Source: a virus
DNA length: 64,000 nt
Strand: one strand, 5' to 3'
Virus record (IMG/VR): IMGVR_UViG_3300020438_000007
Span: 62,001 to 126,000 of that record
Part shown: piece by piece, positions 1 through 64,000 of the stretch
Numbering within the stretch: position 1 is the stretch's first letter
Layout of the letters: the number at the start of each line of letters is the position of its first letter
Notes under the pieces: generated by a model
Told to the model about the DNA's origin: nothing
The model's input: the letters and a program-made list of their open reading frames with translations, nothing else
Databases searched by the model: none
Position numbers and translations under genes: made by a program

Positions 1-104
1 CCATTTTCTACTCTCTGCTTTTTCTCACAGTTTTCATATGTTTCTATGATAGATTTGCATAATGATTCATCAAAAACCTCATAGGTCTTGATGAATTTAT
101 CCAT
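1..104 (-). CDS. Partial CDS, N-terminus only; possible 2OG-Fe(II) oxygenase
   Basis: An ATG at 104 opens a frame that stays open to the left edge, so only about 34 residues are visible, beginning MDKFIKTYEVFDESLCKSII. The start overlaps the uvsX stop by 8 nt, an overlap size repeated throughout this window, which supports it as a real gene. The pattern (aromatic-rich strand, then an acidic residue, Leu-Cys and an amphipathic helix) resembles the N-terminus of phage prolyl-hydroxylase-like oxygenases. No catalytic residue is in view, so the family is a guess. The gene continues outside the window. Confidence 0.55.
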   Translation of the reverse strand, partial: MDKFIKTYEVFDESLCKSIIETYENCEKKQRVEN

Positions 105-1098
105 AGCTAAAGGTATCCCCTGCAACCTTCTCCAACTTTGCCATAACTTCGTCAGTAAAATATTCTTCGGGGGAAGCCAGAATTTGTTTGGCATAGATCT
201 TCTTACCATTCATCTCATAACGACCAGCAACATTCTTCCACAGACCACCAAGTTCTCCTAGTTCTAGAAGACCATAGTATCTGTCAAGACCTCTCTCATC
301 ATAGTAAAGTCTGATAGCGACTTCCTTATTTTCTTTACTCAGACGCGACTTGTGCGTCTTAGCTTTAATAAGATTTCCAACGACTTCCGTTCCTTCCTTT
401 TCTTTAGCCTTTCTAAGATAAATGATTGTGCTCGCTGCATACTTGAGACCGCTGCCTCCGCCCATCTCTTTGGTGGGAACGTATGATCCGATGACATCAT
501 AGGTATGATTAGTAACTATTAGTGGAATCTTTGCCTGACCAAGTTTAAGAGTTAACATTCTAAATGCACCCTTGACAAGTTGAGATTTGGTCATGTCTCT
601 GACTTGTTTATCATCTAGTGCGTCACGAATCTCTTTCTCTGTGGATAACATACCAAGAGAATCCAATACAAACATACAAGGTTTGCGATTGTCCTCATCT
701 GTCTTAAGGTATATATCTACGGCTTTAAGTGCCTTCTGTCTAAACTCTTCGATTGTTACCACATTGACAACAACGAGCCTTTCGAGATCAACTCCTCTAG
801 ACTCAAGGAGTCCCCTATTGACAGCAGCTTCAGTATCAAAATAGAGACAATACCCATCAGGGTTAGTGTCAAGGAAATTTTTAACGACAGCGAGGCTGAA
901 GAAAGTTTTTCCAGTGCTAGACTCCCCAGCAATAGCAGTAATCTTATTCCGAGATACACCACCAAATATACTACCTGATACGAGTCCGTTAAAAATGTAC
1001 GAACCTGTGTCAATAAATTCTTCAGTCGATTCTGCCTCGGAGGCAAGGTGGGTGTACTCATCTCCTATCTCTTTGACTATTTCTTTTAAAAAATCCAT
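97..1098 (-). CDS. uvsX: UvsX RecA-like recombinase
   Basis: Strand-exchange ATPase of T4-type recombination-dependent replication. It forms filaments on single-stranded DNA, with UvsY as its loader (also in this window). At 333 residues it is somewhat shorter than T4 UvsX. The Walker A loop GESSTGKT lies at residues 58-65, and a Walker B strand ending in LDSLG follows near residue 147. The C-terminal half carries the GGGSGLKYAAS and KAKTHKSRL segments expected of RecA-type DNA-binding loops and core. An AT-rich TATAAT element on the minus strand at 1113-1118 could be an early -10 box, but I see no convincing -35. The assignment is firm. Confidence 0.97.
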   Translation of the reverse strand: MDFLKEIVKEIGDEYTHLASEAESTEEFIDTGSYIFNGLVSGSIFGGVSRNKITAIAGESSTGKTFFSLAVVKNFLDTNPDGYCLYFDTEAAVNRGLLESRGVDLERLVVVNVVTIEEFRQKALKAVDIYLKTDEDNRKPCMFVLDSLGMLSTEKEIRDALDDKQVRDMTKSQLVKGAFRMLTLKLGQAKIPLIVTNHTYDVIGSYVPTKEMGGGSGLKYAASTIIYLRKAKEKEGTEVVGNLIKAKTHKSRLSKENKEVAIRLYYDERGLDRYYGLLELGELGGLWKNVAGRYEMNGKKIYAKQILASPEEYFTDEVMAKLEKVAGDTFSYG

Positions 1099-1113
1099 AA
1101 TGATTCACTTCTA

Positions 1114-1773
1114 TTATAATTCTACCACAGACCACAATAAATTACCAGCAATTGATATTCTTGGTTCATTTGTGTTATAAAATGGATACACTTGATGATG
1201 TAATGTCGATGGAAATAACATCAGGGTGCCTTCCATTTCTGGACTCATGAAGATAGGATACTCAATGGTATTCCCTAGAATATCATTGTAGGTAAACTGA
1301 AAATCAGATGCAGCTTTAGAATGGAATGGTAGGTTGTGTTGATCCTCATGGTGTGTGGGGATCTTCATCCAGATCACAAATGATGTAATCCCTGAGTGGG
1401 CGTGTTCTGGATTGAACTCAGTTTGATATTGGTAGTTTACCCACCAATTCATTCTAAGTTCTGTTGTATATTTTAGATCTAAACTTGGGTCAAGATCTAT
1501 AGGAGGAAAGTAATGCTTTGGGTCTTCATCTATCAACTGTTGTGTTAGAGGACCTACAACTTCATCTTTGAATTTGTTAGCGTCGTCTTTCAATCCTAGA
1601 CTGCCAGTTATATTTCCAGCAAGTCTGTAACTGTAATCGTTACTATTATTGACATTATCTTTCTCCGCCTGTTTAACCACAGACCAAAGATAAGTCATCC
1701 ACTTATCATTAAGTTTAGTCTTATACAATGGCATATTGGGTAATTTAAACCCTTCCCATGCTATGTCACTCAT
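1114..1773 (-). CDS. Phage 2OG-Fe(II) oxygenase-like protein (PF13759 type)
   Basis: Predicted non-haem iron, 2-oxoglutarate-dependent oxygenase of the family common in marine myoviruses; substrate unknown. Visible features over 219 residues: an HAHSG motif supplying the first metal ligand region, a strand with SFVIWMKIP, and near the C-terminus a LFPSTLHHQVYPF segment followed by EPRISIAGN, the usual distal His and 2OG-binding Arg region. It is the first of several oxygenase-like genes in this window. The start overlaps the upstream zinc-ribbon gene by 8 nt, so the two are probably translationally coupled. Family membership is inferred from motif order, not from a search. Confidence 0.8.
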   Translation of the reverse strand: MSDIAWEGFKLPNMPLYKTKLNDKWMTYLWSVVKQAEKDNVNNSNDYSYRLAGNITGSLGLKDDANKFKDEVVGPLTQQLIDEDPKHYFPPIDLDPSLDLKYTTELRMNWWVNYQYQTEFNPEHAHSGITSFVIWMKIPTHHEDQHNLPFHSKAASDFQFTYNDILGNTIEYPIFMSPEMEGTLMLFPSTLHHQVYPFYNTNEPRISIAGNLLWSVVEL

Positions 1774-1912
1774 CTCTCTTTGGATAATAAACTTCTACAT
1801 AAGATTCACACTTAGGACATGAAAGATTAGTTACGAAACTATACTCCTCAGCAAAGGGACAATCAGTATCCCCTCCCCATATGAGTTCAGTGTTGCAGTG
1901 CCAACAATTCAT
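1766..1912 (-). CDS. Small zinc-ribbon protein (48 aa)
   Basis: A 48-codon gene starting MNCWHCNTELIWGG. It has one Cys-x-x-Cys pair near the start and a second pair (SCPKC) near residue 32, the arrangement of a minimal zinc ribbon. It ends in TGA, overlapping the start of the next gene by 8 nt. Its own ATG overlaps the TGA of the upstream micro-gene in an ATGA. Such short zinc ribbons recur near gene 43 in marine T4-like phages. A nucleic-acid or protein-binding role is inferred only from the fold. Confidence 0.75.
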   Translation of the reverse strand: MNCWHCNTELIWGGDTDCPFAEEYSFVTNLSCPKCESYVEVYYPKRDE

Positions 1913-1992
1913 TTCTTAAAAACTCCAAGTTTTGCTAGTAGATATACTGACAATATTGTCCAGAATACAACTTCTAATCCTATATTATTCAT
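1909..1992 (-). CDS. 27-aa single-span membrane micro-protein
   Basis: A 27-codon frame starting MNNIGLEVVFWTILSVYLLA and ending in a Lys-rich tail: one hydrophobic helix with a positive C-terminus, as expected for a tiny inner-membrane peptide. Both ends are joined to neighbours by 4-nt ATGA overlaps (the nucleotidyltransferase stop upstream, the zinc-ribbon start downstream). This is the best evidence that it is translated, since it fills the gap exactly. Function unknown. Confidence 0.6.
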   Translation of the reverse strand: MNNIGLEVVFWTILSVYLLAKLGVFKK

Positions 1993-2453
1993 AGACCTAC
2001 TATTTTTCTTTGTCTTTCAAAGTAGTTGTGGAGCAACCATGAACTACTATTTTTCTTATCGGTTCCGCCTACACCAAACTCCATCTCTACTCTGGGATCA
2101 TCACCAAACTGATCCATCTCTGGTGTATTACCTTTACCACGATCACCTCCATTGGCAAAGACAACAGTTTGTGCGATCTCTAAACATCTTTCGATGGCAT
2201 GACACGCAGAACCGTGTTCATCATCCTCTACGGTAATCACGGCATCAACAACATCCAAGTGACGAATGATCTCTGCACGTTCTTTCCATGACATGAAGTA
2301 TTGTCCTTTCTTCTTAGTCAACCATTCTTCCGTGTTTAACCCCACTACTAGGTAATTTGTAAGATCTTTTGCTTGCTCGAAGTAAGCAATGTGGCCACTA
2401 TGAAGAGGATCAAAACCGCCTGTGACTAGAGTAAGTATTCTTTTCTTAGTCAT
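1989..2453 (-). CDS. Cytidylyltransferase-like nucleotidyltransferase
   Basis: Rossmann-type nucleotidyltransferase of about 154 residues. The N-terminus has the TGGFDPLHSGH signature, the T/HxGH motif that binds the nucleotide phosphates in glycerol-3-phosphate cytidylyltransferase and RfaE/HldE C-terminal domains. A GGDRGKGNTPE loop later in the protein fits the second nucleotide-binding region. I start it at the ATG at 2453 rather than an upstream TTG at 2456, which keeps an 8-nt overlap with the preceding small gene. Substrate unknown; a second, more clearly heptose-type enzyme lies at 46620-47015. Confidence 0.82.
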   Translation of the reverse strand: MTKKRILTLVTGGFDPLHSGHIAYFEQAKDLTNYLVVGLNTEEWLTKKKGQYFMSWKERAEIIRHLDVVDAVITVEDDEHGSACHAIERCLEIAQTVVFANGGDRGKGNTPEMDQFGDDPRVEMEFGVGGTDKKNSSSWLLHNYFERQRKIVGL

Positions 2454-2610
2454 CAAACTCTCCTTTTCTAGCTAAATATACTTTAACATTATTATAATGC
2501 TTTTCTATACTTTGTGCAAACCAATTTGCTGGATCTCTTGATTCAAAAACTTTCATCTGTGATTCAGAAAATATGCCGTTGTCTGTCCAACATACAATGT
2601 AACGTGTCAT
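2446..2610 (-). CDS. Hypothetical 54-aa protein downstream of gene 43
   Basis: Short gene starting MTRYIVCWTDNGIFSESQMK, 54 residues, mixed alpha/beta, no motif I recognise. Its ATG overlaps the gene 43 stop as ATGA and its TAA overlaps the following nucleotidyltransferase start by 8 nt, so it sits exactly in a coupled series. Tryptophan and tyrosine content and the absence of stops argue for real coding. Function unknown. Confidence 0.65.
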   Translation of the reverse strand: MTRYIVCWTDNGIFSESQMKVFESRDPANWFAQSIEKHYNNVKVYLARKGEFDD

Positions 2611-5111
2611 GCGAAGAAGGATTCAAGTGTATTCTTACGTTCGGTCTCCCAACCGATACAATCTAGAATAACCTTTACAGGTTCTAGGAATGATTTGCTA
2701 AATTGCAATTCATAGTCTACATGTTTATCTAGGTCGAGTTCAGTTGGGAAATCTTGAATGAAAGATATAACATTTTCGTGCATCCAATTAGGTGTCTTCA
2801 AGTAACAGAACTTGATCTTCTCACCATTATTAATCGCGGCATACTTATTGTCTATCCCCTTCTTCTTTGTATAGTGATTGTATAGGATGGCACCACGAAC
2901 ATGAATAGGACAACCCTTGTTATACATGTCAGAAGATGACTTCCACTTCTCCACGTTGGATACACTACGAGGGAATGCCACTTCTTCTGGTGGTAATGAT
3001 TTGAATTTAGTTCGACACTCCTCAATATAATCAATCACTTCATCCTCTGTTCCATTCATCAGTAAAGTAAAAGCATCTTTCAAGAACTTACGACATGGTG
3101 CAGGCGTAGAAGTTTTGATTGCTTCAATACCCATGATCTTAAGTTTAGCATCTTCATATCTAACTCCCTCACTATCCCATACGTTTAGAATATATCTTTT
3201 CTTTGCAGTCCATATACCAGTTGAAGCGATGTTCTCTCGCTTCATGATCATCTTTTGGTCGTAGGCGTTAACGTAGTCTGCCAGTTCTTGGTAAGAACTT
3301 TCAATATAAGGTTCAAGTTCCATCTCACAGACTTTATTAAGGAACGTGACAATGCCTTCAGTAGTTTTCTCTCTCCCCTCGTATACACGGTCAACCAAAG
3401 GACCCATATGCAAGTAAATAGAATCGGTATCACTAGCAATAACATAATCAATATCTTTTGTTTTTAAAATGGTATTCATCTTCTGGTTTATTTTATTCTC
3501 AATCCATCGGATTGATACTTGTCCAGATAGGGTAATGGCTTCTGCGTTCGCAAGTTTATAATAGCGAAAGTATTGATTACCAATAGCACCATAAGCACTG
3601 TTAAGGGCAATCTTCTTGGACATTTGGACGTTGTTGCATCTTGCAATCTCCTTTTCAAGTTCTTTAGTAGGGGTTTTTTCATAGGCTTGTTTTGCTTTGA
3701 TCATCCTCTTCTTGAAGATGACACGTTCATTATACATCTTCTCCATCAACTCAGGTAGGAAACCTTTCTTGTCCTTACTAAACATTGCACCGTTGGCACA
3801 AACTGCATATTCCTTATACATCTCAAAAGTAATCTCTTGATTGAGAAGTTTATCCACTGTGGCACTAGGATGTCTCTTTTCCTGTAATGTTTCTGGGGAG
3901 ATATTGTATTGCATAATCAAATGCGGATACAGTGAGTTCAAGTCAAAAGATACCACCCATTCATATCTACCAGGCTTAGGTTCTTTGACATACGCACCAG
4001 CATATTTCTCATCTTTCTTGTTACGATCCTTCTGTGGGATCACAATGTTTTTCTTTTTGAGATAGTTGTAGATGATCGCATCCCATGTACGAACTTGAAA
4101 CGCAACATCAGTAAAGTTGATCTTTGCATCATATGCTCGAGTACAACATAGGTCAATCAACTTGAGTTTATCCTCAAGACGGTCAACCAGTTCCACGTCA
4201 ACGATGTTGTAATCTACAAACTTCTGCCAGTTCTTTGTATAGAACTCACGGAATGTATCAAACTCACTGTGATCCAACTTCTTTTGACCGAGTTCCACCA
4301 TGGCAATATGATCCAATTTGAAACTCTCTTGGTTTGAAGTTGCAGGAGATTTCTTGTATAGATCCAAGTAATCAATTACAGATACGCCTGCAATATCAAA
4401 GACGATATTTGCACGACCCATTATTGTGATTTCATTCTTTCTTACAATGCCCCAAGGAGAGAACTTCTTGGCCACCTTCTCACCCATGAGACGTTCTACC
4501 CTACCCACAAGGTAAGGGATATCATACAGTTCACAGTTCCACCCTGTAATGACCTCAGGCGTGTGTTTCTGCCACCAGTCTAGGAATGTATAGATCAGAC
4601 CTTCCTCGTTGTGGCAGTCAATGTAAGAGTAGTTCTTTCTGTTTGGATTGGTCTGGTATGGACGTGATCCAAAGGTAGTAATTCTTTTAGTATTGTAATC
4701 CTGTATTGTGATCAGTAGAAGTTCTTCTGCAACATTAAAGACATCAGGGAAACCACTCTCCGCAGCAACCTCGATGTCAATAGTAACTAGATTAATTTTG
4801 CTTAGATCAAACTTGATATCATCCTCTGGATAATTATCAGAGATATATTGATGTACATATCTCTCATTACCAAAAATATTAAAGTTTTGTACTTGCGAAT
4901 ACTTGTCGATAAACTGCCTACAATCCTTGATTGTGCCAGGTTTGATCGGCTCTACAGATTGACCGTCAAGAGTCTTCCACTTACTTCTTTTCTTTGTAGG
5001 TACATAAAAGGTAGGATGAAACTCCTCCCTGTCACTAAAATGTTTTCCATTTTCATATCCCCTGACCAACATACTGTTGCCGATCTGGAAAACATTAGTG
5101 TAGAATTTCAT
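2607..5111 (-). CDS. gp43: DNA polymerase gp43 (family B)
   Basis: Replicative family-B polymerase with proofreading exonuclease, 834 residues (T4 gp43 has 898). The exonuclease I motif TIDIEVAAE places Asp112 and Glu114 at the T4 numbering. Exo II (ITGWNCELYDIPYL) and Exo III (YNIVDVELV) follow. Polymerase motif A is DLNSLYPHLI, motif B KKIALNSAYGAIGN, and motif C SDTDSIYLHMG with the catalytic aspartates. The gene works with the clamp (13310-14002) and clamp loader (8410-8790, 10570-11517). It is joined by ATGA overlaps to the genes on both sides. No intein or intron interrupts it. Confidence 0.98.
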   Translation of the reverse strand: MKFYTNVFQIGNSMLVRGYENGKHFSDREEFHPTFYVPTKKRSKWKTLDGQSVEPIKPGTIKDCRQFIDKYSQVQNFNIFGNERYVHQYISDNYPEDDIKFDLSKINLVTIDIEVAAESGFPDVFNVAEELLLITIQDYNTKRITTFGSRPYQTNPNRKNYSYIDCHNEEGLIYTFLDWWQKHTPEVITGWNCELYDIPYLVGRVERLMGEKVAKKFSPWGIVRKNEITIMGRANIVFDIAGVSVIDYLDLYKKSPATSNQESFKLDHIAMVELGQKKLDHSEFDTFREFYTKNWQKFVDYNIVDVELVDRLEDKLKLIDLCCTRAYDAKINFTDVAFQVRTWDAIIYNYLKKKNIVIPQKDRNKKDEKYAGAYVKEPKPGRYEWVVSFDLNSLYPHLIMQYNISPETLQEKRHPSATVDKLLNQEITFEMYKEYAVCANGAMFSKDKKGFLPELMEKMYNERVIFKKRMIKAKQAYEKTPTKELEKEIARCNNVQMSKKIALNSAYGAIGNQYFRYYKLANAEAITLSGQVSIRWIENKINQKMNTILKTKDIDYVIASDTDSIYLHMGPLVDRVYEGREKTTEGIVTFLNKVCEMELEPYIESSYQELADYVNAYDQKMIMKRENIASTGIWTAKKRYILNVWDSEGVRYEDAKLKIMGIEAIKTSTPAPCRKFLKDAFTLLMNGTEDEVIDYIEECRTKFKSLPPEEVAFPRSVSNVEKWKSSSDMYNKGCPIHVRGAILYNHYTKKKGIDNKYAAINNGEKIKFCYLKTPNWMHENVISFIQDFPTELDLDKHVDYELQFSKSFLEPVKVILDCIGWETERKNTLESFFA

Positions 5112-5368
5112 GCAGTTGCCAGTTTCAAATAAGAATCAATGAGTTCTCGGTGGGGTTCCACCAATGTTACTATTTTATCAGAACATATCATAATTTCAAC
5201 GTCGTCTGTTACCTTCTTTAACCAAGGCGACATATCATCACCCTCAAGTTCATAAGGTGATACAAGTTTGCAGTTTGGATCTCCAATATCAACAGCACCG
5301 ACTTCCTCTATCTTTGAGATAATAACGGCGCCATTAACTAGGATTAGTATCTTTACTTCCTGTTCCAT
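5108..5368 (-). CDS. Small beta-rich protein, Sm-like-looking paralogue
   Basis: An 86-residue protein upstream of gene 43, overlapping it by ATGA. It begins with alternating beta strands (VKILILVNGAVIISKIEEV), then has a SPY...MSPWL segment and an EIMICSDKIVTLVEP strand pair. The same order of elements appears in 5334-5669 and 23178-23594, so I treat the three as diverged paralogues with an Sm/LSm-like or other small-barrel layout. That fold suggestion is inference. A role in RNA binding or regulation near gene 43 is possible but unproven. Confidence 0.6.
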   Translation of the reverse strand: MEQEVKILILVNGAVIISKIEEVGAVDIGDPNCKLVSPYELEGDDMSPWLKKVTDDVEIMICSDKIVTLVEPHRELIDSYLKLATA

Positions 5369-5669
5369 AAATTTTAGTCTCGTAAGATTGTTTTACCATA
5401 GGTTTTGGTTCTACTATCGCAACGACCCAGCTGGGATCAATAGATATCTTTTTCTCATCAGATAAAGGCATCCAAGGATAGTATTGTACACTGTACTGTG
5501 TTTCTTCTTCCTCTTTTCCTTCTGTAAGTAACACAGGTGATTCAACCAACTTACAACAGTAAGCGTTTTCAAGAACGATGAAGATAGGTTTTTGATCCTC
5601 ATCTACAAGTTCTTTCACATCTGCGATGACTTCTTCGTTAGATTTTAGTAGAACTAGTTTGACGGTCAT
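5334..5669 (-). CDS. Small beta-rich protein, Sm-like-looking paralogue
   Basis: A 111-residue protein beginning MTVKLVLLKSNEEVIADVKE, with an acidic loop, then YYPWMPLSDEKKISIDPSW and VVAIVEPKP. It shares the strand, PW and EP pattern with 5108-5368 and 23178-23594. Its 3' end overlaps the next gene by 35 nt, more than usual here. The ATG has no purine-rich ribosome binding site. It lies directly after the structured non-coding stretch and repeats a GGTGCAAT sequence found in the last hairpin of that stretch, so leader structure may affect its translation. Confidence 0.65.
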   Translation of the reverse strand: MTVKLVLLKSNEEVIADVKELVDEDQKPIFIVLENAYCCKLVESPVLLTEGKEEEETQYSVQYYPWMPLSDEKKISIDPSWVVAIVEPKPMVKQSYETKIYGTGSKDTNPS

Positions 5670-5679
5670 TGCACCAGTA

Positions 5680-6000
5680 TATAGTTTGTAAAGCGGATGG
5701 GTGGTATTGCACCACCGTTTACAAGTTGGAAACCTGTCGTAATACTTTTATACGACACCCGCATGAAAGACCATCTGCCCGACTCTCTTGAGTTGCATCT
5801 TAGGTCTTGAAAGAAAGAGGGGAGGTTGGGTTCCTGTGTACCAACAAAGAATGGGCATTACTACAGAGTAAATACATTCTTGCCTGAGACCCGACTGGTA
5901 AGTCGATTCTGCTTTCGCAGCAGCACCACCTGTGTCTCATCACCTTAACCAGCAGTATGCCAGTAAGTTTATTCAGTCACTCCCAATGTTGCGTCCAACA
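5680..6000 (-). ncRNA. Structured non-coding RNA or long structured leader of the gene 43 operon
   Basis: About 320 nt without a gene, downstream of a consensus sigma-70 promoter. Perfectly complementary segments, in plus-strand coordinates: 5884-5889 with 5934-5939, enclosing 5892-5896/5901-5905 and 5909-5912/5917-5920 (the last with a GAAA tetraloop in the transcript); 5847-5853 with 5875-5881, enclosing 5858-5862/5867-5871; 5825-5829 with 5841-5845; 5767-5772 with 5803-5808, enclosing 5782-5785/5790-5793; 5736-5741 with 5751-5756; and 5686-5692 with 5718-5724, enclosing 5700-5705/5711-5716. I found no T-run terminator before 5669, so the RNA may be the 5' leader of the downstream genes or be processed from it. 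It matches no RNA family I could recognise. Confidence 0.65.
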
Positions 6001-6005
6001 AACTT

Positions 6006-6034
6006 ATTATAGTACGGTCTGTGTGGAGTGTCAA
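6006..6034 (-). promoter_or_regulatory. Consensus sigma-70 promoter for the structured RNA / gene 43 operon
   Basis: Minus-strand TTGACA (plus 6029-6034) and TATAAT (plus 6006-6011) separated by exactly 17 nt, a perfect match to the host housekeeping consensus. Initiation would fall near 5999. The -35 box contains the stop codon of the upstream metallopeptidase gene. It is the strongest promoter match I saw in the window. Confidence 0.85.
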
Positions 6035-6729
6035 CCCCCTTTGATAAATCCATTTTTCTCTAACCATTCCCCAGTCATAGGGGTGGGTGTGTAGACTTCC
6101 CACATGTTACCATTAGCACATGCTTTCAATGCGTTCATAGTCATGTTCTCAGTCTTCCCTGCCCAAAATGCTTCTTTCTCCCAAGGAATTGCACTGGGAG
6201 TTGCAGCATAAGTTTTAGTGGCAATGTTTTGCCAGATCTGAGGTACTTTTTCCTCATCCAGAATGATAGCAATCATACTATTATTGATAGTGCCTGCCAT
6301 ACAATCTTGTGCAGCGTGCCATCCTTCATGTCGCATGACACTCATGAGTGTACTAGGACGACCCATGAATGCTTTGTTCAAGAAGAAAGCATTACTAACT
6401 GTGTGATACACTCCACGATTTCCTACAGGAAAATATTTTTCATCTGCCAGATAAACCCTTACTCCCACTTGGTTAAGTGCCACCAACATCTCATTGAACT
6501 CGTCAGCAACAGTATTGAAACTAGCAGTATTGTTGTAGTTATTAGAAACATCAAGGAGAGAGAATACTTCTTCCACATCTTCAGTACATTCCCGAAGAAT
6601 CATACATCCCATTGCATCAGCACTGTGCCATCCTTTAGTAATCTTACCTTCGATGGGTTTAGGCAATGGATTTGCTAGTACAGGTACGCTCAATGCAAGA
6701 CCAATACATGTAGCAATGAACTTTTTCAC
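6031..6729 (-). CDS. Exported HExxH-motif putative metallopeptidase
   Basis: A 232-residue protein starting at GTG (6729) behind a GGGAG ribosome binding site. The first 20 residues (MKKFIATCIGLALSVPVLAN) form a classic Sec signal peptide with a likely cleavage after Ala19. The mature part contains HEGWH at residues 134-138, an HExxH zinc-peptidase motif, on a helix starting LMSVMR. Several conserved-looking acidic residues downstream could give the third ligand. Cysteine pairs are consistent with a periplasmic location. A minus-strand TATAAT about 15 nt upstream could be an early -10 element. Substrate unknown; peptidase activity is inferred only from the motif and export signal. Confidence 0.7.
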   Translation of the reverse strand: MKKFIATCIGLALSVPVLANPLPKPIEGKITKGWHSADAMGCMILRECTEDVEEVFSLLDVSNNYNNTASFNTVADEFNEMLVALNQVGVRVYLADEKYFPVGNRGVYHTVSNAFFLNKAFMGRPSTLMSVMRHEGWHAAQDCMAGTINNSMIAIILDEEKVPQIWQNIATKTYAATPSAIPWEKEAFWAGKTENMTMNALKACANGNMWEVYTPTPMTGEWLEKNGFIKGG

Positions 6730-6784
6730 GGATTACTCCCAAAATATGCCTACATTATACCACAAAAAAAGACCCCTGCATTGA

Positions 6785-7390
6785 TTAAGTGACACCAAGA
6801 TATAAAATATTACCAGCAATCATACATCTACCACCAACTTCCGAGTCTGGAACCTCATGTGATTGGTGTCCAGCAAAAAGTATTAGTCTACCTTCTATAA
6901 CTTGAATATCAATTCCTTCTACTCTTAATGGTGAACTGCCTTCTGGTGCATTAAGATAATATCCAAATGATAAAGAGTATGGCCAGTGATTGTGCATCAC
7001 TGCTCCTCCACCTTTAGGGTAACTCATTCCCCAATAATCAGCAATCTTAAATTTTTTAGAAGACTCAGGACTTTCGTTATATGCTGAGTTAGTCCATCTA
7101 GACATCTCATGAACCGATTCTACTAATATACTTTCTATCCAATCAAATAATATATGATGTTCTGGCAGATCTCTTTCGTTACCTGTGTAGAATTTTGTTT
7201 TTAATGCTTCACCATTTACACTGGTGTTTGCCCTATCAGTTATCCACTTGATCAATGGATCTCCTATCTGTTCTGAATACGGACATTCGCATATTACAGG
7301 TTCAAATGGAGAAGTCAATCCAGGCAGTTTGTTGTATTTTAGTTTACTTATATCCACAAAAAAAAACCCTCCGTTAGGAGGGTGATCCAT
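6785..7390 (-). CDS. 2OG-Fe(II) oxygenase-like protein with a terminator inside its 5' end
   Basis: A 201-residue frame whose C-terminal half carries the phage oxygenase pattern: MHNHWPYSLSFGYYL (metal-ligand region), SSPLRVEG, then LILFAGHQSHEVPDSEVGGR (distal His and 2OG-binding Arg) and MIAGN. The first eleven codons encode a perfect intrinsic terminator (7358-7382), so the N-terminal residues after MDHPPNGG may not be selected protein sequence. A GTG at 7357 is an alternative start but has no ribosome binding site. I keep the ATG at 7390 because a late promoter at 7404-7411 would start transcripts only a few nt upstream. Substrate unknown. Confidence 0.72.
   Translation of the reverse strand: MDHPPNGGFFFVDISKLKYNKLPGLTSPFEPVICECPYSEQIGDPLIKWITDRANTSVNGEALKTKFYTGNERDLPEHHILFDWIESILVESVHEMSRWTNSAYNESPESSKKFKIADYWGMSYPKGGGAVMHNHWPYSLSFGYYLNAPEGSSPLRVEGIDIQVIEGRLILFAGHQSHEVPDSEVGGRCMIAGNILYLGVT
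7358..7382 (-). terminator. Intrinsic terminator after hsp20
   Basis: On the minus strand, CCCTCC and GGAGGG (plus 7377-7382 and 7367-7372) pair around a 4-nt loop, followed by an uninterrupted run of nine T (plus 7358-7366). It should stop transcripts of hsp20, which ends at 7407. It lies inside the first codons of the downstream oxygenase frame. Confidence 0.85.
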
Positions 7391-7403
7391 CTCGAACTAC
7401 TAT

Positions 7404-7411
7404 TATTTATA
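7404..7411 (-). promoter_or_regulatory. T4-type late promoter TATAAATA
   Basis: Exact minus-strand TATAAATA overlapping the hsp20 stop codon. Initiation about 7 nt downstream would give a near-leaderless message for 6785-7390. The terminator at 7358-7382 would then begin too close to the start site to work, while still stopping hsp20 read-through. The motif match is direct; late use by gp55 is inferred from T4. Confidence 0.6.
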
Positions 7412-7838
7412 GGTAGTTAATTCGAGCATGATGTTCTGGTACTATTTTACCTAGTTTAATTGTGAGAAGTCCATCTGCAAAATCTACATCCTTAACTGTA
7501 ATGTCTTCTGACAATGCCCAGGCTCTCTGGAAAGATCTCTGAGCCAAACCTCTGTGTAGGTACTCAGATTCTTCTTCTGTTTTCTCTTTCTTGCCCTCTA
7601 CAACAATCCTTCCATACTCTGTGTAGACATTAACTTCCTCTTTACTGAATCCAGCAAGTGCAATCTCTAGTCTAGAATCTACATTGTTTATCTGTACAAG
7701 ATTATATGGTGGGTAATTAGTAGTGGAATCAAAATTAAAGAACTGGTTGAAGTAGTCGTCCATACCGACGCTGTTCTTCATGATCTTGTCAACTAGTGTT
7801 CCCAGATCCTCAGTATGATATCTTTGAATGTTCGTCAT
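7407..7838 (-). CDS. hsp20: Hsp20 small heat-shock protein
   Basis: A 143-residue alpha-crystallin-domain chaperone, a cyanophage core gene thought to hold proteins during infection. The domain runs from about residue 45: DSRLEIALAGFSKEEVNVY, GRIVVEGKKE, a YLHRGLAQRSFQRAWALSE loop and the DGLLTIKLGK strand typical of the family. It lacks the long C-terminal extension of many bacterial members but keeps a short tail. A good ribosome binding site (AAGGAG) precedes the ATG, and a TATAAT element lies about 45 nt upstream between it and the regA terminator. A terminator follows at 7358-7382. Confidence 0.95.
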   Translation of the reverse strand: MTNIQRYHTEDLGTLVDKIMKNSVGMDDYFNQFFNFDSTTNYPPYNLVQINNVDSRLEIALAGFSKEEVNVYTEYGRIVVEGKKEKTEEESEYLHRGLAQRSFQRAWALSEDITVKDVDFADGLLTIKLGKIVPEHHARINYL

Positions 7839-7904
7839 GTTTCTCCTTTTAAAGCGAGTTTAGTTTTGTCCCTTACGGCGACATTACTAATTATACGATG
7901 AGCA

Positions 7905-7931
7905 TAAAAAAAGAGGGTTGTATAAACCCTC
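7905..7931 (-). terminator. Intrinsic terminator after regA
   Basis: Minus-strand GAGGGTT and AACCCTC (plus 7925-7931 and 7913-7919) form a 7-bp stem with a 5-nt loop, followed by a run of T. It closes the operon that runs from gene 44 through 62 and regA. The hsp20 -10 element lies just beyond it. Confidence 0.88.
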
Positions 7932-7951
7932 AAAGATCATAGTGGTAACCG

Positions 7952-8413
7952 TCAGTCTGCCTTGACGAACGTGCTTTGTGAGGATTGTACTACCTTTTTC
8001 TTCTTACCAATATTATACTTAGTTTCTAAAGTCCAGTCTCCTTTATCCTTATAAGAAAGAACTTTGATTTGATTCAAAGGAGCAACATCTACAATTTGTT
8101 CTGGTCTGAGAATAGTAATCAATCCCCAATCTGATAGCAGAGTGATGATTCTATTCCTACGTTGAACATCATTGATAGAAAGATTAGCGGACTTTCCATC
8201 CAATGCAAACAATTCTTTGAAATGAACGATATAGTATCTACCTTGTTTGTGCAGAATATGGCACGATTGATAAATCTTTTTTTCTTTGCGTGAAGCAACA
8301 CCGATTCTCGTCAGAGTTTCTCTTACCTTTAGGAAATCATCTGGTTCGTTAAGTGTGACTTCGATCATTTGATCTTGTGACCAAGCAATCTCAGGTTCTG
8401 TAAACCCACTCAT
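7952..8413 (-). CDS. regA: RegA translational repressor
   Basis: Homologue of T4 RegA, the RNA-binding protein that blocks translation of early mRNAs near their start codons. The core starts at Met16 (MIEVTLNEPDDFLKVRETLTR), which lines up with the T4 N-terminus. YQSCHILHKQGRYYIVHFKE and LLSDWGLI follow, closely matching T4. The first 15 residues (MSGFTEPEIAWSQDQ) are an extension absent from T4, so initiation could be at Met1 or Met16. A lysine-rich tail ends the protein. Its ATG overlaps the gene 62 stop as ATGA. A terminator follows the gene. Confidence 0.94.
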   Translation of the reverse strand: MSGFTEPEIAWSQDQMIEVTLNEPDDFLKVRETLTRIGVASRKEKKIYQSCHILHKQGRYYIVHFKELFALDGKSANLSINDVQRRNRIITLLSDWGLITILRPEQIVDVAPLNQIKVLSYKDKGDWTLETKYNIGKKKKVVQSSQSTFVKAD

Positions 8414-8790
8414 CCTGTACCTCCAACGTCAATGCGTTCTTTAATAAAATTCAACTGCTCTTTGGTTAAGATTTTCAACGCTTGCATTGCTTTATCATTA
8501 CTATAACCATAGTATTGTTTCACAACGTCAAGATCTTTGATCTTATCTTTGCGGAGCCAAGGAGAGAATCTCTTCTTCTTCCTGATGCTATTTAGATAAA
8601 AGTGATATTGAAGATCCTTTGATAGGTGATGATTGATATTCATTTCATTAGCAAACATAATACAATCAGTATGTGCTGACATACATTTGTTCACAATGAA
8701 TGGTGGATACTTCTTGATCGCTTCGGGGTCATCCTTCGTAAGATCCTGTTTGGTGAGGTTTACAGAGTTCAACCAGTCTTTTAGTTCCAT
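8410..8790 (-). CDS. gp62: Clamp loader small subunit gp62
   Basis: The non-ATPase subunit of the gp44/62 complex that loads the gp45 sliding clamp. At 126 residues it is shorter than T4 gp62 (187), as usual for marine T4-like phages. Recognisable segments are MELKDWLNSVNLTKQDLT, the FIVNKCMSAHTDCIMFANEMN helix pair and SIRKKKRFSPWLRK. It lies between a small unknown gene (10-nt overlap) and regA (ATGA overlap), the marine T4-like order. Confidence 0.93.
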   Translation of the reverse strand: MELKDWLNSVNLTKQDLTKDDPEAIKKYPPFIVNKCMSAHTDCIMFANEMNINHHLSKDLQYHFYLNSIRKKKRFSPWLRKDKIKDLDVVKQYYGYSNDKAMQALKILTKEQLNFIKERIDVGGTG

Positions 8791-8972
8791 TCTTTTTTCA
8801 CTTTAAAGTACATTTTATAGTATCGTCCTTTCATTTCTTCAAGGACTTTCATGTCATCACCAAATCCCATATACTTGAGATTTTGATATGTTCCCTCAAG
8901 GTCACTAATAAGCAACAAAATATTAACGGGAGATATCTCTCTGCCACCGTACTGATATTCTTCAGGTGTCAT
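8781..8972 (-). CDS. Hypothetical 63-aa protein
   Basis: Small acidic N-terminus and basic C-terminus (ends KMYFKVKKEWN), mostly helical by composition, with no recognised motif. Its stop overlaps the gp62 start by 10 nt and its start is 3 nt downstream of the 380-aa gene, so it belongs to the clamp-loader operon. Function unknown. Confidence 0.7.
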   Translation of the reverse strand: MTPEEYQYGGREISPVNILLLISDLEGTYQNLKYMGFGDDMKVLEEMKGRYYKMYFKVKKEWN

Positions 8973-8975
8973 TAG

Positions 8976-10118
8976 TCATCGTATGATATCAATCTCGTCA
9001 GGGTTTTTGTTCCAAGTTTCCAACTTGGTTCTTAGTCTTCCGTCTTCTCTGAGCGCTTCGTAGCGACGAGAAGCTTTTTTTCTCCACCAAGAAACAATCT
9101 GATCAACAGAGAATCTATCATAGTTTTCAGCTTTAACCAAAGTATCTTGCTCTCCCAAGATAACTTCTCTAGCATTCTTGAAACCATAGGTAGACATATA
9201 GAAACGTTTCTGTTCAGTTAGATCCTTGGCAGATTTAATCGCAGTGTTGAATGATTCTAGTTTATCTCTATCCTGTAAGGACTTTTTGATAACAGAAATC
9301 ATCTTTGTCTGGATCTTTAGTTTTCTACTAGAGGCATCTTCCTTTACTAAACATTTATTATTATTCCTTGCTATAAACCATTTGTTCAATTCTTGGAATA
9401 TAGAGTCATGTAACAGTGGGGTAAAGTCACTAACAGTCAAACCCTTGTATCTCATGTATGGTTTCAGTCCATCATACTGTGATGATGATTTAGTAGATCC
9501 ATACAATGAAGTAGTTTCAAACAAACAAATATCTGTATTATATTTTGCATTAAGTTCTTCTCTTGCTTGATGAGAACAACATAACATTGCTAAGAGTTTG
9601 CCACCAAGGTAGTTAAAACCAAATGGTTGAGTAGGTACAATGATGAAACCCATGATTGCATGGCGGTTAAACCGACCCAAATCAGGTACATCACCCAACC
9701 AATCATTCCTTGGTTTAGAATTGATGGTGGGAGAACCGAACCTTATGAATCCGATAACCTTCCCTGTGTTCTCTTCTTTAACAATCCACTTGAGTGATTT
9801 GCCTGGGATACAACTTTCAAAAGCATGAGACATTGTGATCTGCAATCTTTCATTGAAGAACTCATTAGTCAATCCACCAGGCTGGCCAGCACTATAAATT
9901 TTAATCCTCATGTCAGAAGGGTGCATATCAAACTTGCCGAAGAGATCATCCTCAGTTGCACCACCACCCCCATCAAAGAACGCTGATAGATCAGAGGGTT
10001 GCTGTGCTATCCTATCTAATTTTACATTACGAAGATATTCATCGATCCTTCCTGTATTAGAAAAGTAATCAATAAATTTATCTGCTGCGTATACAGCTTC
10101 ACTTTCAGTTAATATCAT
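8976..10118 (-). CDS. DUF4338/DruA-like putative nucleic-acid-associated protein
   Basis: A 380-residue protein, common in marine T4-like phages next to the clamp-loader genes. Central region: IGFIRFGSPT, then NDWLG, then NRHAIMGFIIVPTQPFGFNY with LGGKLLAMLCCS and LFETTSLYG further on. The order of these elements resembles the DUF4338 domain (a Gly-Phe plus Arg-Phe-Gly strand, an Asn-Arg helix, a conserved hydrophobic helix, then E-T strands), known from DruA of the Druantia defence system. That relationship is my pattern judgement and needs a profile search. A lysine/arginine-rich C-terminus suggests nucleic-acid contact. It shares a 14-nt overlap with the next gene. Confidence 0.6.
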   Translation of the reverse strand: MILTESEAVYAADKFIDYFSNTGRIDEYLRNVKLDRIAQQPSDLSAFFDGGGGATEDDLFGKFDMHPSDMRIKIYSAGQPGGLTNEFFNERLQITMSHAFESCIPGKSLKWIVKEENTGKVIGFIRFGSPTINSKPRNDWLGDVPDLGRFNRHAIMGFIIVPTQPFGFNYLGGKLLAMLCCSHQAREELNAKYNTDICLFETTSLYGSTKSSSQYDGLKPYMRYKGLTVSDFTPLLHDSIFQELNKWFIARNNNKCLVKEDASSRKLKIQTKMISVIKKSLQDRDKLESFNTAIKSAKDLTEQKRFYMSTYGFKNAREVILGEQDTLVKAENYDRFSVDQIVSWWRKKASRRYEALREDGRLRTKLETWNKNPDEIDIIR

Positions 10119-10356
10119 CGATCATATAATCAGTCATGGGAGGAGGTGGAACTAAAGGTGCATAGTATCCTCTGGGTGAAATTGGTACTTGCAACATGTC
10201 AATGGTTTCCTCAAACCATCTGTTCATTGATCTTGCCATTTTATTGTATGAGGTTCCAACAAAGAGTTGGCCTACAAGTACAGATGTTGTTGCAGTTCCC
10301 CAGAACAGATAGTAGAATTTGCTTTTAACTTGATGTCGTACTTTTTTCTTAGTCAT
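10105..10356 (-). CDS. Small membrane protein with proline-rich tail
   Basis: About 83 residues from the ATG at 10356 (MTKKKVRHQVKSKFYYLFWG), chosen because it gives an 8-nt overlap with the preceding gene. A longer frame from 10446 would overlap that gene by 98 nt. A basic N-terminus is followed by one hydrophobic span (TATTSVLVGQLFV), then a soluble part ending in PPPPMTDYMIDDIN. Likely a single-pass inner-membrane protein, N-terminus inside. Function unknown; it pairs with another membrane gene just upstream. Confidence 0.68.
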   Translation of the reverse strand: MTKKKVRHQVKSKFYYLFWGTATTSVLVGQLFVGTSYNKMARSMNRWFEETIDMLQVPISPRGYYAPLVPPPPMTDYMIDDIN

Positions 10357-10573
10357 TTGATAACTCCAGATAAAATTTAGTTTGATCTGTTGGTGCGTTC
10401 TCATAGAATGAGATATCACCATAAGTTTTGTGGTCTTTGTATCCAACCATACGACCTTTCGTATTTTGGATTGCTCCCATCATAGCAATGATCAGGAAGA
10501 CTGTAGGTGGTCCAATGATAAGGGCACCTCCAATCACATAGTAAGTCAGTAGTTCGATTAAATCTGTAGTCAT
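10349..10573 (-). CDS. Small membrane protein (74 aa)
   Basis: One or two closely spaced hydrophobic spans near the N-terminus (LLTYYVIGGALIIGPPTVF and LIIAMMGAI), followed by a polar C-terminal half. The start overlaps the gene 44 stop as ATGA and the stop overlaps the next membrane gene by 8 nt. The two small membrane genes sit side by side within the clamp-loader operon. Function unknown. Confidence 0.75.
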   Translation of the reverse strand: MTTDLIELLTYYVIGGALIIGPPTVFLIIAMMGAIQNTKGRMVGYKDHKTYGDISFYENAPTDQTKFYLELSND

Positions 10574-11517
10574 TTGAATTCACACTCCACCATAATTTCT
10601 GTTAGACATGCTAACAGGTTAATTTCTTGATCTGCTACGAACGCGATCTGATACTGATACTTAGCAATAATGAGCACAGCAGCAGCAATACTAGGACCTT
10701 CAAGGGACTCAAAAAGAGCATCGTAGATACGACGCAATAGTACAGAAGGATCATTATCCAAGTTATTGACAGCCCACTTACGAACCTCTTTAAAGTTCTT
10801 ACCTTTAAGATTTTTGATAAGGTCATTTATGTTTACCTCAGAAAAACTGGCAAGAATAGATGAATCAATCCTACCACTTGTAGAATGTCGTTGACACTCA
10901 TTAAGAACACGTCTCCAGTCAGGGAAGTGCTTATTAATAAGTTCTACTAGTACCTTGTTATCATATTCAACACCTTCTGTAACCAAGATTTGTTGGAGAC
11001 GTTTGAAGAATTGGGCTGCAATTCCCTGTCTGTCTTTTCCCTTAATTCCGAACTCGACCACTGCACATCTGGAGTGGAGAGGTTCGATGATTCTATTCTT
11101 GAAGTTACAGGTGAAGATGAATCTACAGTTCTTATAAAATGCCTCAATATTCGCCCGTAAGAGGAGTTGTACATCATGGGTTGTGTTGTCAGCCTCGTCA
11201 ATAATGATGACTTTGTGCTTTGCATCCATCCCTTGAAGTGATACGGTCGAAGCAAAGTTCTTTGCTTGATTCCGTACCGTGTCAAGAAATCGTCCTTCAT
11301 CGGACCCATTGATGACATAACAATCAACTCCTAGTTCTGCACATAACGCTTTTGCAACTGTAGTCTTACCAACGCCAGGAGGTCCTGACAACAAAAGATT
11401 GGGAATCTCTCCCTTCTTTAGAAACTCTTTGAATGTTTTCTTTGTACTCTCTGGGAGAATACATTCATCAATAGTTTTTGGGCGATACTTCTCTACCCAA
11501 ATAAATTCATCCCTCAT
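10570..11517 (-). CDS. gp44: Clamp loader ATPase subunit gp44
   Basis: AAA+ subunit of the gp44/62 sliding-clamp loader, 315 residues (T4 319). N-terminus IWVEKYRPKTIDECI is the box II region of clamp loaders. Walker A GPPGVGKT lies at residues 45-52, Walker B is VIIIDEADN, sensor 1 FTCNF, and the arginine-finger motif HSRC follows. The C-terminal collar helices complete the protein. It overlaps its neighbours by 4 and 11 nt. The assignment is firm. Confidence 0.97.
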   Translation of the reverse strand: MRDEFIWVEKYRPKTIDECILPESTKKTFKEFLKKGEIPNLLLSGPPGVGKTTVAKALCAELGVDCYVINGSDEGRFLDTVRNQAKNFASTVSLQGMDAKHKVIIIDEADNTTHDVQLLLRANIEAFYKNCRFIFTCNFKNRIIEPLHSRCAVVEFGIKGKDRQGIAAQFFKRLQQILVTEGVEYDNKVLVELINKHFPDWRRVLNECQRHSTSGRIDSSILASFSEVNINDLIKNLKGKNFKEVRKWAVNNLDNDPSVLLRRIYDALFESLEGPSIAAAVLIIAKYQYQIAFVADQEINLLACLTEIMVECEFK

Positions 11518-11743
11518 TAGTTCCCCTTAAAAGCATTGCTGGTTTGATCAACTCAAGACATTTTTCGGCCGTGGTTAGACCTTTCATTTGTGCTACATAG
11601 TCTTCCCAAGTTGGAAGATCTGTCTCTCCACTCAGGTTAGCAAGTAAATTGATCTCAGCAATCTTCCTAAGAGATTCCTCGTCCATCAAACTGACGGTAT
11701 ATTTTACGAACTCAAGAGCGAGTTCTTCCTTTTTTTTACTCAT
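11507..11743 (-). CDS. Hypothetical 78-aa helical protein
   Basis: Begins MSKKKEELALEFVKYTVSLM and is predicted all-helical and charged, with no catalytic motif. It overlaps the gene 44 start by 11 nt and is separated by 2 nt from the gene before it. Its place within the clamp-loader operon suggests an accessory replication or early role, but nothing in the sequence shows which. Confidence 0.72.
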   Translation of the reverse strand: MSKKKEELALEFVKYTVSLMDEESLRKIAEINLLANLSGETDLPTWEDYVAQMKGLTTAEKCLELIKPAMLLRGTNEG

Positions 11744-11745
11744 AA

Positions 11746-11967
11746 TTAAATAAATCCTTTGGATTTTTTCTTTGGTTTGTCTAGAACCTCAATAACTGGG
11801 AGTTCAAACTTATGTGCATTGTTCCACCAATGCTCTTGAACTTCTTCCCATGATTCTACCACAATAGAATGGTCTTTGTAAACTATCTTATAATGATGCC
11901 TGTCATAGGGTTCGTTACTTGTCTGTGAGAAGTAACGTGGATCAGTCTTTTCAATTAAGTTAGTCAC
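11746..11967 (-). CDS. Hypothetical 73-aa protein
   Basis: Contains RYFSQTSNEPYDRHHYKIVY and VESWEEVQEHWWNN, ending in a lysine-rich tail. I start it at the GTG at 11967 because this gives a GTGA 4-nt overlap with the upstream small gene; a TTG at 11970 is the alternative. No recognised domain. Part of the same coupled series leading into gene 44. Confidence 0.7.
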   Translation of the reverse strand: MTNLIEKTDPRYFSQTSNEPYDRHHYKIVYKDHSIVVESWEEVQEHWWNNAHKFELPVIEVLDKPKKKSKGFI

Positions 11968-12122
11968 CAAGTTTTACTGTGTGTGTTGACATCACCTTCA
12001 ACATGATTATGTTGTATCTCATCTATGTGAGCGTGGTCAATAGATTCAATATGCAGATGCTCTAAAGAGTTTGCAATTCTTTCAAGTGCAGATGCAATAC
12101 GATCTGCGTCCATAGTGTTCAT
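11964..12122 (-). CDS. Hypothetical 52-aa histidine-rich protein
   Basis: Starts MNTMDADRIASALERIANSL, an amphipathic helix, followed by a stretch in which histidines recur every few residues (EHLHIESIDHAHIDEIQHNH). That spacing could bind metal, but this is speculation. The TGA overlaps the next gene's GTG. Length is 52 codons. It is absent from the longer-frame set but fits exactly between its neighbours. Confidence 0.65.
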   Translation of the reverse strand: MNTMDADRIASALERIANSLEHLHIESIDHAHIDEIQHNHVEGDVNTHSKTW

Positions 12123-12129
12123 AATTTAG

Positions 12130-12663
12130 TCAGATCCAATCTGGTTTTCTGGATGGGTCACGAAGATAATTAGATGCAACCCAAGGTTTGCTCCTAATGT
12201 AACGTTTGTAAGCAGTGAGAGTGTCAATGCTTGTGTCATATTTAAACTCATCTGGTCCTGCAAATGCGTAATCTTGAACGTAACTGTAGCATGTAATCGC
12301 TTCGTCTGCGAACCGATGAAAGATTTTCTTCGCTTCAAACAACGTCTTGCGACATCCATGTTCTTTCCCATAACGATGGGTGTACTCTGTTGACAATGCA
12401 CATCCATGTTGAATCAACCATGCTGTGTTGAACAAACTTTTGCCTGCCCATTGTGTACATGGATGATTACGGAAAGCACCTTTACTTGTTTTGTATGGAG
12501 TACCATCCTTCTTGTGTAGGAGATCATCACCCCAATCAAAATACCAATGTGAGAACACAATGGAAAGCATTTGACATGTTTCCAATGGCATCTTGACCAC
12601 ATGTTTGTCAGGTAATACCTGAGCAGACTTTTGTGGACTGTCATCTGTCACAAAGATGTTCAT
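12130..12663 (-). CDS. Conserved phage protein of unknown function (177 aa)
   Basis: Begins MNIFVTDDSPQKSAQVLPDK, followed by HVVKMPLETCQMLS and a long helical region rich in His, Trp and Tyr (GAFRNHPCTQWAGKSLFNTA). The Asp-Lys-His-x-x-Lys-Met segment and the following Glu-Thr helix look like a conserved polar core, so an enzyme is plausible. I cannot name the family. It joins the upstream DUF4385 gene by ATGA and is followed by the 52-aa gene after a short gap. Confidence 0.75.
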   Translation of the reverse strand: MNIFVTDDSPQKSAQVLPDKHVVKMPLETCQMLSIVFSHWYFDWGDDLLHKKDGTPYKTSKGAFRNHPCTQWAGKSLFNTAWLIQHGCALSTEYTHRYGKEHGCRKTLFEAKKIFHRFADEAITCYSYVQDYAFAGPDEFKYDTSIDTLTAYKRYIRSKPWVASNYLRDPSRKPDWI

Positions 12664-13124
12664 TCTTCTAACCTCCAGCTCTTCCTCATTGTAACATAAG
12701 TTTCACTTTTGGCAACGATGTCACGAACCTTTTTAAATATGCGAGCAGACTCTGCATACTTACTTGTCATGTGATCTTCTTCTTGTGGTAATATTTCTTT
12801 CGTTCCTTTCTTGTACTTTTGACCTGTATTATGGTTAGCGTATCTTCTTGATCTAGTAAATCCCATCTCTAAAAATTTACGACACATATCCATACCAATA
12901 AAATCCTTACCATCCCTATAATCTAGGTACATGGAAAAGATTTTGTTAGATGATTTTACGGCTTCATCTGGATTTCTAAATCTCCAATGAGCACAAATAG
13001 TGTCAGTATAAGGGCGAACCAATAGTACTCCCTGTTCTCCCCTTCCAATACGATAAAGTTTGCGATTTTCTTCATCTGAAAAATCGAGACTCTTATAATC
13101 GAGTTCATAATCAAATTCTTTCAT
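12660..13124 (-). CDS. DUF4385 family protein
   Basis: A 154-residue protein matching the DUF4385 pattern: a DYELDYKSLDF start, LYRIGRGEQGVLLVRPYTD, HWRFRNPDEA, SNKIFSMYLDYRDGKDFIGMDMCRKFLEMGFTRSRRYAN in consecutive segments, and AESARIFKKVRDI near the end. The family is widespread in T4-like marine phages and some bacteria and has no established function; the conserved Arg and Trp suggest nucleic-acid or nucleotide contact. It overlaps the next gene as ATGA. Confidence 0.85.
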   Translation of the reverse strand: MKEFDYELDYKSLDFSDEENRKLYRIGRGEQGVLLVRPYTDTICAHWRFRNPDEAVKSSNKIFSMYLDYRDGKDFIGMDMCRKFLEMGFTRSRRYANHNTGQKYKKGTKEILPQEEDHMTSKYAESARIFKKVRDIVAKSETYVTMRKSWRLEE

Positions 13125-13142
13125 AATAAAATAGTAAGTTAA

Positions 13143-13310
13143 CTAAGCTCTTTTTCTTTTTTGCTTAATTGAAATTACGGATATAATTGCTGCGGTTGCA
13201 AAAACAACTGCGGCTGACGCAAGAAGATTTGTGGGATCAAATAATACGTCGGGTTGTGCTTCCCAAGTGCCTGGCAGTGTGTAGACACTTGGATGTGATG
13301 CAAATAACAT
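13143..13310 (-). CDS. Small single-span membrane protein (55 aa)
   Basis: Starts MLFASHPSVYTLPGTWEAQP at 13310, overlapping the gene 45 stop in a TAATG. One hydrophobic helix (LLASAAVVFATAAIISVISI) is followed by a basic tail KQKRKRA, giving N-out, C-in topology by the positive-inside rule. The gene fills the gap between gene 45 and the DUF4385 gene. Function unknown. Confidence 0.72.
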   Translation of the reverse strand: MLFASHPSVYTLPGTWEAQPDVLFDPTNLLASAAVVFATAAIISVISIKQKRKRA

Positions 13311-13985
13311 TAGTCCTCCCATGTGAGATCTGGTTCCAAAGCTATATAGTAGGTGAGGTCATACTCAGATGAGGTAAACTGTGACAAAAGTTTACGAGAG
13401 ATCTTGACATCATATGTGCCTGGAACAATCTTAATGTTTTCTACCTTGAAGTGTAATCCAAAAGTATTAGTAGTTTCTCCTACAACGATAGAGAAATCAT
13501 TTGATGTATCGTTCTTACGATCAGAAACAACCATCTTGATTTCTTTACCATCACCCACAACGGAAAGATCTGTTAGATGGTAGACCGCTGCAGCCTTTAG
13601 AAGACGATCAAGTTGAGAACTCTTGAGAGGGAACTCAACATCTACAGATGGAAGAGTGATTGATTTATCAGGAGGAGAGACAATAACACTTGGATCAGCA
13701 AAGAAATACTTAGACTTCTGTTTACCTTCTTTGATATTGACGAAACTTTGTCCTGTAAAGTTTAATTCTGGATCTTGAAAAAGACCAAGAGAGTTCAAGA
13801 ACTGACTAAGATCATAAACACCAAACTCTTGAGGAATGTCTTCATCAATATTTGCCTCTGCAAGAATGTTTTTCATTACAGAAATAGTTCTCAAGGACTT
13901 ACCTTGCTTGAATAAGATAGACTGATTGATAGAAGCAAAGTTCTTCAACAGGTTAATAGTTCTATCGGAAAGTTTCATAGGAATC

Positions 13986-14002
<17 letters not shown>
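13310..14002 (-). CDS. gp45: Sliding clamp gp45
   Basis: Trimeric processivity clamp for gp43 and, in T4, the mobile activator of gp55-dependent late transcription. It has 230 residues from the first ATG; Met9 (MKLSDRTINLLKNFASINQ) matches the T4 N-terminus, so the true start may be 13978, which would also remove the 17-nt overlap with the upstream gene. VYDLSQFLNSLGLF and the acidic and aromatic strands of the clamp fold follow. Its partners gp44, gp62, gp43 and gp55 are all in this window. Confidence 0.94.
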
Positions 14003-16675
<2,673 letters not shown>

Positions 16676-16698
16676 TGTTTGTTCTTGTCTATGTATAC

Positions 16699-16726
16699 AT
16701 TATAATGGAAGTAGAGATGGAATCAA
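16699..16726 (-). promoter_or_regulatory. Sigma-70-like promoter for the cobS-pebS operon
   Basis: Minus-strand TTGATT (plus 16721-16726) and TATAAT (plus 16699-16704) with a 16-nt spacer, 24 nt before the cobS ATG. A further TTGACA at plus 16744-16749 lies upstream. The whole leader aligns with the one before the VWA gene. Confidence 0.65.
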
Positions 16727-16754
16727 CCACCTCTATGCCAGTTTGTCAACTGGT

Positions 16755-19010
16755 CTATGCGATGTAGGTCATGAACTGTCCTAGAACTTTCTTGTTCATT
16801 TTCTTTGCAGAAAGTGATTTCTTGAAAGCGGACTTGATCTGTGCTTTAGTCGCATCTTCTTTCACTTCAAAACTAGAATCAGAGTTGAGTGCGGATGAGG
16901 ATAATCCAAAGTAAGCATGGTATCCACCACCATCAGTGATCATCAGAGATTTTGTTTTTCTCCACTGTTCCATGATGGACTTGTGTTTGTCGTAATCGAA
17001 GTCAACATAACGTCGAACGAAACTGTTGCAATCACGACTCTCAATAACTCGGATGCCAAGGAAGTTGACGTTAGGGAAACGACCCTTGAGTTGATTGAGT
17101 AGGGAAGAGGTCAACTCATAGTATGCGTCTGCACAGTGATAAGTTTTACCATTTGTATCACGAATGAATACGTTACCATGTGTAGTAGAACGTGTTCCTA
17201 AGTATGGTTCTTCACCCGCTCTGTTCTTAAACTCTTTGTGGAATTTAAGAGGATGTGCTTCACCATCAGTAAGAGTGATGCACTGAATTTTTTGAACTCC
17301 TGTTTTCTTTTGGAACTGAGGAATGAGTTGATTCAAAGAGAGAAGTGCTTCATTCAAAGGAGTTCCAGATAAACCCAAACGATGTGGGCACTGGTAAAAC
17401 ATGTGAGATGCCCAACGGCCACGACTGTCAAGACAATTTGTGACTCTCCAGATGTTCATCATTTGAGTTTCTAGATCTCCTTTCTTACAATCACTAGTTA
17501 GAAACTCAACCATTGAAAACATGCCTTCAACATAGAGTTGACCATCTATTTTTTCGTGATGATCTTTAGGATATGAATAACCTCTGTAGTTACCCATCTC
17601 ATCAAACTCTTTCTCTCCACGATTCCACTCATTAGTGAAAGCAAATACTTGGAAAGGAATTTGAACTTTCTTACAGAACCAGATCAAATTGAACAACTGT
17701 TTGATTGTATCCAAGAGAACATTACTCATAGATCCAGACCAATCAAGGACAAAGATAAGTCCATGATTCTTACCGTCAGGTAGAGTGGTGATCTTTTTGA
17801 ATAAATCTTCGTTGTACTTATATGAGTGAAGCTTTGAGCAATCAAGAACACCTGTCTTTGATACTGTAGCACGAGCATATGCGTCAGCAGACTTCTTACA
17901 CTCAAACTCTTTTACAAGATAGTTGACTTCTTTCTGTGCAGAACGACGGAAGAGTCTGTACTCATTGTCAACACTTGCATAAAGATTCAGAGGAAGACGA
18001 TAGTTGTCCGCCTGTTGGATCTCATCATCGTAGTTTTTTTGTTGTTGGGCCCACCACTGTTCAAGGTAAGAATGAACCTCTGCATTTTTAGCATGAAGAG
18101 TTTTTAGATTTAGAGTAGGAATAGTGCAGTACTCAGTATCGTACATACTTTGTATTGCTTTCTTATCATTCAAGTTCTCCAAGTTGTCTGAGAGAGTCTT
18201 GTCAGTGATAGTCTCAAAGTCACTATGTTCTCCACCACCGTAAGGATTGTACTCAGGCTCTTCATACTCAGTAGTATCTTCTCCCAAGTCAGGACGCTCA
18301 TCATCAAACTCTCCTTGGCCAGAAGGAATAGAATCACCCTCTCCTTCTTGATCAGTTTCTTTTGCATCGATAAGATCTTCTAGAGTTAAATCTCCACCAC
18401 CTTGACCCATTGTGATGTTGTCAATGTTTAACGACATCTCAAGTGATTCTGCATTTTGATTCTTCATAAACTCATGAAGTTCAAAAGCAAGATCTAGAAC
18501 CTGATCAAAAGTATCTGTTTTGGATGCAGCGTCACGAAAATATTCTTCATCATAAACAAAAGGAACATCAATAAACTTACCAACCTTATGGTAGATGTTG
18601 ATACGATCAGGAAGATTCATATCTTCAACATCATTCTTCTCTAGTTCAAAGAAATCTTGATCGGAAAGTTCGCTGTATCCCATATAGAATGTCTTGACGA
18701 TACCAGCATACTTACGTTTCATCAACTTCTCAATACGAGCATCCTCAAGGATGTTCACAAATGACATAGGAACATCTGGATATTTTAGTTTCCAGTTCAC
18801 ATTGGGTGTGAATAGTGCATGGCCAACCTCATGACCTACCAGAAGGTCGTATACGGTCGCAGAGGCCTTCTCCCACATTGGAAGGGTAAGAACTCTACGT
18901 TCTACATCAAAGGAGGCTGTAGGGACTTTCTTGTTCTCGATGATTAAATCTTCGGTAGCAAGGAGTTTAGCGAGTTGACCTTTAACTTCGTAATTAACCT
19001 TTGTAAGCAT
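16755..19010 (-). CDS. VWA-domain protein with N-terminal HExxH motif, partner of the CobS-like ATPase
   Basis: A 751-residue protein. HEVGH at residues 60-64 is a zinc-peptidase HExxH motif. About 25 residues on, the helix NILEDARIE supplies glutamates suited to be the third ligand. A long acidic Gly-rich linker (about 200-260) follows. The C-terminal part is a VWA domain with the metal-site motif DWSGSMS (Asp423, Ser425, Ser427) and a later TDGEAHP. MoxR-type ATPases act with VWA partners, and the ATPase is the next gene, so the pair probably forms one machine. The length exceeds CobT. The fusion of peptidase-like and VWA parts is the notable feature. Confidence 0.8.
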   Translation of the reverse strand: MLTKVNYEVKGQLAKLLATEDLIIENKKVPTASFDVERRVLTLPMWEKASATVYDLLVGHEVGHALFTPNVNWKLKYPDVPMSFVNILEDARIEKLMKRKYAGIVKTFYMGYSELSDQDFFELEKNDVEDMNLPDRINIYHKVGKFIDVPFVYDEEYFRDAASKTDTFDQVLDLAFELHEFMKNQNAESLEMSLNIDNITMGQGGGDLTLEDLIDAKETDQEGEGDSIPSGQGEFDDERPDLGEDTTEYEEPEYNPYGGGEHSDFETITDKTLSDNLENLNDKKAIQSMYDTEYCTIPTLNLKTLHAKNAEVHSYLEQWWAQQQKNYDDEIQQADNYRLPLNLYASVDNEYRLFRRSAQKEVNYLVKEFECKKSADAYARATVSKTGVLDCSKLHSYKYNEDLFKKITTLPDGKNHGLIFVLDWSGSMSNVLLDTIKQLFNLIWFCKKVQIPFQVFAFTNEWNRGEKEFDEMGNYRGYSYPKDHHEKIDGQLYVEGMFSMVEFLTSDCKKGDLETQMMNIWRVTNCLDSRGRWASHMFYQCPHRLGLSGTPLNEALLSLNQLIPQFQKKTGVQKIQCITLTDGEAHPLKFHKEFKNRAGEEPYLGTRSTTHGNVFIRDTNGKTYHCADAYYELTSSLLNQLKGRFPNVNFLGIRVIESRDCNSFVRRYVDFDYDKHKSIMEQWRKTKSLMITDGGGYHAYFGLSSSALNSDSSFEVKEDATKAQIKSAFKKSLSAKKMNKKVLGQFMTYIA

Positions 19011-19032
19011 TTGTTTTCTTGTCTATACACAT

Positions 19033-19060
19033 ATGATAATCGATCCTGTGCCAATTACAA
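19033..19060 (-). promoter_or_regulatory. Putative promoter for the VWA gene, homologous to the cobS leader
   Basis: Minus-strand TTGTAA (plus 19055-19060) and TATCAT (plus 19033-19038), 16-nt spacer, the same geometry as the cobS promoter. A TTGACA at plus 19078-19083 and the ATAGACAAGAA sequence just before the start codon are also shared with the cobS leader. Confidence 0.5.
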
Positions 19061-19079
19061 CCATGAGTGTGCCAGCCTG

Positions 19080-19328
19080 TCAACTGTCCCCTGACCATCT
19101 TATAGCTGTATCTAATGCTTTCTTTGCAGTATTCTGCATTTTTATAACTTTACTCTCATAGGTAATCGTAAATCCTAGAAGATCTCCTTCGGGATCATTT
19201 GGCATACCTACAGGTTGAACAAAAAATATTCCAGCATGTGCCACTGTTCTCCATTCCATATCAATAAAACCCAACTCTCTTAGAGCACACTCAAGTTTTA
19301 GTGAATGACATCCATCTATTAGTATCAT
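19080..19328 (-). CDS. Hypothetical 82-aa protein
   Basis: Begins MILIDGCHSLKLECALRELG, a compact alpha/beta sequence with no family I recognise. It lies downstream of gene 46 and ends just before the VWA gene leader; its TGA lies within the TTGACA of that leader. It is presumably transcribed with genes 47 and 46. Function unknown. Confidence 0.68.
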   Translation of the reverse strand: MILIDGCHSLKLECALRELGFIDMEWRTVAHAGIFFVQPVGMPNDPEGDLLGFTITYESKVIKMQNTAKKALDTAIRWSGDS

Positions 19329-19349
19329 ACGGGCCCGAAACCTGTGCTA

Positions 19350-21074
19350 CTATGTAGAATACGTCACTTTTGAGAACCCATTCATCTTTTCAAATGTAAT
19401 CATATTATCTAATCTATCTGTTAACTCATCTACCTTATGAGAGATCATAAAGATGTAAGCATCCTTGATGACATATCTGATAATCTTCACAAATTCATCT
19501 GTACCATTACTATCCAGAGAACTGTCAAATATTTCGTCAAGGATGAGGATGTTTGTGGATGATGAGTTCTTCATCTTTGCAATATCACGCCATGTGAATA
19601 GTATAGCAAGGTCAATTCGCATCTTCTCTCCCTCAGAGAAAGATTCATAACTGAATTTCTCATGAATAGGCGACTTGATACACTCATTGAACTGTTCATC
19701 CAATGTAAAATTGATATAGAAGTCCATCATTTGAAGATACTTATTGATCTTCTGATTCATGATAGGCAAATACCTCTTCATAATCTTTGCCTTGACACCA
19801 GAGTCTTTCATCATGGCGTTTGCGAAGTCTAAGTATTCAATATCTTGGGTGTGATCTGCTTTATTTGTTTCTACTAGTGTTAAATCATTCTTGAGGTTTC
19901 TAAGCGTGGCTCTTTCAGTATTTCTATTTGCAATTTGTTCGGTAATGTCTTGAACTTCTTGTTCATAATTGCGGACTTGTCGTTGATATTCAGAAATTTT
20001 AAAATTGTTTGTTGAAATGTCATGCGTTAGTGTTGAGATCTGCTTAGAAACATCTATAAACCTGGCTTCTTTTTTTTGTTCTGAGTTTATAGACTTTTGA
20101 AGTTCTTTGTAAGCGGAGTTAATCTCCTTTACCTTCCCTTCGATATCCCCAATCTTATTTAAGCGAAAGTCTTCCTCTATTTTTTGTTCACAGGTAGGGC
20201 ATGATACGTTTTCCTTGAAGAACTGGTGTTCTTTGGTGATAATCTTAATCTTCTGTTCCAGTTTGCCCTTGACATTGTTGAATTTCTTAAGAGAAGATGA
20301 AGCAGATGTAAGAGTTTCTAATTCTGGTTCATATTTTTCTCTAATGTCCGCAGATGTCTGGTCATTTTCATACATTAAGGATGAGGTATCCTTCAAAAGT
20401 GTATCAATTTTACCTCGAATGTCTGTTATTTTCTTCTTGCCTGTCTTGTCTAGATCAGAAATGAAACTTTTTTGCATTTCAATCTTCTCTTCAACCAATT
20501 CTTTCTTGATTGTGAGTTCTCGGATCTCCGTATTCGCTTTACTCATCTTCTCACGAAGAATTTTTGCCATTCCAGAGAAAATTTTAATGTCCAGAACGTC
20601 TTCTACAATCTCTCTACGGTGAGTTTGACTCAACTGCATAAAGGGAACAAAGGTTGCAGCACCTAAAATAGTAGTTTGAGTAAAGGATTTATAGTTTAGT
20701 CGTAAAATATTATCTTCTAGGTGTTGTTGTTGATCATTTGAATTAGCAAATTGATCTTGCTTCTTACCATCAATGTAAATTTCAAACAAAGTTGGTTTCA
20801 TACCTCTAACAATGGTATAAATCTTACCTTGAATCTCAAACTCAATATTAACTTCGCACTCTTTATCATTCACAGTGTTGACTAACTGTGCTTTTTTAAT
20901 CTTTCTGAATGGTTTGTTGTATAAAACAAATGTCAGAGCGTCCAATATCGTGGACTTCCCTGCACCATTAGCACCGACTATCAAATTTGTAGGAGACTTT
21001 TGGAAACTAACAATTATAAACTGGTTACCAGTAGATAAAAAGTTACGCCACCGTATCGTCTTGAATGTTATCAT
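19350..21074 (-). CDS. gp46: Recombination nuclease ATPase subunit gp46 (Rad50-like)
   Basis: SMC-like ATPase of the gp46/47 exonuclease that resects DNA ends for recombination-dependent replication. It has 574 residues. Walker A is GANGAGKST at 34-42. A long coiled coil is interrupted by the zinc hook CPTC near residue 290. The ABC signature FSEGEKMRIDLA and Walker B ILILDEIFDSSLD are near the C-terminus. Its partner gp47 is two genes upstream, and a DUF3110 gene between them overlaps its start by 32 nt. Confidence 0.97.
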   Translation of the reverse strand: MITFKTIRWRNFLSTGNQFIIVSFQKSPTNLIVGANGAGKSTILDALTFVLYNKPFRKIKKAQLVNTVNDKECEVNIEFEIQGKIYTIVRGMKPTLFEIYIDGKKQDQFANSNDQQQHLEDNILRLNYKSFTQTTILGAATFVPFMQLSQTHRREIVEDVLDIKIFSGMAKILREKMSKANTEIRELTIKKELVEEKIEMQKSFISDLDKTGKKKITDIRGKIDTLLKDTSSLMYENDQTSADIREKYEPELETLTSASSSLKKFNNVKGKLEQKIKIITKEHQFFKENVSCPTCEQKIEEDFRLNKIGDIEGKVKEINSAYKELQKSINSEQKKEARFIDVSKQISTLTHDISTNNFKISEYQRQVRNYEQEVQDITEQIANRNTERATLRNLKNDLTLVETNKADHTQDIEYLDFANAMMKDSGVKAKIMKRYLPIMNQKINKYLQMMDFYINFTLDEQFNECIKSPIHEKFSYESFSEGEKMRIDLAILFTWRDIAKMKNSSSTNILILDEIFDSSLDSNGTDEFVKIIRYVIKDAYIFMISHKVDELTDRLDNMITFEKMNGFSKVTYST

Positions 21075-21330
21075 AATCTTTTGGCGGAATCACAATGTCA
21101 TCAGGTGTGATAATAACGTATTTGTATTTGTGTTTTTTGCAGGTTTCAACAGCTAGCATATCATCTATTTCTACAACTGTCAATACCGTGGATTCATTTG
21201 CTTCTAGAAGCCCTGCGTATCTAGTAGCATCATCTTCTTGCTGGAAAAGATAAAGAGCCTTCTGACCGTCATCATTTGTGACAGCATAAGCTCCTTCTCC
21301 TTCGTGATCAACAAGTGATAAGATGTACAT
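21043..21330 (-). CDS. DUF3110 cyanobacterial-type protein
   Basis: A 95-residue protein from the ATG at 21330, which overlaps the gene 47 stop as TAATG (the frame extends five codons upstream into gene 47). The sequence has the DUF3110 pattern: YILSLVDHEGEGAYAV, a LFQQEDDATRYAGLLEA helix and VVEIDDML, with a final PPKDYDN. DUF3110 is essentially confined to cyanobacteria and their phages, so this gene supports the host assignment. Function unknown. It is placed between the two nuclease subunits. Confidence 0.82.
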   Translation of the reverse strand: MYILSLVDHEGEGAYAVTNDDGQKALYLFQQEDDATRYAGLLEANESTVLTVVEIDDMLAVETCKKHKYKYVIITPDDIVIPPKDYDNIQDDTVA

Positions 21331-22373
21331 TAATCCGCTTCGCAAGCCTCTAAGTAGACTTCCTTGAGAAGTTTTTTGACTCTCTCCTTTTCTAATTCAA
21401 AGTCAGAGTCCTCGATGTATTTATTTAAAAGCGTGAGAGTATCCTCAACTTTCTCACCATCAAGATCTACTTCCTTGTCATTGATCTCGGTATTTTCCAC
21501 TACCTTCAGATCTATTATACCAGCTTTCAGAATTTTTTCAAGGAACTTGTCATATTCTAACTGACTCTTTCTAGATCTGACAAATAATTTTACAATCTTA
21601 TCTTTATATAAGTGTGCCTTGAATGTTGCAGCAGGGGTAGAATCGAAGTATATCTTCTCGTATATTGTATATGGGTTTTCTACAAACTCAATCTCTCCTG
21701 TTTCTGTGTCTAATATATTAAATCCTCTCTTATCTCCACAGTCATTCCAATATATTTGATAAGGATTGCCTAGGTAAAATACCTGACCATCATTACTTCT
21801 GGTGTGATAATGTCCTGAGAATACTGTAGGAAACTTAGCAATGATACCCTTATCAATACCACCTTGCTGTTTCATGCCTGGATATAATTCAAATCCATTT
21901 AGTTCCAAATGACTAAATGCCATCTTTGCATCTGATCTTTCTATCGCTGCAAGAGTCTCTTGATAGTTATCATCACATATCCAAGGCAACATCATTGCTT
22001 TGAATCCATCTATATCATATGTGTCTGGTGATGAGATGGGAGTGATATTGTCGTAATGTTCTAGGAGTGCATCAATTGAGTTGATCTTGTTTGTATTCTT
22101 ATAGTAAACGTCATGATTACCTACAAGTTGCCAAACTTTCACGCCCAGATTTTTAAACTTATCATATACATGTTGTTTTGCCCAGTCTAAAGACCAGTAA
22201 TCTATATTCTTTCTATTGTCAAAGGCATCTCCCATATGGATGCAATACTTGATACCTCTCTTCTCTAGTTCTGGAAAGAATATATCGTCATAAAATTTTT
22301 GAAAGAAGTCATGAAAGACCTTATTACCTCGTCTACCGCCGAAGTGTGTGTCTGTTATGATTGCAATCTTCAC
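21330..22373 (-). CDS. gp47: Recombination nuclease subunit gp47 (Mre11-like)
   Basis: Metallophosphoesterase subunit of the gp46/47 nuclease, 347 residues. The phosphoesterase motifs occur in order: DTHFGG with Asp8 and His10, GDAFDNR, GNHDVYY, and SGHYHTR, which together bind two metal ions. The C-terminal part is the gp46-binding region. It overlaps neighbours by ATGA and TAATG. The assignment is firm. Confidence 0.97.
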   Translation of the reverse strand: MKIAIITDTHFGGRRGNKVFHDFFQKFYDDIFFPELEKRGIKYCIHMGDAFDNRKNIDYWSLDWAKQHVYDKFKNLGVKVWQLVGNHDVYYKNTNKINSIDALLEHYDNITPISSPDTYDIDGFKAMMLPWICDDNYQETLAAIERSDAKMAFSHLELNGFELYPGMKQQGGIDKGIIAKFPTVFSGHYHTRSNDGQVFYLGNPYQIYWNDCGDKRGFNILDTETGEIEFVENPYTIYEKIYFDSTPAATFKAHLYKDKIVKLFVRSRKSQLEYDKFLEKILKAGIIDLKVVENTEINDKEVDLDGEKVEDTLTLLNKYIEDSDFELEKERVKKLLKEVYLEACEAD

Positions 22374-22594
22374 TTCTTGAACTCTCCTTTCTCATAATCA
22401 AATCTAGGGTGAGGTTCAGAAGGAACCCAAGGTTTTTTAGATTCATTACCGATGACTATAAATCTATCAGCAGCAAATGTCCCTGCCAAACTGATCGTAA
22501 TCTCTTCACCTTCAACCCAATTCATAGATCCATCTTTCTTAGTGTGATTCATCAACTCTTGGATCTTGTCAATCATTTCTTGTGTTAACTTCAT
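22370..22594 (-). CDS. Hypothetical 74-aa protein between genes 55 and 47
   Basis: Begins MKLTQEMIDKIQELMNHTKK, then has a WVEGEEITISLAGTFAADRF strand region and a Pro-rich end. Overlaps by ATGA at both ends. No motif recognised. Its place between gene 55 and gene 47 is, as far as I recall, standard for cyanophages. Function unknown. Confidence 0.75.
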   Translation of the reverse strand: MKLTQEMIDKIQELMNHTKKDGSMNWVEGEEITISLAGTFAADRFIVIGNESKKPWVPSEPHPRFDYEKGEFKK

Positions 22595-23076
22595 TGATTC
22601 ATCTTTGTTTGAACTGCTTCTTTTATAGAGTTATAGTCACTAGCATTACCGCCGAAAGGATCGTCAACGTGCATAACCTCATCGTACCCCGACTTCTCAA
22701 TGATCTTTTCACGGATCTCCATTTGCTTTTTCTCTTTCTGTATACGTCTTAGGAAAGCGTAATGTATGATCTGAGTGAAGTAAGCAAAGGGATTCGTAGA
22801 TTTTTCTGGATTGAAGTTATGTATGTACTGGACACAGTTCTCGATGCCATCAGATATCATGTCCTCACGGAACATGTAGTTTACAAAGTTTGGCTTATAT
22901 GATAAGTGCGTAGCAATTTTTACAAAACACTCTCCAAGGTAATTAGTGATGCGTGGTTTTGTATCACCCGCTACCTCCGCCGCTTTTACATCTGCTTTAT
23001 ATTGAACGATCGCATACAGGAACTCTTTGTTGTTAACGTAGTGTTCAGACCGTTTTCGAGTACCTTTTGCGGGCAT
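22591..23076 (-). CDS. gp55: Late-transcription sigma factor gp55
   Basis: Sigma-70-family protein that directs host RNA polymerase to late promoters, 161 residues (T4 185). The conserved block EDMISDGIENCVQYIHNFNP followed by NPFAYFTQIIHYAFLRRIQ corresponds to sigma region 2, which reads the -10 TATAAATA-type element. Late promoters of that kind occur throughout the structural half of this window. A strong sigma-70 promoter lies directly upstream (23102-23130). The gene overlaps the next by ATGA. Confidence 0.95.
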   Translation of the reverse strand: MPAKGTRKRSEHYVNNKEFLYAIVQYKADVKAAEVAGDTKPRITNYLGECFVKIATHLSYKPNFVNYMFREDMISDGIENCVQYIHNFNPEKSTNPFAYFTQIIHYAFLRRIQKEKKQMEIREKIIEKSGYDEVMHVDDPFGGNASDYNSIKEAVQTKMNQ

Positions 23077-23101
23077 CTATATTACCTCTTGTGTTACTTT
23101 T

Positions 23102-23130
23102 ATTATACCTCAAAACGAGATACTTGACAA
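23102..23130 (-). promoter_or_regulatory. Sigma-70 promoter for gene 55-47-46 operon
   Basis: Minus-strand TTGTCA (plus 23125-23130) and TATAAT (plus 23102-23107), 17-nt spacer, 25 nt before the gene 55 ATG. It opens the 55, small gene, 47, DUF3110, 46 series. Its -35 box overlaps that of a plus-strand promoter-like sequence. Confidence 0.8.
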
Positions 23131-23152
23131 GTCATGTAAATGTGTGTACAAT
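23124..23152 (+). promoter_or_regulatory. Divergent plus-strand promoter-like sequence
   Basis: TTGACA at 23124-23129 and TACAAT at 23147-23152 with a 17-nt spacer, back to back with the gene 55 promoter and sharing its -35 bases. A transcript from it would run antisense through the minus-strand gene 23178-23594; no plus-strand gene follows. It may be an antisense promoter or chance. Confidence 0.45.
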
Positions 23153-23177
23153 AACTCTGTAAGGGTTCAAGGGAATG

Positions 23178-23594
23178 CTATGAAGCTTCAGATGTTTCAT
23201 CTTTCTTATATAGCTTCTCAAGACTTTCTCTGGCCTTCTCAACTGAAATTACATATCCCATCTTTTTTGTTACCTTTATCTTCTCGCCAGATCCCCCATT
23301 GAGATTAGAGAAAATAAATTTCTGATAATACTTTACTACATCTGAGTCTTCGCGTGCCTCAACAACAGTAATTACTCTGTCCATAGGAATAATAATAATA
23401 TTGTCAACAGGCATACTTCTCAACCATGGCATCATGCGGAGACCTTCATGTCTCCCATCCATGCTTATTGTTTCAATTTCTACAGGATCACTTATAATTA
23501 AAACCGTGCGACCATTTTCTTCAGACGGCATGACTTCACCAAAGATTTCCTCTCCCGATACTAATTTGATTGAGGCGTAGAAATCTTCTTCCAT
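23178..23594 (-). CDS. Small beta-rich protein, Sm-like-looking paralogue (138 aa)
   Basis: Third member of the group with 5108-5368 and 5334-5669: an N-terminal FYASIKLVSGEEIFGEVM strand pair, DPVEIET, MMPWLRSMP, then NIIIIPMDRVITVVEA and a helix DVVKYYQKFI. It adds a lysine-rich C-terminal helix. The group likely has one small-barrel fold; RNA binding is conjecture. The 198 nt upstream, before uvsW, hold no convincing gene but include minus-strand ACTAAATA and TATAAACA sequences that could be late or weak promoters. Confidence 0.65.
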   Translation of the reverse strand: MEEDFYASIKLVSGEEIFGEVMPSEENGRTVLIISDPVEIETISMDGRHEGLRMMPWLRSMPVDNIIIIPMDRVITVVEAREDSDVVKYYQKFIFSNLNGGSGEKIKVTKKMGYVISVEKARESLEKLYKKDETSEAS

Positions 23595-23792
23595 TTAATC
23601 TTTTCCTGTAGTAGTTTTGTTTATAATACTGTTGATAAGTAGTCTATATTCATATTTAGTCACTCACAAAAGGTGTGATTTGTATTAGCATTGATATTAA
23701 GAAACGCTCTGCCAGTTAAACAAATAACAGTTCTAAGTAATCTTCATTAAATCTTTCGATTAGTTCTATCAGGGATTCCTCAAATAAGACTT

Positions 23793-25247
23793 TTATTTTA
23801 AGTAAACAGTTCTAATTTCATAATCAAAGTTTTCCTCATTGTATATTTTAACACGTTCCATCAAATGATTCAATGTGTAGTTCTTTTTATTATTGACTGT
23901 GATGTCATCTGCGATATCATATAACATTGCTTTGTTTTTGTTCTTTCCTTTTCTAAGTACCCTACCAATACTTTGTAGATTTCTAATTCTAGATTTGCTA
24001 GGTGATGCAAAAATGACATTATGTAAGTTTTTAATGTTAATTCCTGTAGAAAAAGTTCCATAAGACGCAACAATGATAGCGTCTGCTTCTCTATCAACGA
24101 TAGATCTAACCTCTTCCCTCTCTTCACTATCCACACCTCCATGAACATAAAAGACTTTTCTATCGTTATCGTTGTTGATTAAATTATATAGTGGTTCACC
24201 ATGAGCTTCTACTCTACTGAATAGGACTAGGGTGTTACCCTTCAAACTTAAAGTAAGATTTCTAATGAACAAGTTTCTCTTCTCATGTTCTATGATATAA
24301 TTCATCTCTTCCCTATAATCATCAAAGGGAATTGCTGGATGCTTTAACAATATAATTCTAATATCCAACTTGGCGAGTTGACCTTTCTTTTGCAGATCTG
24401 ATGTCTGAGTTACTTTGTAAGAAGGACCAAACAATCCTTCTAGTACCCATTTGTGTGTCTGTGACCCACTCAGAGTTCCAGTAAATCCATACCTATACTT
24501 AGTATCTCTCATCTTAGACATGATACCAATCAGAGATTTGGACTTGAATTGATGCGCTTCGTCTCCTATAATCACATCAAACTGAGCAAAGAATGTCTTA
24601 TCCATAGTATAGATAGACTGCCATGTTGATATGGTCACACGTTGTTGTGTAGTCTTTTTCCTACCTGCATAGACCTTATGACAATATTTCTCGACATCCC
24701 ATCCGTAATCTATAAAGTCCTTATACATCTGTTCTACGAGAGAGGTAGTGGGGACGACTAATAATATTCTTCTCTTTCTCCCTACATGATATCTCGCAAC
24801 GGCATATATCATCAGGGACTTGCCTGACCCAGTTGGAGATATAATTAATCTTCTATTGTATTTGAGTGCATCGTATACACCATCTACTTGATAATCTCTA
24901 GGTTTGAAACTAGAAATTGCAGTCATATAATCTTTCACGCCTTCTAATGATATCTCCTCATTCTCTTCAAAAGGAGTACCATAGGTTTCATTATTTTTGA
25001 ACTCTACACTGTAATTTGCTTTTCTTGCCCAAGCAATAACTTTATCCAATAATCCCACATACAACTCACCTGTTGCAGTAGAGAACAGTCTGATCTTACC
25101 ATCCCAATGTCTGTTCCTATACTGAGGCATATACTTGGCGCCTGGAACATCAAAGGTAAAATAGTCTGACAGTTCTTGTTGTACATGGGGTGGTGCATCT
25201 ACTGTGAGATGTACCTCATTCTTCTTAACAATAATAAGATCACTCAT
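23793..25247 (-). CDS. uvsW: UvsW RNA-DNA and DNA helicase
   Basis: Superfamily 2 helicase that unwinds R-loops and branched DNA, switching T4 from origin- to recombination-dependent replication. I start it at the ATG at 25247 (484 aa), which overlaps the uvsY stop as ATGA; the frame extends 8 codons upstream. The N-terminal region with FTFDVPGAKYMPQYRNRHWD matches UvsW, followed by Walker A SPTGSGKS, GDEAHQF, a FTGTLSGS motif III, and helicase C motifs STGINI and IGRVLRKG. It closes a series uvsY-uvsW. Confidence 0.95.
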   Translation of the reverse strand: MSDLIIVKKNEVHLTVDAPPHVQQELSDYFTFDVPGAKYMPQYRNRHWDGKIRLFSTATGELYVGLLDKVIAWARKANYSVEFKNNETYGTPFEENEEISLEGVKDYMTAISSFKPRDYQVDGVYDALKYNRRLIISPTGSGKSLMIYAVARYHVGRKRRILLVVPTTSLVEQMYKDFIDYGWDVEKYCHKVYAGRKKTTQQRVTISTWQSIYTMDKTFFAQFDVIIGDEAHQFKSKSLIGIMSKMRDTKYRYGFTGTLSGSQTHKWVLEGLFGPSYKVTQTSDLQKKGQLAKLDIRIILLKHPAIPFDDYREEMNYIIEHEKRNLFIRNLTLSLKGNTLVLFSRVEAHGEPLYNLINNDNDRKVFYVHGGVDSEEREEVRSIVDREADAIIVASYGTFSTGINIKNLHNVIFASPSKSRIRNLQSIGRVLRKGKNKNKAMLYDIADDITVNNKKNYTLNHLMERVKIYNEENFDYEIRTVYLK

Positions 25248-25669
25248 AATCCATTCGTAAATCGCTGCCACTCAATGGCATTTTTAATTTGATACGTTCG
25301 ATTCTGTATAACCTTGAGAATACTTTCTAGATAATCTAACATGATCTGATAGTATTCTATCTTTGCAGTACACCTGATAAGTTCTGGATCTGCGTCAAAA
25401 TATTTGTCTAAGTCTGCTTTTAAAACTTTATAGTCAAAAGGTTTTTCTACATATACTTCTGGCGATGACTTACCTGTATAGTATTGCCACTTCTCCTTCT
25501 TTAAAATTTTGTACTGAGTTTCCTGAGCCTTCTGTAGTGTCAGGATGTTGGTGTAAATTTTGTAGTACTTTGCGTGTAAGGCGGGGATTTTTGTTGACTC
25601 ATTGTGTAATAATTCATTATCAATTATGGAATCTTTATCCCATAAATTTTGTATAAATTCAAGATTCAT
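25244..25669 (-). CDS. uvsY: Recombination mediator UvsY
   Basis: Mediator that loads UvsX on gp32-coated single strands, 141 residues (T4 137). Helical throughout. The segment YKILKKEKWQYYTGKSSPEV aligns with the T4 KARLDYYSGR region, and IEYYQIMLDYLESILKVIQN with the T4 WGILLDFCSGALDAIKSR region. I start it at the ATG at 25669; an in-frame GTG precedes it. It overlaps gene 3 by 11 nt and uvsW by ATGA. Confidence 0.88.
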   Translation of the reverse strand: MNLEFIQNLWDKDSIIDNELLHNESTKIPALHAKYYKIYTNILTLQKAQETQYKILKKEKWQYYTGKSSPEVYVEKPFDYKVLKADLDKYFDADPELIRCTAKIEYYQIMLDYLESILKVIQNRTYQIKNAIEWQRFTNGL

Positions 25670-26225
25670 CACCTAATAGACTCTCCACATTAAAAATAGT
25701 ATATTTGAAAGTAGCAGTCGCTACAATATAATTTATATCAGTTGCATCAGCTGTAAATTGAACTGGTGTCAAAGAAGTTGGGAACATATCTTTGAAATCA
25801 ACCTTAGCGATAGGAAGGAAACTACTGTTGTAAACTAGTATTGTTCCGTCTGATCTGGCAGCTTGCAACAGATTTGTCTCTTGAGGATCCAAACTGATTG
25901 CCTCTGATAAAGACTCAGGAAATCCAAGAGCTCTCATCCACTGTTCGATCTGTAGATAGTTCTCTAAGTTTTCATCTATAAAGAATTCTACATCCAGATC
26001 ACCATACTGCAACTTATCGCCAGGAACAGGAATGTCTCTGAGATATGTGCTTTGGATTGCAGCACCTAACGTTATGTTTGGTAAGGATACTGACTTGGAA
26101 AAGAAATCAACCTTTGGAGCTTTCTGTAAGGAGAATTTGAATCCAGCTGGAGACAGAAAATTCCTATTTTTGATTTGTCTATCAAAGAGGTCAGATCCTG
26201 CAACCTCCGTGTAATCTCTGCTCAT
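25659..26225 (-). CDS. gp3: Tail completion protein gp3 (tail-tube fold)
   Basis: A 188-residue structural protein between the capsid genes and uvsY, the usual place of gene 3 in cyanophages. gp3 caps the head-proximal end of the tail tube. The core SVSLPNITLGAAIQSTYLRD, GDLDVEFFIDENLENYLQIE and QWMRALG follows the same layout as gp19 in this window (AANLPASN, FDVWTITIINDTDFQIRNAF, RWMNAI), so the two share the tube fold. Baseplate protein gp54 is an alternative but is normally longer. An AATAAATA element lies 13-20 nt upstream. Confidence 0.8.
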   Translation of the reverse strand: MSRDYTEVAGSDLFDRQIKNRNFLSPAGFKFSLQKAPKVDFFSKSVSLPNITLGAAIQSTYLRDIPVPGDKLQYGDLDVEFFIDENLENYLQIEQWMRALGFPESLSEAISLDPQETNLLQAARSDGTILVYNSSFLPIAKVDFKDMFPTSLTPVQFTADATDINYIVATATFKYTIFNVESLLGDES

Positions 26226-26237
26226 GGGTTTTATCTT

Positions 26238-26245
26238 TATTTATT
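26238..26245 (-). promoter_or_regulatory. Putative late promoter AATAAATA before gene 3
   Basis: Minus-strand AATAAATA, one base from TATAAATA, overlapping the stop codon of the preceding membrane-protein gene. The leader to the gene 3 ATG would be short. Motif seen directly; use as a late promoter is inferred. Confidence 0.4.
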
Positions 26246-26864
26246 CAGCAAAGTCGGGGTCTTCACAGACATCTGAAAGTTCAGAAGCCATATTACCACC
26301 TATTTCCGCTCCTTGGTTCCCGCCAAACATAGCGACCCAACCAGCAGCAAGCCACCCAACAAAGGGAATCCCCATAACGGCAGGAGCAACAGCAGCACCC
26401 ACACTAGTCCCAACAACCCTGCCTGTCTGTTTGCCTCCACCGACCGCCTCGATACACTCGACTTGTTGGGCAGTGAGCTTTCCCGACTGATTTCCTCCGT
26501 TGGTATCATCTTGCCAAGACCTTGCGTTGGATGTAGGTCCTCCTTGGTGATGAGCGCCGTCCATAGCGTACTCTTCCACGACTGTGATTTTATTATTACC
26601 CAGTCCCAGAAAGCCAGCCTTTACATTCTTATCCCTTTCCACACGCATAACTGTAGGGTCATTACCCTTATAGTCAATGCGATATCCATCTTTTCCTACT
26701 TCAGCTCTATAAGAGGTGTAGTCACCTACAGGCAAATTTATATTTGGTAGTTTAGATCCTCTTTGACTTAACATACCTATCATACCGATATGTGATACTG
26801 CCAAGAGACTACCAACCGTGCCTATAGAGATCCACTTCCACTTACTTCCGTTTGGTTGTGTCAT
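26241..26864 (-). CDS. Membrane-anchored protein with glycine-zipper C-terminus
   Basis: About 207 residues from the ATG at 26864; a TTG four codons upstream is possible. One N-terminal span (ISIGTVGSLLAVSHIGMIGM), a soluble middle with VGDYTSYRAEVGKDGYRIDY, and a C-terminal hydrophobic, Gly/Ala-rich region (GTSVGAAVAPAVMGIPFVGW, then GGNQGAEIGGNMAS) like a glycine zipper that packs in membranes. It lies between gene 23 and gene 3 and after the gene 23 terminator, so it has its own start of transcription. Function unknown; a role in lysis or membrane change is only a guess. Confidence 0.72.
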   Translation of the reverse strand: MTQPNGSKWKWISIGTVGSLLAVSHIGMIGMLSQRGSKLPNINLPVGDYTSYRAEVGKDGYRIDYKGNDPTVMRVERDKNVKAGFLGLGNNKITVVEEYAMDGAHHQGGPTSNARSWQDDTNGGNQSGKLTAQQVECIEAVGGGKQTGRVVGTSVGAAVAPAVMGIPFVGWLAAGWVAMFGGNQGAEIGGNMASELSDVCEDPDFAE

Positions 26865-26898
26865 GATTTCACACAATATAGTGCTTACTATATAGGCA

Positions 26899-26924
26899 CA
26901 AAAAAAGAGACCCTTTCGGGTCTC
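26899..26924 (-). terminator. Intrinsic terminator after gene 23
   Basis: Minus-strand GAGACCC and GGGTCTC (plus 26918-26924 and 26907-26913) form a 7-bp stem with a GAAA loop, followed by a run of T (plus 26900-26906). It ends the major capsid transcript 25 nt after the gene 23 stop. Confidence 0.92.
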
Positions 26925-26948
26925 TCTGTAAGATATGTAATATCTAAA

Positions 26949-28355
26949 TCACATAAGGTTAGCAACCTTAACACGTCTGTAGTAACGGTTAGCGTTGGAA
27001 AGAAGTCTTCCAAGACCTTGGTTAGATACGTTACCTTCGGCAAATGGGTTTGCAACGATTCCGTAACGAGTCTTAAACCCGATTTTTGGTTGGAAGGTGT
27101 CCTGACCCACGGCACGAACCATCTGAAGAGGAACGTAAGGGCAGTAGAACAGTCCAGCGTCATAAGGGTTAGTACCCTTGTAACCGACAACGTAGTACTG
27201 ATTAGCGTCGTTGTTTGCAGCGAAAGGATCGATGTAAACTTTGTACTTACCAGCAAGTGTACCAGCAAATGTATTGCCAGTGTCGTCAACGTTTAAGTTA
27301 GCGTTAAGTGCAGGGGTGTAATCAAGGATTCCCGCCATTGTAAGGGCAGAAGCAACGTCAGCAGAACAAAGGACAACGTTACCCTTCCCTCTACGAGTTC
27401 TTTGTGCGATTTGGTTCGCATCTCTTTCGATCTGGAATAGAAGTCCTTTGAACTTCTCAACTGACCAACGACCGTTGGAGTCAGTGTCAAGGTCGAATGT
27501 ACCAGCAGTTGCAGTGTTGATTGTTGCACCTTGCTCAGCAACCTTATAGATTGTACGGATGACTTCGCGGTTGATCTCTGCAAGAATCTCTGTGGAGAGA
27601 ATGTTTGCGAGTTCAGACTCAGCGTTTAATCCGTGAATTGCCTTAAGGTCTTGAGCCAATTCTAAACTGTACTCAGCTTTGAGTGCTCTGGACTTCGCAG
27701 TCACAGTAACTTTCTCAATACTGAACGCCATCTCTTGGAAAGCATTTCCAGCAGCGTCTCCTAGTGCCTCAGAATCACCTGTCTGCATACCTTGACCAAC
27801 AGAGTAGTCAGTGGTAGTTGCAGAACCAACGGGGTTAAGAACGCCTGGGTTCGTGCCGTTAGGTCCAGATGTAGTACCGAAACCAGCGGCAACATCGGTC
27901 ATGCCACCTGTAAGGTTCTGGGAGGAGTTCTGTCCAGAGAAGCTTGTATCTGGTTCGTCGAATAGAGCCTCAGTTCCACTCTGATTAGTGAATCTGGATC
28001 TCATTGCGAAGATAAGTCCTGTAGGACCAGACATTGGTTGAACACCAGCAAGGTCATATGCGACCAAGTTAGGCATTGCACGTCTGATAAGACTAATCAA
28101 CACAGGGTCGAAACCAGCAACAGGACCACCTGCAGCTGAACCGCCACTAAATCCACCAGTTCCAGCGGAGTTAGTAGGAGATGCTTCTGTCAAAGACTGG
28201 AAAGCATTCTCTTCTCTGAGCATTTGCTCTTGGTTTTCGAGAAGAACCGCAGTAACGTTCCTTCTGTGTGAATCTTTAATTGGATCTGACCCTTCGTGAT
28301 CTAGAAGGGGGGCCCACTTTTCAGTGAGTTGTTGATAATTGATGTTTTGTTGCAT
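26949..28355 (-). CDS. gp23: Major capsid protein gp23
   Basis: HK97-fold capsid protein, 468 residues. The N-terminal region with WAPLLDHEGSDPI, the HRRNVTAVLLENQE segment and the helix following is the part removed by the gp21 protease in T4. Downstream are VAYDLAGVQPMSGPTGLIFA, FSIEKVTVTAKSRALKAEYS, RRGKGNVVLCSADVASAL and the C-terminal NANRYYRRVKVANLM, all typical of marine T4-like capsids. It is preceded by the scaffold gene 22 and followed by a strong terminator. No vertex paralogue gp24 is in the window. Confidence 0.98.
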   Translation of the reverse strand: MQQNINYQQLTEKWAPLLDHEGSDPIKDSHRRNVTAVLLENQEQMLREENAFQSLTEASPTNSAGTGGFSGGSAAGGPVAGFDPVLISLIRRAMPNLVAYDLAGVQPMSGPTGLIFAMRSRFTNQSGTEALFDEPDTSFSGQNSSQNLTGGMTDVAAGFGTTSGPNGTNPGVLNPVGSATTTDYSVGQGMQTGDSEALGDAAGNAFQEMAFSIEKVTVTAKSRALKAEYSLELAQDLKAIHGLNAESELANILSTEILAEINREVIRTIYKVAEQGATINTATAGTFDLDTDSNGRWSVEKFKGLLFQIERDANQIAQRTRRGKGNVVLCSADVASALTMAGILDYTPALNANLNVDDTGNTFAGTLAGKYKVYIDPFAANNDANQYYVVGYKGTNPYDAGLFYCPYVPLQMVRAVGQDTFQPKIGFKTRYGIVANPFAEGNVSNQGLGRLLSNANRYYRRVKVANLM

Positions 28356-28394
28356 CGGTCTGTAAGAGTTGTTTACTTAAAAATTAACGAATTC

Positions 28395-29483
28395 CTATTT
28401 CATACGTCCTAGTGCATCAAGATATGCAGCCATAGATCCAGTTGATGGTTCTACATGTTCTGCTTCTTCTTTGAGTTCTTGAGGTGCAGACGTGGCAGTT
28501 GCTTGAGACTTATTACCTTTGAAGTATGACTCCTTAAGGGTCTCCAGTTTTCCACGATAGGATTCTTCACTTTCAAACTCAACACTTTCTGCGAGGGTTT
28601 GTAGTTTCTCTTTTTGAGATACTGCAAGACCTTCAGCAACATCATTTAGGATAGTGGAGGCAGTTGACTTACCAAGTCTTTGGTTGAGTGCAACATTCTT
28701 CTCTATCTGCTCGTTGAGCTTCGTCTCCATTTCATCAAGCTTGTCTACCATATTTTCTAGTACATCATATTTATCTTCAGGTAAGGTTACATAATGTGTT
28801 TCAAAAAGATTTTTCATGCCTTCCATGAAGGATTCAGTCATTTCGGATTTAATGCCTTTCTCGATAGCGATAGCATTTTCCTCCATCCATTCTTGGGCGA
28901 CATATTCGAGGTATGAGTCGGTTCTCTCAGTGAGTTCGACTTTGATTTCCTCAACCTGTTCGTTGAGTGCTTTCTCATACTCTTCGTTTAACTGATTCTC
29001 GATATCTGTGATCTTAGCATTGATAGATGCCTCGAAAATCACCTTAGCCTTTTCTCTGAATTCCTCAGAAAGGTCTTCTCCAGAAAGAAGTGCGTTAACA
29101 TCTTCCTCGATAGCACTGTTGAGATCGATCTTCTCTTTCTCTTCAGTTGCTTCCTCTTCCGCGACAACCTCTTGGGATTCGTCGGCTTCTGCCTCTTCGG
29201 CATACTTTGGTGCAGTAGGCATTGGGTCAGCTTTACCAGCGTTTTTAGTAATTACGTCTTTAACTTGCTTAATAGTAACGGTTGGCGTTTTAAGCATGTT
29301 GCTGTTGTCATCAGGCTTTGAGTTCTCAGGCGTAGGACCACCAAGATCTTCAACGGAACCTTGACCATCAGGAACGTAATTGGGAGTAGAGGGCATTGGA
29401 TCACCTTTGCCTGCTCCACTATTTACAGCGGTATTAGATTGCTGTGTCTTTACATCCATTTCTTGTAAATCTCCACGGGACAT
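28395..29483 (-). CDS. gp22: Prohead scaffold protein gp22
   Basis: Core scaffold of the prohead, 362 residues, strongly helical and acidic with long coiled coil from about residue 115 (many Glu and Lys, for example EIKVELTERTDSYLEYVAQE). Such composition and the position between genes 21 and 23 identify gene 22. The N-terminal 80 residues are low in complexity and contain a duplicated peptide: GAGKGDPMPSTPNYV near residue 25 and NAGKADPMPTAPKYA near residue 84. The AATAAATA at 29533-29540 may be its late promoter. Confidence 0.9.
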   Translation of the reverse strand: MSRGDLQEMDVKTQQSNTAVNSGAGKGDPMPSTPNYVPDGQGSVEDLGGPTPENSKPDDNSNMLKTPTVTIKQVKDVITKNAGKADPMPTAPKYAEEAEADESQEVVAEEEATEEKEKIDLNSAIEEDVNALLSGEDLSEEFREKAKVIFEASINAKITDIENQLNEEYEKALNEQVEEIKVELTERTDSYLEYVAQEWMEENAIAIEKGIKSEMTESFMEGMKNLFETHYVTLPEDKYDVLENMVDKLDEMETKLNEQIEKNVALNQRLGKSTASTILNDVAEGLAVSQKEKLQTLAESVEFESEESYRGKLETLKESYFKGNKSQATATSAPQELKEEAEHVEPSTGSMAAYLDALGRMK

Positions 29484-29532
29484 TTTGAACTCTCCGTCGT
29501 AAAACGTGTTTAGATATCGTATAATCTATGTT

Positions 29533-29540
29533 TATTTATT
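29533..29540 (-). promoter_or_regulatory. Putative late promoter AATAAATA before gene 22
   Basis: Minus-strand AATAAATA about 50 nt upstream of the gene 22 ATG and just before the end of gene 21. Matches the NATAAATA form described for cyanophage late promoters. Confidence 0.5.
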
Positions 29541-29543
29541 AAA

Positions 29544-30278
29544 TCAAAGATTTGATAAGAAGTTTTGGAAGATTTCCAACTTCTTCTCGTCAAGTTGACC
29601 TTGATCTACTAGTTTATTTATAGTTTTTTGAGTCTTCTCAATGACTTCCTCCACTGCCCTTTCAGGCTCAGCAACCGCAATCGCAGGGTGAGTCATAGTC
29701 TTTTGTTCTACAACTGCAATCTGTGACTGTTTTGCCTTTAGGATTCCTGCCTCCCAAACCCAATCAACTCCTTCCATGATGCCATTGACGAAAGCGTCAG
29801 GGGCAGAAGGATCTGCTACTATATCAGCAGCAGTGGCAAGCATAAAGTCTTCACCGACAACTTTGTAGCCTTCGCTAGTGTCTTTAAGACTTCCCATACC
29901 TCTTGATGATACTCCAAGAGTAACACCGTCATCTAATAGTGACTGTGCAATCTTACCCATTGGTGTATTGAGGATTTGTGCTTTACCAACAAAATTGGTT
30001 CCTTCTCTATGAAGGTCTACAATCTTGTGGGATACTCTGTCTAAGTTTACAGTAGGACCTTCTGGGTGACCTAACTCACCAAGAGCACGACCTTTGCCAA
30101 CAAACGCTTCGTTATATCTGCTTACCTCTTTTTCAAGAGTTTCTACTGGATAAAAACGTCCGTTTCTGTTCTTAAGGTTTCCTTGTAAAAAGATACCCTC
30201 AATAAACATATTCCTCTTACCGTCTTTTTCTTCGATAAGAACCTTAGCGGTTTCGATCTCTTCTGTGATGAGTTTCAT
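29544..30278 (-). CDS. gp21: Prohead core protease gp21
   Basis: Serine protease that processes the scaffold and capsid proteins during head maturation, 244 residues. The start MKLITEEIETAKVLIEEKDG matches the family. The catalytic His is in ALGELGHPEGPTVNL and the nucleophile Ser in LGVSSRGMGSL. The C-terminal helical tail fits the pro-region that is later cleaved. It starts just after the acidic gene 67-like frame. The assignment is firm. Confidence 0.95.
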   Translation of the reverse strand: MKLITEEIETAKVLIEEKDGKRNMFIEGIFLQGNLKNRNGRFYPVETLEKEVSRYNEAFVGKGRALGELGHPEGPTVNLDRVSHKIVDLHREGTNFVGKAQILNTPMGKIAQSLLDDGVTLGVSSRGMGSLKDTSEGYKVVGEDFMLATAADIVADPSAPDAFVNGIMEGVDWVWEAGILKAKQSQIAVVEQKTMTHPAIAVAEPERAVEEVIEKTQKTINKLVDQGQLDEKKLEIFQNFLSNL

Positions 30279-30279
30279 G

Positions 30280-30582
30280 TTAAGCCTCAGGTTGTTCCTC
30301 TTCTACTGCATCATCAACTGGTTCTGTCTCTGCGACAGGTTCTTCAACTTCTGCTGTATCCTCAACAGAACTGGGTGTGCCAGGAGATTCTTCTTCTTCT
30401 GGCTCTTCCTCAGTGTTTAGATGAGGATTAGGTCCACCAAACATGTCAGCGGTGACTGCTGGTTTCACTATGTCAACGTTCTCTGCTGCCTTAGCATACA
30501 GTAGATCCTTGATCTTGTCATGTATGTCGGTTGCAGATCCGTCTTGGCCTGCAGCGATCATATCAAGTAAATCATTATCCAT
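30280..30582 (-). CDS. Prohead core protein, gp67-like (100 aa, acidic)
   Basis: A small, extremely acidic protein: helical N-terminus MDNDLLDMIAAGQDGSATDI, then a tail dominated by Glu, Pro and Val. Its location between genes 20 and 21 and its composition correspond to T4 gp67, a prohead core component, although sequence identity is not evident. An exact TATAAATA lies 30 nt upstream at 30612-30619. Confidence 0.7.
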   Translation of the reverse strand: MDNDLLDMIAAGQDGSATDIHDKIKDLLYAKAAENVDIVKPAVTADMFGGPNPHLNTEEEPEEEESPGTPSSVEDTAEVEEPVAETEPVDDAVEEEQPEA

Positions 30583-30611
30583 TTATTGTCAATATAGAAT
30601 TAGACTAGTAT

Positions 30612-30619
30612 TATTTATA
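30612..30619 (-). promoter_or_regulatory. Late promoter TATAAATA
   Basis: Exact minus-strand TATAAATA overlapping the end of gene 20 and 30 nt before the gp67-like ATG, the usual distance here. Recognition by gp55 is inferred from T4. Confidence 0.75.
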
Positions 30620-32315
30620 TTTCGCCGCCGTTGGGCATCTCAGGAGCTTCTGTGGCACTACCATCTATGCCAGGATCTTCTGGCATTTGACCCATACTAG
30701 GATCAGGATTCATAGCACCGCCAGGCATCTGTTCTGGATGTACACCCATTTCTAGTTGTTGTACTTCCATAGGATCAGCAACTTTGCCATCCTTGATTTC
30801 CTGTGCCATTTGCTTGTCGATCTCGATGATCTCTTCATCCTTTTGCTTGAGAATATGTCTACGAACATAGTCCAGTGAGAAATATTTACCAATGTAAGGA
30901 TCGACAGCAGCGACTACTCCCAATCTTTCATTGATAAGTTCAGTCTCTTTGAGTTCTGCAAAATGGTTATCATATACAAAATCAAATTGTATATGATCTC
31001 CTAGTGTTTCCCAATCTTCTGGGGTGACAATGTTTTTTAGAATCAACTGAGTCTTCAGCATATCTAAGAATAGTCGAGAGAATCTCTTTCTCATTCTACC
31101 AACAAATTTGGTAAACTTGATCTCATCTCTCAGTATCTCAGATGACCTACCTAAGTTAAATCCATCACCTGATCCAGCAATACGAGATTCTGGAACTCCT
31201 AATGATCGATATAGTTTCTTTTGGAAGTATTCGATGTCACTAAGTTCTCCAAGATTTTGTCCACCTGGCAACGTAGTGATTTCAGTGCCTCGTCCACCTT
31301 CTCTTCTGGGTAACCAGAAGTCTTCGAGCATAGACATATGTTTTCTGTCATCTCTAATTTCTCCCGTTGATGCGTCATATACTAGTTTGTTTCTATAACG
31401 GTTCATCACCTCTTTGAGGTATTGTTCCGCTTTCTGTTTTGGTAAATTACCTACATCAATATAAAATATTCTTCTTTCTGGAGCACGACTTAACCTGTAG
31501 ATAACAAGAGCATCCTCAATCATTCTAAGTTGATTGAGTGCCTTGATTGACTTATGTAAGTAAGAAAGAATAGTTTGTTTGTTTCTATCAACTAAACCTG
31601 AGTGACAGAATGTGATAGCATCTGGTGCAATCTTTATTGGTCTCTGTTTAGTAGAGAAGGGAGTTTGACCTATACCACCTAGAGCATTTTTACTGTTAGT
31701 CGCACTAGGATCATATTGATAGTACTCTTCTATCTCTGGACTTTCTAGATCAGATGGATTATTTGCATTAACTTGTCTGATTGCTTGATTCAAAGTAGGA
31801 TCAGACTTTAATTTTCTTACTAACTTAATTTTAAGTGGATCAATATATCTAACTTCCTTAAGTCCTTCTTCTGGTTTCTTGATATCAATTACCTTATGGT
31901 AATATATTCTACCATCAACATACCAGTTTCTTAGAATCTCATGGCACTTAGTATCAAAGTTCATGACTTCCTTTACTGTCTTGAACTCATCTCTAATCAA
32001 TTCTTTAAGCTTCGCAGATGCTGGAAGATTCTCCAAATCGATTTCGACTGGAGAATCATTCTGATCTGAAACTATTGCTTCATTTATAATATCTTCAATG
32101 GCACTGTCCACTTCTGGATGAAGTGCCATCTCACGATATCTTTTTATTAACTCAAACTCTGACTTGAATACACCGTCAATGTCAACGTACTGCCCATAAA
32201 ATCCGCTAGAGACATAATAGTCTGACGAATCCTCGTTAGATTGGGGTACAGGAGAGACAACGTTCTTTTTTTGTTCGTCATCCTTCTGGATTTTAAATCC
32301 AAATAATTTAGCCAT
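30615..32315 (-). CDS. gp20: Portal vertex protein gp20
   Basis: Dodecameric portal through which DNA is packaged, 566 residues. Recognisable marine gp20 segments include GFYGQYVDIDGVFKSEFELI, HPEVDSAIEDIINEAIVSD, SKRAPERRIFYIDVG-type stem region (here RAPERRIFYIDVGNLPK) and EDFWLPRREGGRGTEITTLP. The C-terminus is Pro/Met/Gly-rich (MGVHPEQMPGGAMNPDP), as in cyanophages. A TATAAATA promoter lies 27 nt upstream. Confidence 0.97.
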   Translation of the reverse strand: MAKLFGFKIQKDDEQKKNVVSPVPQSNEDSSDYYVSSGFYGQYVDIDGVFKSEFELIKRYREMALHPEVDSAIEDIINEAIVSDQNDSPVEIDLENLPASAKLKELIRDEFKTVKEVMNFDTKCHEILRNWYVDGRIYYHKVIDIKKPEEGLKEVRYIDPLKIKLVRKLKSDPTLNQAIRQVNANNPSDLESPEIEEYYQYDPSATNSKNALGGIGQTPFSTKQRPIKIAPDAITFCHSGLVDRNKQTILSYLHKSIKALNQLRMIEDALVIYRLSRAPERRIFYIDVGNLPKQKAEQYLKEVMNRYRNKLVYDASTGEIRDDRKHMSMLEDFWLPRREGGRGTEITTLPGGQNLGELSDIEYFQKKLYRSLGVPESRIAGSGDGFNLGRSSEILRDEIKFTKFVGRMRKRFSRLFLDMLKTQLILKNIVTPEDWETLGDHIQFDFVYDNHFAELKETELINERLGVVAAVDPYIGKYFSLDYVRRHILKQKDEEIIEIDKQMAQEIKDGKVADPMEVQQLEMGVHPEQMPGGAMNPDPSMGQMPEDPGIDGSATEAPEMPNGGEI

Positions 32316-32341
32316 TAACTCACTACTGGGCTGTTCCTAGT

Positions 32342-32349
32342 TATTTATA
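32342..32349 (-). promoter_or_regulatory. Late promoter TATAAATA for gene 20
   Basis: Exact minus-strand TATAAATA in the 62-nt gap between genes 19 and 20, 27 nt before the portal ATG. Confidence 0.8.
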
Positions 32350-32377
32350 AGTCTTTCTTGAGACTGTAAATAGGAAC

Positions 32378-33052
32378 CTACTCATCTACTCCTATGTTTC
32401 CTGCTCCGCCTGTTCCACTACCAGACGAATCTTTTGTACCAAAGACGTTACCGCCATCACCGTTAAATACATCCCACCACTGAACTTGTAGGTCCACTGT
32501 GAACTCTTCAATAGAATCTGTTTGATCGTATGAAAGTTCAATCGCACTTACATTAGTTGGGAATGTTCCGTGGAATTTGTATGATCTAAGAATTGGTAAC
32601 GGTTGATCTGTAGGATCAAGTTTTCCTACACTTCCAAGGGGTGATCTACCGATTTGATCAACATACATATCAGTCTGATAATCGCCTGGTGTTACTTCTC
32701 CAGTTGCGTTATCATGTTTGTTGATAGCGTTCATCCATCTTTCAAAAGCATTTCTGATTTGGAAATCAGTATCGTTGATGATTGTGATTGTCCAAACATC
32801 GAATGTTCTATCACCAGCAATCTTTAAGTTCCTTCCTCTGAAAGGAACGTCAATTACATTGATGTTGGATGCTGGGAGATTCGCGGCCTTGACCATGAAT
32901 CTAGCCTTTTCTGTTGCACTGTCTTCGTTTAGTGCGCCAGGGAAAGCTAATCTAACCTCGAACAGATTGGGGCGAGCACCACCACCAACGAGCTTTGATT
33001 TAAAGTCGTCGATGGTTCTGGATTCTAACTTTGGATTATTTTTATTAGGCAT
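32378..33052 (-). CDS. gp19: Tail tube protein gp19
   Basis: Subunit of the inner tail tube, 224 residues (T4 163; the marine forms are longer). Core strands ARFMVKAANLPASNINVIDV, RTFDVWTITIINDTDFQIRN and FERWMNAIN, then RSYKFHGTFPTNVSAIELSY and VDLQVQWWDVF near the end. The C-terminus adds a Gly/Ser-rich tail. gp3 at 25659-26225 shares the layout. A CTAAATA element at 33077-33083 precedes it. Confidence 0.94.
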   Translation of the reverse strand: MPNKNNPKLESRTIDDFKSKLVGGGARPNLFEVRLAFPGALNEDSATEKARFMVKAANLPASNINVIDVPFRGRNLKIAGDRTFDVWTITIINDTDFQIRNAFERWMNAINKHDNATGEVTPGDYQTDMYVDQIGRSPLGSVGKLDPTDQPLPILRSYKFHGTFPTNVSAIELSYDQTDSIEEFTVDLQVQWWDVFNGDGGNVFGTKDSSGSGTGGAGNIGVDE

Positions 33053-33076
33053 GAGATTTTGAGACCTCTTCGTGTG

Positions 33077-33083
33077 TATTTAG
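33077..33083 (-). promoter_or_regulatory. Putative late promoter CTAAATA before gene 19
   Basis: Minus-strand CTAAATA 25 nt before the gene 19 ATG. The same heptamer occurs at similar distance before genes 18, 15 and 13, so it is probably a second form of late promoter. Confidence 0.5.
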
Positions 33084-33099
33084 TAAAGGGTTGAGTTAA

Positions 33100-35520
33100 T
33101 TAGGCGGAACCGACCACTTCATCGAAGCTGATTCCAGTTCTAGTTGCAACAAAGGTTAGACCAATGAAGTTGATAGAACGTGCAGGCTTCACAAAGATGT
33201 CTGCCTTAAAGGTATTCGAGTCAATAACATCGGGAGTGTTATTACTTTCATCGCAAATTACAACGAAGTCACTAACACCTCTCTTAGCTTTTACATCACG
33301 AAGATATGGTTCAACAATATTCAAGAAGTTTGTTCTTGTAAGATCATCATTGAACTCGAACAACTGCGATCTTGCAGCTCTTTCGATAACACCTTCGATT
33401 GTCAAGAACAAACGACGAACGTTGATTCTGTCAAAAGCAGATGCTTCTTTCTGTGCAGTCTTATCACCGAATAAGACAATACCAGAGCCAGGAGAGAAGA
33501 TAACAGGGTTAATTCTCTTAGGATAAAGAGCGTCTCTCTGTGCTTGAGATGGGTTGTATGCAAGTTTAATTGCATTGTTGATTGTTCCTCTAGTTGCACC
33601 AGCGGGTGAGAACCAAGGGAATGAGTTGATGGAAGTTCTTGCCATCAATCCAGCGATGTCACCATTCAGAGGAATATATCTGAATGTGTTATTGAATCTG
33701 TCAAATGTATACTTGTAACCAGAATCAAATACACCGTAAGATGTTGAAGTTAAACTATCGTAGAACTGAATGATACTTGCAGTTTGTTGGTCAGTGTCAG
33801 TTTTACCAATAACACCGTCTCTATAAGGTGAGATACATGCAACACAATCTTTTCTAGTAGATGCGATAGATAACAATTTGTTTGCCTTAGCTTGTGCCTC
33901 GTAAATGGATGCACCATTTGAAGGACCTTGGATAAGGAAGTTAACTGAATATTCAGCAGGGTTATCAAGAACCTGATAGGAACTAATAACTTCACCCAAT
34001 GTACAATTATATCTGTCAATTGCACCGTAATCCATTCCACTAGCAAGGGAGAATGTGTTAGGACCTGAACCGTTAAAGGTAACTCCTTGACTTTTTTGTC
34101 CCCAAACACCAGTTGAATCTACTGTGTATCCACCCAGTGATGTATGCTTCAGACCAAGGCCTGGTTGAGCAACACCAGCAAAGATTTGATTAGAGAACTG
34201 TGCAAGGTAATCTTTGTAGAAGATGTTAGTAGAAGGAGAAATCTGAGCATCAGTAGCCTTAGATAATCCAGTCCACTTCTCTACAATGTTACCAGAAGTA
34301 CCAGTTACTTTACCTGTGTCGTCAACAACGACAACATGCACTTCGTCATGTTTAGAACTTCTTTCCTTAGCATATTCAGAAGTTGTAGGTCTAGAAGCAA
34401 TCTGACTCCAACGAATAGATTGGTTTGTAAGTCCAAGAGTCTGTTGGTTATACCAATCAACAACAGTGTTACCTTCTCTGAGATAGATACCACTCTCGAT
34501 ACCAGACATTACTTGGAATGATGTGTTCGCAAATGCAACAGTTGCCGCAGTGTCCATGATGACAACTGGAGAACCACCAGTGGTTGCATAGGAAACAATA
34601 GTACCAGAGTAAGTTCCGTTAAGAGATCTGATTGTGTCGCCAGGTGCAGTCTTGAGTGTGTTTAGATCTGTTCCAAATACGATCTCTGTAGAACCAATAC
34701 CGACCGCGGCATTGAACTGAGTTCTTTCAATTTGAACAGAGTTACCAGAAGCGTTAAAGATCTTAAGCTTGTTTGCATGGTTTACTGTGTAATCGTTACC
34801 ATCATTTGCGTCAAAGATTGTCTGACTATATCCTTGGAAAGAATTAATTTCTGATCCTTCCTCGTAGTCTGTAGAAGTCCAGACATCATTAGTTACGTCG
34901 TGTTTTGAAACAACTTTAACATCAACGAAACCAGCACCGATTCCAGTAAGAATACCTTTTAAGTAACCTGTTTGAACACCAACTGTTCCATCTGTATTTG
35001 CGACTTGAGCTGAGAACCCAGCGGTAAGAGCGAATCCAACGGATAATCCTTCTGTTCCGATTGCAACTCTTTGGTCAGCCTGTGCGTCGATGGTACAGAT
35101 CTTAAGATCATTTGCCCAAGAGCCAGGTGATCTTGCAGCGTAATGCCAAGATGTGGGTGACGTATGATTGTTGTAATAGTCTTCCTGTGAATTAACTTGT
35201 AAGTTAGTAACCGCAGCACCAACAGGTACGTTAGCGTTAGAAAGAAATGTGTTGCTGCTTCTTAGCACTCTAAGAACACCACCATATGAAAGGTAGGCGG
35301 ATGCAGTCATCCAGTACTCGTATTGAGCATCGGCAGAATAGGGTTTACCAAACGTCTTAAGTAAGTCGGCTTCAGTCTCGATCAATACTGGTGTATTGAC
35401 AGGTCCTTTTGCGAAAGGTCCCGCGATAGCACCTACTTGATCAGCAATGCCGTCAATTCTTCCAACGGTTAAGTCAACCTCTCTTACCTTAACGCCTGGA
35501 GATACTAGATTAAGCGCCAT
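33100..35520 (-). CDS. gp18: Contractile tail sheath protein gp18
   Basis: Sheath subunit, 806 residues (T4 659). The N-terminus SPGVKVREVDLTVGRIDGIA and GAIAGPFAKGPVNTPVLIET are diagnostic. The C-terminal conserved domain contains WFSPAGATRGTINNAIKLAY, NPSQAQRDALYPKRINPVIF, ASAFDRINVRRLFLTIEG and VEPYLRDVKAKRGVSDFVVI. The central surface-exposed region is enlarged relative to T4 and is where marine sheaths vary. A CTAAATA element lies 40 nt upstream. Confidence 0.97.
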   Translation of the reverse strand: MALNLVSPGVKVREVDLTVGRIDGIADQVGAIAGPFAKGPVNTPVLIETEADLLKTFGKPYSADAQYEYWMTASAYLSYGGVLRVLRSSNTFLSNANVPVGAAVTNLQVNSQEDYYNNHTSPTSWHYAARSPGSWANDLKICTIDAQADQRVAIGTEGLSVGFALTAGFSAQVANTDGTVGVQTGYLKGILTGIGAGFVDVKVVSKHDVTNDVWTSTDYEEGSEINSFQGYSQTIFDANDGNDYTVNHANKLKIFNASGNSVQIERTQFNAAVGIGSTEIVFGTDLNTLKTAPGDTIRSLNGTYSGTIVSYATTGGSPVVIMDTAATVAFANTSFQVMSGIESGIYLREGNTVVDWYNQQTLGLTNQSIRWSQIASRPTTSEYAKERSSKHDEVHVVVVDDTGKVTGTSGNIVEKWTGLSKATDAQISPSTNIFYKDYLAQFSNQIFAGVAQPGLGLKHTSLGGYTVDSTGVWGQKSQGVTFNGSGPNTFSLASGMDYGAIDRYNCTLGEVISSYQVLDNPAEYSVNFLIQGPSNGASIYEAQAKANKLLSIASTRKDCVACISPYRDGVIGKTDTDQQTASIIQFYDSLTSTSYGVFDSGYKYTFDRFNNTFRYIPLNGDIAGLMARTSINSFPWFSPAGATRGTINNAIKLAYNPSQAQRDALYPKRINPVIFSPGSGIVLFGDKTAQKEASAFDRINVRRLFLTIEGVIERAARSQLFEFNDDLTRTNFLNIVEPYLRDVKAKRGVSDFVVICDESNNTPDVIDSNTFKADIFVKPARSINFIGLTFVATRTGISFDEVVGSA

Positions 35521-35559
35521 TTTTGTATTCCTCTTGGATCTCAGTTGTTTATCTGTTAT

Positions 35560-35566
35560 TATTTAG
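35560..35566 (-). promoter_or_regulatory. Putative late promoter CTAAATA before gene 18
   Basis: Minus-strand CTAAATA in the 86-nt gap between the zinc-finger-like gene and gene 18, 40 nt before the sheath ATG. Confidence 0.5.
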
Positions 35567-35606
35567 AAAAATGACCTTTTCTGTGGGGAAATCGTACATG
35601 AACCCT

Positions 35607-35816
35607 CTACCAGTCAGGATAAACATCTAGTCGTTCTTTCTTTCTTTTCTTCTTTACTCTATCGATAGTACAGGATTTACACTCATATGAGTATGATGAT
35701 GGCAATACCCCTCGACTCTTTCTAGTCAAGTAAAATCCTTCTGTCAGGGGATATGTCCTATTACAAACCCTACACTTTCTCTCATGTAAAAATAAAATAG
35801 GATCATCTAAGTCCAT
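35607..35816 (-). CDS. Small four-cysteine zinc-binding protein after the terminase gene
   Basis: A 69-residue protein from the ATG at 35816, which overlaps the gene 17 stop as TGATG; the frame extends five codons upstream into gene 17. Cys-x-x-Cys pairs CRVC and CKSC are 30 residues apart with FYLTRKSRG between, followed by a very basic tail (RVKKKRKKER). That suggests a nucleic-acid-binding zinc finger, perhaps a remnant or relative of phage endonuclease zinc-finger proteins. No HNH catalytic residues are visible. Confidence 0.72.
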   Translation of the reverse strand: MDLDDPILFLHERKCRVCNRTYPLTEGFYLTRKSRGVLPSSYSYECKSCTIDRVKKKRKKERLDVYPDW

Positions 35817-37474
35817 CAGAGGTAATCCCACATGAATGATCTATCACCATATTCGTCTACATTCCATCTAGTTCCTTGTTCATCTACAAATGAAGTTTCC
35901 TCAGATATACCGTCATTAAGAAATCCAAATGGTGCCATGTCTGATTCTATCTGATCTCTTTGATCATCATAGACTCTCTTCCGTATATCATCATCTGTCA
36001 TTTCTTTGAAATAATCTTGCATCACTAACCATGCAAATATCACCAGACACATAGCAAGGTCATCGTTACATCCTTCTTCTGCCTCAAATGAATTTGCTTT
36101 TTCAATAAAAGTTGTAAGTTCTGCAATGATATTGTAATCATTGATAAGTAATTTATCGGATTCAATAAGTGTCTTTAGGTTCAAAGAGCCAATTTTCTTT
36201 ACAGTCTTGGACATCTTAACTCCTAGTTGTACCTTACTTCCAGAGAATCCTTGTCCCAATACTTGTCCAGCTCTACCTCTTACCGCAGTCATCAGAACGT
36301 TTTCATATTCCAAGTCATAAAATAGTATAGATGCAATTTGATCTCCTATATCATTTACCTCACATAGGATGAAAGCATTATTGTATGCCGTAGCAAATTC
36401 TTTAATGACTGTTGGAAATAACATTGGTTTTATAGTGTTATTTCTATACTTTGCAACTACTTTGTATGGAAATGTAGTAGTGTCGAATACAATAAAAGCA
36501 GAGTAATCTTTCTCTACACCCCTTGCAACGTCTACCGTAATTGAATAATTGTGTTTATCTATTGGGTTTTCGTATATCTCCCCACCTCTCTTTCCAGTAT
36601 TGATTGGTTCATCATATATCATAGACTTCAACTTGGCAGGAGCAATCAATGTATCAACAGATCCTAAGAACTCACACTCAAACTCAACACGAAACTGTGA
36701 TTCTGATGTGTTCTTGATCGTCTGTTCTTTCCATGCTTCATCTCTGCCTGGCACTTCTGACCAGTGAACGTCTGTGGTGACGTACTCGTTCCTACCCAGT
36801 TCTGCATCATGCCACAGTCGGTAAAAGTGATTCATACCACGAGGGGTAGAAACAATAATTACCTTAGTAGACTTACCAGAACTAATAGTAGGATATACAC
36901 TACTAAAGAAATCATCTGCTAAATGGTTTGCAACGAACGCAAATTCGTCTAAGAATATAATGTTGAATGACATACCTCGAACAGCTGATGCAGAGGTAGA
37001 TGCGGCAATGATCTTGGATTTATTTTCCAATTCCATTGATCCTTTGTTCCATGCAATGATACCCTGTTGCATCCACTTGGGTAAGTTCTCGTATGCAATC
37101 TGCAATCTACCAAGTAAATCTCGTGCAGTCGCTGCCTTGTTTGCAAGGATACCTATTGTGACACTATCGTTGAAGATGGCGTAGTGTAAAAGATAAGATA
37201 CCACAGTAGTTGACTTACCTGACTGTCGAGGCATCTTACAGATATTAAATCTGTTATTATGAAAATTATTAACTAACTTCTCTTGGAAGTCATACATCTT
37301 GAATGGTACTAGACCTTCATCCAAGTTAATGATCTGTACATACTTCTGTGCAAAATACACAGGATCTTGAGCACACTTTAAAAACTCAGATACTTGTTTC
37401 TTAGTAAAGTTCTGAGCAACGTTTGCTTTTTTTAGATTAGGATTTCCAAGGTATTGTGCATTATCAACTGGCAT
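35816..37474 (-). CDS. gp17: Terminase large subunit gp17
   Basis: Packaging ATPase and headful nuclease, 552 residues. Walker A-like MPRQSGKST near residue 80, Walker B IIFLDEFAFV, coupling motif VSTPRG, then the RNase H-like nuclease domain with the acidic residues of ITVDVARGVEKDYSAFIVFD and NDDLAMCLV. It acts at the portal gp20 with gp16. Gene order 16-17 is as in T4, with one small extra gene between them. Confidence 0.97.
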   Translation of the reverse strand: MPVDNAQYLGNPNLKKANVAQNFTKKQVSEFLKCAQDPVYFAQKYVQIINLDEGLVPFKMYDFQEKLVNNFHNNRFNICKMPRQSGKSTTVVSYLLHYAIFNDSVTIGILANKAATARDLLGRLQIAYENLPKWMQQGIIAWNKGSMELENKSKIIAASTSASAVRGMSFNIIFLDEFAFVANHLADDFFSSVYPTISSGKSTKVIIVSTPRGMNHFYRLWHDAELGRNEYVTTDVHWSEVPGRDEAWKEQTIKNTSESQFRVEFECEFLGSVDTLIAPAKLKSMIYDEPINTGKRGGEIYENPIDKHNYSITVDVARGVEKDYSAFIVFDTTTFPYKVVAKYRNNTIKPMLFPTVIKEFATAYNNAFILCEVNDIGDQIASILFYDLEYENVLMTAVRGRAGQVLGQGFSGSKVQLGVKMSKTVKKIGSLNLKTLIESDKLLINDYNIIAELTTFIEKANSFEAEEGCNDDLAMCLVIFAWLVMQDYFKEMTDDDIRKRVYDDQRDQIESDMAPFGFLNDGISEETSFVDEQGTRWNVDEYGDRSFMWDYL

Positions 37475-37477
37475 GAT

Positions 37478-37729
37478 TTAAGAGTCAATTACTAATAGTG
37501 GTTTCGTAGGGTCTTTATCACTGGCATCAAAGTATAAAACTTTACTGCTTGGATATACTTTGTTCAGTTCATACTGAACATTCTTTTTCAAAGGTCTTGC
37601 TCTTTGAGGAAAGAACATCTGAATAAACTTAGTTTGGCCTCTGAACTGAAAAGTAATAGTATAGGTTGCCCCATACTTATTCAATCTCTGCCAGTTACCT
37701 TCTTCGCTGATTGATTTGAAACTTTTCAT
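37478..37729 (-). CDS. Hypothetical 83-aa protein between genes 16 and 17
   Basis: Begins MKSFKSISEEGNWQRLNKYG, then shows beta-strand alternation (TYTITFQFRGQTKFIQMFFP) and a basic segment. Overlaps gene 16 by ATGA and lies 3 nt before gene 17. No motif recognised. A part in packaging is suggested by position only. Confidence 0.75.
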   Translation of the reverse strand: MKSFKSISEEGNWQRLNKYGATYTITFQFRGQTKFIQMFFPQRARPLKKNVQYELNKVYPSSKVLYFDASDKDPTKPLLVIDS

Positions 37730-38163
37730 TGGTTTTCCTTTTTCATTTGTTTCAACATTTTTTGTAAGTCAGCAGTGCTTCCTACAAATAAAGAGTTGTT
37801 AGTTACATTAGTGGTGTTCTTGTCTTTAACTTCATCGATATCCTTCATTTTTTTCTGGAGATCAATTAGTTTGTCTGCCGTGTCTGCAACGTGTTTGATA
37901 AGTTGACCAGCAACTTCATATGCCCTTGCGGAATCAGACTGTTGTGCCACATCTAATGCACCGTCTACTGCTTCTTGTCCTTTCTCTACTAAAGAATATA
38001 ACTGAGCTCTACTGTATTTGTAGTCCTTCTCTACGTCTTCTTGATCAGACTTGAGGTGTTTAGGACTAGTTCTTGTAGGTTTGGCAATAGGTTCTTTCTG
38101 TATTATTTCAGAAGAAACCTCTAGTGCCTCATCTATAGAGTCAAAGTTTTCATCTTCAATCAT
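37726..38163 (-). CDS. gp16: Terminase small subunit gp16
   Basis: DNA-recognition subunit of the packaging motor, 145 residues (T4 164). Central coiled-coil region YKYSRAQLYSLVEKGQEAVD and ARAYEVAGQLIKHVADTADK is characteristic of gp16, followed by FVGSTADLQKML near the C-terminus. Linked to gene 15 and to the 83-aa gene by ATGA overlaps. Confidence 0.92.
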   Translation of the reverse strand: MIEDENFDSIDEALEVSSEIIQKEPIAKPTRTSPKHLKSDQEDVEKDYKYSRAQLYSLVEKGQEAVDGALDVAQQSDSARAYEVAGQLIKHVADTADKLIDLQKKMKDIDEVKDKNTTNVTNNSLFVGSTADLQKMLKQMKKENQ

Positions 38164-39242
38164 AGTTCAACATCCCTGTTTTGGGTTTCAGAATATACGG
38201 TTCCGTCTGATTTGAAATCTGTGACACTTTCACCGAATCCAAAATCATCACCAAACTCAATTACATTATCGATGACCTTAGTATCATCTTGTGCATTGAT
38301 AGCATTAATAGAAATATTTATGTCATGAGATACAATTTCACTATTGTACTCACCTCTTCTAACTGTTAATCTATTGCCTGACACACCTCTAATCAACATC
38401 TTCTCGTCATCGATTTGAATGTAATTACCTTTACTGAAAAGAGTTGCATCGTTGACATCAAATGCGGTCACTACAGTATCGATAACCTCATTCGTTCTAG
38501 CGGTATCATCTTTATCATAATCTTTGACTGCAATAGGAACAGCAGTATATCTCTGTTGTCTTGTTGCAATCTTGATGTTTTGTGTATCTGAATAGTAATC
38601 TGTCTGTACCTTCCTGATAAGTCCGTCACTACTATTGTTAACAGGCCCGAATAGATATGTCTTACAAACAAATGACAATGTATATACTAATGCTCTTCTG
38701 GTAAGAAAGTCATCTTCATAATTATCTTCCATCTGGATTCCCTCCAGAGTGATAGGCATATCTCTTTTCTCTCCAATGATATCTACCAAATCAATCGTAA
38801 GATTAAATGCTGGTTGGAAGTAAGGAAGTATCTGTTCTAAAATCTGTATCGCATCCTCATTTAATTTTGCAAGGATACTGAGTTGCATATTAATATTGTA
38901 AGGAACTGGCATGAATGACTTAACCAGTTTCTTCGTATCTTTATTGACCGACTTGAAAGATTGCATGGTAGATACCTTTCGTGTCGCATCATAATTCATA
39001 CCAACAACTTCAAAAGACATCCTCGGTAGAGTAAGTGTCGTACCGACACCATCCTGATAATCTCTACCTTGATTCACTCTAGCTAAGAATTTCTGCTGAG
39101 GTCCATATGATACTGGCACCTTCAACACACTGACTGTCTTTCCTGACTTGTCGGTATGTTGTATTTCTATATTATTAAAGAGTGTTCCGAAAGACACGAT
39201 TGTCTTCCGAATAATCTCATGATAGAAGTGATTCGTTAACAT
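38160..39242 (-). CDS. gp15: Tail sheath stabiliser gp15 with extra C-terminal domain
   Basis: Tail completion protein joining the tail to the neck. T4 gp15 has 272 residues; this one has 360. The gp15 core is residues 1 to about 235 (HFYHEIIRKTIVSFGTLFNN, VSYGPQQKFLARV, PYNINMQLSILAKLNEDAIQ, DDFLTRRALVYTLSFVCKTY). The extra C-terminal part contains NYIQIDDEKMLIRGVSGNRL and TVRRGEYNS, the pattern of a small beta domain that recurs in marine phage fibre and baseplate proteins. A CTAAATA element precedes the gene. Confidence 0.9.
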   Translation of the reverse strand: MLTNHFYHEIIRKTIVSFGTLFNNIEIQHTDKSGKTVSVLKVPVSYGPQQKFLARVNQGRDYQDGVGTTLTLPRMSFEVVGMNYDATRKVSTMQSFKSVNKDTKKLVKSFMPVPYNINMQLSILAKLNEDAIQILEQILPYFQPAFNLTIDLVDIIGEKRDMPITLEGIQMEDNYEDDFLTRRALVYTLSFVCKTYLFGPVNNSSDGLIRKVQTDYYSDTQNIKIATRQQRYTAVPIAVKDYDKDDTARTNEVIDTVVTAFDVNDATLFSKGNYIQIDDEKMLIRGVSGNRLTVRRGEYNSEIVSHDINISINAINAQDDTKVIDNVIEFGDDFGFGESVTDFKSDGTVYSETQNRDVEL

Positions 39243-39263
39243 AATATTAGCACTTTATGAAAC

Positions 39264-39270
39264 TATTTAG
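39264..39270 (-). promoter_or_regulatory. Putative late promoter CTAAATA before gene 15
   Basis: Minus-strand CTAAATA overlapping the gene 14 stop codon, 22 nt before the gene 15 ATG. Confidence 0.45.
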
Positions 39271-41555
39271 AATTCCCCAAAAGGATTTCTTTCTGAGAAG
39301 TCTATAATTTGATCTGCCTCTGTCTCTATTTCGTCATTTGCAGCGAAAGGAGTGTCGTTGAAAGACTCATCAGTAGAGAGGATTCTGTAACTTGCAGCAG
39401 CACCAACAATTATCTCACCGACTCCAAAGGATCCAGATGATGCAACAACTTTGAGGATGTTGTTTGCAGTATCCCAGTTAGCAACATATGCACTCGTACC
39501 TGTAGATACTCCTTTGACTATCTCGTCAACATCAAACTCACCAAAGAAGTTAGATGTTACGGAACTGATAGCAACGTATGCAGTTGTGTTGGTATAACCA
39601 GCACCAGCATTACTATATCTAATCTCCTTAACTGTACCAGCAGTGCTTACTACTGCTTCTGCTTGTGCGTTTTGTAGGAGAGGTATAGTTTCACTAGACT
39701 GTTGAATGTATACAGAAGTAATACCAACTGTAGGAGTAAATGTATAACCACTACCACCAGTAGTGAGTCCTATAGGTCCTAGAACCGCTTCGGAAACTAT
39801 GGCAGTTGCAGCTGCACCAGATACAGGATTACCGCCACTAAATGCAACTAATGGTGGTGTAGTATATCCTGTGCCTGGATTTGTCAGTAGGATTCTATCA
39901 ATAGATTGATTAGGAACACCAGACCTAGTTGTCATGATTGCAACAGCAGTTGCCTGAGCTCCAAGATCGGGTTCGTCAATAGTCATGATAGGAACTGAAG
40001 TATATCCCCATCCCTCATATTCTATTGTCAACGAAGAAACGACTCTATTCGCATTTGTTGTTGATGTGACTACAGGTTGTTCATTATCTAACTTGCGAAT
40101 AAACTGTGCAGTGGTTCCTGTTTGTGCATCTGTCTCCTGAGATGTCTCAGAGCCTGGAACTTGTGATGCAGTAGAACCTCTGAGTGCATTATCACCAGTC
40201 AAGTTAAGAGTGATATGATCTAAGTAACCTTCCCATGATGAAGTCTGAGATGGAATGAAACCTTGTCCTGAAGCATCAGCACCTATCTTCAGGAGATCAC
40301 CAGCAAAGAACATAATTGGGTTCGCTGTGTTAAGACTGTTACTTACAGTTCCATTTACAGATATAGTTGCGTCAGTATTATATTGTTCTACTCGTATGAA
40401 GTTCCAAGCATTTAGATTGAGTTGTGTAGTATTTTCTATAGATCCAGAACCAGAAGCAAATATTATGCCACCTGTTTCTCTATGATAAATCTTGAATCTA
40501 TCAGTCCACATGATTGTTCCACCATTGAATGCTGGATCAAATTTAGTTGGGTATAACCAGAAACTTAGTGACAGTCTACCGTTACCAGTATCTCTAGAGT
40601 CAACGTTATTTGTAAACTTAAAGTTTGCACCAATAACATCTGTTATGGATGTATGATGTAAGGAGTTATTACCAAACTGAATCTGAGCAGAAGTTGTTTT
40701 GTTTGGTGGAGTAAAAGTTATATTAGGAACACTAAGATAATTTGATCCAGATTCAGTCAGAGTTACAGTATCAATAGCACCTTCATCGATAGTTACTGTA
40801 CCAGTTGCTCGGTTTCCTCTAGTTGGTTTGAAGATCTGTATAGAAGGAGTTCCTTTATAGTTACCATCATCTATAAGTTGTAATCGTTGAATTGATTTCA
40901 CGCCTGGAACTGTAGAGGCTAGAGAAACATATGCTAAAGCGTCCTCATTACCTTCTCTCTCTAACCTGAGAGTGATCATATTGCCGCGAGATACGATTGA
41001 GTCATCAATATCCTCACCATTCTTATCAGTAAGTCCATCAGGTAGATCGACAACTTCGTCTTCTGGTTCAAAGATCTCACATCTAAACTCATACATGAAG
41101 AGTTCATTTAACTGGTAGAAAGGAACTTTTCTTTCAATATATTTAATTTCAAATAAAGCATTGTCAAGAGGTAAATATATCAAATCTCCTTCATTTGGAT
41201 GAGCAGCGTTTGCCCTTTCTCCTTCTGGGAACTGCTTTATGAATGGAGTGATGAAATCATCATATCTTTCTTTAGATACTACAAGAGTGATCTCATCCTG
41301 ATCTCTGACACCAAACTTGGTTAGAACATCAGAAGGAGTTCCGAATCCGTCTACGTTAGTAAGGTATGCTTCCAATCTAAAACTATCATCAAACTTAGAC
41401 GCAGTAATCTCTCTGATCACTGTGTTCTGGTTAATGATTTTTCTAGGAAGATACAATACATCCTGTCCGAACAACTGTAAGTGTTCGTTCACCAAGTCTT
41501 GAACTAGTCTCTGTTCACTTGGTGATCCATGTAAAAAGAAGGGAGATAAAGGCAT
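39267..41555 (-). CDS. gp14: Neck protein gp14 with a large LamG-like and repeat insertion
   Basis: Head-completion neck protein. T4 gp14 has 256 residues; this one has 762. The gp14 N-terminus (PLSPFFLHGSPSEQRLVQDL, FGQDVLYLPRKI) and C-terminus (IIDFSERNPFGEF) are intact, so the extra 500 residues are an insertion, not a fusion at an end. The insertion holds a concanavalin/LamG-like domain (LSLSFWLYPTKF, AWNFIRVEQYNTDATISVNG, WEGYLDHITLNL) and about five copies of a beta motif of the form GxGYxxxPxVxF followed by Ala-rich strands. Such domains bind glycans or proteins, so the neck may carry whisker-like decorations. Confidence 0.87.
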   Translation of the reverse strand: MPLSPFFLHGSPSEQRLVQDLVNEHLQLFGQDVLYLPRKIINQNTVIREITASKFDDSFRLEAYLTNVDGFGTPSDVLTKFGVRDQDEITLVVSKERYDDFITPFIKQFPEGERANAAHPNEGDLIYLPLDNALFEIKYIERKVPFYQLNELFMYEFRCEIFEPEDEVVDLPDGLTDKNGEDIDDSIVSRGNMITLRLEREGNEDALAYVSLASTVPGVKSIQRLQLIDDGNYKGTPSIQIFKPTRGNRATGTVTIDEGAIDTVTLTESGSNYLSVPNITFTPPNKTTSAQIQFGNNSLHHTSITDVIGANFKFTNNVDSRDTGNGRLSLSFWLYPTKFDPAFNGGTIMWTDRFKIYHRETGGIIFASGSGSIENTTQLNLNAWNFIRVEQYNTDATISVNGTVSNSLNTANPIMFFAGDLLKIGADASGQGFIPSQTSSWEGYLDHITLNLTGDNALRGSTASQVPGSETSQETDAQTGTTAQFIRKLDNEQPVVTSTTNANRVVSSLTIEYEGWGYTSVPIMTIDEPDLGAQATAVAIMTTRSGVPNQSIDRILLTNPGTGYTTPPLVAFSGGNPVSGAAATAIVSEAVLGPIGLTTGGSGYTFTPTVGITSVYIQQSSETIPLLQNAQAEAVVSTAGTVKEIRYSNAGAGYTNTTAYVAISSVTSNFFGEFDVDEIVKGVSTGTSAYVANWDTANNILKVVASSGSFGVGEIIVGAAASYRILSTDESFNDTPFAANDEIETEADQIIDFSERNPFGEF

Positions 41556-42374
41556 TTATCCAATCATGTCTAGGGGTGGCATTGCATATTCTTGCATTAA
41601 CTTCTCATCGAGTTTCTCTAACTCCATGACCGCATCGTCATATAACTGTCTACCATTTAGTTCTAATCCGCCAGGCAATTTAACACCAGTAAACTTAATG
41701 AGATTCTGACCCCATTGTCGTTTTATCAAAGATGTGGTATACTGTTTAAGCCAGACATCATTATATACATTTGATTCGCTTTCGGGATCAACAACTCGAA
41801 AACAATCTATAATCATAAAATGATTCTCAGTTAGTTCATTTACATTGATATCCATGTATAATCTACTATTCTTCTTGTTAAATCTTACCTGAACATCAGG
41901 ATTAAGCATGTAATCAAGAGTTTCCAAGTATGATTTTGTCATGGAATAATTTAATAAATCGACCGCTCCGTAGTAGTATAAATCATTAAGGAAGATTTGA
42001 TATTTAATATTGAACATACCCGCCGAAATGGTGGATGAGTCCATTTTAAATACCTTATTGACTGCAATAACAGTGTCTGGCAGTGGAAGGTAGTTTGCAG
42101 ATTCAGTATAGTCGATAGAAGAAATGCCACCAGCTGTGCTAGATGCAGTTGTAGTAGAAGAAATGCCCAGCATGGTTTGTTTCTCTTCTTTAGTAATCTT
42201 ATGCTTTAAGAATACTCTATCAATACCTTCTCCATGTCTTTCATGAAACAACTGGATGGCATCGTCGATTAGATCATCTATCTGATCATCGTCAACATTG
42301 ATCTCAAGAACAGGTTTTCCTAGTTTCCTAAGAGCATATTCTTTCAATCCATCTTTACTGGTGGGTTTTGCCAT
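41556..42374 (-). CDS. gp13: Neck protein gp13
   Basis: Head-completion protein that with gp14 seals the packaged head, 272 residues (T4 309). Recognisable segments: GLKEYALRKLGKPVLEINVD, QIDDLIDDAIQLFHERHGEG, and a C-terminal part WGQNLIKFTGVKLPGGLELN with a MPPLDMIG end. It runs directly into gene 14. A CTAAATA element lies 27 nt upstream, shared with the intergenic region of the divergent plus-strand cassette. Confidence 0.94.
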   Translation of the reverse strand: MAKPTSKDGLKEYALRKLGKPVLEINVDDDQIDDLIDDAIQLFHERHGEGIDRVFLKHKITKEEKQTMLGISSTTTASSTAGGISSIDYTESANYLPLPDTVIAVNKVFKMDSSTISAGMFNIKYQIFLNDLYYYGAVDLLNYSMTKSYLETLDYMLNPDVQVRFNKKNSRLYMDINVNELTENHFMIIDCFRVVDPESESNVYNDVWLKQYTTSLIKRQWGQNLIKFTGVKLPGGLELNGRQLYDDAVMELEKLDEKLMQEYAMPPLDMIG

Positions 42375-42400
42375 TCCCTCTATTCATAAGTTCTCCGAAG

Positions 42401-42407
42401 TATTTAG
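42401..42407 (-). promoter_or_regulatory. Putative late promoter CTAAATA before gene 13
   Basis: Minus-strand CTAAATA between the divergent genes at 42374 and 42412. No matching promoter for the plus-strand gene is obvious in this 37-nt gap. Confidence 0.45.
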
Positions 42408-42411
42408 TTAT

Positions 42412-43110
42412 ATGAAAAAGTATTTTATTGATGAAGAAGAAACATTTGCAATTAGTGACGAGTTAGGCGCAAGAGTAGAACTCATGGGATGGCAAGAAAT
42501 TCCCATAGTTTACGTTGATAATTTCTACAAGAATCCAGACAAGGTAAGGAATCTAGCACTCAGATGTCCAGGCACAAATAACCCTAGAATATGTGGAGGA
42601 GTGCCTGGAGTTAGGGTAGATATGAATATGAATTTAGATCATATGCACGATGTATTCAAACAAATTGCAAAAAATGTGTATGGACTGACAATAAAAGAAG
42701 ATCCTCAATTTGATCAAGCATGTTTAAATATTCCCTTTTCTGTCAACGTAACTCAATCAAAAGATAGAGTCAAAATACCTCATGTAGACTACCCACCAGA
42801 AACTAAAGGTAGAGGATGGGCTGGGTTAATATATCTAAACAAAGGTAAAGAATGTAAGGGTGGTACTGGGTTTTATACATATAAAGGGCAACAAGTTAAT
42901 CCATTCCAAGATGGAATTTGGACAGAAGATTTTGTTGATGATACTATAGGTCCTTGGGACTTAATACATCTAGCAGAAATGAAGTACAATAGAATGATAT
43001 TGTACCCTGATAATATTCTCCATGGCGCATATGATAAGCCTGGTTTCTTTGAAGGAGAGGACTATAGGTTGGCCCAAGTATTCTTTATACCACTACATTT
43101 TTTCTCATGA
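42412..43110 (+). CDS. DUF6445-type putative oxygenase
   Basis: A 232-residue protein starting MKKYFIDEEETFAISDELGA; the frame extends upstream but the ATG at 42412 is the first outside gene 13. Pattern: PIVYVDNFYKNPDKVRNLAL, GGVPGVR, KIPHVDYPP, GWAGLIYLNKGKECKGGTGF, and MKYNRMILYPDNILHGAYD with RLAQVFFIP. The His-x-Asp, later His and Arg are arranged as in 2OG-Fe(II) oxygenases, and the overall match is to DUF6445. A paralogue lies at 51621-52280, at the other end of the sugar cassette. It overlaps the hldD-like gene by ATGA. Confidence 0.78.
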   Translation: MKKYFIDEEETFAISDELGARVELMGWQEIPIVYVDNFYKNPDKVRNLALRCPGTNNPRICGGVPGVRVDMNMNLDHMHDVFKQIAKNVYGLTIKEDPQFDQACLNIPFSVNVTQSKDRVKIPHVDYPPETKGRGWAGLIYLNKGKECKGGTGFYTYKGQQVNPFQDGIWTEDFVDDTIGPWDLIHLAEMKYNRMILYPDNILHGAYDKPGFFEGEDYRLAQVFFIPLHFFS

Positions 43111-43940
43111 TTATTCTTACAGGATACAAAGGTTTTATAGGTCAAGCATTTGAAAAGAGAATAGATCCAGAAAATCTTTATAGAGTTGAAAAAGATGGTG
43201 CATTTGATTTCATAGATCAATATGATAAGTGGGATGAAGTAGAGTTTATTCTACATCAGGGAGCGCTCTCAAGCACTACTGAGACTGATGTAAATAAAAT
43301 TCACAAATACAATGTAGAGTTTTCAATCAAACTATTTGAGAAAGCAATAGAACACTCTATCCCAGTCAAATATGCTTCAAGTGCATCGGTCTATGGTAAG
43401 ATACATGCTGACTTTGGATACCTAAAAGGAACAATCAATCCATTAAATTTCTACGCACTGAGCAAAGCGACTGTAGATTATTGGGTTACAGATCACATGG
43501 ATGAGTTTAAATTGGTACAAGGATTTAGATACTTCAACGTATATGGAGAAGGTGAAGATCATAAAGGATCTCAAGCAAGTCCTATCAGTAAGTTTACCAA
43601 ACAAGCAAAAGAGAATGATGTCATCAAAATCTTTGAAGACTCAGAATATGCCTTTAGAGATTTTGTATGTGTAGATGATATAGTAGATGTTGTTCTAGAT
43701 AACACAGCAGGGAGTGGCATCTATGATGTTGGAACTGGTAATCCAGTCTCTTTCCAAGAGGTTGCGGAATTGGTTGCTAAGAAAGAAGGGGCAGATATTG
43801 AAGTAATCCCTTTCCCCAAACATCTAGAAGGTAAGTATCAAGAATACACATGTGCAGATACCTCTTGGTATGATCACGATTATAAATCAGTATCCGAATA
43901 TCTTAAATTACCAGCAACAACCACTCTGCCATCACATTGA
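43107..43940 (+). CDS. hldD: HldD-like ADP-glyceromanno-heptose 6-epimerase
   Basis: Short-chain NAD(P)-dependent epimerase, 277 residues. GYKGFIG at the N-terminus binds the cofactor. FILHQGALSSTTETDVNK, PVKYASSASVYG, the catalytic YALSK (YxxxK), QGFRYFNVYGEGEDHKGSQA and the closing VIPFPKHLEGKYQEYTCAD all match HldD specifically rather than generic UDP-sugar epimerases. The enzyme would convert ADP-D- to ADP-L-glycero-D-manno-heptose. It is on the plus strand, convergent with the rest of the heptose genes, and its last 61 nt overlap the oppositely oriented oxygenase gene. Confidence 0.85.
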   Translation: MIILTGYKGFIGQAFEKRIDPENLYRVEKDGAFDFIDQYDKWDEVEFILHQGALSSTTETDVNKIHKYNVEFSIKLFEKAIEHSIPVKYASSASVYGKIHADFGYLKGTINPLNFYALSKATVDYWVTDHMDEFKLVQGFRYFNVYGEGEDHKGSQASPISKFTKQAKENDVIKIFEDSEYAFRDFVCVDDIVDVVLDNTAGSGIYDVGTGNPVSFQEVAELVAKKEGADIEVIPFPKHLEGKYQEYTCADTSWYDHDYKSVSEYLKLPATTTLPSH

Positions 43941-44338
43941 TTTTTTGGTACAGAATGTGACTCATCTTGGAAAATGACACACATTCCTTCATGTGGTTGA
44001 ATACTATGTCCGTCAAAGTTTAAAGGAGAACTGCCTGGCGGAGTAGAAACATAGTAAACAAATGAGTAATCATTTTTACCATGTCTATGTTCATAAGCAA
44101 AATCACCGTAATTATATACAGCACCCCATAATTGATATTTTATTTTATCTGAATCTAATTCTAATTTTTCTACAACCCAATCTTTTAACTTAATAAAAGG
44201 TTTAGGATATGTATGGTATCCTGTATGTTTCTCTACTGCAAGATTACTAAACTCGTATGTGTCATGAGGCAAAAAATCTATCCATGACCTCAGTTCTTTG
44301 TTCAAAGATAAATCAGGATAATATACAATGTCAATCAT
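43880..44338 (-). CDS. 2OG-Fe(II) oxygenase-like protein (152 aa)
   Basis: Short member of the phage oxygenase family: YEHRHGKNDYSFVYYVSTPP supplies the metal-binding region, SSPLNFDGH follows, and MCVIFQDESHSVPKNQCDGR with VVVAGN gives the distal His and the 2OG-binding Arg. It resembles 6785-7390 most. Its start overlaps the upstream hydroxylase gene by 8 nt. Its 3' end overlaps the plus-strand hldD-like gene by 61 nt. Substrate unknown; a sugar or amino-acid side chain is suggested by context. Confidence 0.75.
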   Translation of the reverse strand: MIDIVYYPDLSLNKELRSWIDFLPHDTYEFSNLAVEKHTGYHTYPKPFIKLKDWVVEKLELDSDKIKYQLWGAVYNYGDFAYEHRHGKNDYSFVYYVSTPPGSSPLNFDGHSIQPHEGMCVIFQDESHSVPKNQCDGRVVVAGNLRYSDTDL

Positions 44339-44933
44339 GATACATGGGTATATCGTAGTTGTAGTTTATAAAGGCAGTTAGTATATACTTGTCATGTGAT
44401 ATATTTACGTTAGATCCGTGTGGAAACATCCAGTTGCATGGGAATAATAATATTTTACCCATTTCACATTTACATCCAATATTCCAATCAGGGAAGAATG
44501 TTTCTCCTCCCTCATCCACATCATTCAAATATATGATACAAGCAAATAATCTGGATATAGTTCCACCCTGTGCTTGATCTACATGTGTTTTAAATATACC
44601 CTCCCCCTTTGGATATACTCTAATTGTATAATCCAATATTGCAAGATCTGATGATGGTAATACTGGTAATCGTAATCTATAATTCAAATATGCTTTCTGA
44701 ATTATATTAGTCATTAAGTTTGCATACTTATGTCCAGCCTCAAACATAAACTGAGTGCAGTTCTTATGTTCTTTGTTTACTAACTTACCTTTATATTCTC
44801 CGTCTTTAAAATGTTCTACTTTACCATCATCATGTAATTCTTTATGATCCCAGAAATACTTTATTAACTCATCACACTGTTCCTGTGACAACACATCTCT
44901 TTCGACATATATCATGTCGGTGATCTTATCCAT
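44331..44933 (-). CDS. Prolyl-4-hydroxylase-like 2OG-Fe(II) oxygenase
   Basis: A 200-residue protein with the complete P4H-type site: THVDQAQGG (His-x-Asp pair), LFACIIYLNDVDEGGETFFP, then LLFPCNWMFPHGSNV with the distal His and DKYILTAFINY with the Lys that binds 2-oxoglutarate. The N-terminal VERDVLSQEQCDELIKYF is the family's helix. Substrate could be a virion protein or the cassette's sugar product. Overlaps both neighbours by 8 nt. Confidence 0.85.
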   Translation of the reverse strand: MDKITDMIYVERDVLSQEQCDELIKYFWDHKELHDDGKVEHFKDGEYKGKLVNKEHKNCTQFMFEAGHKYANLMTNIIQKAYLNYRLRLPVLPSSDLAILDYTIRVYPKGEGIFKTHVDQAQGGTISRLFACIIYLNDVDEGGETFFPDWNIGCKCEMGKILLFPCNWMFPHGSNVNISHDKYILTAFINYNYDIPMYHD

Positions 44934-45333
44934 CTATTAAATCGCCAGGCATAATCCTATGTGAATCTGAATCCATATGTTCTGTACTAAACTCAAACAG
45001 TTCAGTATCTTCCAGTGCAAACATACGATGCTTCAGGCCGATGGGAACATGAAACTTGTCCCCTCTTCTTAATATTGTTATCTCTGCTTTTTCTATATCG
45101 TCATCCCATCCATGAAAGAGTTTGATCTTTCCACTCTGAACAAAAAATACTTCGTCTTTTAATTTATGGAAGTGCCATGAACACTGTTTATCCTTTGCAA
45201 TAAACAATAGTTTACCACAATACTTCTCGCAGTTTGCAATCCATTTTTCATATCCCCATCCCTTCGGCACATATTTAACAGGTTCTGCCGCACGAGCATT
45301 ACGAGGTCTTCTACTTGGTCCAAAAGAAGTCAT
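44926..45333 (-). CDS. Cupin-fold sugar-metabolism protein
   Basis: A 135-residue single cupin. GWGYEKWIANCEKYCGKLLF, CSWHFHKLKDEVFFVQSGKI and PIGLKHRMFALEDTELFEFS carry the two cupin motifs with metal-binding His residues and Glu. Proteins of this kind accompany sugar nucleotide genes and resemble type II mannose-6-phosphate isomerase cupins. It could isomerise or epimerise a sugar phosphate, possibly filling the missing sedoheptulose-7-phosphate isomerase step, but that is speculation. It overlaps the HAD gene by 23 nt. Confidence 0.75.
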   Translation of the reverse strand: MTSFGPSRRPRNARAAEPVKYVPKGWGYEKWIANCEKYCGKLLFIAKDKQCSWHFHKLKDEVFFVQSGKIKLFHGWDDDIEKAEITILRRGDKFHVPIGLKHRMFALEDTELFEFSTEHMDSDSHRIMPGDLIDG

Positions 45334-45646
45334 CAGAGTTTACACCTTTGTCGTCAATAAAGAAATCAGCATGTGGTTTACCTAAGATTAAAGAATGATA
45401 TTTACATCCCCAATCACTAAGTTGTTTTTCCGTAAGATCAAATAACAGAACAGATGCCTTTGTACTTGCATCTGGATCATCACCGAATCGACCCATACCT
45501 CTAGCGGTAAAGTAGGTGATGTTATGACCTTCATCATATAACTTATTTATGATAGCAATCCGATCCTTCCACGGTTCTGCGGTGTGGTAATCCCTTCCTA
45601 CAGTTGGACTACAAATAGTGCCATCAATATCTACACAGTATCTCAT
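45311..45646 (-). CDS. HAD-family phosphatase-like protein (111 aa)
   Basis: Starts MRYCVDIDGTICSPTVGRDY with the nucleophile motif DIDGT. PWKDRIAIINKLYDEGHNIT, FTARGMGR and the final DFFIDDKGVNSDDFF (acidic motif IV) complete a compact HAD fold. The enzyme is of the short capsule-biosynthesis type that lies beside nucleotidyltransferases in sugar clusters. It could act on heptose-1,7-bisphosphate, but it is much shorter than GmhB and lacks its zinc loop, so that role is uncertain. Confidence 0.8.
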   Translation of the reverse strand: MRYCVDIDGTICSPTVGRDYHTAEPWKDRIAIINKLYDEGHNITYFTARGMGRFGDDPDASTKASVLLFDLTEKQLSDWGCKYHSLILGKPHADFFIDDKGVNSDDFFWTK

Positions 45647-45888
45647 ATTATTTCATCTCCTTCCACTTCTTCCATTTCTAATTCATGAACTTGATCATGA
45701 AATACTTCATGTTCTCCGATACGATAGAGATGTTTCATTTCGCCATCTTTATCTTCTCCCTCTCCCAAGTATTCAATATCATCACAACGATTTTCACGCA
45801 ACCACGCTTGCAGTCTGTGGTGCATTAGATCCGCCTTGCCTATCGACATTTTTTCCATTTCCTTCTCCGTATAGTGAGATAATATCAT
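45643..45888 (-). CDS. Hypothetical acidic protein (up to 81 aa)
   Basis: A small acidic protein ending HDQVHELEMEEVEGDEII. The stop overlaps the HAD gene as ATGA, which supports translation. The longest frame overlaps the kinase gene by 95 nt. Internal ATGs at 45849 (MSIGKADLMHHRLQAW) or 45825 would reduce that overlap, and I cannot decide between them. No recognised domain. Confidence 0.6.
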   Translation of the reverse strand: MILSHYTEKEMEKMSIGKADLMHHRLQAWLRENRCDDIEYLGEGEDKDGEMKHLYRIGEHEVFHDQVHELEMEEVEGDEII

Positions 45889-46627
45889 TCCCAGTTAGAT
45901 AGTAAGCGCCAGGATGTGTGACTGATATTGCAGCAGCTCTATTTGCTAAATCAATAGACTTCCGTATATCCTTTGTTCTTAAAAATTCATAGACTAGAGC
46001 TGCCATAAAGGTATCTCCAGCACCACATACATCAAAAACTTTGACTACCTGTGGGAGAAATTTTAAACCAGCCCATAATGCACCATCATTTCCAAGAGTG
46101 ACAATAAGATGAGTGTCATTAGGTAAATGGTCTTTGTCAAGGTCATTATATTCTTTCTTGTTTATTTTCCAGAATACATTATCTTTATGAAAAAGTCTAC
46201 GCTTCTTAGTGTCTACGAACACTGGTCTGTTAAAATTATGACATAGATTCCATAAATCATCTTCATTAAGGTATCCTTTGTCATAATCTGAAATAACAAT
46301 TGCATCAGGATCCATGTGCAACATTGCCATTTTCAATTCAGCATTTGCGATTCTACCCACCTTTGGAGTTTCATCTAAACGCAAGAACTGATAACCACTG
46401 GTAGTATCTATGAATCTTGTTTTAGTTATCTGTTCCCTCTGCGAAAGTAGAACAGTATTAACACCAAATGCCTTGAGATTCAATTCAGTGTTTGCAGCCA
46501 TACCTGGCCTCTCTTCTATTCTAGTTTGATCTAAAACAGGGACAGGTTGTTCTGGACTCAACCTAGTAGTTTTGCCAAAGACATACTTGTCTGTACACTT
46601 ATCACCTATAACAATTACATTAGCCAC
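45794..46627 (-). CDS. HldA/RfaE1-like heptose-7-phosphate kinase (PfkB family)
   Basis: A 277-residue ribokinase-fold sugar kinase. RLSPEQPVPVLDQTRIEERP and GMAANTELNLKAFG match the N-terminal kinase domain of HldE. SDYDKGYL, VDTKKRRLFH and the PfkB signature DVCGAGDTFMAAL with the catalytic Asp follow. It would phosphorylate D-glycero-D-manno-heptose 7-phosphate at C1. In many bacteria it is fused to the nucleotidyltransferase; here the two are separate adjacent genes overlapping by 8 nt. The C-terminal tail after PGAYYLTGND is unusually polar. Confidence 0.83.
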   Translation of the reverse strand: MANVIVIGDKCTDKYVFGKTTRLSPEQPVPVLDQTRIEERPGMAANTELNLKAFGVNTVLLSQREQITKTRFIDTTSGYQFLRLDETPKVGRIANAELKMAMLHMDPDAIVISDYDKGYLNEDDLWNLCHNFNRPVFVDTKKRRLFHKDNVFWKINKKEYNDLDKDHLPNDTHLIVTLGNDGALWAGLKFLPQVVKVFDVCGAGDTFMAALVYEFLRTKDIRKSIDLANRAAAISVTHPGAYYLTGNDIISLYGEGNGKNVDRQGGSNAPQTASVVA

Positions 46628-47015
46628 GAATCTTCTTTATGGTATCGGTTGTTGAATAATTTAGACGAGGTAAGAACCTTACTTCTTTGGCAAATTTTCT
46701 GCCAACTACATCTCCACCTTTCCAGTCATCTCCTAACAATAGTATATCAGGAGAGTATAATTTTATCAACCCCTCTAATTCTTTCCTATCGTTAAAGTAA
46801 AAAACTTCATCGATATATTTTATCGCTTGTAACATCGAAACTCTGTCACAAAGGTTATTGATGGGCTTAGTTTCACCCTTATCTTGACGTATCTTCTCAT
46901 CGGTATCTGTTGCTACTATTAGTTTATCTCCTAGAGATTTTCCAACTTTAAATAATTCTATATGGCCTGGGTGTAGAATATCGAATGTTCCATTACACCA
47001 TACTATTCTATTCAT
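46620..47015 (-). CDS. HldC/RfaE2-like heptose-1-phosphate nucleotidyltransferase
   Basis: A 131-residue nucleotidyltransferase. NGTFDILHPGHIELFKVGKS has the HxGH signature, LIVATDTDEKIRQDKGETKP, then RVSMLQAIKYIDEVFYFND, SPDILLLGDDWKGGDVVG and the closing STTDTIKKIRG. The last motif (STT near the end) is typical of HldE C-terminal domains. With the kinase gene downstream it would make ADP-heptose, the substrate of the HldD-like epimerase. Glycerol-3-phosphate cytidylyltransferase is the alternative. Confidence 0.82.
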   Translation of the reverse strand: MNRIVWCNGTFDILHPGHIELFKVGKSLGDKLIVATDTDEKIRQDKGETKPINNLCDRVSMLQAIKYIDEVFYFNDRKELEGLIKLYSPDILLLGDDWKGGDVVGRKFAKEVRFLPRLNYSTTDTIKKIRG

Positions 47016-48499
47016 AATGTATCTATGGTCTCACTAAGATAAAGTGTTTGAATAACAGAGTCTGCTTGATTTTTAGGCAGAGTGTTCTCAATATAATTTG
47101 TTAATCTAGGTATGACAGATTGATCTGTTTTCCAATACTCTTTAGGATTGATATCATTTGTCATTAACTGTAGTAACCATACTTGCCAGTTAGTACCATC
47201 AAAGAATGAACCCAACTTTCCTGTTTGAGGAGTTTTTACATTGGGATCTTGAATATATTCCTCTATTATTTTTTGCATTGGTGATTTCTGATATTTAGAT
47301 CTAACATAATCCCAAAACTTGCCTTCCCTTCTACAGTAGGAATAGTGCATATTTACATAATCCACTGCACTCTCATAACTACACTTCATTTTAGCATCAT
47401 AGAGAGGTGATTCTACTCTACTATTAAAGTAACCACCATAAAGACTTTCATCCAAATATTCAACACCTCTAATCATCAGTGCAAGTCCTGTACTTTCTAA
47501 TGGTTCAATAAATCCAGCAGAAAGTCCAATAGGAACTACATTACCCTCCCAGAAGTTTTTGACATATTGAGGTTTCCAATCAAGCAATCTCATTTCATCT
47601 GGTTTGATTCTACCGTTCCAATGATCCGAGAAAGCTTGTCTTACTTCATCTGGATCATTGATATCTCGATTGAAACAATATCCTGTACCTATTCTAGATC
47701 TTGTAGGAATCTTCCATATCCAACCATGTTCCTGTGCAGGGCAAGCAGTATATGGATGTTGTTCTACTCTGTAATCTTCATACTTTACTCTACCAGCAAG
47801 AGCAGCATTTATAAACAATCTATCACCTAGATCAGTATTATCTTTACCAATTAGAAGTTGTTTCCAACCAGTACAATCTACAAATAAATCTCCAGTAATT
47901 ATTGATCCATCATCTAATACCAATTCTTTGATATTGGATTTAGTTATATCGTCTGCTTGTCCATCTCTAATAACATTTACTACATCAGATTGAATATATT
48001 TACAATAAGGTATAGTGTGTTTCATTAAAAACTGCACTAGCTTTCCACAGTCAATCTGAAAGGCGTATGAATCATGAGTATAATCTGTTTCTATTCTATT
48101 TGACCTAGAAGAGACATACATTGGAGAGATATTTTTTATATCATACTTATCTTGAAATGATTGCCATAGGTCATATAAAGGTACTTTAGAATCTCCTACA
48201 CTTGTAAAAGAAAAAGGATGCCAAATTTCTTCATCTTCATGACCCCAGCCAGGAAATAATATACCAGACTTAAATGTTGCATCTACTTCTTTCAACCATT
48301 CTTTAGGTTCATATCCCATTTGTCGCATGACATTTGGGAAACTAAGAAGGGTTGCTTCTCCTACACCAATTCTTTCTGGTTCAGACTTATCGATAATTAC
48401 TACTTCAAAATCTTTTGACCATCTACGAGCAAACCAAGATGCTGTAATCCATCCAGCAGTTCCTCCCCCAACAATAACTAATCTTTTAATTCTTTTCAT
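47012..48499 (-). CDS. Flavin-dependent tryptophan-halogenase-family protein
   Basis: A 495-residue FADH2-dependent halogenase-like protein. GGGTAG at 11-16 binds FAD. The Lys of ATFKSGILFPGW (Lys77, matching PrnA Lys79) is the residue that forms the chloramine. GWIWKIP is the family signature that blocks monooxygenase chemistry, and PIGLSAGFIEPLES carries the conserved Glu. All key residues are present, so it should be active. Substrate unknown; tryptophan, a protein side chain or a glycan-linked aromatic are possible. ATGA overlap with the nucleotidyltransferase gene ties it to the sugar genes. Confidence 0.88.
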   Translation of the reverse strand: MKRIKRLVIVGGGTAGWITASWFARRWSKDFEVVIIDKSEPERIGVGEATLLSFPNVMRQMGYEPKEWLKEVDATFKSGILFPGWGHEDEEIWHPFSFTSVGDSKVPLYDLWQSFQDKYDIKNISPMYVSSRSNRIETDYTHDSYAFQIDCGKLVQFLMKHTIPYCKYIQSDVVNVIRDGQADDITKSNIKELVLDDGSIITGDLFVDCTGWKQLLIGKDNTDLGDRLFINAALAGRVKYEDYRVEQHPYTACPAQEHGWIWKIPTRSRIGTGYCFNRDINDPDEVRQAFSDHWNGRIKPDEMRLLDWKPQYVKNFWEGNVVPIGLSAGFIEPLESTGLALMIRGVEYLDESLYGGYFNSRVESPLYDAKMKCSYESAVDYVNMHYSYCRREGKFWDYVRSKYQKSPMQKIIEEYIQDPNVKTPQTGKLGSFFDGTNWQVWLLQLMTNDINPKEYWKTDQSVIPRLTNYIENTLPKNQADSVIQTLYLSETIDTL

Positions 48500-48541
48500 G
48501 GTCTTCTTGATATGGATATTCGTATTCTTTTATCTCTCTCA

Positions 48542-50344
48542 TCAGTTCTTTACTTCGATCATAAGACCATGTTCAGGCAGATAGAGGTATTCTATCAAAC
48601 TGTTTGCAAGAGTCCTCAGAGCGTCATCTAGGGTCTCTACAAGAGGTTCTCCGCCTAGGTTGAAGGATGTATTGAAGATAATAGGACATCCTGTCTTCTC
48701 GTAGAAGGTATTGATTACATTATAGTAATTTGGATTCACTTCTTTAGTAACAGTCTGTATCCTACATGTATCATCAACATGAATAATTGCTGGAATCTTT
48801 TCTTTGATTCCTTCTTGACATTTAACTGCATACATCATAAATGGTGTATCATCCATACCACGAAGATCAAACCATTCATGCACATGTTCTTTCAATATTG
48901 ATCCAGCAAAAGGCCTGAAATATTCACGACGTTTGATGGCATTGACATGATCTTTTCCTTTAGGATCTCTAGGATCGTACATGATTGATCTGTTACCCAA
49001 TGCACGAGGGCCAGCTTCCGACTTACCTTGGAACATTGCAACAATATTTTTCTTCGTAATCAAATCAACTACGTCTTCATCTGTTGCCTCAAAGATCCTA
49101 GTTGCATCATAATAATTTGCAAGGTCTGTAATATACTCGGTATCATATTCATGTACAGGTCCATAGTATAGATCTGTCATGGGTGGATGAACTTTCGTAT
49201 TCTTACTTACTTTCTGGTAGTGCCAGTACGCAGCACCTATCGCTGTTCCAGCATCATTACTTACTGGTTCTACAAATAGATTAATACCTTCATCTTTTAG
49301 TTGTTCAAGATACCAATAGTTTGCAACACAGTTTAATCCATATCCACCAGAGAGAACAACATTCTTTTCTCCACTCATCTTAACTGCCTTACGAATCAAA
49401 TCCAGAACCATCTGTTCTGATTCTATTTGAATAGCATAAGCCATATCTCTACGGTTTTGTAATTTAGTAATATCCTTTACCGATTGCGTATCCATAGGTT
49501 CTCTTAGTTCTACGAATCTACCTTTGTTTACTATAGCACCATTAGGATAGGTAGGTACAATAAGATCTCGATTAGTGGTAGACCAATCACTCATCCCATC
49601 ATGGTCAGTGTAGATATCTGGTATCTTTAAATTCTGTTGACCGTAAGGGAAGAGTCCCATAGTTTTTCCAGCTTCAATAGGAGACCAACCACAATATTGT
49701 GTTACTGCCTCATAAGCTTTTACAATACCAGCAGTGTCATCTAAAATTAATTCATGAGTTCCCTCCTCATCTTCTCTACTAGATGGGAAATTAAATAATC
49801 TTACAGCACCATAAGGACCTCTACCTCCCTGATGTTTGTATAGAGTCTTGAACTTATCTGGATATTCACATTTGATAATCGTTTCTAGTTCCCATGTCAT
49901 CTCCTGTTCACCATCAATCTCCATAGGGATGAATGTTCCAGCACCATCTACAATGACAGATACTGCACTCTCAAATCCTGATCTAAAGAAAGCACAAGAT
50001 GAATGAAGTTTATGATGAATATGACTGTAATCTACAACTTGAGGATGTTTATAGATGTCTGCTTGACGATCAATAAGACCTAGTTTTCTTGCAAGAGAAA
50101 CGTAGATAGGTTCTCCTGTAAAATCATTAGATGCAGCCTGATCTAGAGGTTGTGTATGTGCAACTACAAGATAATCAAGTGTATCGGTGTAATCCAATAT
50201 CTTGATCATGGATGCCAAAGGACCTCCATCATATTTCTTTCTTGATAGTCTCTCCTCTTCAATGGAGAAAACTAGTTGTCCATCTTTCAGTAGGCATACA
50301 CCAGAGTTGTGACCTCTAGCGATTGCAGCAATCCATTGTGTCAT
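48542..50344 (-). CDS. NodU/CmcH-family carbamoyltransferase
   Basis: A 600-residue O-carbamoyltransferase, which transfers carbamoyl phosphate to a hydroxyl via an adenylate. The N-terminal ASKHA-fold domain begins MTQWIAAIARGHNSGVCLLK with IEEERLSRKK; VDGAGTF and VLSGGYGLNCVANYW follow. The C-terminal YrdC-like domain has SEAGPRALGNRSIM and FNTSFNLGGEPLV. Family members carbamoylate sugars and antibiotics. Here the likely acceptor is a sugar in the glycan assembled by neighbouring genes; that is inference. Gaps to neighbours are short, so it is in the same operon. Confidence 0.9.
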   Translation of the reverse strand: MTQWIAAIARGHNSGVCLLKDGQLVFSIEEERLSRKKYDGGPLASMIKILDYTDTLDYLVVAHTQPLDQAASNDFTGEPIYVSLARKLGLIDRQADIYKHPQVVDYSHIHHKLHSSCAFFRSGFESAVSVIVDGAGTFIPMEIDGEQEMTWELETIIKCEYPDKFKTLYKHQGGRGPYGAVRLFNFPSSREDEEGTHELILDDTAGIVKAYEAVTQYCGWSPIEAGKTMGLFPYGQQNLKIPDIYTDHDGMSDWSTTNRDLIVPTYPNGAIVNKGRFVELREPMDTQSVKDITKLQNRRDMAYAIQIESEQMVLDLIRKAVKMSGEKNVVLSGGYGLNCVANYWYLEQLKDEGINLFVEPVSNDAGTAIGAAYWHYQKVSKNTKVHPPMTDLYYGPVHEYDTEYITDLANYYDATRIFEATDEDVVDLITKKNIVAMFQGKSEAGPRALGNRSIMYDPRDPKGKDHVNAIKRREYFRPFAGSILKEHVHEWFDLRGMDDTPFMMYAVKCQEGIKEKIPAIIHVDDTCRIQTVTKEVNPNYYNVINTFYEKTGCPIIFNTSFNLGGEPLVETLDDALRTLANSLIEYLYLPEHGLMIEVKN

Positions 50345-50348
50345 AATC

Positions 50349-51602
50349 TCAATCTTTCTTTTCTATAGTAATTGCATTTTCTTTATCAGATTTTAACAAA
50401 TTCTTGATTTCAGATTGGAAACCTTTGTTATTCTTTGGCTTCTTTGGTTTTGGAAGTTCCATAGTAAAGGTAGGTTTTGGAGCACCACTCATCGTTGGTA
50501 CACTGTCTCCTTTTCCTGATGGCAACCAATTTGATGTTCCTTGCATTGGTTGTGGTTGTTGCATGGGAGGTGCAATACCTTGTTGTGGTTGTTGAGGTTG
50601 GTTTGGTGGACAAGATTGTCCTTGCTGTTGTTGTGGAGGAACAAAAGTACCTGTGTATGCTTTCGATTTACCCAATCTCTTCCTACAAGATGCAACAATT
50701 TCATCAATATGTTTCTTACTTAGTTCCATCGATTCATCATTGAAACGATCTATTGTTTCGTCCATTGCAATTCTGATAGGAGCATATTCTCTACGTCCAT
50801 TTCCAACATCAATAATATCGAAGTCTTTGTGGCCTGGATAACTAATGTTTTCTGGATATGTGGAACCAATCACAACGGTTGCAGTCTTATCAAATGATCT
50901 TGCAATATGTTGACCCATACTGTCACATCCTAAGAAGTGATCAGCAATCTCAATCACAGCAGCCCAAACTCTCATATCACTAATTTGTGGTCTAGCAATA
51001 GGATATTTACCTTCATTCTCCTCAACAGCAAAGTGATGTTCACTCATTACAATTACTGCGTAATCTTTCTTTAGACTATTGATAATATCTACAGCTCCTG
51101 TAAGAGGCATACTTCTGGAAGTTGGATCTGCAATAAACTCTCCCATCTGTTGAATAGATCTGCCAAATGGTTGAATTACAATTACCTTGTCTTTTTTAGT
51201 AACAGATTTAATTTCTTCAACAATATTATAGGCAGTAATGACCTCTGTTTTATTGAGATTCAATGTGGGTTTAGGAAGTTTTCTAGGTTCTTTTAACCCA
51301 TTAATTGCCATATCATATGCTTGTGCTAAATTGCACTGTTGATTATAATAGTGCCACACTCTATATGGTTCTGGACTTTCGCAGTCCCTTTGTTTAATAT
51401 GTTCTTGGAATACTCTTTTATGCCAATGGTCGTAGACCTTATCATCTAATGTCGGATGTCCTTTAAAGAAGTCAGTTCCGCCCTCACAAATGATAACAAA
51501 ATCATCATGGGTTTCTGCATATTTTTCAAATGCTGGTATTGAACTTATTACTCTCCCTGCCCCACCATTGATGAAGAATGCTTTTGATCTCATAGTTCTC
51601 AT
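50349..51602 (-). CDS. GT9/heptosyltransferase-like protein with Pro/Gln-rich tail
   Basis: A 417-residue protein. Residues 1 to about 310 look like a GT-B glycosyltransferase of family 9: KAFFINGGAGRVISSIPAFE at the N-terminus, KVIVIQPFGRSIQQ at the start of the second Rossmann domain and DHFLGCDSMGQHIARSFDKT, the usual donor-binding loop. ADP-heptose would be a natural donor given the neighbours. The C-terminal 100 residues are low-complexity (PPQQQQGQSCPPNQPQQPQQ and more), ending in a basic helix. That tail is unusual for a glycosyltransferase and might anchor it to another protein. Confidence 0.72.
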   Translation of the reverse strand: MRTMRSKAFFINGGAGRVISSIPAFEKYAETHDDFVIICEGGTDFFKGHPTLDDKVYDHWHKRVFQEHIKQRDCESPEPYRVWHYYNQQCNLAQAYDMAINGLKEPRKLPKPTLNLNKTEVITAYNIVEEIKSVTKKDKVIVIQPFGRSIQQMGEFIADPTSRSMPLTGAVDIINSLKKDYAVIVMSEHHFAVEENEGKYPIARPQISDMRVWAAVIEIADHFLGCDSMGQHIARSFDKTATVVIGSTYPENISYPGHKDFDIIDVGNGRREYAPIRIAMDETIDRFNDESMELSKKHIDEIVASCRKRLGKSKAYTGTFVPPQQQQGQSCPPNQPQQPQQGIAPPMQQPQPMQGTSNWLPSGKGDSVPTMSGAPKPTFTMELPKPKKPKNNKGFQSEIKNLLKSDKENAITIEKKD

Positions 51603-51620
51603 AATTCCTATAGTATATAG

Positions 51621-52280
51621 TCACATAAAAAATACCTGTGCCAGACGAGGATGTTCCTTAAACATCTTTCGATTTATGTCTGCTCCGTGGGTACATTCAG
51701 CTTCATACATTATCATTCTATTATATTTCATTGGACATGTAAACTGTATATCTTTTCGTATATTGTAATCACCATAGGCATGATCTGTCAGATATTTGTA
51801 AAAATCTGTTCCGCCTTCGCACTCCTCATCTTTGTTCAAATAAACTAGAGCGGCCCAACTAGAATTATCGTCTTTGTGATGAGTGTAACAATAGACAGTC
51901 TTAGTAAATCTTTCATTTATATCTTTGTTGGTAGTATGGTTGACCCAGAACTTTTGATTATCCCATCTATAATCAAACATTCCTTCACTAAATTGAATAT
52001 TAGTCCATTCCGAATGTTGGCAAAGTTCTTTGAAAACTGGTTTCAAAATCTCAATCATATCTGGTCTATCTTCAACAACTCTCGTTCCTATAAGACCGCC
52101 ACAATGTTCTTTGTCACCTGTTCTATCGCATGATAGAGCGTAATCCCTGACTTCATCAGGGTTCTTGTAGAAGTCATCTACTACAAATACTTTTCTCCAC
52201 TGGTAACCAGCGTCACTAAATCTATCGTAGTCATAACATTTTTTTATAAGAGAAATCTGAACAGGATTTATTTCAAACAT
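51621..52280 (-). CDS. DUF6445-type putative oxygenase, second copy
   Basis: A 219-residue paralogue of 42412-43110: FVVDDFYKNPDEVRDYALSC, GGLIGTR, TVYCYTHHKDD, SSWAALVYLNKDEECEGGTD and MKYNRMIMYEAECTHGADIN with RLAQVFFM. The first metal-ligand area reads YTHHKDD rather than HVDYPP, so details differ. The two copies bracket the sugar-modification cassette on opposite strands. A terminator of the upstream transcription unit lies just before it. Confidence 0.75.
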   Translation of the reverse strand: MFEINPVQISLIKKCYDYDRFSDAGYQWRKVFVVDDFYKNPDEVRDYALSCDRTGDKEHCGGLIGTRVVEDRPDMIEILKPVFKELCQHSEWTNIQFSEGMFDYRWDNQKFWVNHTTNKDINERFTKTVYCYTHHKDDNSSWAALVYLNKDEECEGGTDFYKYLTDHAYGDYNIRKDIQFTCPMKYNRMIMYEAECTHGADINRKMFKEHPRLAQVFFM

Positions 52281-52284
52281 GTAA

Positions 52285-52314
52285 TAAAAAAGATCCCCTT
52301 ATTAGGAGGATCTT
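52285..52314 (-). terminator. Intrinsic terminator after the 261-aa structural gene
   Basis: Minus-strand AAGATCC and GGATCTT (plus 52308-52314 and 52290-52296) form the stem, with inner CCT/AGG pairing, followed by a T run. It separates the fibre genes from the sugar cassette. Confidence 0.82.
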
Positions 52315-52342
52315 AGTAGGATATTTTATATATAAAAGTTTT

Positions 52343-53128
52343 TTAGATTGAATTAGGAGGTTGCCATGCTGTTGCTCCATCTGCATCGGATTCTGGGTCA
52401 GCAGGTGGATTTGCAAATCCAGGCTCAAATGGGAACATCAAGTCAGCAAAGTTTGGATGAACTCCAGCTGCAATCATCTTATTAGGAAGGTCCCTTAGTG
52501 CTTGGCGGTATGCTTTCCACTGGTCTTTAAGTGCATCAGGCATATCTTCTGCAAGTTGACCATCACTATTAGAAAGAACATTGTCTCTGTGACCTCTAAC
52601 ATGTTCCCATGTCTTGTCCTCATCAACACCGTTTAACTTCTGTCTAGGTGTGAAGTTGCCAATGGTAATATCGTTGGGCCCAGCAGAGCCAGGGTTTGCA
52701 ACTCTGATACTATCATAGTCAAAAAAGTCATCAGCGAATATAGTTGAAGAAAATGTAAACTGAGGATACACAGATCCATCTACCACTGGAGAGCCAGGAT
52801 GGTTCGTGTCTACACCAGCACCTCTGTCTTCTTCTTTCTCGTTTACAACAGGTCCTCTTAACTGACAGATAAGTGTATGTAAATCACTTGATGCACAGTC
52901 AACCTCGTACCATTGTACAACGTCAGCTGGTTTTGGACGACCATCTGCGATATCATCCTCTGTTAGAGGACCATATACTTCTCTTCCTTCTGCATTAATT
53001 TGCAGAAAAATCTTGTCTGGACCATCATAAGTTTGGTCTCTTTGGTTTCCATCAGATTTTGAGTGATCTGTAAGGAAAGCGTTCGGAAGATCTAACTTCC
53101 AGTTATGTGAAATAATTTTTGTTGCCAT
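52343..53128 (-). CDS. Tail-fibre-associated structural or assembly protein (261 aa)
   Basis: The C-terminal third contains LKDQWKAYRQALRDLPNKMI and a Pro-rich end with AWQPP, the pattern of phage tail-fibre assembly proteins that chaperone adhesins. The N-terminal part (HNWKLDLPNAFLTDHSKSDG, LICQLRGPVV) is not recognised. A late promoter lies 33 nt upstream and the gene has its own terminator, so it is a monocistronic late unit beside the cysteine-rich adhesin-like genes. Confidence 0.65.
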   Translation of the reverse strand: MATKIISHNWKLDLPNAFLTDHSKSDGNQRDQTYDGPDKIFLQINAEGREVYGPLTEDDIADGRPKPADVVQWYEVDCASSDLHTLICQLRGPVVNEKEEDRGAGVDTNHPGSPVVDGSVYPQFTFSSTIFADDFFDYDSIRVANPGSAGPNDITIGNFTPRQKLNGVDEDKTWEHVRGHRDNVLSNSDGQLAEDMPDALKDQWKAYRQALRDLPNKMIAAGVHPNFADLMFPFEPGFANPPADPESDADGATAWQPPNSI

Positions 53129-53160
53129 TGTGGATTTCTTCGGGTTTACTCCTTCGGCAC

Positions 53161-53168
53161 TATTTATA
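53161..53168 (-). promoter_or_regulatory. Late promoter TATAAATA adjoining a terminator
   Basis: Exact minus-strand TATAAATA, 33 nt before the ATG of 52343-53128 and sharing bases with the T-run of the terminator at 53168-53192. Confidence 0.8.
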
Positions 53169-53192
53169 AAAAAAGAGGGTCATAGACCCTCT
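53168..53192 (-). terminator. Intrinsic terminator after the cysteine-rich gene cluster
   Basis: Minus-strand AGAGGGTC and GACCCTCT (plus 53185-53192 and 53174-53181) make a perfect 8-bp stem with a 3-nt loop, followed by T run (plus 53168-53173). It ends the transcript of the three cysteine-rich genes. Confidence 0.9.
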
Positions 53193-53271
53193 AGTAGTCG
53201 GAATCTGCAACGCACATCCCTAAACAACGTATTTTATTTGTAGCAGTTCTCTTACAATGTCTGCAAAGAAT
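53191..53271 (-). CDS. Candidate cysteine-rich micro-protein (about 26 aa)
   Basis: Just after the last cysteine-rich gene, a frame encodes ILCRHCKRTATNKIRCLGMC followed by VADSDY and a stop inside the terminator stem. Four cysteines (CxxC, then C-x3-C) suggest metal binding. There is no ATG; initiation could be at ATT (53271) or at an upstream GTG within the preceding gene, or the peptide could be reached by a +1 shift. Reality is uncertain. Confidence 0.3.
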   Translation of the reverse strand: MLCRHCKRTATNKIRCLGMCVADSDY

Positions 53272-53272
53272 C

Positions 53273-54064
53273 TTAGACGTAGGTGATTTTAACGAGTCCT
53301 CCTCCACCTTGACCGCCCTGTCCGCAACAACTACTTCCACAGTAGTTACTGTTTGCACCTTGTCCGCCGTGTCCATAGGGAACTGTCCAACAACCACATC
53401 TCATCCAACACTGTCTTTGTCCATATGAAACACCAAGAGTTCCGATGAATGGAGCACCTGTTGGTCTACCTTCGTTATAGTAACAGTGACAGTTGAATCC
53501 GTCAGGTCTGTATGAGTTACCACCGTGGTTGCCCATTCCGAAGTCTCCTCCGTGAGCGCCAGGTTGCATACAGCAAGTATGGAATTCAGAATAACAGTTT
53601 GCAGACCAGTCACCAGTTGCACAACCTCTAACACCACCTAAGGCACAGAAGTTAGATAGGTTATATCCATTTACATAGGAGTTACATCCGCAACATCCTG
53701 TACACTCTCTAGAACAACATCTATAAACACCAGCAGCACAGACACTGTATTGGCAACCAGACTTAGTACTAATAGTTTTAGTATTATAGTACCCTCCTCC
53801 AGCACCATGCCAGTTTTGACATCTGTTACATGAACATGCACCGTGTCCGTTACCTCCAGATCCCCATATCTCAAATGTAGCTCGTGTTACACCCGTTGGA
53901 ACTGTCCAAAGGCAACAACAGCCAGGTGTACAGTAACATGGATGTCCATAGACCCATTTTACACACCAGTTTGAGAAAGAACCCGCTTGAACCTTTGATG
54001 CTGGAATACTTCCATCCTCAAATGTCGAGGCATTAATTTGTTTATAACTTGAGTAAGTAGCCAT
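53273..54064 (-). CDS. Cysteine- and glycine-rich virion/adhesin-like protein, copy 1
   Basis: A 263-residue protein with 30 cysteines (over 11 percent). Residues 1-35 resemble a fibre-attachment segment (YSSYKQINASTFEDGSIPAS). CYCTPGCCCLWTVPTGVTRA and FEIWGSGGNGHG begin a Gly_rich_2-like beta domain. Clusters GACSCNRC, CCSRECTGCCGC and CWMRCGC follow, and the end GQGGQGGGGLVKITYV is the typical C-terminal glycine-rich strand. Possible roles are a receptor-binding tip stabilised by disulfides or metals. It is the most distal of three tandem paralogues and is followed by a terminator. No signal peptide. Confidence 0.82.
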   Translation of the reverse strand: MATYSSYKQINASTFEDGSIPASKVQAGSFSNWCVKWVYGHPCYCTPGCCCLWTVPTGVTRATFEIWGSGGNGHGACSCNRCQNWHGAGGGYYNTKTISTKSGCQYSVCAAGVYRCCSRECTGCCGCNSYVNGYNLSNFCALGGVRGCATGDWSANCYSEFHTCCMQPGAHGGDFGMGNHGGNSYRPDGFNCHCYYNEGRPTGAPFIGTLGVSYGQRQCWMRCGCWTVPYGHGGQGANSNYCGSSCCGQGGQGGGGLVKITYV

Positions 54065-54073
54065 TTCTTCCCC

Positions 54074-54868
54074 TTAGAAGTATGTAATTTTGACGAGACC
54101 GCCACCGCCAGTACCGCCTTGTCCGCAGCACCCACCACAATATGTAGTCATAGCGCTCTGTCCGCCGTGACCGTAAGGTACGATCCAGCAACCACAACGA
54201 ATCCAACATTCTCTAATAGATTGAGTAACTTGTGTACCAATCAACGGTGCAGAAGTAGGTCTATGACCATAGTGGTAACAGTGACACCAACCTCTATAAG
54301 TATCATGTCTTGATGAAGACCAAGTACTGGTCTGGTTGCCCATTCCGAAGTCTCCGTTGTTTGAAGTAGGACCTAAACAACAGCAATTTTGTGCGTTACA
54401 AGCAGTTGACCAACTTGGGTTAGCGTTTCCACGGTTTCCACCTTTGGCACAGAAGTTAGATAAGTTGTATCCATTTACATAAGATGAACAACCTGTACAT
54501 CCATAACACTCTCTAGAGAGACATGGATAAACACCAGCCGCACAAATACTGTAAGAACAACCACCATTGGTTGTAATCATTTTGGAGTTGTAGTATCCTC
54601 CAGAAGCACCATGATAGTGCTGACATCTGTTACATGAACATGCACCAGTACCATTTCCTCCAGCACCCCACATCTGAATCCACATGTTTCCAACCCCAGT
54701 AGGGGCTGACCAGTTACAGCAACAGCCTGGTGAACAACGGCAGTTTGTACCGAATACCCATTTTACGCCGTAACTTTCGTTAGGAGATCCACTGAAACTT
54801 CCAGCGTCAAGGCTATTGTCCTCTAAGGAATCTCCACTGATTTTTTTGTATGATGAATAACTTGCCAT
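54074..54868 (-). CDS. Cysteine- and glycine-rich virion/adhesin-like protein, copy 2
   Basis: A 264-residue paralogue with 27 cysteines. It has the same landmarks (CRCSPGCCCNWSAPTGV, MWGAGGNGTGACSCNRCQ, CLSRECYGCTGC, CWIRCGCWIVPYGHGGQ, GGGGLVKITYF). The region around residues 160-215 differs most between copies, and here reads NAQNCCCLGPTSNNGDFGMG followed by Ser/His-rich sequence. That pattern of conserved frame and variable window suggests a diversifying surface. Nine nt separate it from copy 1. Confidence 0.82.
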   Translation of the reverse strand: MASYSSYKKISGDSLEDNSLDAGSFSGSPNESYGVKWVFGTNCRCSPGCCCNWSAPTGVGNMWIQMWGAGGNGTGACSCNRCQHYHGASGGYYNSKMITTNGGCSYSICAAGVYPCLSRECYGCTGCSSYVNGYNLSNFCAKGGNRGNANPSWSTACNAQNCCCLGPTSNNGDFGMGNQTSTWSSSRHDTYRGWCHCYHYGHRPTSAPLIGTQVTQSIRECWIRCGCWIVPYGHGGQSAMTTYCGGCCGQGGTGGGGLVKITYF

Positions 54869-54880
54869 TTTTGTTTAATC

Positions 54881-55666
54881 CTAGACGTAGGTAATTCGTA
54901 CAACACCAGAGCCGCCTTGGCCGCCCTGACCACAACAACTACTTCCGCAGTATGTAGTCTGAGCACCTTGACCACCTGTCGCATAAGGAGCAGTCCAACA
55001 ACCACATCTCATCCAACATTGTTCCAGCTGCACCTCGGTTCCAGCTGATAGGAACGGAGCTCCTGATCCTTCTTCACTTGTAACCGCACCAGTACAGTGA
55101 CAGTTCCAGTGACCTGACCAACCTTTTTGGTGAGGAGCCATTGCGAAGTCTCCACCCCATGTTCCAGGCGATGCACAGCACCAGTGTCTAGATGTACATC
55201 TAATTGACCAGTCGGGGTTTGCACAACCTCTTGCACCACCAATGGCACAGAAGCCACTTAAGTTGTAACCGTTAACGTATGAAGAACATCCATCACATCC
55301 GTTACACTCTCTTGAACAGCACCTGTAAACACCACCAGCACATACAGAATATGAGCAACCAGCAGCGGTACTGATTGTTTTAGTATTGTATGCACCTCCA
55401 GCAGCACCTTGATAGTGATGACATCTGTTACATGAACATGCACCATGTCCGTTACCACCAGCACCCCAGATTTCTAGGGTTAGTTTACCTACACCTGCTG
55501 GGACAGTCCAGTTACAGCAACAGCCAGGTGTGCAATAACATGGATGTCCATAGAACATCTTGACACAATAGTCAGGGGTGCCACCCGCCGCCAGCTTCGA
55601 GATTGGGATGGTTCCCGAAGCGATTTGGTCGGATCTTACTTTTTTATATGATCTATAGTTGGCCAT
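54881..55666 (-). CDS. Cysteine- and glycine-rich virion/adhesin-like protein, copy 3
   Basis: A 261-residue paralogue with 29 cysteines, first of the three in transcription order. Landmarks: CYCTPGCCCNWTVPAGV, LEIWGAGGNGHGACSCNRC, CCSRECNGCDGC, CWMRCGCWTAPYATGGQ, and a GQGGQGGSGVVRITYV end. The N-terminus MANYRSYKKVRSDQIASGTI is close to that of copy 1. It follows the 1479-aa fibre gene, so these proteins are probably fibre tips or fibre-associated adhesins. Confidence 0.82.
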   Translation of the reverse strand: MANYRSYKKVRSDQIASGTIPISKLAAGGTPDYCVKMFYGHPCYCTPGCCCNWTVPAGVGKLTLEIWGAGGNGHGACSCNRCHHYQGAAGGAYNTKTISTAAGCSYSVCAGGVYRCCSRECNGCDGCSSYVNGYNLSGFCAIGGARGCANPDWSIRCTSRHWCCASPGTWGGDFAMAPHQKGWSGHWNCHCTGAVTSEEGSGAPFLSAGTEVQLEQCWMRCGCWTAPYATGGQGAQTTYCGSSCCGQGGQGGSGVVRITYV

Positions 55667-55717
55667 TTACGATCCTTAAAGGGGTTGAATAAAAGTAATA
55701 ATGTAGATAATCAAGCA

Positions 55718-58700
55718 TTAGATGGAGAAGATTCTCCAACCGTATGTATCACCTGAGAAGATAAGTGTAAATGCGGCACTTTCTGTTTGAACAGTCAGGT
55801 CAGAAGCATCACCTTGGATGTTCTTACCGTTTCTTGCACAAACTAGTGCGTTAGAATCAAACGTCTTCGCAACGTCCATGAAAGTGACCTCATCACCCAA
55901 GTTAGGTGTTGCAGGCAAGGTCAATGTGACCTGGCCGCCACCTGTGTTAACAAAGTACTTAGTTCCAGCAACAACAGATCCACTTGAGGCAACTGTGGAG
56001 TACTGAGGTACACCAGGCTGAATCCATGCAGTACCGTTGTAGTACTCAAGAGCACCCAAGGTAGTGTTGAATCTTAAGCAACCAGTGTTGAACTCATCGT
56101 CGATACCGCCAGGTCTCTGACCTGTTGTACCAACTGGAGGTGTCATTGCCTTGGTTCCCATCTTCGCACGGGTTAAGAAACCTTTAGTTGCGAATTCAGT
56201 TGGACAAGCAGTGTTTGAGTTACCAGCGAGTGTCTCATCAGATGAGAATTCGTTGATCGCCTCACCGACCTGACCACCAATCGCACCAAGTCTCAATTCT
56301 GTCAAACCAGAAAGGTTGAACGCAGAAGCATCCAATGTAGCACGACCAGTCAACTGGTCAACGGAGAAGAAGTCTCCAACTCGGAAGTTACCACCTTGGT
56401 CGGTAGATACGAAGAACACCTTACCAGGTCCGAACACGTTAGTTTCTTGACCTTGGATAACGTTCGCCAAGTTGACGTTTGGATATCCAGTCTCAGTCTT
56501 GTTACCAGTACCAACTGCGAGGAAGTCATGTCCTGTTAGTCTTGCCTGTGAGAACAATGTTCTGATTTTAATATCGGAACTATTATTAGTACCGAGGTGT
56601 CGAGTATCCCATGTTCCATTTGACTTCTCAGGAGAGATCGTCAGAGTTGCACGGTTACTGAATACCGTTTGTACACCAGCGACTGATCCTGCTTGCCACT
56701 CATAGAAAGTGGATGCAACGGACACGCCCGTAATTGTGTTAATAATGTAGAACCTATCGTCAGCACCATATAGTGATGTCTGGAATCCGATAGCGTCACC
56801 GATTAATAGAGTAGCAGAAGTTTGGTCAACTTCTAGAATTGTACCTTTCTGTCCAGTTGTGGAAGATGCAGCTGCACCGACCGTGATTGAACCGACACCA
56901 GAACTCTGTTCTGCACCAGCACCGAACCAGATGATCTCACTGTCTACGAAACCAGTGGTTCCGATTCCAGCGTTACCGTATCCAGTCTGATACTTGAAGT
57001 AAATCTTATCAGCAGAGATCTGATCGTTCAAGAACCATCCAGTTGCCTTAGATGTCTGACCGAACATTGTAGCACCTAATGCCACTGTTCCAGACTTAGT
57101 TGTACCTTGAACTTCCATCATGTCACCGAAGACTTTTGCAGTTCTCGGAACTTCATCAGTTGAGAAACCAGATGAGATAACACCGTAGTCTCCGTAAGAG
57201 TTGTTTCCACCAACACCCCTGATTCTTGATCCACCACCTGAGTAGTAACCCCACTTAGCGTAGTATGTGAAACAGGAAACGATTTCAGCGATTGCACCCT
57301 TATCAAGGATGTAACCAGCACCGTCAGATGCAACGTGCGTAAACGCATCGAACACCATTGATTTTGCACCTGTGTCGTGTACACCACCATCGATGAATAC
57401 ACCAACACCACCACCACCGAATCTGCCACTTTCTGTTGCAGGGTCAGAGAAACAAGTACAGTCCTTAACGTAAGGTGACTTGTTATCGATAGGTGAATCT
57501 GGGTTCAAGGAGATGAACACACCAGCAGCGGTTGTACCGATACCAGTTCTTAAGTTTGCATTGTCTAACTCTAAAGGAGCGTTAGGATCATAGTAGAATC
57601 CTTCCATTCCTTTCATGGAGATTGCCTGAATGGTTGTCGCATCAGACATCTTAAACATGTGACTCCTGTTGTTAGGAGTTGTAGAGTCATCAGATGTTCC
57701 CTCTTTAGGAAGAACCTGTGAACCTCTAAGTGCGTTACCAACAATCGAAGTGAAAGGAGGAACTGTAACTGGTAACTGTTCGTAGAACTGAGACGCAGAC
57801 AGTTTCAAGATAGCAGGTGTTAGGTCTGTTACCTTACCGCCTTCAACGTATGTGTGGTTGATAGTTGAGATACCAACGTTAACTTTGAATGAGTCAGAGT
57901 TATCAACTTGAAGAACCTCATAGTAGGACTTAGAGACCTTATCAGGATACTTGGTTGTTGTTAGACCAACGAACGCAGTACCACCAGAAACATAGAGGTA
58001 ATCAGTAGTTGAAACACCTACGTTAAGAGTGATTGAGTTAGAGTCAGGAACACCTTGAACCAAGAATTCGTAAGAACCTTGAGTATGTACAGCAGGGAAC
58101 TTACCAGTGATTGTCTGGTTATCAGATGCAGTACCAACGTTGATTGTAATTGTGTTGGTAGTAACAGAAGTAATGTTTAGAGCAGTGTTGTATGCAGGGT
58201 CTGGGTTTCCATCTCCAGCAACAGCACGAGGATAAGCGTGATCAGTTGTGTATCCGTCCATTGAACAACGGAATGTTAAACCATCTTCCGCTAGTTTTAC
58301 AGAAGTACCAACTGTTAATGAGTGAGCACCAATTGTACAAACCATGTCACCAGTTGCTTGGTTATAAGAAACCGCAGTTGGTTGATGATTGATGATTGGA
58401 GAAGATCCAACGTTTACAGTGAATGTATCAGTTGTTGTACCTGTAATTGATAACTGTTGTCCTCTTGCAGGGTCTTTGCCAGGTCTAGGATATGTCTTCT
58501 GAGTGGCATTGTTGTTCATCGTACAGGTGAACGTAAATGCGTTATCCCCAATGGTAACTTTATCAGAAGTTGATAAACTATGACCAGTAAGGGTCATAGT
58601 GAAGTTACCATTTGAAGGATCGTATGTAGCACCTGTAGGTGTTACTGAAGATCCACCAACAATTGAAACGCCGTTTGCAGCGCAACTGTTGAATGTGTGA

Positions 58701-60157
58701 GCGTAGTCACCACCAGATTGGATGGCGTTTGCCTCAGCGGTTTTGAAGGTGTGAGCAAACTGTGCAGAACCTGTGTATTGAACACTTAAGTTTCTGATTC
58801 TAACAGTAGCACCAATTCCAATTTCAGGAGCACCACCAAGACCAATAGCAGTGATCGTTGCAAGACCAACCGCACCGTTGTAGGTCATACCCAAGACGGT
58901 GAATACGTTACCTCCAGATAGACACTCAAACTCGATGTCTTGTAACTGAACGAACGTACCAGTGTTTAACAGACCGTGACCAGGCGCAGTAACCGTTGCC
59001 ACACCAGTGGAAGCGGTATACACCATATTGGTGACATCTGTTGTAGGACGAGCAGATTGGCAAGCCGATTTAATAGTCTTAAACGCCAAGTTAGGTGCAA
59101 GACCATTGTTTCCGTCTAATCCGTCTTCGGAGTCAACGTAGTAAATTCTTGTTTGGTTACCTACAATCTCGTAGCCTGGCATTCCATTTGACTGAACTGC
59201 AAGTGCATAACCTGTAGAACCAATACCGATTCTTACATTACCTGAGTTGTAACTTAGTACGTCACCTTTGGTATTAAGAGCAGCGGATGAATCTCCTGAT
59301 GCAAGTACTTCCCAGAAGGTTCCAATACCAGCAGTAGGAAGAACATTCTTGTGAGAGTTACCAACAGAAACATAAGAATCTGAACCATATCTTGCAACAT
59401 GGCCTGGATGGTAGTCAAAGGTAGTGGAGAAACCGCCTTTGAAATTAAATCCCTTAACAAGTAAATCCCATACTTGTGTACCGTTGTAAGATTGTGGGAA
59501 GATTGATCCTAGACCAACCTGTAATGGAGAAACGTTAGTTGTAATACCGATTTTATGACGGTAGATATTACCACCATACTGTACTAAGTCTCCTCTGAAG
59601 TAAGTACCTTCTTGGTATGTTGAAGCCGCACCAGCAAGACCATCAGATAAGATGCTCCATCTTGCAGCTGGGTCTGTAGAAACACCCAAATACTGTGGAG
59701 GTTGGAATCCAGCAGTTGATGTGGATAACGCAACATAGGATGAACCGTTGTAGTTTACAACGTCACCTGATTGATATTCGGTAGTTAGATCCCACTCACC
59801 TTCGTTTTGGAATCCTTTTACATATTCTGAAACTTTCGTCTTATCGATGAAGGTTCCTTCTGATGTGTGAGCAGTGGTTACTCTGTAGACAACGTTACCG
59901 TATTTTACTAGATCGTTGATACGATAGTAAACTCCAGCAGCCCACTGTCCTTTTTGTTCTAGACCTTCAATATGGACGTTCCATTTGGAAAGGTCGTTAG
60001 CGTAAAAGTCACTGATGCTTCCTGTTGACGTGTGGTTTATAACCGCCACATAAGTGTTACCACCAAACTTGGCGATATCGTCAATCAAATAGGCTTTGGA
60101 TGTAGTCCAATCACCTGTCCAGTTGAATTTTACTCTTCCAAGTCTAAACTCAGCCAT
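55718..60157 (-). CDS. Large tail-fibre or virion structural protein (1479 aa)
   Basis: Residues 1 to about 290 contain five copies of a module of about 55 residues built on W..G..Y..GD.V.YGG..Y (for example AYLIDDIAKFGGNTYVAV, YYRINDLVKYGNVVYRV, EYQSGDVVNYNGSSYVAL), like small carbohydrate-binding modules. RIYYVDSEDGLDGNNGLAPN opens a beta-helix-like stretch with repeated strands (TVNVGSSPIINHQPTAVSYN). A cysteine-containing region near 860-900 and a C-terminal domain GGGQVTLTLPATPNLGDEVT complete it. Such proteins form host-contacting fibres. Exact homologue in T4 not identifiable. Confidence 0.85.
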   Translation of the reverse strand: MAEFRLGRVKFNWTGDWTTSKAYLIDDIAKFGGNTYVAVINHTSTGSISDFYANDLSKWNVHIEGLEQKGQWAAGVYYRINDLVKYGNVVYRVTTAHTSEGTFIDKTKVSEYVKGFQNEGEWDLTTEYQSGDVVNYNGSSYVALSTSTAGFQPPQYLGVSTDPAARWSILSDGLAGAASTYQEGTYFRGDLVQYGGNIYRHKIGITTNVSPLQVGLGSIFPQSYNGTQVWDLLVKGFNFKGGFSTTFDYHPGHVARYGSDSYVSVGNSHKNVLPTAGIGTFWEVLASGDSSAALNTKGDVLSYNSGNVRIGIGSTGYALAVQSNGMPGYEIVGNQTRIYYVDSEDGLDGNNGLAPNLAFKTIKSACQSARPTTDVTNMVYTASTGVATVTAPGHGLLNTGTFVQLQDIEFECLSGGNVFTVLGMTYNGAVGLATITAIGLGGAPEIGIGATVRIRNLSVQYTGSAQFAHTFKTAEANAIQSGGDYAHTFNSCAANGVSIVGGSSVTPTGATYDPSNGNFTMTLTGHSLSTSDKVTIGDNAFTFTCTMNNNATQKTYPRPGKDPARGQQLSITGTTTDTFTVNVGSSPIINHQPTAVSYNQATGDMVCTIGAHSLTVGTSVKLAEDGLTFRCSMDGYTTDHAYPRAVAGDGNPDPAYNTALNITSVTTNTITINVGTASDNQTITGKFPAVHTQGSYEFLVQGVPDSNSITLNVGVSTTDYLYVSGGTAFVGLTTTKYPDKVSKSYYEVLQVDNSDSFKVNVGISTINHTYVEGGKVTDLTPAILKLSASQFYEQLPVTVPPFTSIVGNALRGSQVLPKEGTSDDSTTPNNRSHMFKMSDATTIQAISMKGMEGFYYDPNAPLELDNANLRTGIGTTAAGVFISLNPDSPIDNKSPYVKDCTCFSDPATESGRFGGGGVGVFIDGGVHDTGAKSMVFDAFTHVASDGAGYILDKGAIAEIVSCFTYYAKWGYYSGGGSRIRGVGGNNSYGDYGVISSGFSTDEVPRTAKVFGDMMEVQGTTKSGTVALGATMFGQTSKATGWFLNDQISADKIYFKYQTGYGNAGIGTTGFVDSEIIWFGAGAEQSSGVGSITVGAAASSTTGQKGTILEVDQTSATLLIGDAIGFQTSLYGADDRFYIINTITGVSVASTFYEWQAGSVAGVQTVFSNRATLTISPEKSNGTWDTRHLGTNNSSDIKIRTLFSQARLTGHDFLAVGTGNKTETGYPNVNLANVIQGQETNVFGPGKVFFVSTDQGGNFRVGDFFSVDQLTGRATLDASAFNLSGLTELRLGAIGGQVGEAINEFSSDETLAGNSNTACPTEFATKGFLTRAKMGTKAMTPPVGTTGQRPGGIDDEFNTGCLRFNTTLGALEYYNGTAWIQPGVPQYSTVASSGSVVAGTKYFVNTGGGQVTLTLPATPNLGDEVTFMDVAKTFDSNALVCARNGKNIQGDASDLTVQTESAAFTLIFSGDTYGWRIFSI

Positions 60158-60197
60158 TTTTTCTCCGTGTAATTATCTGAGGGTTTTGGGATTTTAA

Positions 60198-60602
60198 TTA
60201 AGTTGGTCCGATGCTTTCATAAGCATAGTTAGGACCATTAAATCTTATAACGAAAAAGCCATCATCGTCTATGTAATAGTATAAGTTTCTTCGATCAAAG
60301 CGAATCTGTTGGTATTTATCATTCGGATCATCTATGAGTTTTTTCTCAGTAGCGATATCACTACGAATAACTGATGTTTTACCAACACCAACATCGTAAG
60401 TACCATAATCTAAACCATCACCGAATTCTGGTATAGCAGTTCCATCGTTACGATAGAATTCTCCTAATTCTGTTGAAGCAGCACTAACTTTAGAAAAAAG
60501 TAGCATCCCTTCTGCATCTCTTCTGAGTGCATACACGAAAAAACCCGACGATTCGGAGGGGTCAAACTGTCCAGAAATAGAATTACTTAGCGTAAGTGCC
60601 AT
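60198..60602 (-). CDS. Fibre-region structural protein (134 aa)
   Basis: Begins MALTLSNSISGQFDPSESSG and continues with SGFFVYALRRDAEGMLLFSK and DRRNLYYYIDDDGFFVIRFN; beta-rich, acidic. It lies between fibre genes, 2 nt after the 152-aa gene, so it is probably virion-associated. No family recognised. Confidence 0.75.
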   Translation of the reverse strand: MALTLSNSISGQFDPSESSGFFVYALRRDAEGMLLFSKVSAASTELGEFYRNDGTAIPEFGDGLDYGTYDVGVGKTSVIRSDIATEKKLIDDPNDKYQQIRFDRRNLYYYIDDDGFFVIRFNGPNYAYESIGPT

Positions 60603-60604
60603 TT

Positions 60605-61063
60605 TTAACTAGCCCTATTGTTGAATACTTTCCAAAGGGATCCATTCCAAATAAAAGTCACTGACGCACCCGAAACGTCCATGATGAAAGGAGAAGATTC
60701 TTTAACTAAATGTCCGTTTTCAAAACTGTATATTGATGTAACGTTAATAGGATGAATGCTAAAGAAGTTAGCAAAATCTTCGATCCATACCCAGTCACCA
60801 ACCGCACGAGGAGTTGGCATGGCAAGATCAAATCCATCAGGACTATTTTGGGAATCAACAGTATATTTTTGGTTTGTACTCAATGGATAAGTTCCAGATA
60901 CAAACGTCCATCTTGCTCTAGCAAGTTCAAATCCGCCAGGAGTAGCCCCGTCGTGTACAACAGCCGTATTCTTATCTGTGTCTACTGTTATCTCGGCTAG
61001 AGCTCCAGTAAAGTTAAAGTGTTCAGCTGTAGTTCCTTTTCTAAATTGAACCTGCTTGGTCAT
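60605..61063 (-). CDS. Fibre-type protein with tropism-determinant-like N-terminus (152 aa)
   Basis: Starts MTKQVQFRKGTTAEHFNFTG followed by ALAEITVDTDKNTAVVHDGA, the pattern of the small beta domain found at the N-terminus of many phage fibre and tropism-determinant proteins (QFRRGT...EITVDTDKNTLVVHDG). The C-terminal half IWNGSLWKVFNN ends like fibre domains. A late promoter lies 34 nt upstream at 61097-61104. Confidence 0.8.
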   Translation of the reverse strand: MTKQVQFRKGTTAEHFNFTGALAEITVDTDKNTAVVHDGATPGGFELARARWTFVSGTYPLSTNQKYTVDSQNSPDGFDLAMPTPRAVGDWVWIEDFANFFSIHPINVTSIYSFENGHLVKESSPFIMDVSGASVTFIWNGSLWKVFNNRAS

Positions 61064-61096
61064 GAATCAGATGTCCAATAGTTATGCTTCTCCATT

Positions 61097-61104
61097 TATT
61101 TATA
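61097..61104 (-). promoter_or_regulatory. Late promoter TATAAATA
   Basis: Exact minus-strand TATAAATA in the gap between the partial fibre gene and 60605-61063, 34 nt before the ATG. It would drive 60605-61063, 60198-60602 and perhaps the large fibre gene. Confidence 0.8.
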
Positions 61105-61108
61105 GGAT

Positions 61109-64000
61109 TTAGATTATGACAACATAAGTTCTACCTTCTTCGATGACCGCATACTCTGTTTCGGCATTACCAAAGGTGTTAACTTGACCAATTCCAACGT
61201 AAGTTGCCCGAGCGAGAGATTCCTTAGATCCAGCAAGTCCTTTGAATCTTCCTTGACTCTCGTACCCAGCAAAGGTAAAGGATTCGACAGCTGATCCACT
61301 TGTCTGGTAAAGAACTGCAACACCAATACCAATCGAAGGTGTGAAATCGACAAATGGGTGTACAAGAGGTGTATTGGAGAATGTAAATGTTCCAGATGTG
61401 CCTGGATCTTTGTCGTCTCCGTAGTATCCAAATACTTGGATTTGTTTTGTAGCACCAACACCAGAGATTGTAGTAATGCCAGATGTGCCTGGATCTCTGT
61501 CGTCTCCATAGTATCCGTAAACCTGATTGATTTCGGTAAGTGCAGATGCACCCTTGAGATCGAAGAGGACTGTGCCTTCCAGATCGTCCGCTGTAAATCT
61601 GACAATAGATGAACCAGAGAAGGTAGCAGTACCAACACCAATTTCTCTGAAGAATCCTTGTTCTCTTGCACTTCCAGAGAATGTAACAATACCAGAACCA
61701 GTGAAAGCTGGAGTGTAATCGATGTCTGGATGTGTAAGTTCTCCAGATAATGTGAATGTACCAGATGGAACGAAGTCTTGGAATACTTGGAAGTATCTTG
61801 TTTCTGCAACACCTGTGATATCTGTAAGAATTGATCTTGCAGCAGATGGTTCGACGGTTGCCTCTGCAGCACCACCAAGAATACTGAATGTACCAGAACC
61901 TGTTGGAGACAGTCTGATACCAGTAACAACTCTTTGATCGTTGCTGAGTGTAAGAGTTCCAGATCCGTTGAACTGGCGTTGACGGAAGGCAACACTTTCT
62001 CCAGACAGTGTAATTGTTGCAGTATCTTCTGGAGTCTGAGCAGAGAAGGATTCTTCTGCCGTTCCGTTGAATATAGAAGTTCCAGCGACAAGTTCTGCAG
62101 CAGCTGTTGCTTCTGCAATACCACCAACTGCGAATAGAGAACCAGAACCAACTTCGACGGATGATGTTGCTTCGTCTTGACCAGAACCACTGTAAGTAAA
62201 TGTGCCGCCGCCAGATGCTTGAACAGATGTTCTCTCGATTGTGAGAATACCACCTTCCTGACGAATAGTGATACCACCAGATGTGCCTGGATCTTTGTCG
62301 TCTCCATAGTATCCAAATACAGAAATTGGTCTTGCTTCTGCACCAGATGTCTGGAAGTCGAATAGGAGAGATCCAGCACCAAATTCTGTTGCAGGGATAA
62401 ATCTCTCTTTTGCACCAAACTCAACACCGTTAAGATCGCCAATTCCATCATCACCAATTTGACCATTGGCCTCAGTACCAATACCGAGAATGTAGATCGT
62501 ACCATCAGTAAGAATAGGAGCGTTGGTACGACCGATTGCCTTACCGTTAAGACTGATAATACCAGAGGTAGGATATTTGGGTACGAACCTTGTGGTAACA
62601 ATGCCAGGATCTCCGTACTCTCCTCCAGTACCGCCAGGCAAGAAGGTAAAACCTGTTTCGATACCAATGTTCCTTTCGATACCATAATGAGGTGTGAAGT
62701 CGATTTGTGGGTGATTGAGTTCTCCACTGAGTCGTAGAGTTGCCTTCTGAGATTGAGAAGCAAAGGCTGCACTGAGATCTGTATATCCACCACCAAAGAT
62801 GTGTAGGTAAGTTCCTTCTGGAGGATCGAAGCTCGATCTCTCGATAGATGCTCCAGAGAATGTAGTAATACCAGAAGCGGGTGGAACGATAATCCTTCTG
62901 TAGGTTGTAAACCCAACAGCTTGAGTTTGTTGAAGGGTGATATTTCCAGATCCAACAAAGTCTTTGGTGACACTCTCGTTTGCAGTATCGTAGATATCGA
63001 ATAGAACAGTTCCTTCTGGAGTCTGAGCAATGTATCTTTCTTCTGCACCACTAACGAAGTCGAATAGAGATGTTGTACTACTTGCAACTGCAACTCTCTC
63101 GACTCCAGTACCAGATACGATAAGTGAACCAGAACCAACCCAACTTGGGATGAACTGAGTAATCGTGTCCGAGATCTGTGGGAATACAAGTTTTCCGTAT
63201 GGGAAACGAGATTCTGTTGGTGCTGGCTCTGTAATGAATCCAGCATCTTCGTAACCCTGATTGATTTCTTGTGAATTGAAACCAGTGTAGTGTGGATATA
63301 AGAATTGATCGTATGCAGGTCCGCCAACAGAACTGATGCCAAGTTCACCGTAGTCTTGAGACACAGTGTTGTCATCAAATCCGATACCATATTGACTAGT
63401 CTTATCGAAGGAAGGTAATATCTCAACACCACCAGATCCTTGGTCGTATGTGAGACCACCGTTACTAAAGAGAACGTCTTGAGAGTATCTGTTGAGTTCG
63501 TCATCAAATGTTTCAGTACCAGAAGCCTGTCCAAGTATGTTGAGTCCGAATCCAAAGCTTGGGTCTCCAAGAATACCACCGTAGTTTTCGTTCTCAGTAC
63601 CAAAGAGTATAGAAGACTCATTGTAAGAATCTGTATTCTTCTCACCAGATGCCGCACCATTGACGAATAATGTTCCGCCAAACTCGTTTTCTTTGTGTTG
63701 TATAACTCTTGCGTATGTCTGATTCTCTTCTCTACCCTGACTGAAGGTTCCTGTACCAACACCAGAGATATGTGGTGCAAATACCTGACCAGCAGTACCA
63801 CCAAGATATGAGTAGTCTCCCTGTAAGTATGCCTTGGTACTGGATTCAACTGCACCACCGATACTGAATAATGTACCAGATCCTTCTGGTATGACTGGTG
63901 TAATAGACTCGTTACCAGTACCATTAATTGTAAATTGACCTTCTTCACCAAATACTGTATGTTGTGGAGCCTGTGATAACCATAGTTCTCCAGATATGAA
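61109..64000 (-). CDS. Partial repeat-rich tail-fibre protein (at least 963 residues)
   Basis: The frame stays open to the right edge, codon-aligned at 64000, so the 5' end is missing. A GTG at 63364 might look like a start, but the frame upstream of it is clearly coding (DVLFSNGGLTYDQGSGGVEI, then SFDKTSQYGIGFDDN), so the protein does not begin there. The visible part is a series of beta modules with a GSGTFTFSG-type strand and acidic or aromatic linkers. The peptide GYYGDDxDPGTSG occurs three times. Repetitive glycine/serine beta architecture fits a long tail fibre. It ends just before a late promoter for the next unit. Confidence 0.87.
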   Translation of the reverse strand, partial: FISGELWLSQAPQHTVFGEEGQFTINGTGNESITPVIPEGSGTLFSIGGAVESSTKAYLQGDYSYLGGTAGQVFAPHISGVGTGTFSQGREENQTYARVIQHKENEFGGTLFVNGAASGEKNTDSYNESSILFGTENENYGGILGDPSFGFGLNILGQASGTETFDDELNRYSQDVLFSNGGLTYDQGSGGVEILPSFDKTSQYGIGFDDNTVSQDYGELGISSVGGPAYDQFLYPHYTGFNSQEINQGYEDAGFITEPAPTESRFPYGKLVFPQISDTITQFIPSWVGSGSLIVSGTGVERVAVASSTTSLFDFVSGAEERYIAQTPEGTVLFDIYDTANESVTKDFVGSGNITLQQTQAVGFTTYRRIIVPPASGITTFSGASIERSSFDPPEGTYLHIFGGGYTDLSAAFASQSQKATLRLSGELNHPQIDFTPHYGIERNIGIETGFTFLPGGTGGEYGDPGIVTTRFVPKYPTSGIISLNGKAIGRTNAPILTDGTIYILGIGTEANGQIGDDGIGDLNGVEFGAKERFIPATEFGAGSLLFDFQTSGAEARPISVFGYYGDDKDPGTSGGITIRQEGGILTIERTSVQASGGGTFTYSGSGQDEATSSVEVGSGSLFAVGGIAEATAAAELVAGTSIFNGTAEESFSAQTPEDTATITLSGESVAFRQRQFNGSGTLTLSNDQRVVTGIRLSPTGSGTFSILGGAAEATVEPSAARSILTDITGVAETRYFQVFQDFVPSGTFTLSGELTHPDIDYTPAFTGSGIVTFSGSAREQGFFREIGVGTATFSGSSIVRFTADDLEGTVLFDLKGASALTEINQVYGYYGDDRDPGTSGITTISGVGATKQIQVFGYYGDDKDPGTSGTFTFSNTPLVHPFVDFTPSIGIGVAVLYQTSGSAVESFTFAGYESQGRFKGLAGSKESLARATYVGIGQVNTFGNAETEYAVIEEGRTYVVII
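61392..62320 (-). repeat. Three 44-nt coding repeats (GYYGDDxDPGTSG)
   Basis: Near-identical 44-nt segments at 61392-61435, 61479-61522 and 62277-62320 inside the partial fibre gene differ from each other at only a few positions. Each encodes a tyrosine/aspartate-rich turn between beta modules. The high nucleotide identity suggests recent duplication or ongoing recombination between repeats. Confidence 0.85.

Follow-up and report, generated by a model that had tools for sequence, protein, structure and literature searches.

The RNA discussed here belongs to the manA family (Rfam RF01745), which Weinberg et al. described in 2010; the available portion of that report regards it as certain that the motif is an RNA and that it is cis-regulatory, and as probable that it is a riboswitch (PMC2864571). 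In the available parts of other papers, manA is reported from cyanophage S-CREM1 by means of an Rfam search (PMC9964418), is mentioned in an introduction (PMC10665884) and serves as an alignment example (PMC7657543), and manA-II, from Leptotrichia, is a different motif (PMC11109978). Among the papers listed by our searches, in which subscription papers are thinly represented, there was no experiment on manA and no mention of a 3' extension.

ROOL and GOLLD offer a second point of comparison. According to the available part of a recent report (Nature 2025, PMC12286853), these are structured RNAs of unknown function that are encoded by phages and prophages, often lie near tRNA islands and form kissing loops. 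Like them, manA is phage-encoded and structured, has a tRNA neighborhood and, as predicted below, carries candidate kissing loops. However, manA is far smaller (about 190-234 nt) and is a member of neither family.

In this report, we analyze a manA copy within a 64-kb stretch of viral DNA (the window, by which we mean the entire stretch of 64,000 nucleotides) together with its relatives. Judged by its genes, the source is a T4-like cyanophage, and the parent virus record of 230,739 bases contains one manA. An earlier sequence-only reading of the window had proposed that a consensus sigma-70 promoter feeds a stem-rich RNA of no recognizable class, which might be a new phage noncoding RNA or a regulatory leader of the polymerase operon.

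A manA RNA behind a consensus promoter

A search with Rfam and Infernal returned manA over its full length and far above the cut-off (Table 1). The likeness extends to the main helices, the invariant loops and the cyanophage setting. Newness can therefore be claimed for part of the RNA only: the main body belongs to a known family, and the hairpin that follows on its 3' side matches no Rfam family. When the whole window was scanned with cmscan, nothing except manA and a tRNA exceeded gathering scores; tmRNA, group I intron, ROOL and GOLLD gave no match at that level.

Table 1. Features of the manA locus in the window
Feature	Position	Strand	Evidence or detail
Upstream gene, 232 aa	6031-6729	-	Pfam: no match
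Sigma-70-type promoter	6006-6034	-	TTGACA 6029-6034, 17-nt spacer, TATAAT 6006-6011
manA RNA (RF01745)	5815-6000	-	cmscan 186.7 bits, cut-off 55.2; model 1-192 of 192
Hairpin loop GUGGUG of manA	5924-5929	-	invariant in 32/32 aligned sequences
Loop ACCA of manA	5896-5899	-	invariant in 32/32 aligned sequences
3' hairpin of manA unit, 42 nt	5767-5808	-	model R1, 64.4 bits
tRNA-Gly(UCC) gene	5692-5762	-	RF00005, 51.3 bits, cut-off 29
First gene 3' of RNA unit, 111 aa, DUF6561	5334-5669	-	PF20198, E 3.4e-6, 27.4 bits, cut-off 27
Second gene, 86 aa, DUF6561	5108-5368	-	PF20198, E 1e-32
Gene 43, DNA polymerase family B	2607-5111	-	PF00136 + PF03104

The promoter was correctly recognized: a perfect TTGACA-17-TATAAT occurs once in the window, where shuffled sequences lead one to expect 0.04 (4 of 100 shuffles contained one). 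Weaker promoter-like sites (at least 9 of 12 positions) between 3000 and 9000 are at chance level, with 18 found and 18.2 expected. The promoter predicts a transcription start at about 5999-6000, and the sequence supports the proposal that a sigma-70-type promoter feeds a structured phage RNA. The TGA inside the -35 hexamer doubles as the stop codon of the upstream gene.

Two details of the sequence-only reading had to be corrected, since the stretch that it took to be free of genes, and to match no tRNA, contains a tRNA-Gly gene that scores well above the RF00005 cut-off. Behind this tRNA, a pair of DUF6561 genes separates the RNA unit from the polymerase gene. As a leader of the polymerase operon, the RNA is weakly supported at best: the tRNA and both DUF6561 genes precede gene 43, the ORFs that follow this RNA fall into 34 clusters at 116 loci among the matches listed, and at some loci a terminator or a tRNA lies between the RNA and the next gene. 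The surroundings in the window (tRNA-Gly, two DUF6561 genes, gene 43) also differ from the published contexts of manA, being absent from the sugar, nucleotide, ibpA and photosynthesis genes listed in the available portion of the original report (PMC2864571). Two further differences from the Rfam entry are that its model stops at 5815, without a counterpart of the window's hairpin, and that the data presented here call the cis-regulatory label into question.

Fold and covariation of manA

The stems counted by the sequence-only reading, at least ten, are helices of manA. Its three-way arrangement is the central junction of the manA model, whose closing stem (5934-5939/5885-5890) lies one base from the 5884-5889 first given, and the GAAA-capped hairpin within the junction appears as CUGC-GAAA-GCAG when the manA structure is fitted to the window.

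Covariation was assessed in an alignment of 32 diverse relatives with less than 90% similarity, drawn from 113 candidates. Pairing is conserved among them, with compensatory changes in 29 of 52 manA pairs. The covariation score was 0.319, versus 0.131 with shuffled partners and at most 0.090 with partners slid along the sequence. Pairing is weak in this alignment for the 5' hairpin (60.5% of cells) and for helix 11, an inner helix (41.4%), which may reflect badly aligned sequence in these regions. In the family's original alignment, the available part of the Rfam 14 paper gives 48 significant pairs for the manA structure (PMC7779021).

Folding energy was rejected as evidence for manA because its z score is near zero: for manA plus the hairpin, z was -0.18, with 86 of 200 shuffles at least as stable, and for the whole 321 nt, z was -1.12, with 10 of 100 shuffles at least as stable. 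The earlier reading had named a folding energy no better than that of shuffled sequence as grounds for abandoning its proposal, and the energy is indeed no better; the conserved pairing described above is the stronger test, and the RNA passed it.

Two loops of manA do not vary in the alignment (Table 1). The UGGU of GUGGUG can pair with ACCA, making these candidate kissing loops that might meet within one molecule or between molecules. We also considered whether GUGGUG might bind the acceptor ends of tRNAs and set this aside because the equally invariant ACCA loop in manA itself is a simpler partner. Mimicry of 16S rRNA was suggested by GACACAGGUGGUGC in manA, which resembles what we take to be the 16S sequence; it was set aside, and in that stretch GUGGUG and a few single bases alone are invariant among the 32 relatives.

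A hairpin on the 3' side of manA

The hairpin behind manA in the window has the consensus AGACC-UAAGAUGCA-ACUC-loop-GAGU-SGGGCAGAU-GGUCU, or, by segments, AGACC-UAAGA-UGC-A-ACUC-loop-GAGU-SGG-GCA-GAU-GGUCU. It matched no Rfam family at E values up to 10, and blastn against annotated phage records, again at E up to 10, gave three weak and unrelated matches. The hairpin is apparently undescribed.

We scanned the viral collection with a pattern that is independent of manA, although the letters named in the pattern are invariant in the resulting sequences by construction. The scan gave at least 119 stretches, or 120 with the window's copy. Of these listed occurrences, 98 lie 174-191 nt downstream of a strict manA core and 6 are accompanied by a divergent manA; in another 15 the contig ends early, yet the 3' end of manA is still visible, and 1 is truncated too far for a decision. 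In other words, 119 of 120 lie beside manA and the remaining one is cut off; among the matches listed, no hairpin clearly lacks manA. The converse association is partial, in that the hairpin follows manA in about a quarter of the listed loci (28 of 116).

The covariance model for the hairpin (R1) was built from 57 sequences, including the window's copy, and has 12 pairs, 4 of which show compensatory changes. RNAalifold alone predicts 11 pairs, all within these 12. The hairpin outperforms shuffled data on four measures but not on the fifth, the count of additional pair types (7 versus 7.0). Applied to 135 sources, the model gave 29 scores of at least 57 bits, many of them from sequences used to build it, and otherwise nothing above 16.1 bits. 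In 18 large records, it found the hairpin once each in 4, always beside manA, and a score of 16.3 bits in a fifth record is at chance level. There was no match in 12 isolate genomes. In S-CREM1, an abiF RNA match is reported about 100 nt behind manA in a table of the available part of the paper (PMC9964418); this may be the 3' hairpin of a manA unit.

The sequence of the hairpin recalls a known tertiary contact. The 11-nt GNRA tetraloop receptor has the form CCUAAG...UAUGG, the hairpin has CCUAAG...GAUGG, and many manA copies carry a GNRA-capped hairpin. However, the hairpin deviates at one receptor position, and the same hairpin co-occurs with GAAA, GAGA, GCAA, GGAA and GCAG loops. Docking of a GAAA loop of manA into the 3' hairpin was rejected as a requirement because of these other tetraloops. 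GNRA loops are moderately more common in listed copies with the hairpin, at about 34 of 41 versus 38 of 65 distinct cases by hand count.

Promoters and tRNAs at the 5' end

At least 132 manA loci were found among the matches listed, 127 of which, the window included, have 90 nt or more of upstream sequence. Because these loci are related to one another, counts across them are not independent. A sigma-70 match of 11 or 12 positions of 12 lies at the 5' end of manA in 114 of the 127 listed loci, versus 6 of 590 control windows; with a threshold of at least 9 of 12, the figures are 122 of 127 (8 of them at 9-10) and 104 of 590. The five loci below this threshold all have a tRNA or a tRNA-like cloverleaf at the 5' hairpin of manA: in four (L010, L058, L110 and L120), a tRNA-Thr ends there, and in L059 a tRNA-Gly-like cloverleaf does. 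Every one of the 127 listed loci thus has either a promoter-like match (122) or an abutting tRNA (5) at this position.

At 42 of the 127 listed loci (L003, L009, L013, L031 and 38 others, the window not among them), the promoter forms part of a composite element, in which the -35 hexamer lies inside an intrinsic terminator hairpin and the U-tract serves as the promoter spacer. Given this overlap, upstream transcription would stop where manA starts.

A place at the transcription start at nearly all listed loci, before genes that vary, is what one would expect of a 5' leader that is indifferent to the gene behind it and whose fold keeps RNase E or exonucleases off the transcript, or else aids read-through of terminators. 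Host RNase E is active during infection, and some loci do have terminator-like hairpins directly behind manA. This explanation deserves real weight, but we judge it unlikely. A general leader would be expected in more than one copy per genome; at five loci, a tRNA takes the place of the promoter in front of manA; and some copies would have little to act on, namely those where the next gene has a late-promoter-like motif in front of it and that of L110, where a terminator behind manA is followed by a new perfect promoter.

tRNA genes beside manA

In the window, the tRNA-Gly gene begins 4 nt behind the hairpin. Its folding is far more stable than that of shuffled sequences (z -4.02; 0 of 200 as good). 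It shares with RF00005 a cloverleaf, a 7-bp acceptor stem and the anticodon loop UUUCCAA, but it differs in its T-loop (UGCAAUA) and in a D-loop that lacks GG; ARAGORN, searching for tRNAs, did not report it, and the loops are not of the canonical kind. In the window and in L018, L021, L048, L080, L159 and L164, the tRNA-Gly(UCC) has the D-loop UAAAAGUAU and the T-loop UGCAAUA or UGCGAUA, and the usual contacts between D-loop and T-loop are missing. A form with a normal D-loop seems to occur in L166. Among annotated phage records, Pelagibacter phage Mosig alone matches at E values up to 0.01, with 76.7% identity. In DNA fetched around manA, the hairpin, gp32 or gp3, the tRNA-Gly pattern gave 15 listed matches (7 distinct sequences), each directly behind either manA (3) or the hairpin (12).

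Tallied independently of this pattern, tRNAs are concentrated near manA. ARAGORN finds 15 tRNAs in the 919,352 bases of the 132 listed loci, and 11 of these lie within 60 nt of manA on the same strand, where the rate elsewhere predicts 0.04; the four tRNA-Thr cases look like one lineage. In L006, L032, L049 and L085, a tRNA-Asn separates manA from the next gene, which is a different one in each, and in L008 a tRNA lies upstream of the manA promoter. The density of tRNAs in such phages is otherwise low, at 22 matches over the cut-off in 15 genomes.

This enrichment is the reason to consider manA as a processing cassette, shaping the ends or the expression of neighboring tRNA genes. We think this very improbable: 105 of the 116 listed loci have no tRNA directly behind manA, and no tRNA was found near the single manA in the 12 isolate genomes scanned.

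Sequences and genes behind manA

Downstream sequence was sufficient at 116 of the listed loci, including the window. Directly behind manA, these contain a tRNA (11 loci), a terminator detected by a simple scan (13) or a late-promoter-like motif (29), and 19 of the 28 loci with the hairpin have a U-tract after it. Overall, 63 of the 116 listed loci have at least one of these features before the next gene and 53 have none. To the latter belong 23 of the 24 listed gp32 loci, at which manA copies look like leaders; such loci count against a free-standing RNA and agree with control of the gene behind.

The motif CTAAATA is present in 14 of 106 distinct 110-nt stretches downstream of listed manA copies, versus 2.1 in shuffled sequence and between 1 and 3 of 110-120 windows chosen at random. 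The sequence NATAAATA is a reported late promoter in S-PM2, according to the available part of the source (PMC2984593), and we infer that CTAAATA may serve likewise.

Whether the hairpin is followed by a U-tract depends on what comes next. A U-tract is found at 3 of 22 distinct listed loci before gp32 and 0 of 4 before tRNA-Gly, the window's copy included among those without one, and at 45 of 51 with other followers; of the six exceptions, L166 seemingly precedes another form of tRNA-Gly. The p value of 3.6e-11 for this dependence is optimistic because the sequences are related. Such a pattern would be expected of a hairpin that terminates the RNA wherever nothing downstream relies on the promoter of manA. 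An attenuator, too, would have a terminator after an RNA domain, and this counts against a free-standing RNA.

The next ORF, defined mechanically as the first ATG frame of at least 40 aa, so that some clusters are perhaps not genes, falls into 34 clusters at the 116 listed loci, 16 of them singletons. With families assigned from cluster representatives, the largest listed cluster is the single-strand DNA-binding protein gp32 (24 loci), followed by talC (12), the window's DUF6561 (10), a 60-aa protein (7), a phosphomannomutase-like protein (6), Hsp20 (5) and PurS (3); smaller listed ones include a mannose-6-phosphate isomerase-like cupin (1) and large proteins of unknown function. In isolates, manA lies after gp23, after pstS, before talC, between regA and purL, after ferredoxin or before gp32. 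Fourteen isolate genomes, selected because they carry manA and with two near-identical pairs among them, were searched under strict filters, and each contains a single match.

Among 16 chosen viral contigs, 15 have a single manA. The exception, which argues against a free-standing RNA, is L076, a contig of 4,756 bases with two copies on the plus strand (near 137 and 3657), of which one precedes a 68-aa ORF and the other gp32. Another record (G002) has two gp32-like genes (C1:284-1177 and 158499-159401), one of them behind manA and its hairpin. Downstream of manA in L075, L086 and L101 are sequences that resemble the glutamine riboswitch, and elsewhere, outside the window, there is a weak match to this riboswitch (G000:C1:225996-226062, minus strand; 25.2 bits, cut-off 35).

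These data bear most directly on the original hypothesis, that manA is a cis-acting riboswitch or gene-specific leader through which a metabolite would control the gene that follows. Rfam types the family as cis-regulatory, manA often resides less than 50 nt from a start codon, and several next genes (talC, the phosphomannomutase-like and isomerase-like proteins, PurS and Hsp20) fit the published list; the 19 sugar-related ones among the 116 listed loci agree with the cis-regulatory reading. However, a consistent downstream regulon was not found, the clusters being many for an RNA that generally has one copy per genome, the largest encoding a DNA-binding protein and a tRNA standing directly behind manA at 11 listed loci. 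Together with the exchange of sites described next, these observations make metabolite-dependent control of the next gene improbable in our estimation.

Exchange of sites among three related phages

P-HM1, MED4-213 and P-HM2 are close relatives with the same recorded host, MED4; the gp32 proteins of P-HM1 and MED4-213 are 93% and 91% identical to that of P-HM2. In P-HM1 and MED4-213, manA lies between gp23 and gp3 with its own promoter in front and, judged by eye, a terminator-like CCTCG...CGAGG hairpin running into six T behind; the P-HM1 copy stands between terminator-like hairpins, also by eye, and the next gene in both phages retains its own CTAAATA motif. P-HM2 lacks this stretch of about 250 nt (by eye), and the flanks, including the CTAAATA motif and AGGAGG of the next gene, align.

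In P-HM2, manA resides instead between gp32 and a gp32 promoter that is common to all three phages. Where P-HM2 has manA, the gp32 leader of P-HM1 and its MED4-213 counterpart (L260, L261) have a 26-nt piece. In P-HM1, 18 of the 26 positions of this piece are identical to part of manA (p 0.0006 versus shuffles, for a resemblance noticed first and tested after), and the piece is likely a manA remnant. The P-HM1 manA is 93.3% identical to that of P-RSM6, 91.6% to that of P-SSM4 and 86.1% to that of P-HM2; on this ground, a fresh copy probably arrived and its predecessor decayed.

Regulation of the next gene alone would hardly explain a copy that is sealed off by hairpins and can give way to one at a different site. 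For a riboswitch in particular, the terminator-like hairpins around the P-HM1 copy are unexpected, as is a gp32 promoter whose sequence is the same in sister phages whether or not manA separates it from gp32.

Proposed role and implications

Given the variety of its sites, its promoters, its linkage to tRNAs and the exchange of sites, we read manA as a discrete RNA whose function is independent of the gene behind it and is most likely exerted in trans. We hold this reading to be somewhat more probable than not, and by no means assured. In the mechanism we propose, the unit would be made as an RNA of about 234 nt. Its 5' end would be the transcription start or, in the five related loci, the 3' end of the abutting tRNA. 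In stand-alone copies, an intrinsic terminator would set its 3' end; where a tRNA follows, as in the window, RNase P would do so by cutting at the 5' end of that tRNA, and the 4-nt gap in the window means that this cut would release the 3' end of the manA RNA. The fold would be held by the closing GGGAG/CUCCC stem and by the contact between the GUGGUG and ACCA loops. Because of the tRNA neighborhood and the host-type promoter, our likeliest guess, and it is only a guess, is that manA has a role in host takeover through translation or RNA turnover.

A fuller version goes further than we can comfortably defend, and we consider it slightly more apt to fail than to hold: that manA has been misfiled as a leader and is a single-copy, horizontally replaced, trans-acting phage RNA gene, found at many sites where a promoter or tRNA precedes it and a terminator, tRNA or gene follows, bearing in roughly one copy in four a receptor-like 3' domain not previously described, and perhaps self-assembling or partner-binding like ROOL and GOLLD.

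The hairpin lengthens the RNA that would have to be synthesized for any study of manA. The cultured sister phages P-HM1 and P-HM2, both recorded on MED4, provide a ready test of the trans-acting reading. Since 2010, the family has counted as a cis-regulatory element and probable riboswitch; if manA acts in trans instead, then a search for its ligand would be the wrong search.

Follow-up and report, generated by a model that had tools for sequence, protein, structure and literature searches.

A linked cyanophage cassette that probably encodes a phage-adapted pathway from sedoheptulose 7-phosphate to NDP-heptose, with its own heptosyltransferase relative

Lipopolysaccharide (LPS) genes have been described in cyanophages. 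Sullivan et al. (2010) found the LPS genes T4-GC 304, 305, 307, and 308 together in three phages and raised the question of whether such genes serve a function or are filler (PMC3037559). Heptose genes were also named in cyanophage SynMITS9220M01 (PMC7378029). The earlier accounts of cyanophage LPS genes named the cupin and the HAD protein misleadingly and left the function open.

The DNA analyzed here (the window, 64,000 nucleotides) comprises bases 62001–126000 of a 230,739-base cyanophage record. The closest relative of its genes was Synechococcus phage S-SSM7, a member of Kyanoviridae, with 76–86% protein identity for the HldA-like and glycosyltransferase (GT)-like proteins. The first-pass annotation had described six genes as an ADP-heptose pathway with its own glycosyltransferase-like gene, lying between neck and fibre genes. 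All six were open reading frames with family matches far above chance, and the position was confirmed: the cassette is bordered by the neck genes gp13/gp14 and by fibre and fibre-assembly-like genes. Absent from that description were a carbamoyltransferase and a halogenase, treated below, as well as two oxygenases on the minus strand, namely a 2OG-Fe(II) oxygenase (44331–44933; PF13640 6e-9; phrog_61) and a 2OG-Fe(II) oxygenase-like protein (43880–44338; PF13759 1e-5; phrog_81). DUF6445/phrog_1644 proteins, also not mentioned before, were identified by family match at both cassette ends (42409–43110, plus strand; 51621–52280, minus strand). In addition, a small protein matching phrog_2020 (45643–45888, minus strand) overlaps the 3′ end of the HldA-like gene.

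The HldA-like PfkB kinase (45794–46627, minus strand; 277 aa) matched TIGR02198 at 2e-38 and the HldA structure 4e84 in PDB at 1e-12. Its TIGR02198 score was 132 bits against 51 for ribokinase; the GAGD motif was invariant (26/26), and the HldA-type RxSPExPxPV stretch, KxR, and RxD were near-invariant. The HldC-like nucleotidyltransferase (46620–47015, minus strand; 131 aa) matched TIGR02199 (rfaE_dom_II) at 2e-29, scoring 102 bits against 78 for G3P cytidylyltransferase, and its HxGH was invariant in 22 relatives. The HldD-like ADP-heptose 6-epimerase (43107–43940, plus strand; 277 aa) matched TIGR02197 at 8e-62 and, with its profile as query, PDB 1eq2 at 3e-60; the heptose_epim profile gave 209 bits against 45 for GalE, Y116-x3-K120 was invariant, and the Rossmann GxxGxxG was present. 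In NCBIfam, each of the three matched its named family best, which agrees with the earlier naming. None reached the equivalog cut-off (345, 181.5, and 274.6 bits for the kinase, nucleotidyltransferase, and epimerase, respectively), so they are divergent members of these families.

The HAD phosphatase (45311–45646, minus strand; 111 aa) matched TIGR01689 (2e-5), phrog_1238 (2e-31), and, in PDB, the capsule biosynthesis protein 9iqw (1.5e-16). D6, D8, T47, K90, D98, and D99 were invariant in its relatives. EcbF/BcbF was the sole HAD subfamily among its NCBIfam matches, and the GmhB-type HAD profile was not matched. The protein is an EcbF/BcbF-type phosphatase that likely stands in functionally for GmhB, as the proposed 7-phosphatase. 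The database name "phosphoheptose isomerase" was rejected, as the protein belongs to the HAD phosphatases.

According to the first-pass annotation, the sedoheptulose-7-phosphate (S7P) isomerase step was not visible. A profile search of the whole 230,739-base record, which covered the rest of the genome as that annotation had proposed, indeed identified no SIS_2/GmhA; the step is, however, probably encoded by the cupin gene (44926–45333, minus strand; 135 aa; model pLDDT 89), the proposed replacement of GmhA. The protein matched Cupin_2 (3e-6) and phrog_7851 (6e-61). RefSeq phages label it "cysteine dioxygenase", an assignment that we rejected because this family was not among its Pfam matches at E up to 10. 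A comparison of its profile with PDB returned, among others, L-ribose isomerase and D-lyxose isomerases, with E values of 0.001–0.005. In the Thermofilum D-lyxose isomerase (TsLI), H75, H77, E88, and H143 are the metal ligands, and K86, E156, and D163 are essential, their mutants being inactive (PMC8378251). With positions counted on the profile alignment, these seven functional residues corresponded in the phage cupin to H54, H56, E61, and H102, and to K59, E114, and D121, respectively. Six of the seven were invariant in 20/20 cupin relatives, and the seventh, D121, was conserved in 18 and replaced by E in two. The motif built from them, HxH..KxE..H..E[VFIL]S..D/E, was present in 20/20 phage-family cupins, 14/14 planctomycete relatives, and 8/8 Lyx_isomer proteins, and in none of nine type II mannose-6-phosphate isomerases (PMIs) and 13 other cupins (0/22 together), in a test devised after both families had been seen.

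Whole-profile comparisons were less specific. The cupin scored 15.3 bits with the Lyx_isomer Pfam model (PF07385), under the gathering cut-off of 20.8, and in a generic-cupin control the whole-profile score was as high as with Lyx_isomer or PMI; hence, the profile–profile score was rejected as proof of an isomerase. The Foldseek matches were mixed, the best being CapF, whose printed sequence likewise has a KxE. Identity with type II PMI was also rejected: the profiles align, but PMI lacks the KxE and the C-terminal E..D. Since generic cupins score equally and the fold matches are mixed, the argument depends on the residues and on genomic context, from which the cupin is rather more probably than otherwise the isomerase of the pathway. 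The conversions of D-xylulose to D-lyxose, D-fructose to D-mannose, and S7P to D-glycero-D-manno-heptose 7-phosphate involve the same stereochemical change, and the stereochemistry of D-lyxose isomerase is that of GmhA. The D-lyxose isomerase signature combined with this stereochemistry suggested that the seemingly missing step is encoded in the cassette. To our knowledge, the known lyxose isomerases act on free sugars rather than sugar phosphates. A literature search of partial coverage returned nothing relevant on a cupin S7P isomerase. The planctomycete cupin relatives had no hld genes within the fetched stretches, except in the G004 clusters, so that their context was uninformative. Several matches of the cupin in metagenome-assembled genomes (L125 and L135) were evidently phage contigs, judged by gene content.

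The linkage of these genes was investigated in loci fetched from IMG/VR (42 with the GT and 80 with HldC, some in both sets). HldA had flanks of 3.5 kb or more in both directions in 37 viral loci, which were not all independent and ranged from about 40 to 100% protein identity. Its companions there were HldC (37), HAD (37), cupin (37), HldD (36), and GT (32), and true GmhA was found in 0/37. Among 50,697 phage records, the cupin occurred in 35 and HldA in 34; comparison of the two record lists by reading placed the cupin in 31/31 cyanophage or marine HldA records. True GmhA occurred in 12 of the 50,697, and only SynMITS9220M01 among them also had the cupin, with GmhA located about 6.5 kb from it beside its own kinase. 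In SynMITS9220M01 and Bellamy, which are free of HldA, genes for a GHMP kinase and an NTP_transferase lie next to that for the cupin. Both enzyme classes belong to the GDP-heptose branch, and the arrangement is consistent with an isomerase that precedes either one of the branches. As an alternative, GmhA of the host could supply the isomerase, and the cupin could bind a sugar or epimerize a nucleotide sugar, as the CapF cupin does. The equally high scores of generic cupin profiles, together with CapF as the best fold match and its KxE, are in line with this explanation. It accounts poorly for the cupin accompanying every HldA in the 37 loci, for its position next to a heptose-type GHMP kinase, and for the retention of E114 and D121, the counterparts of lyxose isomerase residues; we consider it unlikely, and an isomerase role of the cupin is preferred.

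The cassette proteins are under purifying selection comparable to that on gp13. Median pN/pS was 0.10 for the cupin, 0.12 for HldC, 0.17 for HAD, 0.20 for HldD, 0.21 for the GT, and 0.27 for HldA, and that of gp13 was 0.15. These values, near that of gp13, and active sites that stay invariant even in relatives of only about 40% identity largely refuted the possibility, raised by Sullivan et al. (PMC3037559), that these genes have no use other than to fill a large capsid with DNA. We regard that explanation as extremely improbable.

The GT-like protein (50349–51602, minus strand; 417 aa; phrog_8954) had no Pfam match. In hhalign, it matched the GT9 profile at 97% with an E of 7e-11. The structure model comprised a confident core, with blocks mostly >90, and a disordered Gln/Pro-rich tail. 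The top 30 Foldseek matches in PDB were all TibC, WaaF, WaaC, or GT9 proteins (TM about 0.4–0.5 by query). By its predicted structure, the protein is a GT-B member related to heptosyltransferases of the GT9/TibC fold. The C-lobe D-S-x-x-x-H motif was retained, with D227 and H232 invariant. The N-lobe G-D of GT9 was replaced by G-R (R17) in 27/27 relatives, the position being taken from the GT9 profile alignment. In WaaC, the catalytic Asp of this G-D is Asp13. In TibC, the catalytic residue is Asp110 (PMC4358343). As the catalytic Asp is absent, sugar transfer by the phage protein is an inferred activity, and the protein may work by a different mechanism or may have no transferase function. 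The glycosyltransferase-like gene of the first-pass annotation was thus supported by profile and fold, but not by the GT9/TibC catalytic residue.

Two further genes could tailor the sugar. A NodU/NolO-type O-carbamoyltransferase of 600 aa (48542–50344, minus strand; PF16861 1e-59) matched novobiocin carbamoyltransferase (2e-49) and TobZ (4e-45) in PDB. The LPS core of Pseudomonas aeruginosa provides a precedent for carbamoylated heptose (PMC7168646), so that a carbamoyltransferase gene next to heptose genes makes chemical sense. A VirX1-like flavin-dependent halogenase of the Trp_halogenase family, 495 aa (47012–48499, minus strand), matched PF04820 at 1e-82 and VirX1 (PDB 6qgm) at 1.8e-48; as a core pathway step it was rejected, since several relatives have the module but not the halogenase. 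The presence of both enzymes raises another explanation, in which the cassette makes some other activated sugar, such as CDP-heptose or a carbamoylated or halogenated derivative, that serves by itself as a small molecule or goes into a different polymer. The HldC-like profile is compatible with this, as cytidylyltransferases in PDB matched it better than HldC/LPS enzymes, whereas NCBIfam preferred the HldE domain. The HldD match was specific to ADP-heptose epimerases, and this, together with the relatives lacking the halogenase, speaks against another sugar, which we judge to be quite unlikely. Judged from sequence, ADP is the likely nucleotide between ADP and CDP, but it is not secure. Of the linked pathway and transferase proposed by the first-pass annotation, the NDP-heptose module and the heptosyltransferase-like protein were retained, and the nucleotide was left less certain.

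Regarding the acceptor, that annotation had suggested either remodelling of host LPS for superinfection exclusion or glycosylation of virion fibres. The LPS of marine Synechococcus (WH8102 and CC9311) contains neither heptose nor KDO (PMC4515613), which makes ordinary LPS-core heptosylation unlikely; this form of the former suggestion is weakened, and masking of the surface can still be envisaged. A foreign heptose might be placed on host LPS or another envelope glycan, where it would mask receptors against superinfection. This use is possible, although we doubt it: the fold of the GT is close to those of WaaF and WaaC, LPS serves as a cyanophage receptor in some systems (PMC4390846), and in S-SM2 and P-TIM68 the module sits inside larger clusters annotated with glycosyltransferases, but the normal acceptor is missing in marine Synechococcus, family searches found no Glycos_transf_1 or _2 protein in this record, and the cassette adjoins fibre genes. 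Virion decoration is our first choice because the cassette lies next to fibre and glycine-rich genes and because TibC is a protein heptosyltransferase, and decoration of virion fibres is weakly favoured over remodelling of the host surface. Virion fibre or adhesin proteins encoded beside the cassette are the predicted target, a prediction to which we give a little less than an even chance. Upstream of the cassette is a fibre-assembly-like gene that is preceded, at a distance of 40 bases, by a late-promoter-like TATAAATA (53161–53168, minus strand); in 59/74 loci, this motif was located no more than 2.5 kb upstream of the GT. A terminator-like hairpin recognized in the sequence (52290–52314, minus strand) lies between that gene and the cassette. 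Because this hairpin stands between the cassette and the closest late-promoter-like motif, and because HldD is on the other strand, late expression is a tentative reading; the hairpin also weakens the late-promoter argument for virion use.

Here, we propose a pathway model that starts from S7P of the host and ends in NDP-heptose, most likely ADP-L-glycero-D-manno-heptose; its reactions and their order are inferred. The cupin, in place of GmhA, would convert S7P to D-glycero-D-manno-heptose 7-phosphate, which the HldA-like kinase would phosphorylate to the 1,7-bisphosphate. The HAD protein would then remove the 7-phosphate in place of GmhB, the HldC-like enzyme would form NDP-heptose, and the HldD-like epimerase would yield the L,D form. 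Finally, the GT-B protein may transfer the heptose, and the NodU-type enzyme may carbamoylate the sugar or glycan. An NDP-heptose module is highly probable, and a complete phage-adapted pathway from S7P to NDP-heptose, with its own GT9/TibC-fold relative and tailoring enzymes, is reasonably probable. Far more speculative is the combined proposal that a lyxose-isomerase-type cupin is an unrecognized S7P isomerase, unrelated to GmhA and replacing it, and that NDP-heptose, possibly carbamoylated, is delivered to virion fibres by a heptosyltransferase with an Arg active site in hosts with heptose-free LPS. S7P is made by transketolase, which is annotated in the S-SM2 and P-TIM68 clusters; two transketolase-like halves were read from the sequences of clusters L129 and L133. 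Family searches of the window's own genome identified a transaldolase and no transketolase.

If the model is correct, a second family of S7P isomerases would assign a function to these enzymes for the first time, and the database name under which they appear in many cyanophage genomes would be corrected. Sugar decoration would also be tied to the acquisition by phages of pentose phosphate pathway enzymes (TalC and transketolase). The question of 2010, functional or filler, becomes testable in vitro with five enzymes.

The cassette shares HldA, HldC, and HldD counterparts with the canonical GmhA-HldE-GmhB-HldD pathway. It differs in that HldA and HldC are separate proteins and in that GmhA and GmhB homologs are lacking, a cupin and an EcbF/BcbF-type HAD protein being proposed instead. 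The cupin shares all seven functional residues with D-lyxose isomerase (PF07385; TsLI, PMC8378251), for which the conversion of a ketose to a lyxo/manno aldose has the stereochemistry proposed for the cupin; at 135 aa, it lacks the N-terminal helices of TsLI, and its predicted substrate is a phosphorylated C7 sugar. The GT has the GT-B fold and the C-lobe D-S/T-x-x-x-H in common with WaaC/WaaF of GT9 and with TibC of BAHT (PMC4358343), but the catalytic Asp is replaced by Arg, no TibC iron finger was identified in it, and it carries a disordered tail. The halogenase is homologous to cyanophage VirX1 (PDB 6qgm), but it is inserted in a heptose/carbamoyl cassette. The cyanophage LPS gene clusters (T4-GC 302–308; S-SSM7, P-SSM2, and S-SM2; PMC3037559) and SynMITS9220M01 (PMC7378029) contain the same orthologous genes, and relative to the accessible portions of those two reports, the completeness of the pathway, the lyxose-isomerase signature, and the evidence for selection are new.

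The contigs L125, L129, L130, L133, and L135 carried labels of Rhodobacteraceae, Planctomycetaceae, or Euryarchaeota metagenome-assembled genomes (MAGs). Since phage neck genes and cassette genes were present on both L125 and L135, these two contigs look mis-binned. One Halobacteriovorax MAG has a region resembling phage DNA that encodes a solitary member of the family of the cassette's cupin, the proposed sedoheptulose-7-phosphate isomerase (L131, 9980-10339), and no hld genes were found within 10 kb of this member. In a planctomycete, a weak cupin relative was fused to a NeuB domain (L190, 8662-10188).

Within the heptose cassette itself lies a VirX1-like halogenase (window 47012-48499), which was found in most close relatives and was missing from several that retain the heptose module. 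The surrounding cassette may offer a clue to the natural substrate of this enzyme. Adjoining the large fibre gene, three Cys/Gly-rich proteins are encoded in tandem (window 53273-55666), and both of the two tested were assigned to phrog_4205.

Outside the cassette, two further CTP_transf_like nucleotidyltransferases were identified, one at window 2214-2426 on the minus strand and the other at bases 57783-58085 of the record. The motif TATAAATA occurred six times on the minus strand of the window and never on the plus strand; the start codon downstream was 21-41 bases away in five of these copies and 139 bases away in the remaining one.

Another cluster type, consisting of a GHMP kinase, a cupin, and an NTP_transferase, was identified in the phages SynMITS9220M01 (L194, 7964-9964 and 14577-16024) and Bellamy (L195, 5994-7964), the former additionally carrying a separate GHMP kinase and a SIS-type isomerase. 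These clusters look like a GDP-heptose-type branch.

Follow-up and report, generated by a model that had tools for sequence, protein, structure and literature searches.

In the window, by which we mean the whole 64,000-nt stretch analysed (positions 62,001 to 126,000 of IMG/VR record IMGVR_UViG_3300020438_000007), genes for a flavin halogenase and a NodU-type carbamoyltransferase lie beside heptose genes, and the question is what a virus of ocean cyanobacteria would do with this combination. An earlier note had proposed that a sugar is built, transferred and decorated, perhaps on a virion glycan or adhesin. Our best explanation, to which we give a probability of about 0.5, is that these genes act late and in the cytoplasm to tailor tail-fibre or adhesin proteins, combining carbamoyl-heptose with aromatic halogenation. 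The features are collected in Table 1.

Table 1. Features of the tailoring cluster and its neighbourhood (window positions)
Feature	Position	Strand	Remarks
DUF6445 protein	42298..43110	+	PF20043; true start probably downstream of 42298
ADP-heptose 6-epimerase-like (HldD)	43107..43940	+	TIGR02197 8.4e-62, under equivalog cut-off; 1eq2
2OG-Fe(II) oxygenase-like, 152 aa	43880..44338	-	PF13759 slightly below cut-off; phrog_81
2OG-Fe(II) oxygenase	44331..44933	-	PF13640
Cupin; candidate sugar isomerase	44926..45333	-	Cupin_2 just below cut-off, Cupin_1 above
HAD phosphatase, EcbF/BcbF-like; candidate GmhB role	45311..45646	-	TIGR01689 1.6e-5, below cut-off
Conserved 81-aa ORF	45643..45888	-	recurs in related loci
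Heptose-7-phosphate kinase (HldE domain I-like, PfkB)	45794..46627	-	TIGR02198 1.9e-38, under equivalog cut-off; 4e84
Heptose-1-phosphate adenylyltransferase (HldE domain II-like)	46620..47015	-	TIGR02199 2e-29, under equivalog cut-off
PrnA-type flavin-dependent halogenase	47012..48499	-	495 aa, complete; PF04820, K77, E335, WIWKIP
NodU/TobZ-type O-carbamoyltransferase	48542..50344	-	600 aa, complete; PF02543 + PF16861
Putative heptosyltransferase (GT9 fold, phrog_8954)	50349..51602	-	417 aa; AF2 model
DUF6445 protein	51621..52280	-	PF20043 1.1e-8
Tail-fibre assembly chaperone-like protein	52343..53128	-	PF16778 1.9e-10; phrog_4912
T4-type late promoter core ATAAATA of TATAAATA	53161..53167	-	after terminator hairpin 53192-53174
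Three tandem Cys/Gly/Trp/Tyr-rich proteins; candidate acceptors	53273..55666	-	phrog_4205 (53273-54064 only)
Tail fibre protein with CBM5/12 modules, 1479 aa	55718..60157	-	phrog_9851, PF02839

The halogenase, which the earlier note had recognised by its Lys (residue 77) and GWIWKIP (residues 259-265), is present and complete. It matched Pfam Trp_halogenase over nearly the full profile (E=1.1e-82), scoring 278.8 bits against a curated cut-off of 21. Besides WxWxIP (W260-P265), it carries the FAD-binding GxGxxG at G11-G16 and the catalytic Lys and Glu, K77 and E335; the Lys is kept in 123/124 and the Glu in 121/124 of the phage halogenase rows. The best fold matches of its AF2 model (pLDDT 91) were Xcc4156 (Z 43), PrnA (41), and MibH and VirX1 (both 38). 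The C-terminal lid (N437, W438, W441, Q444), the part whose residues bind the Trp backbone in free-tryptophan halogenases, is clade-specific, its motif (N437, W/F/L441, Q444) occurring in 66/73 rows from heptose clusters versus 3/51 others, and a PDB search with the lid stretch alone returned no halogenase sequence. The heptose-cluster halogenases also form their own clade in a FastTree tree with several long branches; the S-PM2 halogenase has no row in that tree or in the conservation counts. Characterised PrnA-type enzymes act on electron-rich aromatics. Because of this, halogenation of heptose is chemically unlikely; we rejected the sugar as the target, and with it the idea that the halogenase decorates it. 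The target is likely an aromatic residue or group.

The carbamoyltransferase, upstream of the halogenase as had been noted, is complete as well, with PF02543 at its N-terminus and PF16861 at its C-terminus. H110, H114 and D133 are conserved among 83 aligned carbamoyltransferases, the two His forming the HxxxH metal motif. PDB matches were decarbamoylnovobiocin carbamoyltransferase, GdmN and TobZ. Because the domains are NodU/TobZ-type, we rejected a pyrBI or pyrimidine role. In the literature, pyrBI was named in phage ms29 (PMC10436341) and likewise credited to S-SZBM1 (PMC9146016); a record of S-MS29 holds a relative (H85) with 40.6% identity to the query across 98% of its length. Our reading would correct the pyrBI label for this family, and also the label phosphoheptose isomerase for the HAD protein.

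For the kinase, adenylyltransferase and epimerase, the top NCBIfam models are the three Hld families, each scoring below the curated equivalog cut-off. The best PDB matches were a heptose-7-phosphate kinase for the kinase and an ADP-heptose epimerase for the epimerase; those of the adenylyltransferase were other cytidylyltransferases. No SIS_2 match indicative of a GmhA isomerase was found in the 230.7-kb record, which is possibly incomplete, and the cupin, with weak PDB matches to cupins including L-ribose isomerase, or the host may supply this step.

The gene upstream of the carbamoyltransferase gave no match to Pfam or NCBIfam family models and nothing credible by phmmer against PDB, its likeness to GT9 being one of fold. 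Its AF2 model (pLDDT 83) resembled, by VIA Z, a GT9 protein (3tov, 22.7), WaaF (20.6), TibC (20.0) and WaaC (18.5); GT9 entries scored 18-23, with plant NDH-complex chains at 18.6-18.9 and UDP-sugar enzymes at 12.0 and lower. From this predicted fold we consider the product a putative heptosyltransferase, matching the ADP-heptose donor genes nearby. The protein heptosyltransferases TibC and BAHT have an iron-binding Cys4 motif. Among the alignment columns of the phage protein, no Cys is invariant, one (C226) is nearly so, and a four-Cys set is not conserved. A genome-contig scan for a bacterial origin of the gene yielded nine contigs, all titled MAGs of various taxa, which are probably phage contigs. 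Because this upstream gene has the GT9 fold, the scheme of building, transferring and decorating a sugar has every part.

The halogenase stop and the adenylyltransferase start share an ATGA at 47012-47015, as had been reported, and gaps of 42 nt and 4 nt separate the carbamoyltransferase from the halogenase and from the GT9-fold gene, respectively. The proposal of one operon with the heptose genes holds for the kinase and adenylyltransferase, which run in the same direction, but not for the epimerase, which is on the plus strand and is therefore linked but outside the operon. With close-homolog patterns we gathered 249 loci in 127 groups, 52 of them complete from the GT9 gene to the epimerase. 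The order is conserved: fibre, Cys-rich proteins, chaperone, GT9, carbamoyltransferase, optional genes and heptose genes, the optional slot holding halogenases, a second carbamoyltransferase or oxygenases in divergent contigs. Chance is not the explanation, as tens of divergent contigs share this arrangement. The carbamoyltransferase was present in 50 and the halogenase in 37 of the 52 complete, deduplicated viral groups, so that carbamoylation belongs to the core and halogenation is an optional module; co-occurrence with heptose genes was thus borne out for the first enzyme and only in part for the second. In a subset selected by the epimerase (19 loci, with the hand-added L008 left out, drawn from the 80 top-scoring relatives among 183 of the epimerase), 18 had the carbamoyltransferase and 15 the halogenase. 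Among 26 phage records with a GT9 gene, all 23 from cyanophages or marine viruses had the carbamoyltransferase following within 300 nt, the other three being weak matches in Aeromonas and Vibrio phages; the adenylyltransferase came directly after the carbamoyltransferase in 19/23, and one was arranged differently. Relatives of gp13/gp14 follow the epimerase in the window, in S-SSM7 and in only 16 of the 39 groups that extend 2.5 kb or more past that gene, and we therefore do not use the position before neck genes as support.

The suggested link to an adhesin gained support from the genes on the other side. Of the 60 groups that extend 3 kb or more upstream of the cluster, 57 have fibre-side genes on that side and three have none; the chaperone is present in 54. 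The late promoter motif TATAAATA precedes the chaperone at 59/59 loci, where 2.6 were expected; the 13 copies of ATAAATA in the whole window (16.4 expected) are informative by position only. The motif is nearly absent before the tailoring genes (carbamoyltransferase 0/83, kinase 0/83, HAD 0/81, halogenase 1/78, adenylyltransferase 1/86), which are therefore probably read through from upstream; it precedes the GT9 gene at only 22/81 loci, the window not among them. A terminator-like hairpin at 52314-52290 lies between the chaperone and the tailoring genes, which makes one continuous transcript from the promoter at the chaperone conjectural. The Cys/Gly/Trp/Tyr-rich proteins each contain 27-30 Cys, 8-9 Trp and 14-18 Tyr. 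With n = 49, neither their Trp/Tyr content (Trp rho 0.27, p 0.06) nor, after correction for multiple testing, any of their Trp/Tyr sites was significantly associated with halogenase copy number.

In the tailoring line that we propose, the kinase, HAD phosphatase, adenylyltransferase and epimerase would convert sedoheptulose-7-phosphate to ADP-heptose, with the cupin or the host as isomerase. The GT9-fold enzyme would move heptose onto a fibre-side protein, and the carbamoyltransferase would then O-carbamoylate it. The 2OG oxygenases would hydroxylate residues and may therefore make attachment sites. Where present, the halogenase would modify an aromatic side chain (Trp/Tyr) rather than the sugar, the neighbouring Cys/Trp/Tyr-rich fibre-side proteins being its most plausible targets.

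It is possible, though doubtful, that fibres do receive heptose and carbamoyl groups and that the halogenase, a module of its own, acts on something unrelated and just happens to have been inserted in the same late operon. This would fit the 15 of 52 complete clusters that have no halogenase and the phage collection, in which only S-SSM7 and S-SSM6a (3/23 records) have one beside the cluster. Nor is the halogenase tied to sugar genes everywhere: the second halogenase of this genome, in an nrd/plastoquinol-oxidase region with no fibre neighbour, VirX1 and other cyanophage halogenases lie away from them. The ATGA coupling, the clade and lid motif particular to heptose-cluster halogenases, and a second halogenase lineage (L063, L065, L229) that independently adjoins heptose genes argue against this separation.

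An oxygenase lay within 4 kb of 35/39 non-cluster phage halogenases, VirX1 included, versus 5/37 talC controls, and a fibre or Gly-rich gene near 14/39 versus 0/37, in a count whose loci are not independent and some of whose neighbour queries were taken from the very islands of Syn10 and the window. The count required 3 kb of sequence on each side of a locus, which kept 39/51 non-heptose and 41/72 heptose halogenase rows, and 37 talC matches on the 80 talC loci used. Inspection of 13 records plus S-SSM7, among the 60 of 69 matches listed, revealed no fibre neighbour at the halogenases of S-B64, Syn1, S-PM2 and HTVC008M. The count placed neither class beside those of Sf-CH11, S-B64 and S-SRM01; record annotation adds oxygenases at Sf-CH11 and fibre genes at S-SRM01.

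We regard it as unlikely that the genes alter glycans on the surface of the infected cell by decorating LPS or capsule, for example to block superinfection. Although such a role is in print for cyanophage LPS-type clusters (PMC7824862, PMC2984593) and WaaF and WaaC are among the nearest folds of the GT9-fold protein, the cluster proteins have no long hydrophobic segment (highest 19-residue Kyte-Doolittle mean 1.46), and a Pfam scan that covered 15 of the 18 proteins encoded at 42.3-60.2 kb detected no exporter or ligase. The fibre linkage and late motif also count against it, and the LPS of the marine Synechococcus strains WH8102 and CC9311 is described as free of heptose and KDO (PMC4515613), so that there would be no ordinary acceptor.

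A small halogenated and carbamoylated sugar-amino-acid metabolite, an antibiotic or toxin produced during infection, seems quite improbable. It was predicted for S-SSM6a in PMC7824862, the carbamoyltransferase resembles the antibiotic-tailoring enzymes above, and the halogenase fold is near free-tryptophan halogenases; but the same Pfam scan found no scaffold-building enzyme, the cluster is linked to fibre genes and a chaperone, and the halogenase is optional. That the genes are stuffer DNA or non-functional acquisitions, a possibility raised in PMC3037559, is very hard to reconcile with the near-invariant catalytic residues and the conserved gene order and overlaps.

If fibres are indeed halogenated, the virion would carry covalently bound chlorine, bromine or iodine. 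We further suggest, tentatively, that cyanophage receptor-binding fibres mature with carbamoyl-heptose and halogenated aromatics, the native substrate of VirX1-type enzymes being the phage's own adhesin; the fibre, chaperone, oxygenase and heptosyltransferase-like neighbourhood offers a concrete substrate hypothesis for such enzymes. Earlier speculation, in the text available, had cyanophage halogenases protecting the host from antibiotics (PMC2984593) or making host metabolites more active (PMC10452541). Our searches of the open PMC library, which does not extend to subscription papers, turned up no data on virion chemistry, and no title or abstract opening among the matches listed pointed to a fibre-linked halogenase or heptose tailoring system in phages.

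Among known systems, TibC-type protein heptosyltransferases share the GT9 fold with the phage protein and likewise combine ADP-heptose with a protein adhesin as acceptor, but the phage protein does not have their conserved four-Cys set and its acceptor is a candidate. E. coli WaaC and WaaF are similar in fold. MibH, a peptide tryptophan halogenase, and QhpG, a peptidyl-Trp hydroxylase, show that members of this family can modify Trp in a peptide chain (fold Z 38.2 and 25.1), although their substrates are a lanthipeptide and an enzyme cofactor. The Pseudomonas LPS inner core also joins heptose and carbamoyl, through heptosyltransferases and the carbamoyltransferase WapO (PMC8005017); the phage genes differ in adjoining fibre genes, and the host-type LPS on record has no heptose. 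The closest relative is the S-SSM6a/S-SSM7 cluster, presented in 2021 as one for a halogenated amino acid and sugar, with the same carbamoyltransferases, halogenase, 2OG enzymes, HAD and cupin (PMC7824862); S-SSM7 is identical to the window at 86% of positions in the halogenase, 90% in the carbamoyltransferase and 92% in the adenylyltransferase. Because the S-SSM6a version was already in print as a halogenated-metabolite or capsule system, what we offer is a fresh interpretation of a cluster already described, and the novelty claimed earlier holds only in part. The section of that paper on the cluster makes no mention of ADP-heptose, of a GT9 transferase in it, or of tail-fibre or late-promoter linkage, and the main text does not contain the word heptose. 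VirX1 of cyanophage Syn10 (PDB 6qgm) differs from the window halogenase in clade, lid and sequence (30% identical over 422 positions), with sugar genes neither annotated nor found in the 17 kb examined, but is similar in being a phage-borne enzyme of PF04820 fold that lies close behind Gly-rich fibre genes and next to oxygenases.

The window covers bases 62001-126000 of a 230.7-kb record, and the virus is a T4-like cyanophage closely related to S-SSM7 (Kyanoviridae, Lipsvirus). The coordinates, Lys77, the GWIWKIP motif and the ATGA junction that an earlier note had given for its halogenase and carbamoyltransferase all agreed with the sequence.

Features of the cluster, in reading order (window coordinates)
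Feature	Position	Strand	Remark
Tail fibre, 1479 aa	55718-60157	-	CBM5/12 modules near N-terminal part
Three tandem Cys/Gly/Trp/Tyr-rich proteins, about 262 aa each	53273-55666	-	27-30 Cys each; conserved upstream of cluster
Terminator-like hairpin	53174-53192		Flanks chaperone gene
Tail-assembly-chaperone-like protein	52343-53128	-	PF16778
Terminator-like hairpin	52290-52314		Between chaperone and DUF6445 genes
DUF6445 protein		-	
417-aa GT9-fold protein	50349-51602	-	Putative heptosyltransferase
Carbamoyltransferase	48542-50344	-	
Halogenase	47012-48499	-	
HldE-II-like adenylyltransferase		-	
HldE-I-like kinase		-	
81-aa ORF		-	
HAD phosphatase	45311-45646	-	
Cupin	44926-45333	-	
Two 2OG-oxygenase-type genes		-	
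HldD-like epimerase and DUF6445 gene		+	Opposite to cluster run
Neck genes gp13, gp14			Beyond epimerase/DUF6445; names as in S-SSM7

After removal of near-copies, 249 related loci gave 127 groups, 52 of which span the GT9 gene through the epimerase. The carbamoyltransferase lies between these two genes in 50 of the 52 complete groups, and the halogenase in 37 (one copy in 29, two in 8), being absent from 15. Thus, the coupling to heptose genes that the earlier note had proposed for both enzymes held for the carbamoyltransferase but only partly for the halogenase. Selection by the epimerase only (19 groups, excluding one locus added by hand) gave 18 with the carbamoyltransferase and 15 with the halogenase; one contig, L098, has three halogenases in tandem. 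The GT9 gene was found in 26 records of the phage collection, 23 of them cyanophage or marine-virus, and in all 23 the carbamoyltransferase follows within 300 nt. The adenylyltransferase comes directly after it in 19 of the 23 (MH319759 is arranged differently), and only S-SSM7 and S-SSM6a (3/23 records) have a halogenase at the cluster. P-SSM2, S-CAM1 and Sf-FS3 have the core cluster without one, the P-SSM2 halogenase lying ~60 kb away, and in related loci the halogenase slot is also occupied by second carbamoyltransferases and DUF6445/oxygenase genes. From these counts and arrangements we conclude that carbamoylation is part of the cluster core and halogenation an exchangeable module.

The GT9-carbamoyltransferase pair also occurs without adjoining heptose genes, in a 345-kb viral contig with an HldE-II-like gene elsewhere in the record and in five smaller records where the same search found no such gene. 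Some contigs labelled as MAGs of diverse bacteria and archaea (L265-L273) also carry relatives of the GT9 gene; these are probably misbinned phage contigs.

Neither Pfam nor NCBIfam gave a match for the 417-aa protein. Its AlphaFold2 model, built from 46 sequences (pLDDT 83, pTM 0.78; the poorly predicted part is chiefly the C-terminal tail, from around residue 330 on), gave Z scores of 22.7 with the GT9 protein 3tov, 20.6 with WaaF, 20.0 with TibC and 18.5 with WaaC; plant NDH complex chains scored 18.6-18.9 and UDP-sugar enzymes 12.0 and below. Foldseek against the same GT9 set returned E values of 1e-9 to 6e-8. D227, S228, G230 and H232 are invariant and resemble the GT9 donor-site motif. 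Because GT9 is the heptosyltransferase family, the heptose donor genes and the transferase fit together, and the predicted fold matches a putative missing transfer step.

For the earlier pathway steps, a search of the genome for a SIS_2-type GmhA gave no match; a transaldolase is present and could supply sedoheptulose-7-phosphate, and the cupin is a candidate isomerase. Sugar isomerases with a cupin fold are mentioned for the sugar gene clusters of cyanophages in one paper (PMC7824862). Two PHROG labels look wrong: 'phosphoheptose isomerase' for the protein resembling a HAD phosphatase, and 'cysteine dioxygenase' for what resembles a small sugar-type cupin. Cyanophage carbamoyltransferases are described, in the portions seen of two papers, as pyrBI or pyrimidine enzymes (PMC10436341, PMC9146016); for relatives of the window's enzyme, such as that of S-MS29, this role is unlikely, since the family is NodU/TobZ-type.

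What the cluster decorates can be judged from gene order, regulation and the proteins themselves, and all three favour tailoring of the virion, to which we give a probability of about one half. GT9 gene and adenylyltransferase occur in order in 67 groups; for 60 of them at least 3 kb of upstream sequence is available, and this holds a fibre-side gene in 57 and the chaperone in 54 (the groups without a fibre-side gene are L063, L230 and L246). All 59 loci compared, each from a different group, have a T4-type late promoter, TATAAATA, ahead of the chaperone, against 2.6 expected; in the window it directly follows a terminator hairpin. Within 110 nt upstream, the late motif was found for none of the carbamoyltransferase (83), kinase (83), HAD (81), cupin (36) or upstream DUF6445 (47) genes, and for 1/78 halogenases and 1/86 adenylyltransferases. 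It stands directly before the GT9 gene in 22 of 81 loci, the window not among them. The hairpin between the chaperone and DUF6445 genes may keep the tailoring genes off the chaperone-promoter transcript; a TATATATAAAAT-like stretch lies ahead of this hairpin in many DUF6445-type loci. Finally, no cluster protein has a long hydrophobic segment, whereas a surface glycan would have to be exported. Against a role in host LPS, the LPS of Synechococcus WH8102 and CC9311 is described as lacking heptose and KDO, and heptose is reported for Spirulina, in the passages seen of PMC4515613.

Virion tailoring can also be set beside halogenases elsewhere. VirX1, the flavin halogenase of cyanophage Syn10 (CPUG_00131, L251:9517-11109, annotated hypothetical), directly follows a second halogenase; two Gly-rich fibre proteins (PF21722), separated from the pair by a single small gene, precede it, and several consecutive 2OG, JmjC and DUF6445-type genes, not all of which reach family cut-offs, follow. 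Gly-rich and oxygenase relatives adjoin the halogenases of S-SZBM1, Sf-FR1, P-TIM40, P-RSM6 and S-WAM1, and oxygenase relatives alone those of HTVC008M, Syn1 and P-SSM2. By annotation, the S-SRM01 halogenase lies between tail fibre and adhesin-tip genes and that of Sf-CH11 among oxygenases behind a structural gene. Overall, an oxygenase relative lies within 4 kb of the halogenase at 35 of 39 loci that are not part of a heptose cluster, compared to 5 of 37 talC control loci, and a fibre or Gly-rich gene at 14 of 39, compared to 0 of 37. Counter-examples are S-B64 (among replication genes), Syn1 and S-PM2 (no directly adjoining fibre genes), HTVC008M (beside terminase) and the window's own genome, whose second, shorter halogenase (367 aa, L359:7636-8736, minus strand; about 50635-51735 of G000, outside the window) is near ribonucleotide reductase (nrd) and plastoquinol terminal oxidase genes, with no fibre gene among ten proteins scanned there.

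The halogenase alignment comprised the window protein and 123 non-redundant phage proteins out of 229 found. W260 and P265 are conserved in all 124 rows, the catalytic Lys in 123 and the Glu in 121. A single group of 73 rows in the FastTree tree contains 70 of the 73 heptose-linked ones; the other three (loci L063, L065 and L229) form a separate lineage, likewise beside heptose genes, which apparently joined them independently. A lid motif (N437, Q444 and W/F/L441) is present in 66/73 heptose-linked rows compared to 3/51 others, and those three belong to the main heptose tree group.

The cluster itself is already known, having been read in S-SSM6a as making a halogenated metabolite or a capsule (PMC7824862); the literature passages and listings searched did not contain the ADP-heptose/GT9 assignment, the linkage to fibre genes and late promoter, the core-versus-optional distinction or the setting that the cluster has in common with VirX1. 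By fold, the halogenase model (pLDDT 91) is nearest to Xcc4156 (Z 43.1), followed by tryptophan halogenases (about 39-42), MibH (38.2), VirX1 (38.1) and QhpG (25). QhpG oxidises Trp inside a peptide, and with MibH and QhpG among the fold relatives, action on Trp within a protein has a family precedent. TibC has iron-binding cysteines, which are not conserved in the phage GT9-fold protein. Carbamoyl on heptose has a precedent in Pseudomonas LPS, according to passages of PMC8005017.
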